Positions 1-64,000 of a stretch of 64,000 nucleotides of DNA are shown here, piece by piece. The notes below the pieces were generated by a model. The model was given only the letters and a program-made list of their open reading frames with translations, was not told where the DNA came from and did not search any database. Each line of letters starts with the position of its first letter. Position 1 is the first letter of the stretch. A program made the translations under genes and the position numbers. Source of the DNA: Neelides folsomi (taxonomy: Eukaryota; Arthropoda; Collembola; Neelipleona; Neelidae); contig JAQGBZ010000098.1 of the NCBI GenBank assembly GCA_034687125.1, positions 124,001 to 188,000 of the forward strand, read 5' to 3'.

Positions 1-2832
1 TGTATTCTTCCTACACTTAATATTTGAGCCGACGGTCTCATCTCCCTACTACCCAGACATACACCTAGAGGAGCAACGAGTACTCGTCGACCAACAAATC
101 ATATATGCATTCGTTCCATTATAATATTGAACTTAATATTTCTCTTTACAATAATGATAATCTTGAGTCGACTCTTGCTCAGAAACTCACAACGGTCTTG
201 GTTGTCTTTGCTTCATTATATTAAAACCCTCAAGATTCCCTTAACATTGAGATATTGAGAAGAAACGGCCTATTCACATGTTTCCTCACACTCGCCATAC
301 CTTCCCCCATGTCAAAAAATGTAAACAGACCCTCTTGTTTACTACCTCTATAGATTCATTTTAATACATAGAATATGCACCCATAATGATATTATTATGA
401 ACATAGTTGGGTACAAACAGAAGAGTTTTTATCAATGAAATTGCACATATAGCTTTCCCACTCTCACTCCTACTCTCGGCTAAAATATGTTGTAATTTCT
501 TTATAGTAAATTGTACCGCAAGCAAACTACTACGAGTACTATTTTTTATTATCATTTCTACTCTACTATTTTGATTGAAATATGCAAAGGAACTCGTGAG
601 CTTAAATGGAATGAACGAGTGTGCATTTATCCACGCCTTCCATATTAAATGCAGCTATCATGGGTTGTATGCTTATGCACAATCTTAAGATTTACTTCTT
701 TATCCCTATAATTATGAATGCATAATTCAACATTGTTCCTTTTGCCTATCTTCATTTATTATATAACTCAACACTCAACTCATAAATATAAATTGTAGGG
801 ATGAACTTGATTATTATATTCGTTAGTTTTTTTTGCAATTTTCGCCACAATGAAATAAAACAATCTGTGGATGCTTAATGCCTACCCTCCTAATGCGATA
901 CTTACCTCCTATGCTCTATGATGTTTCATATTCTTAATTACTTATATCATATTCATTCATTAAAAGTATTGAATGATTGTTTTTATATATTGCACCTTGC
1001 ACCTGTGAAGTGCACCGTAATATAAAAATAATTAATCATGATAAATTCTAAACACAATATTCTATTAAAAGTTAATATATTCATTTGTAGGATAATAAGA
1101 CTAAATACGTAGCGTATTATGATCGATCTAAAGCCAATGAATAGCTACAGCTTTAGGAGATATTATAATCTCATAGAATACATACTAGATACATGTTTTT
1201 GTCCTATCATTGGTCTATTTCTATTTGATAAACTATAACCTAAATACGAACTCTCTAAAGCTTTTATCAAATTATATGTATGCTTACTTACAAGATAAGC
1301 ACACACATTTGCGTATTTTCGATAGTTTATTTTATTCACATTATTTATATTGACTTTAATACAGCATGTCATTAAGCATGGAATGCTGATGTGAAATGTA
1401 GTTTTGTAGTTAATTTTGTACTTAAGCATTGGCAAACCTAAATAAATAAAACGCTCATGCTTACGATTAGTCTTTACTAGATAAAACATTATTATTTGAA
1501 GAACGCAGTGTAATGAATTTTATTTGCAAACATAACCCATAGACATAACAAGACTTTAATATTATTACTTCCACATATGGTACTTTAATGTAATATGTGC
1601 CTATATAGTTATATTATACTTATATGTAAATAGTATAAAAGTAATGATCAGAATACTCTGGACAATCTGTATATCATGTTAATATGAAGTACTGTGATAT
1701 TTGTTGATGGTGCTTAATTGGCTCCAAGTTGGAGCCTCCAACATAACATACTACCATACAATCTTGAATAACAAACCCAATTGATATCAATTCAGTCTAG
1801 TCTGATCAATTATCATGGATAATGAAATACAAGTTTACTAAACGATTATTATAGTCATATTTTAATTGTGAGTTTGTATCCAATATATAAAATATGCGAT
1901 TTTGCATTTTATACTGAAGATGTAAGAGATAATAATAACAGAGAAATTATAAAAGTGTAAAATATAATGATAATGATCTACAGTACATATTTGTATAAAT
2001 TGCATTCCAGATGACAATAAGATTAATTTTGTGTAGTTTTCATAAATTTATTGGGACTTGTACAATTACATATCAGATCAGGTACGCCGAGATCTTAAAC
2101 GTAAATGTATGCGAATCTATACACATAGAAAGCAGTGAATACAATGTAGAGATTATTTTTGGCAGTAGGTTGAATAGGTCATTGAGGTTCGTTAATTTAG
2201 ATATACATACAGGAGAAGATATAATATATTTTAATAAGAATATAAATATTTAAAAACAAAGTTAATAAATCGATATATGAGATAATAATAACGATATAAT
2301 AAATTTAAAAGTAGCCTTTTGTAAAAAGGTAATTCATATTGGAGCAAATTTTCTACATACAGATACATTATTAAAGGTTGCATATTTAAATTATACTCAT
2401 TTACTCATATCTCTCTATTTATAATACTAGCAATTAGGCATGTAATTGTGTTAAAAATAATTCATAACATAAAATAATTCTTTAGCAAGCTAAGAATCGT
2501 AAACAATTTAAAAAAATTAAATTAGGCGATTGAGAATTAGCAATTTTCAATACCCATATAATACTTATGTAGGTCTCTTATTTAACTACTTAATAAATGA
2601 GTCTACAATAAAATAATCTTGTAAAATTTCAGTCAATATCTGATAGTCAATTAAAATATTTGTCATCGCGAAAGAACAAAGAATGTCATTAAAACTCAAA
2701 AGTTAAATTAATTTTTACATAACAATTGACAATAAATAGTATGGCGTGACATTATGCTAAAATTTAACAAAACAGCAATATTTTCAATTGTAGTTACTTA
2801 AAAGAAAATCAAAGTTTAATGTTAGTAATTTG
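1..2832. other. AT-rich region without recognisable gene
   Basis: No coding region could be supported here. The sequence is strongly AT-rich, and the open frames at 1163-1489 (minus) and 2011-2253 (plus) have amino-acid compositions typical of random AT-rich DNA. The second has an acceptor-like CCAG directly before its ATG and an in-frame CAG-gtacgc donor at 2082/2083, but no family is recognisable. A short perfect palindrome-like hairpin (GGCTCCAAgTTGGAGCC) lies at about 1721-1737. The part next to 2833 should hold the 3' UTR and poly(A) site of the minus-strand WDR37 gene, but no clear polyadenylation signal was chosen. Confidence 0.6.
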
Positions 2833-5214
2833 TCAATTTTCCTTTTCCTTTTCTTTTTCCTTTTCTCTCTCTTTGTCTTTATCTTTAGTTAGTTGGGCAC
2901 TCCAAGCCATTACAACTCGGTCAAATCCGCAAGTAAAGAGATTACACTTTTGATCATCACCCCAAGCAGCCGATGTTACCATTCTTCGGTGACCCTAATT
3001 AAAATATTTTTTAATAAATTCCTGCATACCTAATTATATAGATTATTTGGTCATAAATAATTTTTACCTGTCTGTTTGATCGAGGGAGCCTAGCCAGTCG
3101 TTGACCATTGAGATCAAAAATTCGAACGTGTCTGTCGTCTTGAGGAACAGCGATGAGTCCCGATGGTGAAAGAGAAACACGATTCACAGCAGAATCCAAT
3201 CTTACATTCACAAGAGCATTTCGCATGTTGCGAATATCCCATACTTTTACTGTTCGGTCATCAGATCCAGACACTAACTTTTCTTCTTTAGTAAAAGCGG
3301 CGCTTGTAATGTTACTATCAATATATTTATGATATTAATCAGTTGTACATTTATCAAATAATTCAAAATTTACATTAGCAAATGAAACTTACTCTGTATG
3401 GCCTTGAAATACTGAAACAGAGTGACAAGGATTTCTAAGATCCCACATTCGGAAAGTTGCATCTTTACTTGTGGTTACGACAATCTTTTGAATTGGATGA
3501 GTTGCAACATAACTTAATTCTTGATCGTGACCAGAAAAACTTTGTATTCTCTCGCCAGTACATGCGTCCCATAAAGAGGCAGTTCGGTCCCATGAAGCCG
3601 TTATAATTTGATCCCCACCTTATGAAATTTAAAATCAGTTAAAATCGTTGGCAAATATCATGAAATAAAAATTACAAGACATAAAATTTACCCGAAAGCC
3701 AATCAGCATGAATTACAACTGACGTATGTCCACTGAGAATAGAAGCAGGAGTTCTCAAAGTAGCTAAGCCAAAGGGTCCATCTCTATGTTCATCCAATTC
3801 TTCCTTTTCTGAAGATTCAAATTCTTCTTCTGATGATAATCCTTTTTGAATCTATAAAAGTCAAATTTTAAAAGTTATGTGTACTAACTCTATGTAATAC
3901 AAAGTAAATAGCATTTATATAAGCTCTAAACATTTGAACAATAGTAATGTACCATTTGCTCCCATGCTACAGATGAGTGCCAAATATGTGCACTATGATC
4001 ACCAGAAGAAGTTAGAGCAAGTTCTCTATTTGGATGAAACCGAATCGAATTGACGGATCCTGTATGTCCCTCGTATCTTAAGAGGCTAATAATTACATAA
4101 TATATAACATTAGGGGCTTAAATCAATAAAGTCCATATGATTGTAAGTCTGATTAATATGAATACAGTAGAAAATTACCATCGACCAGAATCGATTGCCC
4201 AAACTCCAGCTTTATGGTCGGCCTAAACATAAATAAATAAACATCGCTTAGTTTTAATGCTATTTAAAATACAGGTAATATATTAGTATACGATTGGGTT
4301 TGTTAAAATATTGATTTCCAATTTTAATACCGATGCAGTTCCAATGACAGGGATTCCAAGTCTTGCAGCAGTAACGTCCCAAATGCCATCCTTATGACCA
4401 GCGAATTCTTTGACAAGATTGCAGGAAACAGTACTTGTTTTAAAACTAGATACAATTTTGCTTGTCTGAGCTTTGAGTCGAAGAGCGACTTTTTGCTGAC
4501 TAGGGAGACCTCCTAAAAGTTTAAATTACAATTACCGAATAAAAGTCTGAGATCATTAAGTGCTATTTAAAATAAAGTGATAATAATAATAGCATAGGTA
4601 GACTTGTTCAACCTTTAGTTTTAGATGAAAGGGGTTTTTGTGCTCCACTCAAATTTATATCACTACTTTCAGCACCATCGACAGGTGCAGAAATAGATGA
4701 AGATAGTTGTAGTTTTTCAGAACCAGGCCCAGGTGTGAAAGTTAGAGATGTGGGCTCTCTCGAATCCGCTGTCAATGTCAGAATCTCTATTTTTTCTTGT
4801 ACTGAAAACATTAGTATAGCAATTACACTTACATTTTGATTGTTAAACTAACAAAGAATAAAGATGAATATTAATAGAATTATGTTGTAATTATTAAATC
4901 TATTACCTATTACTTATATTAAATCTTATATTTATTTAAATTAACTGTATTTTAAATTCAAATTTTGCACTTACAAGCGAGATTTTCAAGATATAATGCT
5001 TCAAATTCCTTTTCGATTTGATTGAATAGATCATTTAAACGAGATTGAAATCCAGTAGGAAGTATAGATTCTTCTTTTTCTGATTAAAAAAATTCAAATT
5101 AGAATGAATGTCTTGTAATTTAACGTGTATAAGTATAAGAATTATAATTAATTACTGAAATATTCTTAACTTACTTAAACTAGATCTTTTTCTAGAAGTC
5201 TTCTTATATGACAT
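2833..5214 (-). CDS. WDR37: WD repeat-containing protein 37 (WDR37)
   Basis: Ten coding exons chain on the minus strand, all with GT-AG borders and matching phases: 5214-5175, 5079-4975, 4801-4613, 4512-4331, 4222-4179, 4085-3953, 3851-3692, 3618-3393, 3314-3068 and 2994-2833 (stop TGA). The product is 495 aa, essentially the length of human WDR37 (494 aa). Residues about 14-60 form a predicted coiled coil ([18 protein letters not shown]). A conserved linker ([12 protein letters not shown]) follows, then a C-terminal WD40 propeller from about residue 145, with GH/WD signatures such as [44 protein letters not shown] and [12 protein letters not shown]. The diagnostic tail [22 protein letters not shown] is conserved apart from a few positions. 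An acidic loop (exon 7, [13 protein letters not shown]) splits the repeats, and the last 20 residues are Lys/Glu rich. In vertebrates WDR37 binds PACS1/2 adaptor proteins. It is divergent with the downstream cyclophilin gene. A TTACAG acceptor just 5' of position 5321 suggests a 5' UTR intron. Confidence 0.95.
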
Positions 5215-6249
5215 GATTTCGAAAATTGGAATAATTCAAGATTAAAATATAGTGTTGGATCTGTTGAATGTTGAACTTCTGAAGGATGGATGCAAGAAGG
5301 ATGATTTTCGTTGGCTTACACCTGTAACAATTATAAACATTAATATATTTAACAATGGGTAAGAATTATTACAAAAATTAATTAAAATCTAAACTATCGA
5401 ATATATTATTACCAATTCCCAATGAATAATATTCAATTATCAGTTATCAGTATCAATACTCACATTCAATACTTATGTCAAGCATATTAAATGTAACATC
5501 TTACAATTGAAATAAAAAATGCAGAAAATGGAAAATGGCAAAAAGTTTTATTTTCCTCAATACTTACCAACTTCTGGGATATTTCAGATTCAATGTTGAA
5601 AAATCATGAAGCTGAATTGAACTAATTGAGATAATTCGATGACATTTAAAATGGAAACTGGAAGTGCCTTTATAGTTTTACTTTTGCTGTCTTCCCTCTC
5701 ACTTGCGATCAGACAGATCTTACAAAAATTAATTCTTTCAGGTGCTGAATTGAAGTCGATTGCGCACATCAAAATTGATCGTATGGGGCTTAATGATGCT
5801 CGTGTAGTTAAATCTTTCTATAAAATGCCTTTTGTCTTGCATTTAGCAAGATTCTGCGAAGCATGCTCAATACAATGCCGCTTCTTCGGCCGCCTGTATG
5901 ACTGTATGTATTTATTATAATAAAAAGTAAAAGTAGAGTTTTTTTTAAAGTTCCTAACTATCAAGATTGATTGACTTAACTAACCATTAGTTAAGAACTT
6001 AAGACCATTTAACTTGCCATTAATATCGTCAACCATTAAGGATAATTGTGTGTTTATAAGAAACACGCGACACATGATTAATTGAAGAAGTTACAAAAGG
6101 AATACGGAACGCTCGGAATATTACTATTAATGTAAATAATTATTTTAATTTTATATTATAAAATAAAGAACTACAATATGATTAAAATTATATAACATCA
6201 TTATATCATTACTTGAGCTGATTATTTTAAAATAATACCTTTTCAGAAA
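5215..6249. promoter_or_regulatory. Head-to-head promoter region of WDR37 and PPIG
   Basis: About 1 kb separates the divergent start codons of WDR37 (5214, minus) and the cyclophilin (6250, plus). Both genes probably have a non-coding first exon here. On the minus strand a TTGTTACAG acceptor precedes 5321. On the plus strand CCTTTTCAG ends at 6246, only three bases before the PPIG ATG. The middle (about 5580-5920) is less AT-rich, with a GC-rich knot at about 5878-5892 (CGCTTCTTCGGCCGCC), a plausible start-site zone. The two opposing open frames in that patch (5590-5772 minus, 5639-5920 plus) show no family and are treated as fortuitous. Confidence 0.5.
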
Positions 6250-8912
6250 ATGACTGTCGAGGAAGTTAAAGAGTCTGAGGCTCAACCAAGATGTTATTTC
6301 GACATTGAGATCGGTGGGATTTCAGCTGGTAGGATTGTTTTCGAACTCTTTTCTAAAACTACTCCGAAGGCAGCAGAAAATTTTAGATCACTCTGCACTG
6401 GAGAAAAGGGGATTGGGAAAACAACTGAAAAGCCTTTACATTACAAGGGATCCGTCTTTCATCGAGTCATCAAAGATTTTATGATCCAAGGAGGCGATTT
6501 TTCTAATGGAAATGGAACCGGAGGTGAATCGATATATGGGGGAGTCTTTGAAGGTAAATCTTTTAAATGCTAAATTATTGTTCAAGATGCATTTTGGGCA
6601 TATCAGTAACATTCATTTTTTATTTAGATGAAAACTTTGACCTTAAACATGATGAGCCATTTCTTTTATCAATGGCTAACAGAGGACCAGCAACTAATGG
6701 CTCGCAATTTTTCATGTAAAGTTTCGTTAACATTTACATCCTCGATAGAGGAAACTTTTTTTAATATAAGCGATAATCTAATTAAATATTTTATTTTTAT
6801 AGACTCACTCAACCTGCACCGCATTTGAATGGGTAAGAAATTGGAATGAATACTCAACATTATAAATATTTAACGTTAAACTTTCTGATTTTTATTCATT
6901 GCTCTATGAAGCTAACTCAATGAATATATTTTTATAGAGTTCACGTTGTCTTTGGAAAAATCGTCAGTGGACAGGGAATTGCAAAGCAAATAGAAAGTCT
7001 CCCTGTTGACAAAAAGAGTCGCCCGCTTCAAGATGTACGAATCACTAATTGTGGTGAACTTGTGCTTGTAAAGAAAAAGAAGAAAGGTAGAGCAAATTCA
7101 TTTCTCTTGAAAATAAATATTTAAACAAGTTTATTTTTCGGGTCGATAGAAAAGAAAATTAAGAAGAAAGAGAAACACGAAAATTCTTCTTCAGGTGAAG
7201 TTTCCGATTCATCAAGTAATCGTTCAGAGTCGGAACCCAAGAAAAAGAAAATCAAGAAAGATGAAAAGGATAACGAAGAGGAAGATGATGACAGGTACAT
7301 CAATATTTATTAAAAGTTATTAACACTACAATAAAATATGAAAAGGTAAAGTCATGTTAAATATTTTTTACTAATATTTTTTAGTGCAATTCCACATCCT
7401 CTTGCCACATTAACATCATTGGATCCTGATGAAATTCCTAAGGATCCTTCAAATCGCTTTTTGATGAGAGTAGGAAGCTTGAATGAAGATTCCGAAGACC
7501 AGCGAAAAGATAAACGAAAGAAAAGCAGAAGCAGGAGCAGGAGTCGTAGTCGTGATCGCGATCGAGGATCTCGTTTCAGTGGTGACAACCGAAGGAATTC
7601 AGACTGGGAATCACGATCTCGTTATGGGAGAAATGCTGAAATTTCAAGTGCTACTGGGAAGAAAATAAAAGGACGCGGCCGGATTGTAAATATTTAACAT
7701 TCTTTCCTTATAATTTTTATTATTCAATTTCCAATAATCGTAATTCTTAAAAGTTGTTCAATCCATAATTTTTTTGATTTGCAGTGTTACAAACCAGCTT
7801 CACGTAGTAGAAGCCGAAGTAAAACACCACCACATTGGAAGGCTGAAACGAGGAAAACAATATCAATGAAAGAATTCGAAGTAAATATTAATTTAAAATT
7901 CAAATATTATACTAGCATGAGTTGAATTATAAAATATTCGCGTACTTGTATAATTAAAGTATCATTAATTTTTTCTTACTAGGAAAAAGAAAAGGTTAAG
8001 AGACAACGAGCATCTGAACTTCGTCGCCGCCAAGAAGAACGTCATAAGAGACACCAAGAACACGACAAGGACAAAGATCACAGAGATAGAGAACGAGATA
8101 GAGACAGGAGTGAAAGAAAGTCAAAAAAGACTTCAGGGCATGATGATGAATTTGACGAAAATGCCGAATCTTCGAAAATCATTCAAGAACTGACCATGGA
8201 CCTCAAAAAGACTATCTCAAGTTCAATTGAAAATCTAAATGTCGCGTCTGATAACACTATTTACTTTCAGAATTTATATCCAACGAAAGAGACTGATGAT
8301 TTAAACATCGTAATAAACAAGGATGCATTGGATAAAAATTTTGATAGAATTCCAGAGATTGAGGATCCAGAGTCAAAGGAAAAATCTCCCATCCAAAAGG
8401 ATGATGAAATTGAGATAGGAGTTGAAGTGAAAGAAATGATTATTGATGAAATTTCCACTTTAAAGAATCCGGAAGAAGAGGAAGCTCGTCTCCGGAAAGA
8501 ACTTCTTAAAAAACGAATAGACTATGGAGGTGAATCGAGCGATGAAGAAAAGGATAAGGATGAAGAAGAAAAGGTAATTGAGAAATCTAAAACTGAGGAG
8601 GAGAAGGTACGGAAAAGTCGAAGATCGTCTAGTCGAGGGAGACCCAGAGAACGTTCCACTTCAAGGAAGAGAGATAGGGAGAGGAGGACTTCGGATCGTG
8701 ACAGAGGGAACAAAGATAGGGAGAGGGATAGGGAGAGGACTCGAAGAAGGTCAAGGGAGAAGTCGAGGTCAAGGAATAGGGACAATAAGAGGAGGTCAAA
8801 GGATCGAGATAGAGATAGACGGCGAAGACGCAGTCGGTCGACAAGGTCTAAATCTCGTTCAAAATCCCGATCAAGATCTAGAGATAGAAAGAGACGAGAT
8901 CGTCGTCATTAA
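6250..8912 (+). CDS. PPIG: SR-cyclophilin, peptidyl-prolyl isomerase G-like
   Basis: Eight exons join in frame: 6250-6553, 6628-6715, 6803-6832, 6938-7086, 7150-7294, 7385-7685, 7785-7880 and 7983-8912, giving 680 aa (human PPIG is 754). Residues about 15-185 are a cyclophilin domain with the catalytic set in [15 protein letters not shown] (R72, F77, M78, Q80) and [15 protein letters not shown]. The cyclosporin-contact Trp of CypA is replaced by His (PHLNGVHVVFG), as in PPIG and its relatives. A Lys/Glu linker, an RS stretch and the family-diagnostic block [16 protein letters not shown] follow. The last exon encodes a charged region and ends in a long RS/RD/RE-repeat tail (about residues 590-680). 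The family acts in nuclear speckles and pre-mRNA splicing and contacts the RNA polymerase II CTD. The start is set by a CTTTTCAG acceptor three bases upstream and a good open frame. NKTR/Moca-cyp is the close alternative name, since Drosophila has a single member. The neighbour WDR37 is divergent. Confidence 0.93.
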
Positions 8913-10460
8913 GCATTCAAAAATTTATATTTACTCTTAAATTTTGTTTGCTTTTAAAGTTTTTTTTATTTATTTAAATTTATCTACATGCATGAATTTC
9001 TTATCTTCGTATGGAATTTGAATAGGTTAAATGGCTCCTAACTTTAGTTTTCCAGTTTGCTTACTACTTATCATATAAATATCTAAATAGTCGGCTAATA
9101 ATAACTATACTACTAATTTATCTATTTATATATAATTTTAATATTATGTATTTCATCTTAATTGAGAGAGTTGATTATTTATATTGATGGGGTCTTCAAA
9201 GAATTTTGATTCTAAATAATAAAAGATTAATAATAATAATTCGAAATAATAATTATGGTACTTGACAAACGCGCAAGAGATGACGATCCTAAAATATCCT
9301 TGGCATATTAAGTTTTAAATTATATTGATAGAATTGTTTAAGTAAATAATATAAACATTCAATTTTACAATGGCTATATAGTAAATGGGGGACATTTAAC
9401 GACTCATAATTATTAAATCCATATTTTGATTCTCAGTCAGTATTGGAAATTGCAATATTATTTGATCTTGTTAGTATAAATGGATGTTATTGTTAGTTAA
9501 TAAATAGTTTAAACCACTTAAGAGTTAAGTGAATCTTCTAAAAATTATGAACTAATCTTACCATAATCATGCACCTAATATTAAATACTAATAAGAATTC
9601 AAATGGCTACTCTGTAACAATTAATAACTCTATTATCCATCGTTCAAACAGTGTACATTTGATAAAAAAATGTATGTATTTATCAAAATGATACGCACAA
9701 TAAAAAGTATAAAATGAATAAAGAAAACAAAGTAATTTTTTACTTTATCTGCTGGTTTATATTGGCACATTTTACATCAAAAAATTGCATTTAAACAATA
9801 AGATATTAAAATTACCAATATTTAACGCCCACTACACAAGTTTAAATAAATGTAAGTATTAAACTAACATGGCCTATCTGTCTATCTATAAACCAACTTT
9901 AACTACATATTGTTCGGCGCTACATAATATTTTAAAGTATACTTTTGTATACTTTATGTAGTTCTACAAATACCTTTAATAGTTTATGTAACTCTTTAAT
10001 CAATTAATTCCCTCTACTCTCTACAAACATTCTGTATGATATTACATTAGAATTCATTCATTACATTTCCATAAATTTAAGAGTAGCATCATACTGCGTG
10101 TATTATTTATGCAGTAGGGAGATTTATTTGATCCGATAGTTGAATTAGCTCAGGTGAGTGAGTGTAATAGGTAAAGTCAGGTAAAGGGTTGAAGATGAGG
10201 GGAGATGTGAGAAGAGGACCCCTAAAAGCCAGCTTGGATGGCGCAATCTATGCTTGTTTCTCTTGTTGGTCTCTTGGGATGATTTTGACTGGTGTTCGTT
10301 AGTTGGCGGAAGAGTTCCGTTCACCACCGAGATCTCTTGAGGGGGATGGGATTGGAGAGAGAGCGGCTATAGCCCACTTGCACACCACTCGCACTATTTT
10401 CAAGCTCCTCCGGACCCAAAGCATTCAAAGGGTCACTCCATTGAATCAGTAGTTTCGAAG
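8913..10460. other. Intergenic region between PPIG and da
   Basis: The first part should be the PPIG 3' UTR; an AATAAA-containing string (TAATAAAAG) lies at about 9217-9226. The rest is AT-rich with no gene. From about 10140 to 10460 the composition becomes less AT-rich, with GAGAGAGCGGCTATAGCCC at about 10354-10372, and it leads directly into the da start codon, so this last 320 bp is the likely proximal promoter and 5' UTR of the long da isoform. A TCAGTA initiator-like string lies at 10446-10451. Confidence 0.5.
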
Positions 10461-13400
10461 ATGGCTGCGAGTGATGATGAGCCCATGCATCTCTATGAAG
10501 TGTTTCAAAATTGCTTCAACAAAATCGCTAACAAACAACCTGGTAAGCCTCTCATTAATTACATTTCAATACTAACTATTTACCCAATTTTTAACAAAAT
10601 TCCCCATAGGGGCTGTGAGGAACAGAAACCGCTTTTATTAACAGACTGTCTACCTTCCTAAACCTATAATGCTCCTTCAGTCTCTTTGTTTATTGTTTAC
10701 ATCTAATTGTTTTGTCATTTGACAATTTTCATTTACAATTATCAATATTTTTATCATTTCTTTCCAATTGATCCATGAGCTATTTTTTGGAATCCTCATT
10801 CTTCACATTTGTTATTTATCCAAATTGGAGGAAACTTAATTTGTCAAAAAGAGTTAACCGAGTTTAAATTAATTTTGTGGGGTTAAATATTTTTTGAATA
10901 TTATTAAACAACAGTAGTGTTTTATTTTTTAAATTATTCGGCTATTTTGTAGGGAGTTTAAAGTGAAAATGAATTTATTTTACTTTTATTGGAGATTTTC
11001 TTTATTTTTAAAAGTTGGGCAATTTTTGTTTTTCCGATTTTTCCGATTCAACTGATTTGTTCCATTTATAGTTGATATTTTATTGAGGGATTTGTGAATA
11101 GGCAATTGTATTAATATTGTTATTAGAAGATTATTTTTAAAATTCTTCATTTTTATTTGGTTTAAAATCTTTACTATTTTTTCTTTTAGAAAAATCACCG
11201 TACCAATCTCAATCACAATACCCGGGAGTCGACAACAATGGGATGGTTATGGTCAACTCGTACTCGGGAAATTATCAAGTTGAAGAGAGCTTCGGTCCAG
11301 ATTCACCGTATTTTCCCTTTACTGGATCCCGAAAGCTTGTCGGCTCACAAGTGCCGGGCAATGTGAAAAGGAAAAAAGATGTAAGTTTATCAATTCATTG
11401 ATTACATAATATAATTTAATAACGTTTTAATTTAAACATTCATTATTCATTTGAGGTTATCTTTTAGAAAGAAAGCTATGGTTAGATTTTATTAAGCGTT
11501 CGTTTAAGTTTTATTTAATAAATATAAGATGGATCATCGAAATTGGTTTTAAACTCAATAATAATGGGCCAATTCATTTATTATTACATTTTGATTTATT
11601 TCACTTTATAAGAGGTTTAGCATATCACAAATATAAAAATAATATTAAATATTAACGATTTCAAATTGAAGTTGAAGAGCTATTGAGCAGTATTTTATTT
11701 CGATTGCACAAATAAAAACTTTAGTTTAGAGAGTTTATTTATATTGGAGGATCATTATTCTGATAAATTAGATCAATATTTGCAAATTCAGCATTCATAA
11801 TTTTATAATATTAACGATTCATCAAATTCTTGAATGATAATTTTAGTAATTAGTTTTGTTTGATAAAACGTAATTACACAAAGTTGATTTATAAATATGT
11901 GACAATTTGGTTATTACTTATTATTAATTAGACAATAAATACAATTGAAAAGGTTTCTTTTTGATGATCAAGATTAACTTTTCATGCTTATGTATTCTAA
12001 AAAGATTTTTTATTTAAACATTTTATTTGGCAATTTTTGATAATTTTTCCTATGTTTTTATTAACTAGTTATTTAATACAATACTCACACGTGGTAGCTA
12101 TTATAATTTAATGTTAAGCTATCTTATTATTATACAATCAATCACAGATTTTAAATTCATACATTTGTAACTATTTTTAGGGAATGGAGAGCGGAATTGA
12201 TCCGGGGGATCCTGGGCAGCAAAATTGGGTAAGCGAAATTTTATATTCTTCTATAAAGTCTTGGTCATAAATAAAGACACATTTCATTTCACCACATATG
12301 TTGCATATTACAAACATACTTAATTCACTCTCTGCCAAAGCGTAATTGGAAGTGTAAAATTAAACGTTGATGCAGGAATGGGAATTCATAAATCATTTAT
12401 AAGCATTATAGATTTCATAATATGAGCATTTGAACTTAAAGTATTAAACCCAATGACGAATGAATCAACTCTTGCTTAGTCTCTCATTTTAATAATTTTG
12501 GCTCTTGTGGTTGAGACCCTTTTAATTGACTGAATTCTCCTCCATTTGTTAAACACAGGATTAATCCAGCATTTTTTCTTGTTTGAAAATTCCACTATTC
12601 TCCTTCCGTTGAATATTGGAACGAGTATTCTTGGAAGTGGAACAAATGAGGATGGTTTACCGAAAATAGTTAGCGTTTGAACGAAGATTAATGTCTGAGA
12701 CATCAAATGATACACATTTGGAGTTTTAAGCCTCCTATTCTTAAACGACCGCTAGAAAGGAAATCCCTTTGAGTGAATTGAACAAGTATGAAAGCGGGAG
12801 TTGGGGCAGGGATGTATCGGCATAAAGGAAGAAGGGACAGAAGAAGGTGTAATAGATAATAAGGGCCCGAATAACGGTTGATTTAAAAGCTTGAGGAAGC
12901 ATAAGGAGGAGGAACGGAACTTCTGATTCTATTACATACTTCATGTAACATACGAAAATAGCAAAATGAACAGACGCTCTGTTGTTGTTTCACTCCGTGA
13001 GCCGCTGGAAAAGGAGTTTTTTGAGGTATTTTTCAATGTCTAAAATAGGCAAGTTCATTGGAGTGTCATCAATGATGGTGGGTTCTCTTTATGGCCTAGC
13101 CGAACCGGCCGTATCAGAGGTGGGAATCAAACTGGGAGCAGACGGCAGGCACACGTCTAGCAGTTCTCCCTACCATACTTACGCCACGCTCCAGACCTCA
13201 TTTAACTCTCATTATTGTACACGGAGGAACAAAATACAGGAAGCTGGTGGCGAATTTAGGGCAAACTACACCCATTCTCCCATATACGCCAATAATGGGG
13301 ATAATAGTGGCAGAGCACAACTCATCCTTTGCCTTTATTCCCACAAGAGATTCTCTTCCTAATGGATTTATATAATAATGAGCTTTTTTTTCGCCGATTT

Positions 13401-16400
13401 GAAACCCTTAACGGACAACGTGAGATGCATGGAGGTTTTGGTGTGGTTTAATCTAAAAGTGTTTTTTATTGAACTCCTAATAGTGGCAATTCAATTTCAG
13501 TAACTTCCGTTACCCAAGTCTCGCCTCACTTCTTCCTCTTACTTTCTCTCAACTTGACTCACATCTATAGCTCATAACCCTTTTCTTTATTAGTTTACTC
13601 CCAACGTTTGCTTTTCACACCTTCGTCTTCCGGAGGAATAAAAGTTTTTTCCGCACTTTAGCCTTTCAACGACCGGGGGTTTAGTGGCGATTGATTCTCG
13701 TGTCTAATTGAAATCCCGGATACCCTGACAATCAATTTAAAAAAAAGAGGAGGATGACGGTTTTCTGTTTGGAGTTTTAATAACTTTGTAAATAGAAAAG
13801 GACAAAATTTCCGACTTCCTTCTTCAACCCATTTTAAGAACCTTGACAGATTCCTCGCGTGCTGGAAATTAATTTTTTTTCTTATCAGTAGTTCACATAT
13901 GAGAGAAAAATCTGACATGGGATGATTGAAATCCATGGAAAATGTAGCGGCGAGCATTCATTGCCTCTTCAGATTAAATTGTTGATAGGAATGTTTATAA
14001 GTAGGTGTACTAATTTCCTTTCCTTTGAGAGTAAACGAGAATGTTTGAGGGTCTACAGACTTTTATTTTAACATGTATTGGAGGGTGAACGGGGGCGAAA
14101 GAGGCTTCTCTCAATAATTGAGAAGAGCGTCGTTATTAGTTCGCCCTCCTCCTTTTCTTTCCCTCTTTTCCATCTCAGATTGAACTACCGTGTTTTCTTA
14201 GCTCATGGAGTTTTCCTTTTCCTCGGGGATTTGTTCGTGCGGCAGGTGTTTCACGAATAGACGAAGTGGTCGAAAAGAACCGATGGCAGTGTGGCATTCG
14301 ACAAGCCACGCGACTCCGCTACGTTCCCCTCACAGTATTCCCAATCTACCCTACCTCACTCACTCACTTGGAATATCCACCGATCCACCCAATCAACTCA
14401 GCCAGAGGCTCACAATGAGTTTTACTTTCATCCCAACCTTTTTTACATCCTTAATTTTTATTTCATTATCTACATGTTTCCTCATTTGGGTCTTGGCTAT
14501 ATAATAAAGGGTTTAATAATATTATGCATCAGGTTAGATTGAAGTTCATCTTTATTTGTTAAGAGTATAAAAGTAGAAGGATGTTTAATATTCTTAATTT
14601 TAAGTGTAAAAAATTTAACATATTTGAATTGAATATTGTAAGATATTGAAGTCCAACGGGAGTAAATGCACTTTTATGATTCTCTTCATGTCTTTTTATT
14701 TCATTGCTAATAATCGCTCAACAGCTCAAATGACAATAGGATGAGCAAAATAGTTCTATAACTCGCTGTCTCCTTCACGAATTAGAATAATTGAACAATA
14801 GGAACATGGATGGAGAAGATATTGATCCGTAGAGTAGTAAAGGCAGTAAAGATATTCAGATTTGTCCCAATCTCATCGTTAGAGCTCTCAAGTTGAACAA
14901 CCTTTAAAAAGTGGCTTAGATCAATTGGCCTTAATTAAGCCTTGAATAGGTTTAAAGAGCCCTTTGTCACATTTTGCGTCGGCTCTATGGGAGAGAATTG
15001 AGGATATACGAGTTGTAGATTGTTAAGGCTGAAAAGGAATTAATGATTGGATAAGAATTTCATAATGATTTAGAGCTACCGTAGGCTACCCTATTAAGAT
15101 ATGATAGGAGGAGGGGACGGAGAACTCTTGTCATCTTCTCCTCTTGGATGACACGAGTAGTAAGTATTGGTCCTCTCAACCACCGGGCACCGGCTGTTCC
15201 TCCTTCAACAACTTTTGGTGAACCGTCTCTTAAAAGTACAGGGCTAATGGCTCCTCTGATTTACTTTTCAAACTTTTGTCCACCCTACTTTCAACTCCAT
15301 TCCTCCTGATTCGATCATGGGTAGAGAAATTGGTTTATATCATGAGATGGAGGGGGGGAGAATTAGTCAATCCTGTTTTTGTTATGTTCAAAGGGAAGCC
15401 GATCTGTTAATTAAAAGACTAATAAGAGAGTCAAACAGGTTGAAAGAGCGAGAAATGGAGAATAAAATTGAAGGATTAAGGAGGATGGATGAAGTTTGAG
15501 AAGAAGAAGAAGAAAAAGAAGAAGGGGGTTGAAGAGGGGACGGTCGTCTCGGAGGCGGAGACGACGAAGGAATCCACACTAATTAAGTTAAGGCCTACCG
15601 TATGGAGCGTGGAGAGGGGAAGAAGAAGGGGCTCATAAGGGCCACTGTTCTCTGCCCTTGCGGGGCTCTTTAAGGGCTCAAGTGGTGTGGTGGGTGAACC
15701 GAAATGCATTTTTATGGAAAGAGACCAGAGACAGGAGAGACGCAAAGTTGGATTGCATTTCCATCTCTCTAAAACCCAGTGTTCTCCTCCCCCATTCATT
15801 TCCTCTCATTTTATTTTGGCATGAAGTATGAAGGAAGGAAGGAGACCCTTTACCATTATTATTATTCTCCCTGTATGGATGGAGTTGCGATGAGGAGGGT
15901 AGAGCCCTACATTTACATCTAGCCTTTCACTATAGCAAAGAGAGCATAGAAGGGATGTGGATGGGGACGCTATAGAGATGTAGCGGGAAGGGAGCATAAA
16001 GAAAGAGTAATATTCGAGAGAAGAGAATGAAATGGAAAATGGATCTGAAGTGAAGTGAGAGCGGAATACGAGCTCACTGAGCCCGGCTCCGCTACCCTCT
16101 GCATGTTATCCACTATATAGGGTATGTCTGTGAAAAATTACCCTCCCTCATCTCTCTCGGACTCGGCTCTCACTACTCCACACATACACTACACTCTCTG
16201 GTCTCGTTGATGATGATGGTTCATGTGGATGTCGATGCGTTATGAGCTCCGCTCCTCTCCTGCCTCTCTTTCTACCCTGCCTTTTTTGCCTGTTGAGCTC
16301 ACTCCGAGTCGTCTGAAGAACTCTCGAATTTCGGACTCGGTTTAACTCCAATTTCGTTCCTCTACTCCTGAAAGAAGTCGATCGCTCAGTCAACGAGTCT

Positions 16401-19400
16401 TTTAATATTGTCAATTCCTCATAGGGGGTCGGGCGCTTCTCTCCTTTCCTCTCACTAATTTATGGAGCTTTATTAAGCCGTTCCCGAGACTCTCATCATG
16501 GGATTCTCACCGAGTGAGAATCATTTCCCTCCTCAGAGTTCATTACTATTTATGCCTTCTGCGCCGTTTAGGACTTGGGAATTGAGAGATGCAATTCCCT
16601 TCATGCCGCATGCATTTCACCAACCTCTGCATCGGAATAAAAATATGGTAATTCCGTCTTTTTTGAATAATGGGGCCCGCCCGCTTTCCTGAGCTAAACC
16701 ATAGAGTCTTTTCTTGTAATTTACCAATAAGCCATTACGGTAGACGAGAGAGCATATGTTCGCTTGTAGATACGGACAAAGTGTTGAAGGGAAAAAATTA
16801 ATTGATTTAATGAAAAAAAATTGAAGGGAGTGAATGAAGGGGATTTGACTATGAGAGGCATTGTCCAATTCTAAAAGTCTTCGGAGTGAGTCGGAGTGGA
16901 AATAAATTGGATGTGTGTTGATTGATTGCCAATTTTTAATTTCCGACTGAGGAGGAGCTTAAAGCTGTTGTTGGGGTAGGGAGCATTTATTGAGAACGCG
17001 AGGTTCGTAAATTGGAAAATGAGTAGAGAAATGTGTGTATATATAGGAAAAATGAATAAGGTGTTTAGGAAGTTTAGGACCGGGAGAGATTATTTGACTT
17101 TTGCTCCTTTGATTTGGCTCTACGTTTTATTTTATCGTTTTTCTTGGTTTTTCGTACATAAAAGTAGATTATTAGTTTCTGACTCATGTTTGAGTTGAAG
17201 TAGAGGTTAAGGAAGGCTGTTGGATAGATCCATTTATTTTCCTTTTTGATGTGTGAGTCAAGTCAAAGGAGAAGGAAGGAAGAGTGTAGGAAAACTTTCT
17301 ATTTTCTTTTCTGTTCTTCTTCTCCGTGGTGAGTGAGAAAGCTGAGATTGAGCGGAGTGAAGTAGTGTGTGAGTAGTGGCGTTCGAGATTTTCGGGCCCA
17401 ACTCCGTGTCTTTTGACTTGAACGGGCTTCTCTCTTTTGGAAATCATATAGTTGGCCATAGTTCATTCCAAGCGTCTCCGTGCGTTATGTTCTTTGGAGA
17501 GTCGTAGGAGCCCCGTTGGCTGGTTGGTTGGACATACATGGATGCCAAGTCATGTGGAGGAAAGAAATGATTTCTCGAGGTTTGAAGGGAAGTAATAGGT
17601 TATGAACACAAGCCCTCCTTCCTCTCTCTCTCTTTCAAAAGGAGAAATATAATAGTAGTAAGAAGACCATGGAGTATTTTTAGCTCCGCTCCTCCTTGGC
17701 GAGAGGGAGATGAAAAGAGGAGAGGAAATGCCCGGCACTTTGACCAATCTCACACGGGCTCAATCCAAAGGTTTTGGACATTAACTCAGACCGCTTTGTA
17801 ATTCATCACCTTAATGAGAAGAGAAGAATGGACATTTACAACACTACTAATTTAATTCTATCTTTATCCATCTTTTTTATCTCTCACATATCAGCCCTTG
17901 TTTACTAGGAGTGAAGAGAGAAGAGGGGATAATTTCGGTCATTAAGAGAATACGATGTGAGTAATTTAATAATGATGAAGAGTTCCATTTGAATATTGAT
18001 TGGTTGAATGTGTTTTAAGCCTTATTGGTTGTATAGATCCATAATTAGTTTTCCTTTTATAGAGGTGAGACGTATGTTAGGTTTTTTATTTATATGGCGC
18101 GAGATGAAGAGGGTGAGGAGCTTTATGACAATTTATTTTGAGCGTTGTCTGAGTAGGGATCGGTTTCTGAATGTGGATCAGTTTTGGTACGAGGGAGTTA
18201 TAGTTGACCGAGTGCCGAACTCGTTAGTGGTTCTTAATTTCTGAGCGGATCCGGCCGATGAAGGGTCCCCCAAGTGAACGTCCCTAGTTGGAAAACCTCG
18301 CATATATCCTTCATCCTTTCTCCCGGGTATTCAATGGCTCACTACCATGTTCGACCTGAGGTTGAGGTACTTTAAAGCCTCCCCCTCTCTCTTCCCTTCT
18401 CGACCTCACGTCCTTTTCCTTTCATCTAGGAGAACCTTAGCGCTACTGTTTCCTACCTCGGCAGCCCTCAAATAAGTCCCTTCTGACTGAGAGTAGTGAG
18501 CTGGCGAAGCCACCGAGCTAACGAATCCTCCACTGCCCTCCTACCCTTCACCCTCTCCACCATCTCGCTACTCACTCCTCACCCTAACTTCCCCTCTTTT
18601 CCATTCTTGTATATTCATTCAGAAGTTATAAAAACTGCAGTGCAATAAACAAACCGCATAGGACACAAATTGATAATTTTAAAATTATCTTGGATCTACA
18701 TTGGGGCGCCGAGGGACCAGGGGTGGTGGGTCTTGGAAACGCCAACTTTGTTTCAATCACGTGTGTCAATCTAAATTATTAAGTATTAGTGACTCCATTA
18801 TTTAAATGATCACATGAATTCTACATGATTGTGATTAGAGTGTAATTGATTGCAAATTCCGGTGTTGGAGTCAACAATACTTGTGTCGAGTCTTGTTCAT
18901 TCTTATCGCATTATTTGGAGAGTGATTGAATTGGGTGACAGTGATGTTGATAGGCCAGAGGTGTGGGACTGGTGATTACGAAAGGAAAGTATTGAGAATA
19001 ACATTGCCTGATTATCTTGCTGCTTATGTAAATCGATAAAAATCGGAAGAAGGATGGGAGTCTGACTTTCCACAAGGAGCAGACATTTTGTGAGTGGTTG
19101 TTGGTGGGACTTGAAGTTGACAGTCAACTTCTGGGACAAAATAATAAGAGCAAATGCATCGACAATTACTTGTCCCTTCCATGGCCATGTCTCTCAGCTC
19201 AGCTCTCTCAGATTTGTACTCTGAGAGTGCTAATATTCTCAATGGAGGAAGTGAAAGTGGAAACATGGGGAAGACGGTGGCCACATCCGGTGTTTCAAGT
19301 GGCGTTCCTCCATCGTCTCGTCTCCTTCTTGGAATGGGAGGGAACAGAGGTTTGGGCCCTGACCTCTCCTTCGGACGGAACGGATCGTACATGCAGAAAA

Positions 19401-22400
19401 ATCCATCCCTTCATTCGGAAGATTTTGTCTACTCGGGGGACCATGCTGCGGCGTTAGACCTAATCTTTGCTGCTGCATCACAGGTTAGATCTTATAAAAT
19501 GCAAATCTCATATCTGTATTAGTACGCTGAGAGAACATAAAAGGGCAAAATGGTTTATCTGATCGACTTCACGTAACTAGAGAATGTCCTTTATATGACT
19601 CGGTAGAGATTATTGCGGTTGTGGTCAATGGTTTATTTTACCTTGTGAGTATGTAATGTGTATTCGGCTAGGGAATTAATCATATTCAATCCCTTCTTCA
19701 AGGTTTCATTAAGAAACGAGATTATAATTAAAAGGAGGGGCGGAGCTTGTCCCCCCTTTCAATCGTCTAATATCCCATTGTGGAGAGGGGATTCGAATCA
19801 GGATTTGCATCTTTATTTTCTTCATCGAAGATGGGGCGTAATGAGTAGGTTGGCTGCGGGTTTACTCATTATGAGGCATGAGTCAGACGGGAGTCTCTTT
19901 ATTTGTATTTAAAAGTCGAGGAGGGATGTCGGGGAAGTTGTTTGGGGTCTCTCATGATGATAATGATGAGCTCAGGGACTCGCTGGAGGAAAGGTAGTCG
20001 TCTGATGATGAGGGAGGGCAGACAGTGGAGTCGATTCCTCAGCTTCGTAAGCCTTCACATCGGACGAATGAGGTGGAGAGGAGCAGGGGAAGTGTACGAA
20101 CGTACGTCTCCCCACGCGTGCAACAGGTTTTGCTTTTTGAAGAAGGAACATCTGTTCTTTTCAAAAATCTTTGTGTACACATACAGATAGGTAGGTAGGT
20201 AGAGAGAGGGAATATCTCCTGATTGGATGGACTCTCCGAATGCTACGTGAGGAAGATAGGATCAACGGCTCTGGAGCCGATTGACTCTCTATTTATCACA
20301 GTGGGCAAAAATCCTCGTCTCCGGCTACTTTGCCGACCTAGCCATGGAGCAATTTATAATGTCACGTATTTTTGCAATTTTTTAACGCGCGAGCGGCGGC
20401 GTGTCTAAACTTGGAGTTGTTGAGTATGTGGGAATGAGGACGGGCCTCAAGTGAAGAGAGCTGAATTTAGGCTTTGAGAGAAAGAAATATTTTTATGAGT
20501 AGAATTTTTGGCAAACTACGAAATCCCTGAGAGGAATGAGCCGAGATTTTACCATGGAGTGAAAAGTGGGATCTGTAGATGAGGTTGTGGAGAAGGAAGC
20601 GGAGCCCTTCCAACTCCAAATGATCCGGCAAAACGCATTCATTTGATTTGAATATTTAGCAGAGAAATTACAAAGTTTGCCAGGGCCGTAGTGAAGTTGA
20701 TAAGTTGGAGTCATGTTTCCCATCTTCCACTCCGAGGCTCAAAGAGGAAATGGACGTTATTTCCCACTCACTCAACCTCACTGGCCAGGCAATGATGAGA
20801 AATTGAGATGTTGTGATCGGCATGGCCTTTACACCCCGATATACTGGATAAATAAAAATAATAAATGTCATGTCGTGGCTGATTTGTTGGCCCGTCTATT
20901 TTTGTGCCTATTTCCTCAGCGAGGGCCGGAGTTTGGTAGAGCTCCATTCGCAGATGAAGGGAAATTGAGGAAACTACTTTATCATGTTCAGCTTGAATTC
21001 ATCGGGTAGGGTTTTTATTTTAAATGGGCTGTGTGCGTTTAAATTTCGGACGTCCATTTTACCTCAGCTTAATAGGAGCTGATGAGGAGAGAGAGGAATG
21101 CGAAGAGTTGGAAGAGCTCTTTATATGTTCCTTACTTACTTAATAAGATGTGATGGGAGGAAGGCGAATGATTCGGCAAAGTGTGAGAAAACGAGCATCT
21201 GACTACAAAGTTTGATCTGGAATGGATTTGGTTTCAAGATAAAGAGTCATCAAAAAAGTGTAGTCTGTTTTCGCCTTCTCCTCATTTGGAATTCGGGTTG
21301 CTCGGAGGAAGCCGACTGGGGAGTTAACGGAGCCTTTAGTCCTTCTATCCCTCATCATGAGGGTAATGGTCCTGGTCATGTCGAAGTCCATCTTGAAATT
21401 GAGTTCCTCCGTCTCGATAAATGTTTCTTTCCTTGGGCTCCCGTCCTTCCCCCTCTCTCCCTCCTTAACGATTCCTTAACATGCTATTTTATCATCTCCT
21501 GTCGATTATTTTTTATTTTCTGTAAAAGCCCCAGTTTTCTCCTTGATTCCCACTGACAGTGTCTAATTCCCCTCATCCAGCTCAGGTTCTTTGCTTAAAG
21601 GAAGATGGAGAGGTTGAAAGGAAAACAAAGATGAATGCTCTGCTTTCAACCACTAAAGATTCCAAGCTCGACGAAATATGTAGTTTGGCTCAGAATTTAT
21701 GTTTGACCTCGTGGATCTCTACTGGAGGAGGAACACTAACAAGTAGAGTTATTCGGATCTTTCTCCACTACTTCTCACGGGACAGAATGAGAGATAGGGA
21801 GTCGGTTATCAATATTTAAATAAAGGGTGAAGTCTCTTGCCTTCAGCCGACCATGTGGAATGTAAATTGGAGTTAAATAAAAAGATAGGTAATAAAATGG
21901 CTGTGGAGCTGGAAACTCTTGGCTCGTCCACTCACACTCCTGGTGATAGGATCAATGCGACATTCAATTTCGAGTTGGGTCGGAGAGACTCGTGCCATCC
22001 TGCACTTCTCCCGCTTATCCCGAGTCTGCTGCCTCCTCTTCAATCATTGTATCTTTGACTTGAATTTCAATAGAGGATTACGAGCATTTAACTCTTGCCC
22101 GCTCAGCTTGCCGGCAGAATTGAGTTAAAGCCGTCCCACCACATCAACATGGCATTGGATTATATCTCCTCGGCGTACATGAACTTTATTTCCAAGAGCT
22201 GCGTCTCCTCCGCGCGAGACCATCTGCCGAATTGCAGAATAGAGAGGGAAAGAAACCTTCACTAATACGAACCAACTTGATTATGCATGCCTCCAACTGA
22301 CGCCGGTATTTTTACACCTAATCATACGTGACCTCCTATGAGGCGAGATATGATCGAAAGATACGAGGGAAAGATATGATGACAGAGAGGGGTAATACCA

Positions 22401-25400
22401 CTAGAATTTACAATCAGCTCCTTTTGATCTCCTCAAACTCTGAATTTTGATTTGATGGAAAAGCACTTGACAATCGAAATTGGAATATCGGTGGTTCCCC
22501 TTTTGTTTCTTTCCTTCCTGGTATTTTCATTCTATTAAAGTTCCCTTGTGTGTGTCTATTACGTTCTCTTAACACCCGCGACTGGGTTTTCTTTACATTT
22601 CCTTATTTATTGTGAAGGGAATTTTGTGGAAATGTTATTTCGAGTTGAAGGAAATGTGTTCGGAATCACTTATCAATTCCCCTCAACGATAAAGACAATT
22701 GACGCAAACGAGCAATCAAGTTGGGAAGTTGTATAATGGGTACTAGTTTTTCAAATAAGATAAATTAATCATGCATTCTTCTCTCGAATTATCCTTTTCA
22801 TATTATTATAGATAGTCCTTTTTTACATTTTACACATTATGTGCGTACAGGCTATTTACAAGCTCCATGCCATGTAAAATACAATGCTTAATTAATACAC
22901 ATTATCTTCCTATTAGTATTTACATTATGCATATTGAATAACATAATTGAACAAAGTACCATTATCTGGATAGAAGTGTATGGCGAGACTCAAACTTCTC
23001 CCGTCCCTATATGATTATTATATATTGGAGTAATGACATGCATATGAGTGGAGAAAACAAGTTTTGAGTTGAGAAGGGCCGTTTCGTTATTTTGCATTCA
23101 TTGCATTTTTCCTCTATTCTCCAAGTATTTATCATTGGAGGAGTAAGCAGGTATTCTGAGACTTGTTTTCATTTCACTTTTGACCATGGAAGGGCTGGGC
23201 TGAGTTAAAAGTGAATCGTCTCCCAACCACCTGGTCACCGTCTGCCCGCTCTCCGTATCGAAAGATGTATTGAAGACCATGAAGGTTCGTTGGGCATAAG
23301 AAGTGGCTCTATGTGCCGAGGCGCGTGGAGGAGAGAGCAAGAAGTAAAATAAGTGCTTCTTTGGTAGGGTTTTTGGTTGATTGGTAGATGTTGATTGTTG
23401 ATGGTGGGCCAAGGACACGGAGAAAACAGAAGGCAGCTGTACTCTTTCTTTTTTTCACATAGGTTTCATTCCATTAGAGCCCTACAATTTGAGCACACCT
23501 AGGGTCAAAGAAGGCCCACTCCTGCCCTCTCCCCCTATCTCAACATGCTAAGCTATCCCAAGTCCATTAGGGAACCCTCTTTAAAACACTACTGTTTGTT
23601 CTTTTTTTATTCCCCATTCGCGTGTCGCGTCGTCGGCAAACCCACTACACCTTATTTAAATATTTGTAATTTTATTTAAATATAACGGACTGGTCTATTG
23701 TATTCACAGGGGCCCTGTGAGTGTGGTTAAGATAATTCGATTCTATTGCCCATTGGTACAAAGGATTCACGTTTCAAATCTCGTCTTTCATTTCAAGATG
23801 TATGTCTACGCCTGTCGCTCTGTGCATGTCTTCATGTCTTTGTGTAAAGTTGGGTAATTTGAGGGAGATTAGGAGACAGTTTAAAACAGAGTTGGAAAGA
23901 GGCTTTCCTGTTGGAAAATCTTGTAAGGATGTGACTCATCACGGTCTCGTTTTTCTCAAAATGAAAAGGAGGGTCAGAGGAATAGATGATTATTATGGGA
24001 CCGGACCCCGAAAGTCACGCAAAACAGTTTATTCTACATGGGTAACTTGATATGATTTGATTTGAGAGCGAAGTGGTAGGGAGAGGAGAGAAGGGTTATT
24101 TCGCCTTTGTTCCTGTTGCTGATTGTCCATTCGCTGGGATATTCCCTTGTTTCTCCTCATGTATACAATTTATTTTTCGAGGACCTTCCTTCCTTCCGCC
24201 GTTTTTTCAACGTCTCATGGGCATGAAGGAGAATAATAGGTTGAGACGAGTGGAGGAAAAGAGAGCAAAACTTGAAGAGTGCTTTTTCGCTCGACTGGAT
24301 GATTAAATCCCTAGAGGAGGAAATATAAATTGAATCCAATCCTGCTGGTGAGTTTTGGACATACAAGACCCTAGACTGGCTATTATTTGAATTTGGAGAA
24401 GCGACGGTCATGAGAGGAAAGGATTTTACTATCAAGAGAAGCAATTGAGTTTTGATTATTTGGACTGAGAGCCGGTTAGTTGGGTATAAAGGGATGAGAA
24501 GGGGCGGCGGGTATAATCTCACTTGAGAGGTGTTTGTGTGTGCCATACGCCGCTCTCTTCTCCCCAAACCAACTCTTAATTGTCATTGAGATCCGTCCAT
24601 TTTGGGGAAAGAAAGTTTTAATAGGGGAATGGCCGTGGATAAATTTGATTGTAATAACCGGGTGTGATGGTTTAAGTCAGTCAATTGAGTCTCAGTGGAG
24701 GAGAGGGAATGGGGATGGCAAGGGAATAAAAGAGGATCAAGAGGATCCGAAACGGGCCCTCTGTTTTCGCATATAGCGACTCCCTTCTTCTCGCCCTGTG
24801 TATTCCGAGGCTATATGAAGAGGAGCGTAGACCGATTTGTTTGACTGACAGAGCCAATTAGAGTAGAAAATTCAATCCCCGCTGTATTCCATTACTGTGA
24901 AATTACCCATTGAAGAAGAGATCTTGTTCTCTGGGAACGATTGCCATTTATTTCCAACTCCAAGTTGAATGCGACGAACACTTATTCCTATTCCGCCTAT
25001 TTCTTTTCGTCCCCACTTTGGCTCATTTTGGCTCTTTTTACTTTCTCGAAAAACTTGTGTTTAAAAGAGAGGAAACTCCATCCGATCGTCTCACTTTCAG
25101 AGACCCTTTGCATGGCTGAGTCCTCATCGTTACATTCCATTATGGGCTCTTTGGTTTTTCCTCTCCTCAAATTAAAAGTGTCCCAACACTGGGAATTTCT
25201 TACTGTTAAACTTTAAACCTTCCTCGCAGTTCATTTTATTTCTTCCCGCAAGCTGGAATAGAGAAGTTAAAATGTTTGAAATACCACTTTTCAACAAATC
25301 TACGTCCCCGGATACCTTGCTTTAACTATTGAGTTTCTATTCTCAACCATTATTTTCCACACTTTTTATTGCGGTCTCATAGCGTTAAATTTCATTTGCT

Positions 25401-28400
25401 TGTTCTTTTAGAACAAAACACACTCACACATGTGTCGAACCCTCCGTCCTCTGTTTTGGAAATACATAGGGGCTATTTTAATGTCAGATTTTTACTGGCA
25501 TTGAAATTGAATTGAAATAGTAAACTAAGATGGGCGAGGAAAAATATAATTTTCTAGTCATTTAGAATTAAGGAGGAGAACCATCATGACTTTGAGAAGT
25601 TGAGTGACTGGAGATAAAAAACGATGGGTTGGGGACACAAACTTGGATATTTATGGAAGGAAAGGATCTCCTAAATGTTTTACAGCCTACGATCATTATT
25701 CCCAGAGTGCAATGTAGAAATGGGGTCTTTTATTACTGCGAAAATTGGAATAGGGATTATTCTCCAGAGTGGCTCAAACTTTAAAAGTAAATCTCTAAAT
25801 GATAACTAAATTGTAATTTACGATTTTTTCCGACATTCTCTAATTGAATTAGGATCATGAATGAGAACATAATTTAATATTTAAATTCCTTTACAAGAAA
25901 ATGTTAAGAGCGAACAAATTATGGATATGTTTAGAGGCGGATATTAACTATTATTTATCATACAGCTAACAAGAGGTGAGGAAGTGAGAATGCGAGACAG
26001 TGGGGTTGAAATGAGAATAATGGTGGTTCTCACGGATTAGGAAATTTAGGGGAAAGAGATGAAGTGGTTTGACGATGGAATTGAAAATAAGTCCTATAGC
26101 ACCCATTGTGGGAAGATGAGTAGAATGAAGAGCTGCCGCTTCCCATTTTTTGATTCCGTCCTCAGAGAAAGGCAAAGCAAGAAATGGTGATTTGTATGCA
26201 TGCATTATTTATGAATTAAAAGGGAGCTTTCAGAAACCGTGTACCTTTGCATATGACATGCCTATTAGCTGCCATTGAAAATTGCCCGTCTATTGAAAGC
26301 GAAAAGTTTTTGGTTTTCCCAACTCGGCCGTCTTTAGGACTAATTCTTTTAATCTCAAGTCGATGGGCCGAATATTGCTGTCTTTTTTGCTCAAATTGGT
26401 GGTCCCGGCAGGCTGAGAGGGTCCCATTCCATCCATGTTAAATAAGAATGCTGATTTATAAATAGGGAAAAAACCGGTGGAGACAAGGGGAAGGACGTGA
26501 TGGTGATGGGTAGGATCCGACGACGAGTCAAAGACAAATGTTCTTCTCAAAGATCTTATATATTGATTTTCATCAAAAAAATAATAGAGAGGGAGAGGAA
26601 AAAGTGAATTCAATCCTTAACAGATTCAAATTGAAATTTTAGCCGAGATCGAGAGAGGATTTTTCTCCTCGAGTAGGTCATAAACTTGGAGTTTCGGATT
26701 CACCATAGGGCTTAAAAAAGCATGAAGAGATTCACCATTGGGATTAAGGAAGAATCCTTCTTTCTCTTTATTATGTGAGATGGGATCTAATAGCGGCCGA
26801 CCTTCTCTCTCTCTCTCTCTCTCCCTTCTCTCCTTTTGTGAAGGTAGAAAGGAGAGGAAATGTAGATAATGAAGGAGGAACTTTCTTGAATATAAAGATT
26901 CTTTTAATCTCAAAGCTTCCGGCATGAATCAAAATTCCCTTTTCGTATATTGTACTTACCTATTCGTAATATGAGGGAGTCGGAGTCGATCGTATTACCA
27001 ATCCTATATCTTATATACAGATAAAGTCCTAACTACACATTATGTAAACATATTAAACCCAAATTCGAATTTTTCCAAACTGCTCTTTTGTTCTCTTTAG
27101 AATATTCCTCTTATAAATATAAATAGAGAAGTTGCATCATGCTTTTTAAAATGTTTTACAACTAGTTATGTAATTTTCCTCTGCTGTATACAATTTAATT
27201 TTGTTCATTTTTCGAATAAGGCCAATGTCATTTCTATTTTCAATTCATAAAATACAAATTCAATTTTAAGAATTGATTTTCTGGAGTCGAATAAAAAAAT
27301 AAGCCTTTGAAATAGAGTCCTTTGAAATTCATTTAAGTTTGTCCTTTTCTTATCTTCATATTTATTAAGAATGAGCGTGAAAAAGAAGAGGAAAAGTGAG
27401 GAGATTAAATTAAGTCAAGTTTGAGTTGGTAATAGGATTTCTTTTCTTTGAATTAATTACATGATGGATGGAGCGTTGAAATCTATTAAAGGCAGAATGA
27501 ATTGAATCCATTTTGAGAACGAATGAGAGTAAACGATGAGTCAGGGACATTCATCACTTGAAGCATTTTACGTTATAATTATGAATTTAATGAGGTGTCT
27601 CTTTCTCCCAAAACTCGTAAATGATGTACTCAATTTGAATACTTAACTTCCCATATTTGACCGTATTGAGGCTTGGTCTTTCCTCATTGAGGAAATCTTT
27701 GCCATTGGTGTGGGTGAGAATAAATTTCTGTGATTACAGCTTATATTTATGAGTAACCTATTACGCATCCATGAAAGATTTGTATTTAATTTATTCCGGT
27801 ATCACACACCTTTATCTTCCCCTGATAAGGTACAACCTTTTTTGAAAATACGTCTTTCAAAAACTAAGTTCCTAAAAAGATGAATTAATTTATTTATTGA
27901 GGTGTTTCAAGCTGAGGCCTATTCAGGAGACCAAGGTTGAACCATTTTTATCTTCATGTACCATTTGGCATTATCAAGTTTTGTGAATTTAGTCAAAGTT
28001 AGGCAATCTCGTCCAAAAATTTCCTTTTGACTTTTTGGGCTTGTTTGTGAGCATAAATTTCCCGAAAGAATACATTATTTTGTTGAATAAGTGCGAGTTT
28101 CAGCTTAGATTTGCATAAAAAGACCAAGCTCAAGATTTTTTTGCAACTTACTCATTCAGACGAGCTGAGGTGAATTTATCTTTATTTATAACATACCTCA
28201 AGATATTCAGTTTCCACTGTATGCTTCCATATTCTAGGAATAAACATGAGTACAAAGTATAGGGAAACTGGAAAATAAAAATTAAAAATTTATTCAATGG
28301 AAAAAATATTTGAATGAAATTAAGATGAGATTGAAACTGGGTTGCTTTTTGAAAAGGGATATGTCGGACGTTTGAAAAGAATTTTAGTTTCATTCAAATG

Positions 28401-31400
28401 GTAATGAGAAATGAAATGTATCAAATATGTGGAAAAGGAGAGCCTTGACATCGAGCTTGGGTGACAGGGCGAAATATGTAGTAAAGGCTGAAGGAGTGAT
28501 AGTATGTATAATGTACACATACTCTTTTAGAGTATTTTCCTTCGGCTCAATATTCCTCATATTGGATCTTGGATCCCTCGTGAATCCCTTCTTAGTCTTA
28601 CATCATAAAAGATCAGGTCTTGTTGAAAAAAGGAATTTTGCGCTCAGCTTCACTAACCCCAGTTTTTATTATATAGAGCGTTAAAATGGATTTTGTACTG
28701 TTGGATCCATCCGCCTGTAGGCTCAAATTGAGGACCTTTCAAAATCTCTGACTTGTGAGTGTTCTGAATGACCATATGACTTTATGGGCTTGTAGCTCAA
28801 CGTAGAGGAAAATTGAAATTTGAACTGCGGTCACATTATTTTCTCTCCGTAAGTGGAAACGATGATGGGCGTAGTTTAAACCCCAAGAGACTTCAACTTT
28901 TCTGAAGCTGGACTCTTAAATAAATGACGGGATTGTGTCCAGAGCTCTCGAGAGGAAAAGTGAAAAAAAGTTTTTTTGACTACAAATAAGAGTGCGGATC
29001 TACTGAAGAAGCTCGACACAATCGGTCCTATTATGCCGCCCAACGGTCTCTCAATTGACTTCCTAAATTCCCTTTTCACTTACCCAAATCCCTGGGTTTT
29101 GGACCAAGGGCTGAAACCCGGGATTGACTCCCCCATTTAATTCTTGTCTAGAGGGGCGGAGGAGAAGAAAAATAGTTAATTCTAATTGTTTCAGCCATTG
29201 AGCGGTTACTCTTCTGTAGTTTGTCTTTAGAGGAAACAGTCGAAGCTCGGGGAAGGGCAGTAAATCCTTGGTGACTTTCCTCTACTACCAGAAGATTGAG
29301 AACATGAATTGGCTCGGGCAGTATCGATTTCTTCTAAAAGAGTGAAATAAAACAAGAGAGAGAAAAAGGGTCCTGGCCCGAGGATGGATTGCTCTACTGA
29401 CTCTCCTCTTGGATCTCGAGAGATACGTATTGGCTATAGTTAGGTGTATATTAAACTCAATGCGAGACTCCCACTTTTCTCTTCGCCAGCTCCGTTCCAA
29501 GCCAAACTTTGGTGATTCAACTTTTCCGCCCCAAATTAGACTTATATCCGGTTGACTGGACAATTTTCAGTTATTAGATTAAATTGGATCAGAAGCTCCT
29601 TCTTAGTAATGCTCCTTGAGCAATATTCTCTATATTAAAGCCTTCAATCTCTCAAATTCTTTGCCCTCCACATTCCCTTTTGCTCCTCATAAACTAATTA
29701 TCTTTTACTCGTGTGGGCTAATTTAATCATCTCCGTTTGATTTAATTATATGCGTTTAACCCGATTAGCTAGACTCTCCCTTTTCGCCTTATGGTAAATA
29801 TCAATTTTGTAGAATTGGCTATTTATGTTTTGATTGTGAGTTATTCGATCTCTTTTTTATTGCCCTCATTCAGCACGAGAAGAATAAAGTGTAAAAATGT
29901 CATTAACGAGCGAGTTGACAAATTTTTCCCTAATTCAACCTATGGTTATTTGAGCATTCTTCATGCAAATTCAATGCCAAGGAACGTGAGAGCTAAGATT
30001 AATAACTGTTTTGTTTCTTTCCTTGCCGCTCCGACGACTTGCTATTCCAAAGATTCCCTTGTAACAGTCACTTCAATTTTTCATACTACCAACCAGTGTT
30101 TTACTCTTTATTGATTTTACATCAAAATTCACATTTAACGACATTTATTTATATTCCTTCCTTTTCCCATTTTTCAACATTTTACATCCACTTTGGAGAG
30201 TGTACAAGTTCTAAAATTAATAAGCTTTAAAAGTCTACCAGCATTATTGATTGAACTTTATGATTATGACTGAATGAATTTACTTTAATGTTAGTTCATA
30301 AATAAGTTTATGGATTAGTTAAAAAATATTTTTTATTATTTAACTAATATCAATGCCGTCGTGATCTTAAAATTATTCTCTCCCACAAAATACCTGAAAA
30401 GTGCTAATTGTAATAAATAATAAATATGGTGTGTACATTATACATTCTCTCATTTACTTCAATTCGAATGACATGAGAGGAATATCCGCATTTTTTATTT
30501 ATGATGGGCCTGTTTCGTTGCACAATCGCGGGGAGAAAAGTGGTTCTTGCAATTGAAAATAGAATTGAGGTAAGTGAAAGACACGCAATTTTTTCCTGGG
30601 TTTGAAAAATGAATTGGACTATTATCTGTTTGATATATGAATGTGGATGTAAAATGTGAAAAGAATATTTTCTATAGATCTAAATTTAGAGGTTTTTATC
30701 TTCTGGGCTCCTCCGACTCCGTTGATGTGGTTCAGTTTTAATTCGGTTGAAGTTGAAGAAAAAGAGTAATATCCCTCTGAGGTTTCCCTATCTTAACTTT
30801 TAAGATGAATGTACAGAGCACTTCTATAGTTTGGCAAAAGAACAAGTAATTTTATTTTTGTCAGTGATAGAAACTGAAGAGTGGACGTGTTCTTCCTTTA
30901 CACCTCTTTCTTGACTATAAGAGAGGTTGAGAATTTCGTGGCCATTTTTTCAAGAACACTCGGGCCATATAATAAAAGGCCTCGTTTTTTAATCTCTCTC
31001 CCCAAGTTCTTGTGTTTGGACCGCGGGAGAGAGGTGGGAGGAGTGGATTCCAGGCCACTCTTTTAGATATAATAAAATTTGTTTATCAAACCCATGGAGG
31101 GCATAGGAAATATTTTGTACATTACTCCGATGATTAAGCTTTTCTCCCTCTCATCAACCGTCGGTTCATATATATATTTACATCCCTTCCCCTCCTCTGT
31201 GAGTCGTTCTTTTTTTTTCAATTTTCTACCCAGGATTTGTTTATTTTTATTGAAGAGAAAAAGATTTGTTTTAAAATGGATCTTCTTCTTTTACGACCAG
31301 CTCCAAATAATGGTTCCCCTTCTCAGCTCAACTTCTAAATGGGATATGAGGATGAAAATTTCCAGTTTCTCTTTATTGTTGTTTATTGAATTGTCGCCGT

Positions 31401-34400
31401 CGTTTTGTCTTCAACGTTTGATGGAGAGCCAAGCAATTTACGATTGATTTCATTGGCACTCAAACCAATCCGACGCCGATCTGAGCGGCTCATTGAGATT
31501 TAACTCGGTAGAAGTTCCGTTCCCTGGTCCATTCAAAGACTCCATCTTCCTTGAAGGAAATATCTCTGAGGAATATTCATGATTTCTCGAATGATATTAT
31601 TTATTTATAGAGCAAGCAATTTTCCTTCAAGAGCCTCACCAGCTCGTTGGGTTCCTCGGGAATTGAGGAACCTCTCAGCTTCCTTGACGCCCTCCACCCA
31701 AGAAATGAGCCAGCGAGGAATCTATTTTTCACAGCCAAGTTTCCTTTATTCTAATTCCTCTGGAAGCTCTTTCCCAACCAATGGCCCTCATTCACCCACT
31801 GTTTATTTAACGTGATAGGGAGACGGGAGGAAGTTATGATCTATGGAAATGAGTGAATAATCTCAACCAACTTTCCAAGGAATTGAGAAACGTCCGAAGT
31901 TAAGGATGTCCCTTCTTCGGAAAAGAGAAATGTATAAAAAGGAAAAGTTAATTTCCTCTGCAGGAGATTCCTTTAGCGTAATGAAGGAGCAAAACAAAGT
32001 GAGAAAAGTTTCTCGGGGCAGAGCTTGACTTTGGCAAATCGTTTTGAGTGTAAACTTGAAGGGAGCAAGACAAATAAATACAGAACTCCTCTCTTGTATT
32101 GTAAATTGGTTCGAAGGGAGGAGGGAAGTGTATATGTGTTCAAGTCGTATAAATTTCGTGTGAATTGCAAAAGATGAGTGTTTGAAGGGAATCAGGGTGG
32201 AGAAAAGGTTATCCTATAGGGATGGATGGATCAAAAAAGATTCTTGTCTCGGTTGATGTAGAACCCGAGTTAAATGGGAAAGGTTCTCAAGGGATTTGAT
32301 CCTACAGCTCAAGTGAGACATGGCTTCTCTTCTCCCGTATAAACTCCCTGAGCTTCCGTCTGTACTTGTTGTTCTTCCGTCGGAATCCCCGCATCTCGCT
32401 TAGAAGATTGCCTTATAACGGAGATTTGTGGAGGTAGGATGTGAGTGTCGATTTGCCATAAAGATCACTAGCGATTTGTCCCAAGAGCCTCCCGTGGGAA
32501 TCTTCCGACTTGTGACTTGATCCTCCGCCGGGGAATTGCCTGCTCTTTGCCTTATTCCATTCTCCGCCGACCCTTCCCATATTTCTTGATAACTTAATTA
32601 TCTCTCATTCCACACTTTATGCACTCGGGAAATAATTAGGAGCCGGTTCGGAGAACCCGGACAATGCCAGACCCACACACATTATTTATTGTTTAAAGGA
32701 GGCTCCTATTGTACATTAAAGGTGGTTTGAGAATAATAGAGAACCTCTCACACTCTGCTTCGCGACCCCTTTTTCCCTCTTCCGTTCTCTTCCAATGACT
32801 GTAACTTGATTTTATATGAAATATGCAAGATGGTTGAGAAAATGTTTTCCACGTCTTTAGGATTCTATAACTGGGTTGTTTATGAGCCTTTCGGCTTGAA
32901 ACTTAAAGAGCTCATCCTCGAGTTTTGCTAAATAGAGTCGTCTCATTTGCAAATTGAAACCAAATTTGGCTAATCCCCACAAAGGACTTTATTCAACTCG
33001 ACAAATTCCATAGTTTTGATCAAGCCGTTTGAAACTTGGCTCAAATGCTTTCATTAGCATATAACTTAACAAAGTTATTATGGGTATGAGAAATGTATTC
33101 GGCTAGCTTATGCCATCAATAGGAAAATGAAAATATTTGAAAGGCAGTCGAGGAGAAGAAGAAAAAAATATTTGGAAATGATTGGTGAGAGATGAAATGG
33201 GTTGGTTAAATATAGCTCTAAATCTTTTATTTATTGAAAACCATCTAAGCGGAAATTGTTGAGGGTAGTCGGATAAGAAGAAGAGAAGATGGGAAGAAAA
33301 GTAGTTTGGTTGTGAGGTAATATTTTTAAAACATGGAGGTGGGTGCCAATGGAATGGGATTTCGGATTGAAAGTTATAATAGATGAAGGAATCAAAAGGG
33401 TCGGCATCGCCTCTCCACATTGAGAGAAACTGACATTTGGCCAATAACATAGAAAAAATGATGTGATATAAATGAAAAGGAGATAGGGAGTTATGTTTGC
33501 TTCGTTTTCACTAGGTCTGCTCCTCCCTCCGATCTCTCTCAGCCTTCCTTTTTATCTTTGCTGAAAAATGGAGCGTTGAAAAAATATTTTGGCATGAAAT
33601 ACTACGTTTACCAATTTGTAATGGTATAATCCACAAAAGCCAAGGGGAAGACAGTTGACTTGTTTCTATTGGAATGGATGGATTTTACATGGTTGATGAG
33701 TGGTTTGAATCTGGTTATGGTGAATCGGGCGACGGGTCCCAAGTTGATGCCTAGTGGGACACGACCTTCCGACAGCATCCCATAAGGGACTCATTTGTGG
33801 CCGTTGAATTTTTTGCTCAGACCCTTTGGGTGATCTCCATTGAAGGAAGAAAATAACGGATCAATTTTCAATATTAAATGTCTTTCTCGCGTCCCTCTGC
33901 CCAAGAGTGCCTTGTCGGATGGTTGAATTAGAACTTCCTTTCCCTCGACTCCTCTAATTGCAAATACATGGACATCAATAATAACAAGGGCAGTCAATGC
34001 TTAATCTCAACTCTCATCGGACGCATTGAAATCCTCGTAAATAATCACTTGAGGATCGAGAATGATGCGAACATTATAGACGAGAGTTCATGGCCTAAAC
34101 TCAGCACATGACTATCACAATATAAAGATTCATTTAGTTTCCACTTATGAATATGAACTATAATGCATGTCTACTACGTAATATAATTTTACATATAGAG
34201 ATAATATACTTGTATGTAGGGTGTGTATAAAATAGCCTAAGTTTGAGAGCATTAGTGAAAGAGAGAGGAGAGGAGAGATTTAAGATATGGAAAGGTACTT
34301 CTTGTGTCAACCACCCACGCCTCCTTCCTGTCCTCGTCTCAGTTTCCCGTTCTCCTTCTCTCTCTCTCCCCTTCAACTTGGGATGACGAGGAAGAGGGTT

Positions 34401-37400
34401 TAAAGATCTCTGTGAGCCCTTGAGGAATTGAAGAAGGAGGTTGAGATTTCTTTGTCTCCTCTTCCTCCGTCCCCCGAAAGTGGATGGTTTCAAATTTCAT
34501 GAGGGTAAATTATTGCTCCGCGTGTGTGTGTACCCTGTTTGGAGTGATTCGGATAAATAACTGCATCCTCAATGATCAATGCCCATGTTATGACATTGAA
34601 TACTTGAGAGAATTCCCTTGCTCCTTTCACGACATCGCACGGGAGAAGTGGTGATCTTGGACAAGCTTTTAGTCAAATCCTTCATCCAGTCTATTTAATA
34701 TTTACTTCGCACCTTTTCATTCCTCTGGGGGGAAATATTGAAGAGGGCCAATCTCTCAAGTTTGACTTTTTGCCATTGAAAACTGGGACAGTAAGTGGGG
34801 TGAATGAGCAATTATTCCGCCAATTAGTGCCAATTATGGTGAATAACGTGGGAAATAACCGGAGGATCAATTGAGTAACATGTGTCTGGCAGGTGGCAGG
34901 GACACGTGTCTTCTCTCCATCCTCAACGTGTGGCCGACCAAAAAGTCGGTGAAAGTTAAGATATGTTTGCTATTCACCCACCCGAACCGAAAGAGCATTA
35001 GGGGAGACAATGAGGGTGAAGAATGGGGTCCTTATTATTTGTGGAATTCATATGGTTTACCCCAATTATTTGACCACTCTTCTCCTTTCCTCCATTTAAG
35101 GATCTTTTCTGTCCTCTCGGGGGACACTTGAAATTTGGAAGTTTGGACTCTTGTAAGAACATTGTATGTTTATTTTAGTAAATAGCGTCTTGAACTGTAT
35201 AGGATTACGTTTTTATTGCTAAAGGTTAAGCGCCCTTCTTTTATTTCCCTGTTCCTACTTACATACTTCTTGGTACCATATGTGAGCTCTCACACCCATA
35301 CGGTCGAGCGGACGTCGTTTCCAATTCACTTCCGGTATCCCTCTCATAATTGTAATACGGTTTTAAGCTCTCATTTGTGTCAAGGACGGGGTTCAATTTA
35401 CAGATCGACACGCTCCCTGAAAATCTCAGAGTTCCTTCGTGTTCTTTCCAATCACTCTCCACAGCCGCCCTTTATTTCATGTCTGTGCTTTATATTTTAC
35501 CAAGCTTACACAGTTCCTGGATCTCCTTTCAATTCCCTGTGCACTTTTATTGGGTGAAGACATTGTGCTCATGTTTCATCACCCTGGAATATCCATAATG
35601 CATTTTGAGAACTGACCAAACCGAGTGTTTTCTTTTTCTAAGTTGTAATAATACCAAGAGGGATTTTGGGTCACAAATATGAGCATGATCTGCTAAAGTA
35701 TTTATGACATTGCTTTGATGATTGAAGACTTTCGACTTTGGGTTTTGTCTGAATGAACTTCTGGTTTTGTCCTTTTCCCCATTTTTCTTTGGTTGACGGC
35801 GCAATATTGGAAATTGGGAAAGGGGAACTTGACTTATGCAAAATAAGACTTTATAACCCCTGGATCTTGTATGAAGATTTAAATGTAGGATAAAAGATAT
35901 GTAGATATAAAAGGGGGTTGGGATCTATGTAGGACTCAATCAATCCATTTTACAAGTTGAACCATTAAAAAATTTAATAACAGCTCAAGAGTCCCATTCA
36001 CAAAGACAATTTGTCAAGATTTATGAAGCTGAACCGCTCGGTTATGGCCCTATTAGAATGCAAGCAATATGGCATTGTCTGAGGAGGGCGGAAGGAGCCT
36101 CCTTCCCTTCCCGCTTAAATAAAGGCGCAAAAAGGAGGGGAAAAGCCAATTTTGCGAATTGATATTGTGTAAGTTGTAAAGGGCCGAGTGAAGGAGGAGG
36201 GGGGAAATGACTCCCGAATGAAGCTAAGACCCGACTTTCCCGGTCCTCCCGCTTTCTCTCCTTGACTCTCTTCCTACACGACCCATCCTCCGCAATCCAT
36301 TACAGCCTATCCCTTCGCGCAAGTTGAATTCCCTCAGCTACACCCCGGATGAATTCCCTCCCATCATCAGGGAAATTCCCTATTTATTTATAAATGCTGC
36401 ACTTACGGAAATTCATGCCTATCACTTTTCACTCCATTGGCCCTGCCGCTCCGAATGTCTTCAAAGGAGGAAAGAAGGATAAAGTTAATTCAATCTTCCG
36501 AAAATGAGTGAACATAATATGCAGACAAGAGATGAGAAATCACATTGTCCTTAATATCTTTACCAGCTCCTTCAAGACTCATTTTCCTCCTCGGAAACCA
36601 AAAAATATGTTCGCCACCATGAGACTATTTGCTTATTTAACTTCCATTGTATTCCTTCTCCTATTGTGTCTGTAAATAATACGTGCCTAATTTTGGCTTC
36701 TGTATTTATGGCTTTCTCTCTCTCTCTCGCTCTTCATTTTAAACCGGGGGGTCTGGGGTTGGCCTGAACATTGAACCCCACAATTCTCTTTTATGCGGAA
36801 GAGTGGAAAAATAGCAAAATTGAACTAGTGCTAGTCTCAACTTCTGATCGGGAGAAATAGAGAGACCACAAGGTTTAATTGAATCCACGATTTGAGGAAT
36901 ACATAAAAACTTGAGATTCTCCAAGACGATTTTTTACCATTATTTGCACGATTGTTTGACTCGTCATCTTCTAGGTTTCATCTTGTCATTCATCACTTGA
37001 AGAAATTTGAGTCTTTTATCTCGCTCTGAGGAAGGAGAGTCCATCCCATATGCATAAGTATAATCGACACTTTGTCCTTTTCTTTACATCATCTCGTATC
37101 ACTCCTTGAATGACAGTGCAGAAGAGAACACACACGGATGAAAGTGTCACTTATGGATTATTGTAAAGCAAAGCCTTCTCTCTCACTCCTTCTTTCTTCT
37201 TCGTTTCTTTCCCACGACGGAATGGCCATTACCTCTCCCCCTAATGATTTTCTTGTATTTATTTAGTTTTACTGCTAGTTAAGTCGAATATTTGTCAAAG
37301 ACAATGAGTAGACAGGTTTGGGTGTAAATCACGGGGCGGCGTGGAGGCTCGTCATGAGAATCGGTGTTGTTGATGCAGGGTCGGATTTTATGGTTCGCCT

Positions 37401-40400
37401 CCTCTTCTTCCACACTTCCTCAACTCTCGAGGATGTGAACATGATACATGGAGGGTAAATTATGGAAAAGAGATCTTTGACTCTCTTCCTTCGTCATTCA
37501 AATACTTATATGGTTTGAGTATTATTTAATTTAAAAATCTATTTTTGTACCCCTCGACTGATGCTCACGGTGATGGAAAAGAATTTTTGAGAAAGCCAGA
37601 GGAAGGTTCTTTTGAGTGAATCCAAAGGAGGGGCTGGATGGAGTTTCTGGGCCGTCCTTCGTCAGCCCATACAACCCGATCTCTCCTCTTGTCATCATTT
37701 ATGAAGTCGGCAATTTTAATGAAATATGAATTCCTCATTAGACCTAGAAAGAGACGGGTTTGAGTCGGAGTGCTGGCCGGGGCTTGAGAGAAAGGATGAA
37801 GGAAACGAGATGAGGGCGTCACGCCAATGATTCTCATTCTACACACTTCTCTAATTGAAATAGTCATTAGTGGATATATTATTAGATTTGCGGCTTCTCA
37901 CTTATAAACTCAAGGCATAGAGTGGTAGATACATAATTGTACTCTTTTCCTAGCAGACTGCACAAGAACACATACATTATATCGACATATTCAAGCCTGC
38001 ATATTCCTATAGTCTATCATACTCAAATCCACTTAATTCACTCTCCACTCCCAAATTAATTTATCGAGGCTCGGAAACCCAGCAGGCATTTCAACTATAT
38101 AGGTAAAGATTTTTTAATCAGTCCAACGCCATTGCAACGGGATTATTTATTTATACATCATCTTTCTTTCACTTCATTTACTCAATGATTTTTTGAGGAG
38201 TATTTAAACAGCTTACTCTAAACCACAATTTTTGAGTTTATTTTTTAAAGTCCTATTAAATTATTAGCACATAAATACAAATCAATAGAATTCATAACAT
38301 GGTTATATGATACAAAGATATCATGAATTGTAACTACAATTGGATTTAATTACTTTTATATTTGAATGTCGGCCAACAAGAGATAAAATTGATAATGTAA
38401 ATGCAATGGCTCTTCCAATAAATGATAAAGCTTGTTAAGTAGGTTTGTTTTTAACGTATTTGTACTGCGTATTTATTTATATTGAAATAACTACTTATGT
38501 TGGATTATTTCACGTCATTTTGCAAGTTTGACTTCTTTATCATGTTGAGTTTAAAAGAGAAGCTCGAAATGTTCCAATGATGATAATGTTCTTTTGCGTA
38601 TGATGGGAAGATGAAATTGTCTAGAAGAGGGAGTGGAAGAATACATAAAGCATTAGAGCAAAAGCCTTGGTTATATTGTGTAGGTATACCCATTGTTGGC
38701 CATCTCTATCTGAAAGGATAATTGAAATAGATGCTCTGTGCCTGGGAATGAGTTTGAGCATAGGAGAATGAAGGTACGACTTGTTCTGCAAGCAGGTGAG
38801 GAAGGTTGGTAGAGAGCAATGGAAGGCGCCAAGCCTTCTGGACGGCTTCTCACCTAGGGACTCGTTGAGGTCAATGGGAGGCTCTTCATTCTTGAGTCAG
38901 GGAGTCATATAAATAAAGGAATGTCTCCCTTCTTCTCAACCTTTTATACCTTGTGAAACGATGGGGCCACCTTATTCGGGCAGGTTGGAATGAAGTTCCC
39001 AGAGCCGGCTCTCACCATTTCGACGAAATTCGAGATCTTGAGAATTTGAGAGTTGTGGAGAAGGGGAGTAAATGACCCGGTGTGGTTGCCACCCTTAATG
39101 CTTTTCCTCTATTTTTGAGTCGAGGGAAATTGGTTGTAAGGTCCTCTAATTTACTTTTAGTATGAAATGTGGGTTTGATAATGAATGAATGAGAGATAGA
39201 GATTAGGATGGAATAAGGGGAGTCAAAGGAGACCCAACGGGGGACCTCGGAACTCCATTCCTTGAATACTTTTTCCACTTCTCATTATATGGAAAGAGCT
39301 TTGGTCCGAATTATCTTGTTTCCATCCATTTCCTGCCCCTTCTCACATCAAGACATTTTGATCTCATTAGAAGAGGAGAGCTCTTCTCCCTCTTCTCCTT
39401 TTACTCCCCTAATTAATATTGGTTGCCGAAGCTTTTGACCTTATTTCCGTCCATTTCCTTGATTAAGCGAGACGATTCTGAGAGACTCTTCACATTTCGG
39501 CGCCCGACACACCCAGCCCTCTTCTCCTTAGAGACATTTAAAGAGGAATAATGGACTTAAACCTAATTATCCATTCTTCTATCCGAATCTATCTCTCCCA
39601 TTTATAGGAATTTGTGTCTTGGATTAACATCGGCGATTGATTTGGACCCATAGGGAGAGGATGCTTTTAAATAAATGTGGATCGGCATGTAAAGGACTCA
39701 CTTTAGTTAAGGATTAACTGGCTTTAATTTCCAGTAAAAAAATTCAAGGATAAACCATTTATTCGAGCGAAGGACGAGGAATTTGCATAGCTGTAGGAAG
39801 GAGGATATGATAGGGCCTTATTAAGAATTTACTCGTTTTGAGAGGAGAAGAGTCTCTTCCCAAATGGCTTCATCCATTTACCAAATAAAGCCTCTTTGGA
39901 AGACAGGCCATAAACTGAGCTTTTTATTGTAACCCCATGAGAGTGTTTGAAAGTTGAGGTGGGGGAGGGCGTTAGGAATTCTTTCTCCACTTTTGTCAAG
40001 CTTTTCTATTTGGAGAGCCTAAAGCCGCATTAAATTGTTTTTTGGGGTCAATCCATTTTGAGGTTTTACAATTATTTTGTCTGCCAGGTAGGGTAGTAAA
40101 TGAGCCGATGGCCAATGGATTTGAAGAAAGGAGTGAAGGGAACAAGGGAGCCCTCCCCTCCGAGTTGAGGCAGCTTGGAGCGAGAGAGAGAGCTTCCCTT
40201 TTTCCATGCTATCACGGGGTATGGGGAGGATATGTATAGCGTCAGGAAGGCATTGTTCAACTTTGCGTTATATCGTCCTGAGTGAGGAGGGTCCTTGGCC
40301 AGTAGAGAGATTCATGAGCATACCTTCGAAGAAATGCATACAAAGGAGGATAGGATAAGAGGATGGAATGAAAGTGCCTTGAGGGGAAAAGGCAGCAGAA

Positions 40401-43400
40401 TCCCCACCTTCGCTTCGAGCCCCTTGGAACTGCCAGACAGTTTGTTGCCTACAAGAATCCGGAGCTAAAATTACAAATTCTCTTTCCACGACTCATTTTG
40501 TTAATAAAGCAATAGTTCCTTTTTTCTCTTCGCCCTTTACTCGTCTGTCCGCCCACGTTTGGAGTTTTCCCAAGAGCGTCGGTGGAACTCAAGCAGTGTA
40601 TTGAGGAATTGGCAATTAATTCACAAAGTACAACTTACGTGTAAAAGAGGGGCGGCGGGTAAATGGCAGAGCCGAGAGCGAAGAGCCAACAAGTTCTGAA
40701 TTAAGAAAACTAGAAGAGTAACTTATTCAATTCTTCCCCTACTCTCCCAGAGTGAGTCGATTGAGGGATATTGGCATAGGGAGTGATAGGAGTCCACGAG
40801 AGAAGGTGTGTACTATCCAGGAGGATCGAGAACAGGTTGTTCAGCTCAAATGGAGGATGGCCTGGATATGCAAATCCCCCTATCTCGTCTTCACGAGCAA
40901 GTTCAGTGAGTTAAGCTCACATTTATTGTTCATTCAATAATAATATTATTATTCATAAAAGATCGTCAACAGTTGAGTAGTGTGAGAGCCGTGTCCTCAC
41001 GAGCAATATACCCCTTTGCTCTCTTAGTCAGTACATGGAGTTTGCAGTTATTCAAAATATATAAGTGCTAACTGTTGTGATCGTCAGACCATTTTGTGAT
41101 TGTGGAGAAGGATGATGAGAATGGTGGTTGTGAAAGAGTTTATAAGCATCATTGCCAATTGAGCGGGGTTTCAATTCATTCCCCATTTGGAATTTTAAAT
41201 AATAAATTGTGGGGCGGTTGGAGTGGCGACGTGCCAAAGTGTCTTCTAACTAGAGAGAGAGAGATTTGTCCAATACGAGTAAGGAGGGCGCAACAAGGCT
41301 TTAATCTAAATAGTAAATAAAGTGTCAATCATTTGAACCTCTTTATTTGCATAAAGTGAGGAATTGGAGAAGACATTTATTCCCATTTCCCTAATCTCAA
41401 CTGTTTGGAAAATATTCTCTTCATATGATTTTGAAATGTTGATGATGAGTCAATTGAACAGACTCTGTAAATAGTGAATTGGATTCGACTGACTCAATCA
41501 GAGAAGATTCTCCGATGAATGAATTGAAGAATTCGTATGCGAAGACTGAACTTTGACCCTTTATCATTCTGATTTGGTTGTAAAGATACTCATCCCTCTT
41601 GATAGCTTTACGCCTCAGATAAAGGGGAACGGGGCAAATAGTGGAAACATTGCTACGACAGACAAATACTCGTCTCCTTATCACAAATAGGGCTAATGTG
41701 GAGGTGAAGTTCTTGTCCATAGTGTTTTCACAATCCTGCCCTTATGTAAAAACTAGAACGTCCAGACAGAAAAAACTAATAATTGAAAAAAGAAGTATTG
41801 GAACATCGGGACAAAAAGTTTTTGTGAGGGCCAAAATGAAACGGTGGCACAATGAGGAGTATAAAAGTGAATCTTCGCCAAGGTGGACAAATTCAGAAAA
41901 CTCGGGGAATAGGAGTGAAACTCTTCGAAGGAAAATTCCTGAGAATCTTGGAACTCATAATGGGAAAACTCCAAACGGTCCGATGGGGATGACAGGAATG
42001 GGCGAAAATTGTCACTTTGGACCTTCTGGTCCTAATGATGGCCCATTTCGGAATAATTGGGGAACGAATACTTCTAATGGATCATCATCCTTCCCAAGGA
42101 ATAACTTCTTCCCAGAGTTTCACCAAAACAATAATCAAAATTTTATTCCAACCAATAATTATCACCCGTTGAAGAGAAAACTTCCATCGAGAGCTCAATC
42201 AGTAACCATTAATTTCTTATTTCGATCCATTTCTTATTCAATATTTCGTTTTTATTAATATTAGTTATAGTGAAACTTTAAATTGCCCTTATAAATTTGA
42301 ATGGGTGAGATATTGGAAATAGGGAGGTGGAAGAGGTGAGGGTTTAGGGATGCTTGCGAGCTGAATACCAATAGCTTATTTTATTTTCGCTTGAAAGGGT
42401 TAACAAATGTGGAACATATATTTGTCTACTCACTCGTCTCTCGACACTCGGAGTGAAGGAGAGAATTCCAATCCTTTCATCACCTTTGTTTTTTGGGTGT
42501 CATCCCAAAAGTATTTAGAGTGGAATTTCTTCGAATTTCTCATTCTGACAAGTGTACTCTACAATTAGAGAATAAGTTACCTCTCTTTTGTCAAATTGTA
42601 AGAATGTGTCTTGAAAGAATTCTGAATCATAATTAGATTAAAATTGGGATACCCTTCGAGATAAAAATGAGGAGGATGAAAAAACATGGAGGAGTGGAAA
42701 GGACCGGAGTAGTAAAAGTTTGAGCCTCCTAATGAATTGCACATTATTCGCCATTGCTTATTCAAAAAGTCCGGATTTGTAATTCAAGGAAAAAGGAAGG
42801 AGCAGAGCCGCGAGTCAAAATCACCTTTTAATGTAGAAAAAGTAGGAAATGATGATGAAGGAATGGAAAATGGTCTTGGTGACATACGGGAATTGGAGTC
42901 GGTTGAAGGAGCATGTGAAGTAGTTGGATGTTCTTTTCCTCCGATTTCCCTATCTTACAACTTGCTCCGCCACTCTCGACTCCACTGTTTGTTGGTTTAA
43001 TGAATTTTTAACTGCCTCTTTCTTTACATCGAGTTGTGATCGACTACATGGGGAGTTACATGGATGTAAAGAGAGGCATGGCCTTCTTCGTCAAATCCTC
43101 TCCCTTCAACTCTCCGAGGAACCGAAAAACAAACAAGAGGGCGGGAAGATTAATATTTCCTCTCTTAGATTAATAGGATTGTAGTCTTTCTTTTGAGTTG
43201 TTTCCTGTGTGGAGGAAGGAGGGCCAGGTGCGGTTGTTCCTTGTCAATCGTAGTAGGTCATTTACAATTGACTTATGCATTCATGGGACTGGTGTCCGAG
43301 GATGTAGGTGACGTTTGAAGAGTCGGTCACTTCCCCGATTCAATTATTGTCCACCCGAGACCCTTCGTGTGTTTTATGAGGCTTGTGGGTCTTTTCATGA

Positions 43401-46400
43401 ATTTTTCATTTTGAGAGACATCTGAGGAATCATAACGGCTGATTTATTCTCAGCGATTTTGAGCATTTTCCCTTCCAAGAGACCCGCTCTATTATTATGC
43501 ATTTCTCTTTAGTATATTTGAATTTGAGATTCAGGGCTGAGGGAGGATCTTCAGCAGTTTCATTTATAAAATGGGGTCCAATAAAGAATTCCGATCGAGG
43601 GCCGATATTAGAAGGCGAAATGAGAGAGGGTCTATTTATTTGATTTGATTTCTGGGAGGGCGCGAGACGAAGGGCCTCTTTGTGTCGCTTCGGAGGGCGG
43701 TTGAGAGCCGAGGCTTGAAATTGAAATCAGGGCATTTCTATGTATGTTATGTATGTATGAAGAATGGAAATGGAGGTAAGTTGGGTCGGAGCGGAGGCGG
43801 GAGAGAAAAATAAAATCGGGAGAAGTGATAGGGAGGAGGCAGGAAAAAGATAACAGAGTAGTTACTGGATCCGAGTGGAGAGAAGAAGAGGAGTAATATG
43901 AGCGCCGAGGGTTCCTCCACCAAGGAGCAGCAGGGTAGAACTCTCCTTGGCAGCATATGTGCGAAATGGCCAAACCTTTCCAATTGCAGGCCCTTACTCG
44001 CCCTAACTAGTAGACATTTCGAGGAGGTTGGAGAAGAAAAGTTCAAGTGGTGCATGTGGATCTTCTTCCTCTAACTTTGACGGTAGTCGGCGGCTCTGCG
44101 AACTCCCCTATTCCAAGGTATCTTGCCACTTCCCCGCCCGCGCTATAACTCCGAATATCCGAATGGATGGAAGGGGTCACATAATCCGGGAGGATATAAA
44201 TTGGGTGGTAAAAAATTGGGGAAAGCCATCGGTGACTGAGTAGACTTGACTTGACTCCTGAAGGGAAAAACTTGAGGACACATTTCCCCATCCCACTTCG
44301 TGGTCACGACTTTCAGTTCTTATTTGTCTTTCTCCGTGTCGGAGCTCCGAGCTCTGTCTCCCATCACTGGAATGTTCTGTGCGTACAACCCCGCGTTTTA
44401 CGGCGGCCTTTTCGGACGCTACCCGCTCGTGGTAAGTCTCTGGTCCTCACTTTTCGCTCCTGCCCATTAGGCGGATTCTGGTCAATAAGAGACCCGGGGA
44501 TTGTCATTATGAGCACCTGACTTGGGTCGCTTCTCCCACCTCTTGGATTTTGATTTACTTCGTCATTCATATGCAGCTCGCATACATTTGTAGATAAACT
44601 CTTCCACGTAGATTCCCCAACGGCTCCACCACTGCTAACTACCGACTCCATATGAGAATTAGGAAGGAGGCATAATTGTTATGATGAAGCTCGCCCTGCC
44701 GAGATTCCATTTCACCGACTCTCCAACTCTTAATTTGTTTAGGGCCGGTCGACGTAGAGAACTCATGAGATGAAATGTGTCTGATTAAATTTTAGGAGGC
44801 CGAGCCTCTCTTGCGGCCCTTTATTAAATAATATCCTCTTTCTGTTTCAGTTTGGTGCTGATGAGTTCCCTCAGGATTCTCCACGCTACGCGTCGCCGAA
44901 AGGATCTGGGATTTATCCGGAATCTTCCTATTTCATGGGTGAGTCTAATCCTTTTATTCCCTCACTCCTCCCCTTATAAATACGCTTTCCCATTCTTCTC
45001 TGCAGTTCCCTATTCCTTTCTGCCCCTTTTTGTTTTCCCTCCTATCTTTTTAATCGGTTCGGATCCAATGCCTCCTCTTTCATTCCTCTCTGAGAGGTCC
45101 GTCCTTTTGACATAAGCCTCTTTTTATCTCAACCCCCGGCCCCAATGCGCCCACTTTATAACCCAGAGATGTGAAATAGATGAAGTGGATCTCTCATGAG
45201 CTTTCGGCCTCATGAGGTAAAAACTGGCTCCTGTAAAGGGTGAGAATTGGAGTAAAATGTAATGGAAACTGCTACTACTTGGGAAAAGGGTGGAGGTGGA
45301 AGTGAGGCCGAGAAGTAATTGTATAATAGGGAACCGTTTATTTAGCCAGGCCTTTAATTTATTTACTGAGCTTGAGCTGAGAGAAGAAGGGGAGCTTGGG
45401 AGATTTAAGCAAAGGCTTGTTAAACGAGGAGACAAACGAAAGTAGATTTATGAGCTTAAATAAGCAGGGAATTCCCATGAATTGTTCTTGGATCTTGCTC
45501 ACTCATTCTTTAAGAAGCCTCCACAATTTAAGGAACGAAAGGGTTTCAATTCTAAATATAGCCCCTCTTCCACATCTCTCTACCCCTTCCATCATTTATA
45601 CTTTCATTGAGAAATTCAACCCTTCCTCATGTTCTCTGGGAGGAATTCGACTTTGGAATGATTTCGTATCACGCCTCGATGATAATGATGATGCTCGAGT
45701 AGATCCATGTACTTTAAGTCTTAATTCTCTTAATTATCATCAACCCGTTCCTCATTCGTATCTCTCATCCCTTCGCTTCTCTATTTGTGTATAATAAATA
45801 GTTTGACTTTCGCGTTCTTGGAGTTATTGAAAATGTGATGAAATTAACGGCGACTTATAACAAATTGTTCATTGTTCCAGAAGGCGGTGGCGGAGGTTCA
45901 GAATGGGGAAATGGAGGTCCAGTTTCTCAGATGGGCCCATCAGGCTACGCCTCCTACAATCCATCTATGATGCCATCACATTTGTCGCAATCATATCCAG
46001 GACAAGGGCAGGGCGGCCCTGGGTCAGGACTTCATATCCCATCCCATGACTCAATGGGTGGCTACGTCCACACTGGACTTCCCCCTAATGGGGACTCACC
46101 ACTCATTGCTTCTTCACTTCCTCCGATGTCAACATTTAGAGGAAGTCATGTGGGCCCAGGCGGGTCACAGTCCTCAGTCGCCAACAATACATCGAGTCCA
46201 ATCTACAATAACCACAGTCCAATCGCAGCTCCTCCGCCTCCAGGCCCAACTTCTGGTGACACCGTTGGGAAGGCCTTGGCTTCGGTGATCATTTTTCTCA
46301 CTCATAAAATTCTTGGCACATTTGTAGCGTGAGGTGTTTTGGAACGATGATTTTAATTTGTTTGTTTTGAATATTTTAGATATATACAACAGACCATAGT

Positions 46401-48475
46401 GCCAGTAGTTCGAGTCCATGCACCCCTGTCAACTCCCCTCCTCCCCTCACCTCAAGTGGCCAACAATGGGCGGGGAACCAGGGCGGTGTGGCTCCCTTCA
46501 CGCCAGCCAATCATCCACCAACATCCCCGGGATTTGGAGACCGGCACATGGTAATTTTATAAAGTCACTTGGCCAATTTTTACTTGTTTTTTGGCATTTT
46601 TCATATGATTTTTGCATATTGAATTGTTTAACCTCGTTTCTTATTTATTTGAATTATACTTCATTTGAATGTAAATTTTATGTTTTGTTGGTTTGATCAT
46701 TTTTGTAATATGTTGCTTTTTACTTTTTAAATGGTAGCCTGTACCAGAACAAGAACATATTGAAGATGTCATTGGTATTCTGCGAGATAACTCGGAGGTA
46801 TTTTTTTAATTGCGATTAATTTGCAACTTTTTTATCATTTCTTTTATACTAATCAAGTTTAATAACCATTTATGCTTATACTGACCCCGATTTTTTTCCT
46901 TTTTGTGTCATTGATGCGTGTATAGGTAATCAGTCGGATTATGAATCTGCAGGGATGTTCTCGAATGGAAGAGCGACTGGACGATGTGATCAATGTTTTG
47001 AGGAACCATGCGGAGAGTCCGCACCCGTCTTTCCATGGGATGACTCCCGTTCCCCCCCACCTGGCCAACCAGCAACCACATTCCAATGGTCTCCTCGGCT
47101 TCCCTCCACCACTCGAATCCCACCTTGTGAGTTCTCAAACCTACACATTTAACTTTAACTCAAACTCACACGTCCTGGATGATTTAATGGAATCCTTATT
47201 CTGTCTTTTTCATTGCAGAGTCCGCATGGTAATGGTACGCCACAAAATTATGGTCCAATCCCATCCCATTCGAGTAATCAGGACGGCGGAGATCCATTAA
47301 AGCTTGAAAGGGTCAACCCGCCATCCTCAGGAAAATCAAGTAATTATCTTTTCTAATTATAATGAATAAAAATGCAGTACCAAGGTTGTGGAAGTGAGAT
47401 AAAACACCTACATAAACTTGCTCTTGTACGTTGTTTCTTTTCTCTTTGATATTTATGTTGTCACACTTTGTAATGGTGACTTCTTCCGCACAACTTGTTT
47501 TGATAAGATAACTCTGTTTCTTTCCGCGGAATAATTTTCTCATAATAAGAAAAGAAAGGCGTATATTGTAATGGTTGATGAACCAGCTAATAAATAAACG
47601 TGGGTTATTTTACAGAAAAACGAAAGGACTTGAGCGGCATTGATGTTGACTCGAAGAGCGATCTACTTGGACTTGGATCTAATAACAGTAGCGCAAGCAC
47701 AACATCGTCCACCTCTTCTATTGGCCACAAAGGAGCTAAGCGTTCAAGGAGGTATATTTCGCAATTTATATAATTTCTTTTTTTTATCATACTGTTTTCA
47801 ATCCATAGTATTATATTTAATATTTTTATGAAATTGCAGAAGCAGTGGTGCAGACCACGATGACGATGATGATGGCGATCCAGATACTAAAGTCGTGAGA
47901 GAACGTGAGAGAAGACAAGCCAACAACGCTAGAGAAAGGTAAAATGGAAAAAAAATTAATAATTTAAAATAGCAATTGAAATTATTACTTGCGATGCATA
48001 ATTGCAATTAATTACTATTGGAAAATTCACATTGCTAATTTGTATTTTTTAATTTCAGGATTCGAATAAGAGACATTAATGAAGCTCTGAAGGAGCTTGG
48101 AAGAATGTGCATGCAGCATTTGAAATCCGACAAACCACAAACCAAACTGGGCATCTTAAATATGGCAGTTGAAGTAATCATGCAGCTCGAACAACAAGTC
48201 AGAGGTAAAAGTAATTCCTTTTCGATCTATTTGTTCGTATTTGCGTCATTACATTGAATTGAATTGATTGAATGAGGTTGTTGAATGGTTCTAAAACGAG
48301 CATTTTATTTACAGAGAGGAATCTGAATCCGAAAGCAGCTTGTTTGAAGCGACGGGAAGAGGAGAAGGCTGAGGACGGGCCGAAAATTCCTGGACACCCT
48401 TTGGGCCCTCCACCTCACATGGCAGCTCCCTTCCCCCCCATGGCTGTCCCTGTTAGCCACGCAGATTTTCAGTAG
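10461..48475 (+). CDS. da: Daughterless, class I bHLH (E protein)
   Basis: Long isoform exons: 10461-10542, 11190-11380, 12181-12228, 44851-44938, 45881-46284, 46380-46550, 46738-46797, 46926-47126, 47219-47339, 47616-47751, 47840-47938, 48059-48204 and 48315-48475. All junctions are GT-AG with consistent phase; the product is 635 aa. The N-terminus ([20 protein letters not shown]) is nearly identical to Drosophila Da. The body carries E-protein landmarks in order: [58 protein letters not shown] and KKRKD. The bHLH (about residues 520-575) contains [20 protein letters not shown] and [14 protein letters not shown], followed by the E-protein tail [20 protein letters not shown]. The protein dimerises with tissue-specific bHLH factors and binds CANNTG in neurogenesis and other fates. 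Intron 3 is 32.6 kb. Other N-termini may use the 44851 acceptor (separate entries). Confidence 0.96.
12229..16497 (+). other. da intron 3, first part
   Basis: Intronic sequence after the 48-base exon 3. It starts AT-rich and from about 12400 becomes visibly richer in G+C, with many GAGGAG/CCTCCT-type purine and pyrimidine tracts. The open frame at 12982-13362 (126 codons) has a Ser/Tyr/Thr-rich centre ([20 protein letters not shown]) but no recognised family and no convincing splice sites in a usable phase, so it is not called. A CASSTG E-box (CAGGTG) lies at 14244-14249. From about 16140 to 16300 there is a pyrimidine-rich stretch that follows a TATA-like sequence. Confidence 0.5.
16114..16120 (+). 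promoter_or_regulatory. TATA-box-like sequence in da intron 3
   Basis: The string CACTATATAGGG stands out in otherwise G+C-richer intron DNA. About 30 bp downstream begins a pyrimidine-rich tract suited to a start site. It lies about 380 bp before the candidate exon at 16498. Function is inference only: the intervening sequence contains several ATGs, and no transcript evidence is available. Confidence 0.25.
16498..16647 (+). CDS. Candidate alternative first exon of da (50 codons)
   Basis: An ATG in strong Kozak context (A at -3, G at +4) opens 50 codons that run in phase 0 to ATG|gtaatt at 16647/16648. Phase 0 is what the common da acceptor at 44851 requires. The peptide is rich in Phe, Pro, Ser and His (starts [15 protein letters not shown], includes [12 protein letters not shown]) and resembles activation-type sequence, but it matches no E-protein exon I know. 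A TATA-like element lies about 380 bp upstream. It could equally be a chance open frame: the frame continues 15 codons past the donor before its stop, and many such frames occur in this intron. Confidence 0.25.
18627..18633 (+). promoter_or_regulatory. TATA box candidate upstream of 19181 exon
   Basis: TATAAAA in the context AGAAGTTATAAAAACTGCAGTG follows a roughly 230-bp pyrimidine-rich stretch (about 18370-18600). It sits about 550 bp before the open exon candidate at 19181. If it is a promoter, transcription would start near 18657 and include a long leader. This is inference from motif and position only. Confidence 0.25.
19181..19483 (+). CDS. Candidate alternative 5' exon of da (101 codons)
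   Basis: An ATG in good context (CTTCCATGG) opens 101 codons that end in phase 0 at CACAG|gttaga. This fits the shared phase-0 acceptor at 44851. The frame opens slightly upstream at another ATG (19154), and an in-frame stop lies just before it, so the segment is more likely a first exon than an internal one. The peptide is Ser/Gly rich. It begins [18 protein letters not shown], in which LSDLxxxSA aligns without gaps to LSDLLDFSAMF of the vertebrate E-protein activation domain 1, although the LDFS core is not kept. It ends in a hydrophobic helix ([12 protein letters not shown]). Other frames are open across the same bases, so coding status is uncertain. Confidence 0.4.
26805..26823. repeat. 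(CT)n microsatellite
   Basis: An uninterrupted CT dinucleotide run of 19 bases inside da intron 3, within a longer pyrimidine-rich patch. Confidence 0.95.
34890..34908. promoter_or_regulatory. Paired CASSTG E-boxes in da intron
   Basis: CAGGTG at 34890-34895 and CACGTG at 34903-34908 lie 13 bp apart. The second sits in a 10-bp palindrome (GACACGTGTC). Both fit the CASSTG class preferred by Da-containing dimers. In Drosophila da is known to respond to its own product, so autoregulation is possible here, but two hexamers in 32 kb can also occur by chance. Confidence 0.25.
36715..36728. repeat. (TC)n microsatellite
   Basis: A 14-base TC dinucleotide run in da intron 3. Confidence 0.9.
41836..42201 (+). 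CDS. Candidate alternative 5' exon of da (122 codons)
   Basis: An ATG in good context (GCCAAAATGA) opens exactly 122 codons that end in phase 0 at CAATCA|gtaacc, matching the phase-0 acceptor at 44851. The frame is also open upstream to 41641, so it might instead be an internal exon; the only phase-0 acceptor found upstream (before 41770) is poor. The peptide is low in hydrophobics and rich in Asn, Gly, Pro, Phe and Ser ([25 protein letters not shown]), typical of transcription-factor activation regions. It ends in a basic patch ([16 protein letters not shown]) reminiscent of the NNPRRRPLHSS nuclear-localisation segment that precedes the same position in vertebrate TCF4. It could alternatively be a fortuitous open frame. 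Confidence 0.45.
42202..44371 (+). other. da intron 3, last part before the Alt exon
   Basis: Intronic, with no assignable coding sequence. The final 200 bp before 44372 are C+G-richer and hold an initiator-like motif. These bases are the likely promoter of the short da isoform. Confidence 0.45.
44313..44318 (+). promoter_or_regulatory. Initiator-like motif of short da isoform
   Basis: TCAGTT matches the arthropod initiator consensus TCA(G/T)T(C/T) and lies 57 bp before the ATG of the Alt-type first exon. No TATA box is seen about 30 bp upstream. A GGAGCT string at 44341-44346 resembles a downstream promoter element but is off the ideal spacing by one base and mismatched at one position. Start-site mapping would be needed to confirm it. 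Confidence 0.3.
44372..44431 (+). CDS. da: Alternative first exon of da (TCF4-A/HEB-Alt type)
   Basis: Twenty codons from ATG to GTG|gtaagt, a perfect donor, in phase 0. Splicing to 44851 is in frame and gives a 548-aa short isoform that lacks exons 1-3. The peptide begins [12 protein letters not shown] and joins to [16 protein letters not shown]. Vertebrate TCF4-A and TCF12/HEB-Alt begin MYCAY, have a short Tyr/Gly-rich segment and run into the same DSPxY(P/A)S block. Start motif, length, aromatic/Gly content, exon position and junction phase therefore all agree. A purine stands at -3 of the ATG. The exon has its own initiator-like motif upstream. In vertebrates this exon is driven by a separate internal promoter and yields the shorter E-protein form without activation domain 1; here the exon would likewise bypass the Da N-terminus. 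Confidence 0.82.
46738..46797 (+). CDS. da: da cassette exon, HEB-beta (ank-like) segment
   Basis: A 60-base exon, phase 0 on both sides, encoding [20 protein letters not shown]. It aligns with the vertebrate TCF12 ank-like insert around HEHLQDAMSFLKDVCE at the same place in the protein, just before RMEERLDD. Symmetric phase means that skipping it keeps the frame, so it is a good candidate for regulated inclusion. It also resembles the start of the next exon ([15 protein letters not shown]), as if the two arose by duplication. Confidence 0.75.
47840..48475 (+). CDS. da: da bHLH and C-terminal exons
   Basis: The last three exons encode the DNA-binding module. The first (47840-47938) carries an acidic run followed by the basic region start ([15 protein letters not shown]), the second (48059-48204) helix 1, loop and helix 2, and the third (48315-48475) the E-protein-specific extension [20 protein letters not shown] and a short Pro/Met/His-rich tail ending ADFQ. 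The two splice sites inside the bHLH region fall within the basic region and directly after helix 2. Compared with Drosophila Da the bHLH differs at very few positions (Gln for Thr in MCMxHLKS and VIMxLEQQ). Confidence 0.95.
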
Positions 48476-51400
48476 TTTTGAGAGCCTGGCCCCTTATTTG
48501 TTACATTTTATGATTCAAACTTGACTAATTTCTAGAGTAGGGAGTAATACAAATATTTACATAATAACTACATATATTAAACTACTTTTTTAATAACTAA
48601 CCAAACACTTTCCATATTTCCAACAAAGCTAAATAGGCTAAGCAAATAATGTTACTACTAAAATATCAAGAAGCAAATGAAACAAAAATCTTTCAATACA
48701 AAACTATTATCTAGATATTTATAATTAAGAAATAATTTAATGATTTGTAATGATAGCTAAGAGAGAGAGAGAGAGAGTTAATATACTTTAAGAGATAAAT
48801 AATATACATGTGTATGTATTTACTAAATAGCAACAACCCTTCGTGGTAGACCCCATGTAGTGAGCGAAGAGAGTTCATGGAAACAGTTTGTGGCCGTCGT
48901 CCTCTTTAAAAAATATTTAGGGCCGACCCACGAAACATCAAGTTTTCATCTTATTTCTTACTCCTTAAGATTCTGAGTTAGAAGGATGTTTATGTAATGA
49001 GTAAACACGAATGTAGGAAGGAATGGGCGAGCCAAATAACTCAATGCATGAGGATTGATGAGAAAGATTCAAAGGTTTTTACATTGTGTGATAATCTATA
49101 CTTCAATATAGAAGCCTTTAATGCTTCGAACTCCACATCTTTTTATATATTCTTATTCTTGATGCGTATTTACTAATGAAGGACTCTTTTTCTAAAAATT
49201 ATTCAATATGCAGCAGTTTGCGATTTTAGCTGATTTTAAAAAATCATTTTCTATCGTGAATTTAACCTTTTAATTAGATTTTTCATTGGCTGGAATGATT
49301 CGACATTCCATTCCATATTGACTCCAATTATATTTTTCAACCTTTTGGATAGAACAAGGCTTGAGAATGAAATTTTTTGTAAACTCAATAGATTTTATTT
49401 CGAAAGACAGTTTGAATTTTTTGAAACAAAAGACATTTTATTCACTTTTTCATTGGTTAAATCGTTTCTCTTTTAAACTTATAAAAAAGTTAATAATGTT
49501 AGATCATTTGCAGCAATGATGAACGTTAAGATTTAGAAATGAAAATTTTTCGTATAGATTCAGCTTTGAAAATTCTGTTTTATGGTTTGATGCATACTTA
49601 CATAATATTTATTATATTTCTTATTGTAATTGAAAGATTCTATTGTAGTTTTGAATGATTTTGAGTCTCTTTTTGGTCATTGTTGTGCCATATAAATATA
49701 CCATATTAGATACAAATTTTATTCAGAAGCCTTTGAGTGCGATTTTAAACAATGGAATGCATTCTCGCCCTTATAAAATGCAACTTTGTAATAAATTGCA
49801 AATATTTTTAGCTGCTAATTTACTGTTTTAGTTGATTCATTTCAATCAAATGTGTAATTTTTCTTTTGAAGATTTATAATATACTGTAAAGCAGTTTAAA
49901 TAAGTTTTGTTTTATTATTGATAATTTTTAACAATTTTAAGGAATTTACTTTTAAGGCTTTTAACGTATTTTTAGTTGATTTTATCTTTATGGTAGGTGT
50001 ATTTACTAGATTTCTAAATATACTCTTGCCTCAAAGTTTTAAAACTGCATATTAATCGAGTATCTCTATACCATATTAAGATGCGCATGAGAAGTGTCTC
50101 CTTTGTCTCATTGTAATTTGTTAATATTGACTTATAATAATTATTTCCTAAATTGGTTTGAAAAGATGACCTCAACCGAACTACTCTTTATGTTTCAATA
50201 TTAACATTAATTACCATTTGTTACATTATCTATTTTTATTGTTTATATAAGTTAACTAATTGTAAGCTTCAGATCAGAGGATTGCATTTATCTCATAACT
50301 ACTATTTGAAACTGTACATCACCCTCAAGACTCATTTATAGGGGAGCTCTCTACGTTAAATTGACAATGCCAAATAATATTATCATTCTATGCGTTGTAA
50401 GACATACTTTTAGCATTTAATATTATATCACCGACTGTACTTTGTTACTAGCTGAAAAAGCTGTGATTAAGTACGAATTATACATTGTATATATAAAAGC
50501 CTTGTTATTATAAGTATGTTATGACTTAATTGTATTTTACTTCATCATTTGAATATGGAAAAAAATGTAATACGAAGTTTGAGTTTCTTTGAGCTGCTCC
50601 TTAAATGATATTCTTACGAGAAAATATTCCAATATCATTCAATTTATAATGGCTTAAATCACTCAAAGCTAAATGACAATTTAAGTTAAAAATCTTTTAA
50701 TCAACATCCTTTTTTCAATAATAAAAATTGAGTAGAGATTTAGTATTAAGTTTGTATATGTTTAACTTTAGTTTGTTAATTTACGAGTTTTTCTCAAAAA
50801 GCCAAGCAAAATTCTTGCTGTTTATAAACTGTTAAACTGTATTCCACACATTATTTGTTGTATGTATATTTCATCTTCCCTTTTTTAGTTGTAATCTTTT
50901 AATTATAAGTCTCTTAATGAAGATTTCAAACAATGTTAATAATTTGCTTCAATTATTATTTGTGTGTGTGTTTGATTATTTTAATAAATATGAAAATGTA
51001 GTTGAGAAGCTGATTTATCCCTCTAATTATGTTTAGTTCGAATATAAGAGTTAATCATAATAGAATAAAGCATATATACTGATTTATAAGTTTAAGCTTT
51101 TTTGACTCGTGCAAGCTATTGATGACAATATTTCTTAAGTTATGTTATTTACCTACATAATTAGATGATTTCAATTGTATTATTAATTATATGTTATACC
51201 ATTGCGTATTATAGAATTGACCGGTACAGAGAATGGATACGAAAGATTCACAGTTAGAAACATATCCGAACTGAAATGTTTTTTTTATATAAAAGTCTTC
51301 ATTTCATTTATAATTATTAGGTATATTGGAGTAAAAACTGAATGGAAATGAATCGGTTCAATGAAGAAACATATTATTATATTAAAAGTGGTTAAATGTG

Positions 51401-52687
51401 CTAAAATTTTAAAAGCAGTTCTTTGGAATAGAATGTAAGAGAAAATAAATAACATACCTTTATGAACCTACTACTCCTACGCATACCATATTAAGCCTAT
51501 TAAATAACTATAATTGAGTAAATTGTACAAGAAGGATAACAAATCAAATTATAAACTGTTAGAACACTCAAATTACGAATATGTCAGCCTAATCTTATTA
51601 AAAATAAATAAATATAATAGTTGGACACTATAAATATTATTATTTCATTTGTGGATTAGCTAGGACTATGATATGTCGAAACAAAATGTGTTTATTTGTG
51701 TAAAAAAAACTTTTGATTATACAAAGTAAATTAAAACTAAACATTTCAAAATATTTGTTTTTTATTCTTTATTTCTTTTTAATACATCAATTAACTTCGG
51801 TATACAGCATTTCACCCCAATTAATATTTGATTGAATATTCTACTTTGTTTTATGGTTAAATAAGCTAAAACATGTTTAAGCATTTGGAGCAATCACGTG
51901 CATTATTTTTTATTTTGCTCCTGGTTCATAATTCACAACTTACAAAAAGGCACCAGTAAATGTATTTAGCTATTTTAATTTTTATATTTAAATGTTACTT
52001 AAAGACTATTGCTGTATTGTCAAATTCATAAATTGTATTAATTCAGTTAATGAAAAGATATTTACATTTTTACATCATCTTACAAAATAACCTCATTAAT
52101 ACCAATATTACATTTAATTCCACCCAAAGTGACAAAAACCAATTAGCAAAAGATTATTAATACATAATTCCCTTAATTGTTCCCTCAATACTCCTCCTCT
52201 TACTTTCCTCCCTATTTAAGTCCATAAACCATTAACCAAGAGAGTAAAAAGAGCCTTTGTGCCTTCTATCTATCCATTTGGCACTTTTTCTAATACATTT
52301 CACAACCTACAATTGAAAGAAAGATAGCTCGAGAAGGCATTTTATCAAACACATAGATCTAATGAATTTTGAGATGAAACTAATTTCTTTTTCAAGGTAG
52401 GCTTAAGTACACTCATTATATTATATAAACCTAATGAAAAGTAATATATAATAGTTACTACTACTCCTTCCACAAAAACAAATACGAATTACATCAAACA
52501 GAGAGGGAAATGCTATTATTCGCTAAGGCTTGCGTGTCAACAAATTGTACATATAATTCAGAATTAAACGTTTGCTAAAAATCTGTGAAAAATTACTACC
52601 TATAATATTACTACTCAACCAAATTGTCGTAAAAGGGGGGAGCTTTTATAGACGTGTTTTTTAATACTGGGCGTGTTTGTGAGGATT
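48476..52687. other. da 3' UTR and convergent intergenic region
   Basis: About 4.2 kb of strongly AT-rich sequence between the stop codons of da (plus) and the ZP gene (minus). It contains a (GA)n run at 48761-48777 and no open frame that can be supported. Because the two genes converge, both 3' UTRs lie here; several AATAAA-like strings exist, so the true poly(A) sites cannot be picked by eye. Confidence 0.6.
48761..48777. repeat. (GA)n microsatellite
   Basis: A 17-base GA run about 290 bp downstream of the da stop codon, probably within the 3' UTR. Confidence 0.9.
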
Positions 52688-55600
52688 TCATGAGATAACT
52701 CTCGATTTCCCCATGTTTGAAGTCGTTGACCAAAGGTGAGTTCCATGTTGGGAGTAGGGTCGAAGAATGTCGGCAGCAGAATCGTTTTCCCCAATATATT
52801 TAATTCTCCTCAGCCGGAAGCACATGATCATTGAGACGATTCCAAGTATAAGCAACAGCAGAGTTCCTCCTCCTATAAAGCAAAAGTTAAACAACTCAAA
52901 CTCCTTTCTTTACTCGTTAAATGAAGAAATGAAGGTGCGAGAAGGATGATTACCTATCATGAGAGTAAACGCTCCCGATTTGAGACAAACATTATCCGGG
53001 CTCTCGACATCAGATTTTAATGCTCCCACTTCTTCGTCTTCTTGAAGGACTCTGAGTGCCTGGAACAAACTGATGTTTTCCGACAGCGTCCCATTCCTCT
53101 CTTGCTCCAATGCATTCCCATCAGCCGACCGTTTGTTCACATGCTTCACATTTCGCCAGTAACACGGTTGGCTCTGGAGGGAGGAGACAGAAATTATAGG
53201 AAAAAACAAACAGTTTTTCTCCACTTCAAACTCCTTAATCTCAAGCTCATGCGAATAATTGAACAACTTTGCGTGACGGTTTATGAATTTGCCTTTCATA
53301 CACAATAGACACTCACACCTTTTCTTTTGGGCATATTATGACTCTTTTCCGAGGGATTTCACTTCGCATAATATTCATTGCTTATTTGTAGAAGTAACAA
53401 GAAGCATTTGCATTTGTAATAATAAGGTAAATTCCATTACCCGTGAAATGTGTAACACATGGAATGAATGTAAGTATTAAAATTAATCTTTGACTTACGG
53501 GACACTGCCCATGACACATTCTGACGTCGCACTCAATGTAGAGAGCAGGAGAACCGGTGAATCTAAAGGTCTTCAAATAGGCGAAAACTTGTGTTTCGTA
53601 CACATTCGTATGGGACCAAGTTCCTCTAAAGGGGCTCATCAGCTTGGAATCAACAGGACATCTATTGTTCCAAATTTGACCATTAAAATTAATAGGGGAA
53701 TCAATTAAACCATAGTTAAGCGTTTAATCATCTCATAATAAAATAGTTGAAGACGTTCAACGGTTAACCCAACCAAGGCCTTTAAGAAAGGATTATACCA
53801 ATTATTACGTAGTAAATGAGAGGATAAGTAATCTACACCTTGATAAGTAAGTGAAGCATGGTAAAAGTAAGTGTTAAATTGTAGTTACGATACATGTATA
53901 GTTACATAGGCTTGCATAAGATGTATGCAAGTATTACATAAGAATGACTGTTATGGTGCTTGGCATTCCACCTTCACGTTTTTAGAAGAAAAAGAAAGTA
54001 TTTATATGGGGAGTAACGCACCCGTAATGGTCGATGAGCTGAATCTTCTTCGTGGCACCGTTATGCGCGTAGCAGTCATTGACGACGATGTCAAAGCCAT
54101 CATACTGTGACCTCATGTAGATCATGAGAGTGAGGGGATCGCCGACACGGACCGGACCGCCAACCCGCGTTCCCGTCGCCCCGAACCCATAGCGGACCTC
54201 CATGTAGCACTCAGGGGGAGTGAGAGTAAAAACGACGGGATTCCCTGTAGCCACCCTGCCCAAAGACAAAAATCAACCACCGCCCCAACCACTCCACACG
54301 ATCTTACTCGACATCAAGGAAGGGAAACGTGACGGTCTTCCAGAAATCATAACCATATTCGCAAGTGACTTTGAAATGCTCGTCCCACTCCTCCTCGATC
54401 ATCGGGTTGTACTGGACAGTCACCGTATTCCACATAAAGTTTTTCTGCGGACAAGATCAGGTTGAGGTGAAGGGATTAATTAATTCATTAACGAGGGACT
54501 CTCAATGGCCAAACAAGTTTGAGAGCTCGGAGTTTTATGTGGAGATTACCGATGGTTCTTTACGCCCCTCGACGTGGTTTGAGGCTCCGAGAGTACCGCA
54601 ACGGTTGAGGCGAATCAAATACTCGTAGTAATCCCTCCCGGTCCCGTTCACGTAGACACAGTCAGGGTCGTAGGAGTAACCTTTGGGTGAAATATAATAA
54701 ATTGAAATTCTTAGCGAGGGCTCAATTTAGGAAATCTACAATTACAATTATGGAGTGAGAATAATTGAAGCGGATAGGAAAGATCTACCGCTCTTCACTC
54801 ATTTAATCATCCTTTCTTCACTTCTTCCTCTACCTGTAAGCCTCACCTTTCCTAACGCTAGTTTTCCACTTTCTTGTGCTTATGAGAAAACATTTAAACT
54901 CCACCGGCAACTCCTACGTGTATTCATAAACTGAATCTGGGAACCGTACAATTAATTGTTCTTTGTTCCTAATCAAATACAAACCTAGTCTTGATGACTT
55001 TTTAATAACAGCTGCTTCATCTAGAACCTTGTTTAGGTAGGCGAAGGTGAAACGAGAGTTATAAATTATAAAAAAGGTTCAATTTATCTTTAATCCCTTT
55101 AAACTCTTTCTCTCGATTTCCTACTTCATTCTTCTCATTTTTATTAACAGAGTTATTAAACCGCTCCTGATCCTCTCACTTATCCTCACAAAACGTGAGA
55201 GATTTCCACGTCAATATTAACGTTCAGCGAATTAAACTACAAACTTTGTAAAGTTGGGGCATTTTTCTCCGCTCGGAGGATTTTCGATCAACAAATCCAA
55301 AAATATAAACAATTCACACGATCGAGAGGAAACGGTGAAATTGAGGAAGATGGAACAACTTTATGAATTTATATGGATTAGATGTGAATAAAAAAATGTT
55401 TATATCTTTGTGAGCTCTTTTGAATGGCAAACCGGAGGTTGAAGGAAATGGGGAATTAAGCAAACAACAAAGTAAAGTACAAAATGGCTGTAAAGATGAT
55501 ACAATTATGTTTGAGAAGTGACAGTTGGAATATTTACATTGGAAGAATTGGAGGAGAATAAAAAAGAGCCCTCTTTTTAGGAAATCTCATTGGGGGTTCT

Positions 55601-56927
55601 TTTGTTTACGCTCAAGAACTATGACCGTGTTATATTAGTGTTATGTGCTATACACAGACATCCGATTATATCTCACCTGAAGAGTAAACCAACCCTTGGA
55701 ACGACCCGTTGAAAGCAACGCGAATCTTCATAAAGTCATCTTGACATTCCGCTTCAATGTCTAGAGTAAATAAAAAAATCTTTTTATTCCCTAACTTCTT
55801 TTATCAGAGAACAATTATAAGAGAAATGCCAATACTGTTACTTAAGAATGTACATAATATTTACTTATGTAATTGAATAGGAAATAAAAACTTTTATAAA
55901 ATCATACGTTGAACACGAGTCATGTTGAAAGGATTTCGGTAATTTCTATCCCATGCAGATTGAAGCGGTACGGGGTAGCGAGGGTCAGTCACAGGTCGGG
56001 CTGCCCAGAGTGGATCCGCATCAAGAATTGGCCTCGCTCGTAGCGAATTTGGAGGAATGAACCCGGCTCCTCCAACAAATACAACCTACCAAGAGTTCAT
56101 CATCTACATATTACATAATGTGCATGGAAATATGAATCAACAGTCGTTTGCTTCCATTGAGAAAAACTGGGGGGATATGAAGATTACGACACGGACTTCA
56201 AAAAGATCTCAAGAGGAAGTGAGGAAGCAATTTTACATTTCTCCATAAGCTATAATACATCTCAAGGTGAATTTGAGAGTAAACAATAATGTTCACAGAA
56301 AGGAGGCGAGAATCACATTGGTGAAATTCACAGCCTCTTCCTGTGCACATGATAGATGTTGGTCTTTCATTTCACTACAGATAAAAGTTTCTTACAAACA
56401 TCTTCGAAATACCCACACTATGTAATATACCACATATACCTAACTACCTATTTAATTATATAGGCATATGATATTCAACAAGTTCTGTTCTTTTTTAACG
56501 TGAAATTGGGTAAATACCCAATTGATAAATATAGGGAGCGTCCATATAAATAAAATATATGCAAACATTAAATGTGTAAGATATGTGTAGATGTATTCAT
56601 GGGACAGTATCATACCGGTTGATGATGGCTTCCTTCCTCCTGAAGAGCATCCCTCGTTTCATTCTCACCCAGACCGCTTTTCCCGTCCAGCGACCCGAAC
56701 AGATCAGAGTCGTTCTTCTTAAGAGTTTCATACTCTGTCCATCCATTCTCAAGCTTGGGCTGAGGTTCCTTGGCAAAGTATGCGGACGCGGAGAGCGGGC
56801 GGGAGGTCGAGGAAACTTCCCTCACGTGTGTCAACTTCACCTGGCTCACTGACGAAGACGTCGTTAGGAACTCATGGGATGTGACATCATTATCTGTCAC
56901 GACTCCTGGGTCATTCTCTGCTCCTCC
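52688..56927 (-). CDS. Transmembrane ZP-domain protein (5' end missing)
   Basis: Nine minus-strand coding exons join in frame: 56927-56616, 56085-55908, 55760-55677, 54680-54550, 54444-54308, 54255-54022, 53661-53499, 53173-52954 and 52872-52688 (547 aa to the stop). The first encodes an acidic Ser/Thr-rich spacer. A complete ZP domain follows: ZP-N with IEAECQDDFMKIR, YDPDC and RLNRCGTLG, then ZP-C with PPECYMEVRYGFG, VNDCYAHNG, HYGCPVD and YIECDVRMCHGQCPSQPC. After it come a dibasic furin-type site (VKHVNKR), a linker with LSENISLFQALRVLQ, one transmembrane helix (GGGTLLLLILGIVSMIMCF) and a short basic-start tail. This is the architecture of arthropod apical-matrix/cuticle ZP proteins that polymerise after cleavage. 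It most resembles the trynity/neo/nyobe/morpheyus type, but this is from memory and no symbol is assigned. The signal peptide and any PAN domains must lie 5' of 56927, since the first exon starts at an acceptor in phase 0. Confidence 0.92.
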
Positions 56928-59589
56928 CTGTAAGAAGTAAGGAATTAGAAGATGCACTTGTTGTATCATTTTCATTATTTCATTTGAAAAAATGGAATGC
57001 ATGGCTGGGAGATTAATTATCCCGCTGCGTCGCCCGGAACTCACTTCTGTGTCCAAACTCACTACTTCCACATTTGTTCACCGTCGTTTGAGCACGGCTC
57101 AGTTTCGTCCATTCATTTCTCAAATTGCTTTAATTAATTCATTATCTCACTGAGCTCGCCATCATGATGATTAGCGGAGTTTCTCGTGAGGAAATGCGGA
57201 TTATATGAATGGTTTTTATAATGCAAAATCCTACTGGTGTGCTTTGTATGACCAAATTGATAAAGGTGGTTTGATGAGCTTTCTTTGATTGTATGACCCT
57301 CAGAGGAATTTGGTTCCTGTTTTGTTCATCGAAACAATCTGTTCCAGGATGATTTTGTTCGATGGGGATGGGCGGTGGGCAGAGTGACCCAATTTGGCCC
57401 AAGGACCCCTTATTTCATGTCTCGGTGGTTTGAATAGAAATTTCTCATGGTTGTGGAACTTGAAAAGGGAAAACGGGATTTCTGTCAAAATGGCCTGTCT
57501 GTTCAACTAGTAATTACCTTGTGGTTCTTTAGAGCCTAATGAAATGATGATGAGTTGACATTGCCAGCTCGCTAACTTTCCACTCATATGGTTTTCATAC
57601 GCAAGTCGTGCAGAGAGTTGGGCTAGGTTACGCTACGCTCTTCAGAAAGAAATTAGCAAAAGGTCAACCGGAGTTCCATGGTTGTCGCTTTCAAACCTCT
57701 TCCTCGACTTTTCATTATCTCATCATCATATTGTCACTCGATTTTGCATTCCTCCCCGTCCCATTCTCTCTCGATGACTTTATCGGCCCATGTATCTAAT
57801 TGCTTTTATTTTTTACACCATGGTAAAACCCACACTTGGTGCCGACGGTGCCTCTCTCAGATTGTCAGAGCTTCATCCAATTATCTCTTTCCATCATTCA
57901 GTTCCATGTTCACACTCCGCGGATATTATTTTGAACATGTGATTTATTCCAAGATGTTAATGCTCCGATCACGCCTTGCCTTTGTATTTTTATTTTCTTC
58001 CCATTGAATCGAGCGGGAGATGAGCGTGAAATTTGTAGTTGAACATTCAATGATCCCCGATATTAACAATTACAACAATAACTATGTATGAAGGTAATTA
58101 TATAATTATAATTTATAAGTGACGTATGCTTGATGGAATGTCAAAAAATAAAGTTCATAAATATTCCTGTATTTTGGCTACTTAGCGTTAGTTAAAATGT
58201 AAAGTTGGGCATTCTTGAACGATTGCGTATGAAGTATTTAATTATTTGTTAATTTGCCTATCTTCAATTGATATGTCTTTCCCAATTTATTTATAAGCTT
58301 AACGGGTTAGTTATGCAAATGAGGTCTTCATCCATTTATCTGTTTAATTAAATGTTTGATTGGATTGGATTAAGGAATAATTACCAGAGGAAGGTTCAAA
58401 CCGATGGAAGCCATAATGAAGAAAGTAATGAGCTGGAAGTTGTTGAGTCTCCATCGGCTCATTCCCCCATTCTTGGATTCGTTAGAAGAGTTGTTGAGTC
58501 GTTTCCTCTTCATCGTATTTCCCATCTCGCGAGAAAACTGTTTTTATGATCCCGCGAGGTCTTCAGACAAAAGTCGAATCTGCGTAAGAAACATGAACAA
58601 ACGTAATAAATGAATTGGAATATTTTTGGAGTGAAACGAATTGATTCTCATCCTCCAGACCCCCTTTTTCAAGAACCCGTTTATCTTTTCAAAAATTAAA
58701 AACTCGTTCAATTTCCCTCTATTCTCCCATTCATCACTCGGAGTATCAATAAATGGCTTGAATAATTCATAACTGAATTTGAGAATTGCTCCAAATTGAA
58801 ATCCAGGTTTAATGACGTTTTTCCTCTTTTTCCTCCCTTTGCTCTTCATATTAAAATTGGATTAAACAGTACAATATGATGAGGAGTGAGATGAAAAAAA
58901 TGTGCGTGTTAAGGCAGAAAAGAGGGATTTTGAATTTGGCAAATTCCTCTGAAAAATACATTCTAGGGTGACGAAATCCTGTGAGAACGCGAGTCAAGGT
59001 GTGGAAGGATCATTTTGCATACAGGAGCTAGACATCTACGTCACAATGTGTAGGAAAGTATTAATGGTTTGATGGTGTAGATGTCAAGTCATTGTCAACC
59101 GTAACTAAAGGGAAGAACAGAAAGGTAAGGGTGAGCCAGTGGAGTGACAATAATCAGCAGGTGATCTTCTCCTCCTCTTCGTCTTTCTCCATTTCCGCAT
59201 TTGACAAAGATACAGTTAAACGGAACTAAACCAAAACAAAACGAAGGAGATGGCAAATGGGAATAATAGGATGATGCTGCTGCATTCCCCCTCCAACCCA
59301 CTTGCATAATAATCGGCTTATATATGAACGTCGGGGAAGAAGACGACTGGTACGATAGAGTCCAGTGAGTTTCATCTCCGCCATCCACTCGAAGCTCAGA
59401 GTTCACCTATTATCATATTCCCTTTCATTTGGAGGAAATAATGAGCAAACGGAACCTCCATTTATTTACTTCAGGTAGAGAGTTTATAAAGAGCCAACCG
59501 AGTCAAATTCTCCTCACATGGAAATACCTTTATAACATGCATAGGACAATTAAGTTGGTGAATCGCGAAGGCTAATTGTTTCATGTACA

Positions 59590-59664
59590 GAGACCTTCTC
59601 GAAGAGCAAATGAATGTGCAGAATCAACAAAAGACTTTTGGTTCGATTCTGAGGCTTAAAGCAA
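59590..59664 (+). CDS. Possible plus-strand internal exon
   Basis: An acceptor (TTTCATGTACAG) and a donor (GCAA|gtgagt) bound 75 bases with an open, polar, helix-like peptide (RDLLEEQMNVQNQQKTFG). It is preceded and followed by plus-strand sequence without recognised partner exons, and it lies on the opposite strand to the ZP gene. It may be an exon of a gene that continues beyond the window, or a chance pairing of splice-like signals. Confidence 0.22.
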
Positions 59665-60530
59665 GTGAGTTCCCCGTATTTCCTATTCCTTCTCCATGGA
59701 CGGGTCAAAAGACGAGAGCGGCCTTGCTCAAATCACATCCGGAGATCTCCGAGGAACAGCACACATGTTGAGGATCTATGCGTCAGTATGCGGAATCCAA
59801 CTCCAGTTCTTCCTTTACATCTTGCTCTCATTGAATTTAGTTAGTCACCCCAAACGAACGGGAGCGGTTTCTTTCTTTCCACCACAAGTTTCCCTTTTCC
59901 TCTTCATTTCCGAATTCCTTTTCTTTTATGGAGAATGAATGGCTTTTACAAATTAAGTAATGAACACTCATGGTCCAAGTTCATACTTTTTTAAATTTTC
60001 CCCTTCATCCACAAGATCACAAGAACCATCTGTCTGAGGTAGCCAAACGTTAATTACCCTTTATAGCTCATTATTAATATGGATGCGAGAGTCGTCTCCA
60101 CTTTGGTCGACTGTGGAACTCATTAGGAATCTCCTTAGGGGACCCACTGGGTGAGAACTGAAGTAGGGAGTTTTTTCCCGAATGACGAAAAAGCCCAGTT
60201 CTCTATCGTACACACAGGTGGAGACGAGCGGATTCTGCACTATCAATCCATAGTTAAGTTAGTTAATATATAGAGTAGATGGAGGGAGGAATGAAGCCTA
60301 TGTAAGCTGAGGGGACTGGTGGAGACAACCCTCGTGGAAACACGGCAGGCAGAAGAGGAAGGCGGGAAAGCTCACAGCCTTGGCGCGACCAGATTGTAAA
60401 CATACACCCCCAGGGAGAACCCAACTTGGAGCTATCACTGCCACGACGGACGTTGCCACCTTTTATTCACTAAGCATACCAAAGTGCTCCTAAAAGGGAC
60501 AGATCGACGTAATCTAAAGGATGGAGTAAC

Positions 60531-60553
60531 AGTTATACCTACTAGTTATACCT
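60531..60553. repeat. Short direct repeat AGTTATACCT x2
   Basis: Two exact copies of AGTTATACCT at 60531-60540 and 60544-60553, spaced by ACT. They sit just after a locally G+C-rich patch (about 60300-60480) in otherwise AT-rich surroundings. Confidence 0.8.
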
Positions 60554-63500
60554 ATGCAACACCATCATTCTGTACCCATAGAATAAGAATAGAATTAATT
60601 AGAGAAACTGTAAGGGAGAAAGCCGAAATACCGGAGTATAAACACCCATAAAAAATAATAATAAATTATGGATGCGAGAAAAAATTGAAAGTTTCAATAT
60701 TTTTGATTAGAATACTTTATTATTGAAGATGATGAGCAAGAAGGGAGTAATTACGTAGAAGATAGAAAAAGTTAATTGAAAATTTTGTGCTTTTATTATG
60801 TACCTTGCTGTAATGGTGGCGTCAATTCTGGTCTAATTGGCATGTTGAAAGAATTACGAGTCTTTATGGAGAAAAAAGAAGATGAGAATAATTATGAATG
60901 TGGCATAAGAGATGGGATGAAGAGATTTGGATCAGTCTTAAATTGGTAGTTGTAAATAGATTGTTCTTCTCTTCACTGTCATCGGACATTGACCATTTTT
61001 CTAAACAAAGAAGTCTGATGGAGAATGAAAGAAAAGGGCAGAGGGATTGTTGTAACTTCATTCACTTTTCACAACAGGGCTCTTGAGTGCATAATACAAT
61101 AATACTCAACGTCACTTTTCCAATTCACTTCAAATTCGAGTCACACATGCAAAAGGAAGAATGCAAGAAGGTTTCTATCAATTGTATGAGATGTGCAGCT
61201 ACTCTTAGAATCCAATAAGAGGGAAATAGTCTTCACAAAGTGAATATTATAAAATACTTATTTTCCACTATTGTTTCAGTTCTTGATCTTGAATGACAAT
61301 TGTAAGAAACGTTGGTTCATTGGGGCAGACTTTTATTATTTTTTTAGTTGACAAAATTTATCTCGATTAAACTTTTAAGATTAATTCCATCAAAATTTCA
61401 TATAAGAAAGACAAGTATAAAAAATGTTTTACCATTAGTTAAATGCTGCCACATTGAATACTCTTGGAATGATATGATGATTACTAATTAAGAACGATGT
61501 AATTACTTATGGAATTTGTACTTTCGTTTGATTTACACTTTTCATTTGAATGGATGCAAAATTTGGCGCTTCCTCAGTGCATCCTTAAGAGATATTTGCA
61601 TGTGTATTGAGTCGGGTTTGAATATGAATTCGGGGAAGTTTGCCTATGTATGGTTGCCAATCATGTCGAAGTCCGACAAGAAAAGTCTGATGGATGTGAA
61701 TGGATTGTTAGGTCAGTGTCCATTTAATTCTATGCATCTTATTAGTCGGCGGGAATCTATTTGAGTGAGTTTGGACAGAGTGATGGAAGCTTGGGATCTA
61801 TTAGAGGTGTGACAGGTTTTCCACGAAATCCGAAGTGATGGGGAAAAGGGGGGGCCCACTTCATCTAGATAAAGGAACTGAAGGGAGCGGAATAATAATG
61901 CAATAAAGGCCGTCGATGGGAATGTGGTGAGAATGAAAGAGAGGGCCGAGATAAAAAGATGATGTTGATAAACCGTTTGATACAATTGAAGTGGAATCGC
62001 TGCCCACGGCATTAAGACGGACTTTTATGTGAGCCTCCTTCTCTCCCTCGATGGTCTTCATATGTGAATAATTAGCCATTTTGTGTCTCTTAACCAAGTT
62101 ACGAGAGGAAGGTTTGAATGATCGAACAACGCCGAGTCTCTTGAGCCTTGAGAGGGAAAAGACGGTGGAAGGCAACGGCATGAGTTCGCGTCTTTCTTCC
62201 TCTCTTTCCAAAGGCCCAATTCCGCGAATCTTCTCTGCTACTGCTCTGGAAGAGCCCAACCAAATAAGGAAGTCATTTTACTCTCGTTCCTCTCCATTGA
62301 CATCTCAAACTCCGCTCGGCAGATCATTTTATGCCTTTTCAATTCCAGATCTCCATTTTTTCACTCTTTGGAAGTATTTTATATTAAGAGTGAAGCTGCG
62401 GGTCTTCCACAAACGTACAGTTTCGACCCATTCAAGAGGAGTGGAGGGAAAATTATATTATTATTATGAAGCTCTCTCAGAAAGTACCGAATATTATGAA
62501 CAATTAAGAGAGGGAAAGAAGTTGAACTATTGGAGGAAGAGGAACGTCTGTCCACTTCTTTCCCTCACGCGGATCATACCCCTTCTCCGATGAGAATGTT
62601 AATGCCCCTAATTAGGAAACCAATAAATTCTCATTGTGAGGGAAGGAGGGGAGCTGAGCTACTCCTTTTTTATGCCCTTGTACACTTTACATTTTCGAAT
62701 CTTGACAATTATGATTTTTCATTTGGCAGCAAATGACGGCCATTCGCCCATTTCGAGACGGTGAGAGGAGAGGGAGAGGATTTTCTCAAATTACACTCGG
62801 GAGTTCTCGAATGAATATTTTATGATCGCTTTTTGCAATTTACGCAAAGCCCTTCCGTCTCGGAATGGTTCATCTTACACACATTCCCAATGATGGGGAA
62901 GATTCCTCTTCAATGAACAGAAGGGTTCAAAGAATCTTTACCAACGTGTAATTTCCAAAATTCAGGGTTCAAAGAGCTCAAAATGATTTATTAATTGTTT
63001 ACCTTTGGACACTTTCCTCATTTACTTTGAAGATGCGACATTGACCTCTCCCCTCATCCTTGTGAAATGAGGGATTGAATATCCGCTAAAAGCCAGTTTT
63101 TGATTACAACGACTGAAAGCATCGTTTCCCGATTTAATACTTCGCACAACTGGACACCACATTTCCCCATTTGGAGAATTTACGGGATAGGGAATATAAA
63201 AACTGGGAGTTTTCTTCATTATTCTTTTCTTAATTTTGAAGAAAACGATGAAGAGAACGCATTCTTGCATCATGCTAACTCATCTCTATTATACGTACAG
63301 GAATTGTAATTCCTTTATGCCAGTCCTCTCAAACAGTGTTCATAGGATAACCCTCATTTTCCTAAGACTGAGCATTCTGAGGTGGAAATTGAGAAAAAAT
63401 ACGTTGTTGTCGGAAATAGTTATGTAGGCATAACCGTCATGGTCCTTATTATGCTTCATCCAAACTATTATACATATGAGGTATGAAAATTGTGGAAGTG

Positions 63501-64000
63501 ATGTAATCGTAATAGCCTCATTATTTCTGCAAACTTAAAAAAGAATACGCACGAAAAACCTCTCCTTTTTTGCACGTAAAGAATCAATACAATATGTTTT
63601 TTACATCTTTTCAACACATTTGATTTTGTAACATTATTTGATTTAAATGTCTTTTAAATTATAAAAATTAAATTAATAAATACATAAAAAATATCAATTT
63701 TTTAAATAGAAACGCTTAAGTTGTTGTGTGGAATCGTAAGATAATTACGTGCTGGAATTGTATGCTCCTTTAGTAGTTAGAGCTATAGTCTTTAGATTCT
63801 TCACCTGAGGATTCAAAAAACTGAAAAATGTTAATTTCAATTTCTAGGGCATAAAACTCATAAAGTAAATTGTCAAGTTCAAGAAATTGGAAGTAACAAG
63901 AGTTTTAATCGCCTTTCGTAAGGAAAAGTGAGCAGTTGGTGCTGAGGGGCATTGGTTGAAAAGGTAATTGCAAGTGAGTGGCTATATTTGAGCATTTCTC

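What the first reader, a model, noticed from the sequence alone, without database searches (positions are those of the whole stretch)
44372..44431. An arthropod Daughterless gene with a vertebrate-type TCF4-A/HEB-Alt alternative first exon
The exon encodes [12 protein letters not shown]... and ends in phase 0 at a consensus donor. It is the nearest upstream coding exon to the acceptor at 44851, where the conserved DSPxY block begins. Vertebrate TCF4-A and HEB-Alt start MYCAY, are similarly short and Tyr/Gly-rich, and join at the same protein position in the same phase. Five matching properties make coincidence unlikely. Drosophila da is compact, and I know of no report of this exon in it. If real, the internal Alt promoter of E-protein genes is older than the split of arthropods and vertebrates and was lost in flies.
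Basis: partly seen in the sequence, partly recalled or inferred. Interest (0 to 1): 0.9.

Follow-up and report, generated by a model that had tools for sequence, protein, structure and literature searches.

The report
Short-form first exon of Daughterless gene
An arthropod Daughterless-type gene carries, just upstream of its shared exons, a tiny alternative first exon that resembles the one used to make short TCF4 and HEB proteins in vertebrates, which fits an existing idea that this second start point is very old.

Summary
Window 44372-44431 encodes [20 protein letters not shown] and ends in phase 0 at GTG|GTAAGT, 419 bp before the acceptor at 44851. The host gene is an E-protein gene with arthropod-type AD1 and bHLH, the only such locus found in its genome. 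The long form's modelled exon 2 also ends in phase 0, with a basic end, so both starts join 44851 in frame. TCF4 exon 10a has the same layout. M[FY]CAY occurs 11 times in the 75 Mb genome, and only this copy stays open to a splice donor. About 1e-4 such frames are expected in the intron. Beyond MxCAY the resemblance to recalled vertebrate Alt peptides is not significant, and YYY is absent. Transcription is untested. A sea urchin Alt form was published in 2016 (title seen); I recall its abstract as placing Alt in the bilaterian ancestor. Ten paper searches with capped listings showed no arthropod case. Mitochondrial gene order argues against a typical copepod. Verdict: a new, probably arthropod, member of a known kind.

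The parts
10461..10542 (+). Canonical coding exon 1, [27 protein letters not shown] (AD1-type N-terminus), phase-1 donor CTG|gtaagc
   Evidence: 93% identity over 28 residues to recalled Drosophila Da N-terminus, E 2.7e-10 in own genome; sequence; borders
11190..11380 (+). Modelled canonical exon 2, [13 protein letters not shown]...[10 protein letters not shown], ends in phase 0 with a basic NLS-like stretch, donor GAT|gtaagt
   Evidence: good acceptor and donor and in-frame join to exon 1; codon score 14.8, not above the best minus-strand segment at 15.2, so the score alone does not prove it
11381..44850 (+). 33.47 kb phase-0 intron of the canonical transcript in my model; holds the Alt exon; further small exons could have been missed
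   Evidence: borders
43872..44371 (+). Candidate internal Alt promoter and 5' UTR: GC 0.502, TATAAAT at 44195, TCAGTT initiator-like at 44313, no ATG starting from 44168 to 44371
   Evidence: inference, no expression data; 28 TATAWAW matches occur in the intron, so the TATA alone is weak
44372..44431 (+). Alt first coding exon, [20 protein letters not shown], phase-0 donor GTG|gtaagt
   Evidence: no second copy found in the genome
44851..44938 (+). First shared exon (counterpart of TCF4 exon 10), [29 protein letters not shown], phase-0 acceptor
   Evidence: aligns to E2A 8ubk and to recalled TCF4 exon 10 (42 of 20000 shuffles)
45881..46284 (+). Shared exon, [13 protein letters not shown]...[10 protein letters not shown]...[10 protein letters not shown]
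46380..46550 (+). Shared exon, AD2 region [23 protein letters not shown]
46738..46797 (+). Candidate cassette or mutually exclusive exon [21 protein letters not shown], phase 0 on both sides
   Evidence: resembles start of next exon (1 of 20000 shuffles) and less so E2A (268 of 20000)
46953..47126 (+). Shared exon [23 protein letters not shown]... (conserved LDDAIHVLR helix)
47219..47339 (+). Shared exon
47616..47751 (+). Shared exon; holds basic stretches KSKKRKD (across the junction) and KGAKRSRR
47840..47938 (+). Shared exon, acidic stretch and basic region [14 protein letters not shown]
48059..48204 (+). Shared exon, helix-loop-helix
   Evidence: Pfam PF00010 2.2e-12; PDB E2A and TCF4
48315..48475 (+). 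Last coding exon, [24 protein letters not shown]...ADFQ stop

Best explanation
The exon is an alternative first coding exon of this arthropod's E-protein gene (daughterless), homologous to the Alt exon of vertebrate TCF4 (exon 10a) and TCF12. A promoter inside the last part of the large canonical intron starts a transcript just upstream of 44372. It is spliced 44431|44851 in phase 0 and makes a 519-residue protein that keeps AD2 and the bHLH but lacks the N-terminal AD1 and the basic stretch that ends canonical exon 2. It would dimerise and bind E-boxes like the long form, but activate with one activation domain and be switched on by its own promoter in chosen cells. Shown here: the gene anatomy, reading frames, phases and rarity of the motif. 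Inferred: transcription, promoter use, common descent and function.
For: Start motif M[FY]CAY with an open frame into a consensus phase-0 donor, 1 of 11 genome sites, with 8.6e-5 expected in the intron. Same place as in vertebrates: immediately before the DSPxY exon. HEB's Alt exon lies between exons 8 and 9 and encodes 23 residues (PMC9385190, passages). TCF4 exons 10a-c lie in front of exon 10, and exons 8-9 encode an NLS (PMC3137626, passages). Mouse exon 10a coding coordinates span 69 bases if inclusive, that is 23 codons and phase 0 (PMC9666405, passages). The modelled canonical exon 2 ends in phase 0 with a basic KRKKD stretch, so both starts join 44851 in frame. It fits a first exon better than a cassette: of three upstream acceptors examined, the one with C at -3 (44317) gives 115 bases and a frame that hits stops at once (frame 2 of E10); the other two have G at -3. 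No ATG starts from 44168 to 44371. GC is high just upstream, 2 of 330 windows at or above it (windows overlap, so these may be the same stretch). A DNA search found the region once in the genome, so it is not a recognisable repeat.
Against: No RNA evidence could be examined. Only one species: no relative of the bHLH was found in viral contigs or genome contigs, and no animal genome collection was on hand. Similarity ends after five residues, and YYY is absent. The exon's codon score is near zero, 0.7 bits, as is that of canonical exon 1 (0.2), so this score cannot judge short exons. TATA and initiator-like sites are 118 bp apart, not the usual 30, and could be chance; CpG upstream is ordinary (180 of 330 windows at or above). 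The vertebrate Alt letters are recalled: my two versions differ at four places, whereas PMC9385190 says two and PMC3346973 says 80% identity. The significance estimate was made after the motif was noticed.
Confidence: 0.87

Rival explanations
1. Chance: an ATG frame in a long intron that happens to start MFCAY and run into a GTAAGT.
For: Similarity to vertebrate Alt is limited to five residues; tails score no better than shuffles. The motif occurs 11 times in the genome, about as often as chance, 7 for the reversed pattern. Codon score near zero.
Against: 8.6e-5 such frames expected in this intron; 0 of the other 10 genome sites reach a donor; it also sits next to the right acceptor in the right gene.
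Confidence: 0.06
2. The segment is an internal cassette exon of the canonical transcript rather than a first exon.
For: The frame is open upstream to about 44276, and acceptor-like AG sites precede 44317, 44345 and 44352.
Against: Inclusion from 44317 adds 115 bases and shifts E10 into a frame that reads WC and two stops; the in-frame acceptor (44345) has G at -3. The ATG opens exactly the conserved motif. Acceptors further upstream were not examined.
Confidence: 0.05
3. Independent origin: an arthropod alternative first exon that converged on MxCAY.
For: Tail unlike vertebrate Alt. Human TCF4 has many 5' exons, and five of the seven not conserved in mouse come from transposable elements (PMC3137626, passages).
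Against: Same motif, place and phase; a sea urchin Alt form bridges the gap (title only seen; content recalled).
Confidence: 0.05

Closest known systems
TCF4-A (E2-2Alt), exon 10a of vertebrate TCF4
   Same: Short first exon starting M-aromatic-CAY (letters recalled), just before the exon with the DSPxY block, phase 0 (69 coding bases in mouse), lacks AD1 and the exon 8-9 NLS, keeps AD2 and bHLH
   Different: 20 not 23 residues; no YYY; tail not similar; expression unknown here; two basic stretches remain downstream in this protein, so nuclear entry may not depend on a partner
HEBAlt of vertebrate TCF12
   Same: As above; [quoted passage not shown]
   Different: Its YYY motif, which raises activity in a JAK-dependent way, is absent here
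SpE-Alt, Alt form of the sea urchin E-protein (Schrankel et al. 2016, PMID 27265865)
   Same: An Alt form outside vertebrates; title seen in reference lists; name and content recalled
   Different: Paper not held, so its peptide and its list of species could not be compared
Drosophila daughterless
   Same: N-terminus 93% identical over 28 residues to a recalled sequence; [12 protein letters not shown] and KAEDGPK signatures (recalled)
   Different: da is described as having a single intron (PMC4736037, passage); I know of no Alt exon in it (recalled, not searched)

Membership tests
E-proteins (class I bHLH: Da, TCF3, TCF4, TCF12) | E-protein bHLH with conserved C-terminal extension | tested here: met
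   Pfam HLH 2.2e-12; E2A 8ubk E 2.1e-49 over query residues 22-486; only locus found in own genome at E <= 0.01
E-proteins (class I bHLH: Da, TCF3, TCF4, TCF12) | AD1-type N-terminus in the long form | tested here: met
   10461-10542 matches recalled Da N-terminus, 93% over 28
E-proteins (class I bHLH: Da, TCF3, TCF4, TCF12) | AD2 and LDDAIHVLR-type helix | tested here: met
   GKALASIY..DHS and [16 protein letters not shown] align to E2A
E-protein Alt first-exon isoforms (TCF4-A, HEBAlt, SpE-Alt) | Short first exon starting M[FY]CAY | tested here: met
   (vertebrate letters recalled)
E-protein Alt first-exon isoforms (TCF4-A, HEBAlt, SpE-Alt) | Lies in the intron just before the DSPxY exon and joins it in phase 0 | tested here: met
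   vertebrate layout
E-protein Alt first-exon isoforms (TCF4-A, HEBAlt, SpE-Alt) | Isoform lacks AD1 and the upstream NLS but keeps AD2 and bHLH | tested here: met
   predicted from anatomy only
E-protein Alt first-exon isoforms (TCF4-A, HEBAlt, SpE-Alt) | Own promoter and a spliced Alt transcript | not testable with these tools
   no RNA data; weak sequence hints only
Vertebrate-type Alt domain (full-length peptide similarity) | Alt peptide similar over its whole length | tested here: not met
   tails no better than shuffles. I take start motif, place and phase as defining the wider Alt class and the tail as variable between phyla; that is a judgement
YYY/JAK-regulated vertebrate Alt domain | YYY motif | tested here: not met
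   no YYY in the 20 residues

The most novel reading that the evidence does not exclude
The Alt start of E-protein genes is ancestral to bilaterians, was kept in the line leading to this pancrustacean and lost in flies; this would be the first arthropod example pointed out. It would mean that work done on single-form Drosophila Da misses half of the ancestral gene output.
Probability: 0.5. Interest if true: 0.5.

Novelty: new member of a known kind. Interest (0 to 1): 0.42.

Why it matters
It extends the two-start layout of vertebrate TCF4 and TCF12 to an arthropod, which supports an old, conserved second promoter rather than a vertebrate invention tied to T cells and brain. It also offers a gene in which to ask what the short E-protein form does, which Drosophila apparently cannot answer. 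The gain is incremental because a sea urchin Alt form is already in print.

Tried and rejected
ORF 41837-42201 (ends ...[10 protein letters not shown] before a GT in phase 0) looked at first like the upstream canonical exon. Its codon score is -87 bits over the whole stretch, although 41971-42045 inside it scores +14.3. Exon 2 at 11190-11380 scores 14.8, below the best minus-strand segment (15.2), but joins exon 1 in frame with good splice sites, so I preferred it. Missed small exons between 11380 and 44851 are possible.

A cassette-exon reading was weighed and put low.

Searches for relatives of the bHLH in viral contigs (23 stretches matched a pattern, none confirmed) and genome contigs (110, none confirmed) gave nothing. 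A PDB search with the E10-E12 stretch alone gave two unrelated weak hits. Pfam gave only HLH for the Alt form, nothing for the 19 kb ORF and one sub-threshold phage hit for the canonical N-terminus.

I made 10 paper searches. I looked at titles, term counts and abstract starts of the listed papers only: 30 of 77, 20 of 76, 20 of 322, 16 of 16, 20 of 62, 0 of 0, 15 of 27, 12 of 81, 5 of 5 and 0 of 0. None of the listed titles or abstract starts pointed to an arthropod Alt exon; several listed arthropod papers that mention daughterless (such as PMC4641368 and PMC6274879) were not opened. HEBAlt with sea urchin gave 0 papers and phrases for daughterless isoforms gave 0. The library lacks most subscription journals.

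I opened ten papers, in passages or single sections, none in full: PMC9385190, PMC3346973, PMC3137626, PMC6433000, PMC8199221, PMC4736037, PMC6783274, PMC5660111, PMC6494969, PMC9666405.

A first join of the exons had wrong borders and frameshifts; it was corrected. I fetched 200 kb of own genome and found 8 ORFs of 300 codons or more meant for codon training, but did not use them; the scores come from codons of this one gene against intron, so they are rough. My notebook count of the canonical protein as 591 residues was wrong; it is 590 (91 + 499).

Full report
At 44372-44431 the + strand reads [20 protein letters not shown], 20 codons, followed by GTAAGT in phase 0. The acceptor CAG at 44850 opens [17 protein letters not shown].... 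A DNA search with 44150-44850 finds only itself in the genome.

The gene is an E-protein gene. The window is bases 124001-188000 of contig C98 in a 75.1 Mb genome. A query made of the E-protein bHLH finds only this locus at E <= 0.01, 9 candidates scored. The rebuilt Alt protein of 519 residues hits Pfam HLH (2.2e-12) and E2A in the PDB (a 651-residue chain) over query residues 22-486 (E 2.1e-49), including the DSPxY block, the GKALASIY/DHS stretch and the LDDAIHVLR helix. A recalled Drosophila Da N-terminus matches window 10461-10544 at 93% over 28 residues. A codon-score scan suggested canonical exon 2 at 11190-11380, [11 protein letters not shown]...[10 protein letters not shown]. Its score, 14.8, is not above the best minus-strand segment (15.2), so the case for it rests on good splice sites and an in-frame join with exon 1. 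Joined, the canonical form is 590 residues with no internal stop. Its exon 2 ends in phase 0 at a basic stretch, as TCF4 exons 8-9 encode an NLS before exon 10 (PMC3137626, passages). The nearer ORF 41837-42201 scores -87 bits as a whole, with one sub-segment at +14.3, and is not an exon in my model.

Layout against vertebrates. HEB's Alt exon encodes 23 residues and sits between exons 8 and 9 (PMC9385190, passages; PMC3346973, section 3.5). TCF4 exons 10a-c sit in front of exon 10. The mouse exon 10a coding interval printed in PMC9666405 is 69 bases if inclusive, a multiple of three (passages). Here the exon is 60 bases, phase 0, in the intron just before the same block. Letters of the vertebrate Alt peptides are recalled; the passages I saw did not print them. 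My two recalled versions differ at four places, whereas says two and says 80% identity.

Chance. M[FY]CAY as DNA occurs 11 times in 75.1 Mb on both strands, against 7 for the pattern read backwards. So the motif alone is not enriched. Of the 11 sites, 1 keeps its frame open to a GTRAG donor, and that is this one (the same site appears there under three locus names). Inside the 33.47 kb intron, 29 ATG frames with 16 distinct donors reach a phase-0 GTRAG donor within 60 codons, 9 of them GTRAGT. The intron's own codon frequencies give 3.0e-6 for [FY]CAY next, so 8.6e-5 expected. This is computed after the motif was noticed, but the motif, gene and place were set by earlier vertebrate knowledge.

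Against the reading. By local alignment the whole peptide scores as high in 269 of 20000 shuffles against TCF4-A and 960 of 20000 against HEBAlt, while the parts after MxCAY do so in 10788 and 9736 of 20000. The YYY motif, which HEBAlt uses for JAK-dependent activity, is absent. The exon's own codon score is near zero, 0.7 bits; canonical exon 1 scores 0.2, so the score cannot judge short exons. Homology therefore rests on start motif, place and phase. Promoter hints are weak: a TATAAAT at 44195 and TCAGTT at 44313 are not at TATA-initiator spacing, and the intron holds 28 TATAWAW matches. The 500 bp before the ATG are high in G+C, 2 of 330 windows at or above them (windows overlap, so these may be the same stretch), but their CpG ratio is ordinary, 180 of 330 at or above.

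First exon or cassette. Of three upstream acceptors examined, the one with C at -3 (44317) would add 115 bases and push E10 into the frame that reads WC and two stops. The in-frame one (44345) and the third (44352) have G at -3. No ATG starts from 44168 to 44371. A first exon fits better.

How it would work (inference). An internal promoter makes a short E-protein that binds E-boxes through the shared bHLH, has AD2 but not AD1, and can be used in other cells than the long form. In human TCF4 the short forms lack AD1 and the NLS and enter nuclei with partners. Human TCF4-A can rescue nervous system development of da-null fly embryos (PMC4736037, passages). Here two basic stretches, KSKKRKD and KGAKRSRR, remain in the shared part, so the NLS analogy may fail.

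What is known. [quoted passage not shown] PMC6433000 uses it to say that non-gnathostome loci resemble HEB/E2-2. The paper itself is not held; I recall its abstract as placing the Alt transcript in the bilaterian ancestor. In 10 paper searches none of the listed titles and abstract starts pointed to an arthropod Alt exon, but most listings were capped, several arthropod papers were not opened, and most subscription papers are outside the library.

Which arthropod. Protein genes located were cox1, cox2, cox3 and cytb; one of the 22 tRNA calls was of unclear identity and trnN was not called. I recall this as the ancestral pancrustacean order. Recalled Drosophila COX1 is 83% identical with the invertebrate mitochondrial code. 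A hexapod or branchiopod is likelier than a copepod; this is recalled comparison, not a tree.

Noticed in passing
46738-46797 and 46953-47126: Exon X ([20 protein letters not shown]) resembles the start of the next exon ([19 protein letters not shown]; score reached by 1 of 20000 shuffles). Both are phase 0, so the conserved LDDAIHVLR helix of E-proteins may be duplicated as a cassette or mutually exclusive pair here.
   Followed up: partly
19154-19483: A 110-residue ORF on the same strand inside the big intron has the best coding score there (26.1 bits against 15.2 for the best minus-strand segment), ends at CAG|GTTAGA in phase 0, has no second copy found in the genome and no Pfam match. It could be a second alternative first exon or a nested gene.
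   Followed up: partly
   Followed up: partly
L038 (C20:97236-97481): Ubx-like homeodomain followed by QAIKELNEQEKQAQAAKVAAVVAAQQ, on a contig with four other Hox-like homeodomain matches.
   Followed up: no
3011-4525 (-) and 6217-8912 (+): Upstream neighbours: WD-repeat-like exons on the minus strand, and on the plus strand a cyclophilin-like exon followed by RS-rich exons (judged by eye).
   Followed up: no
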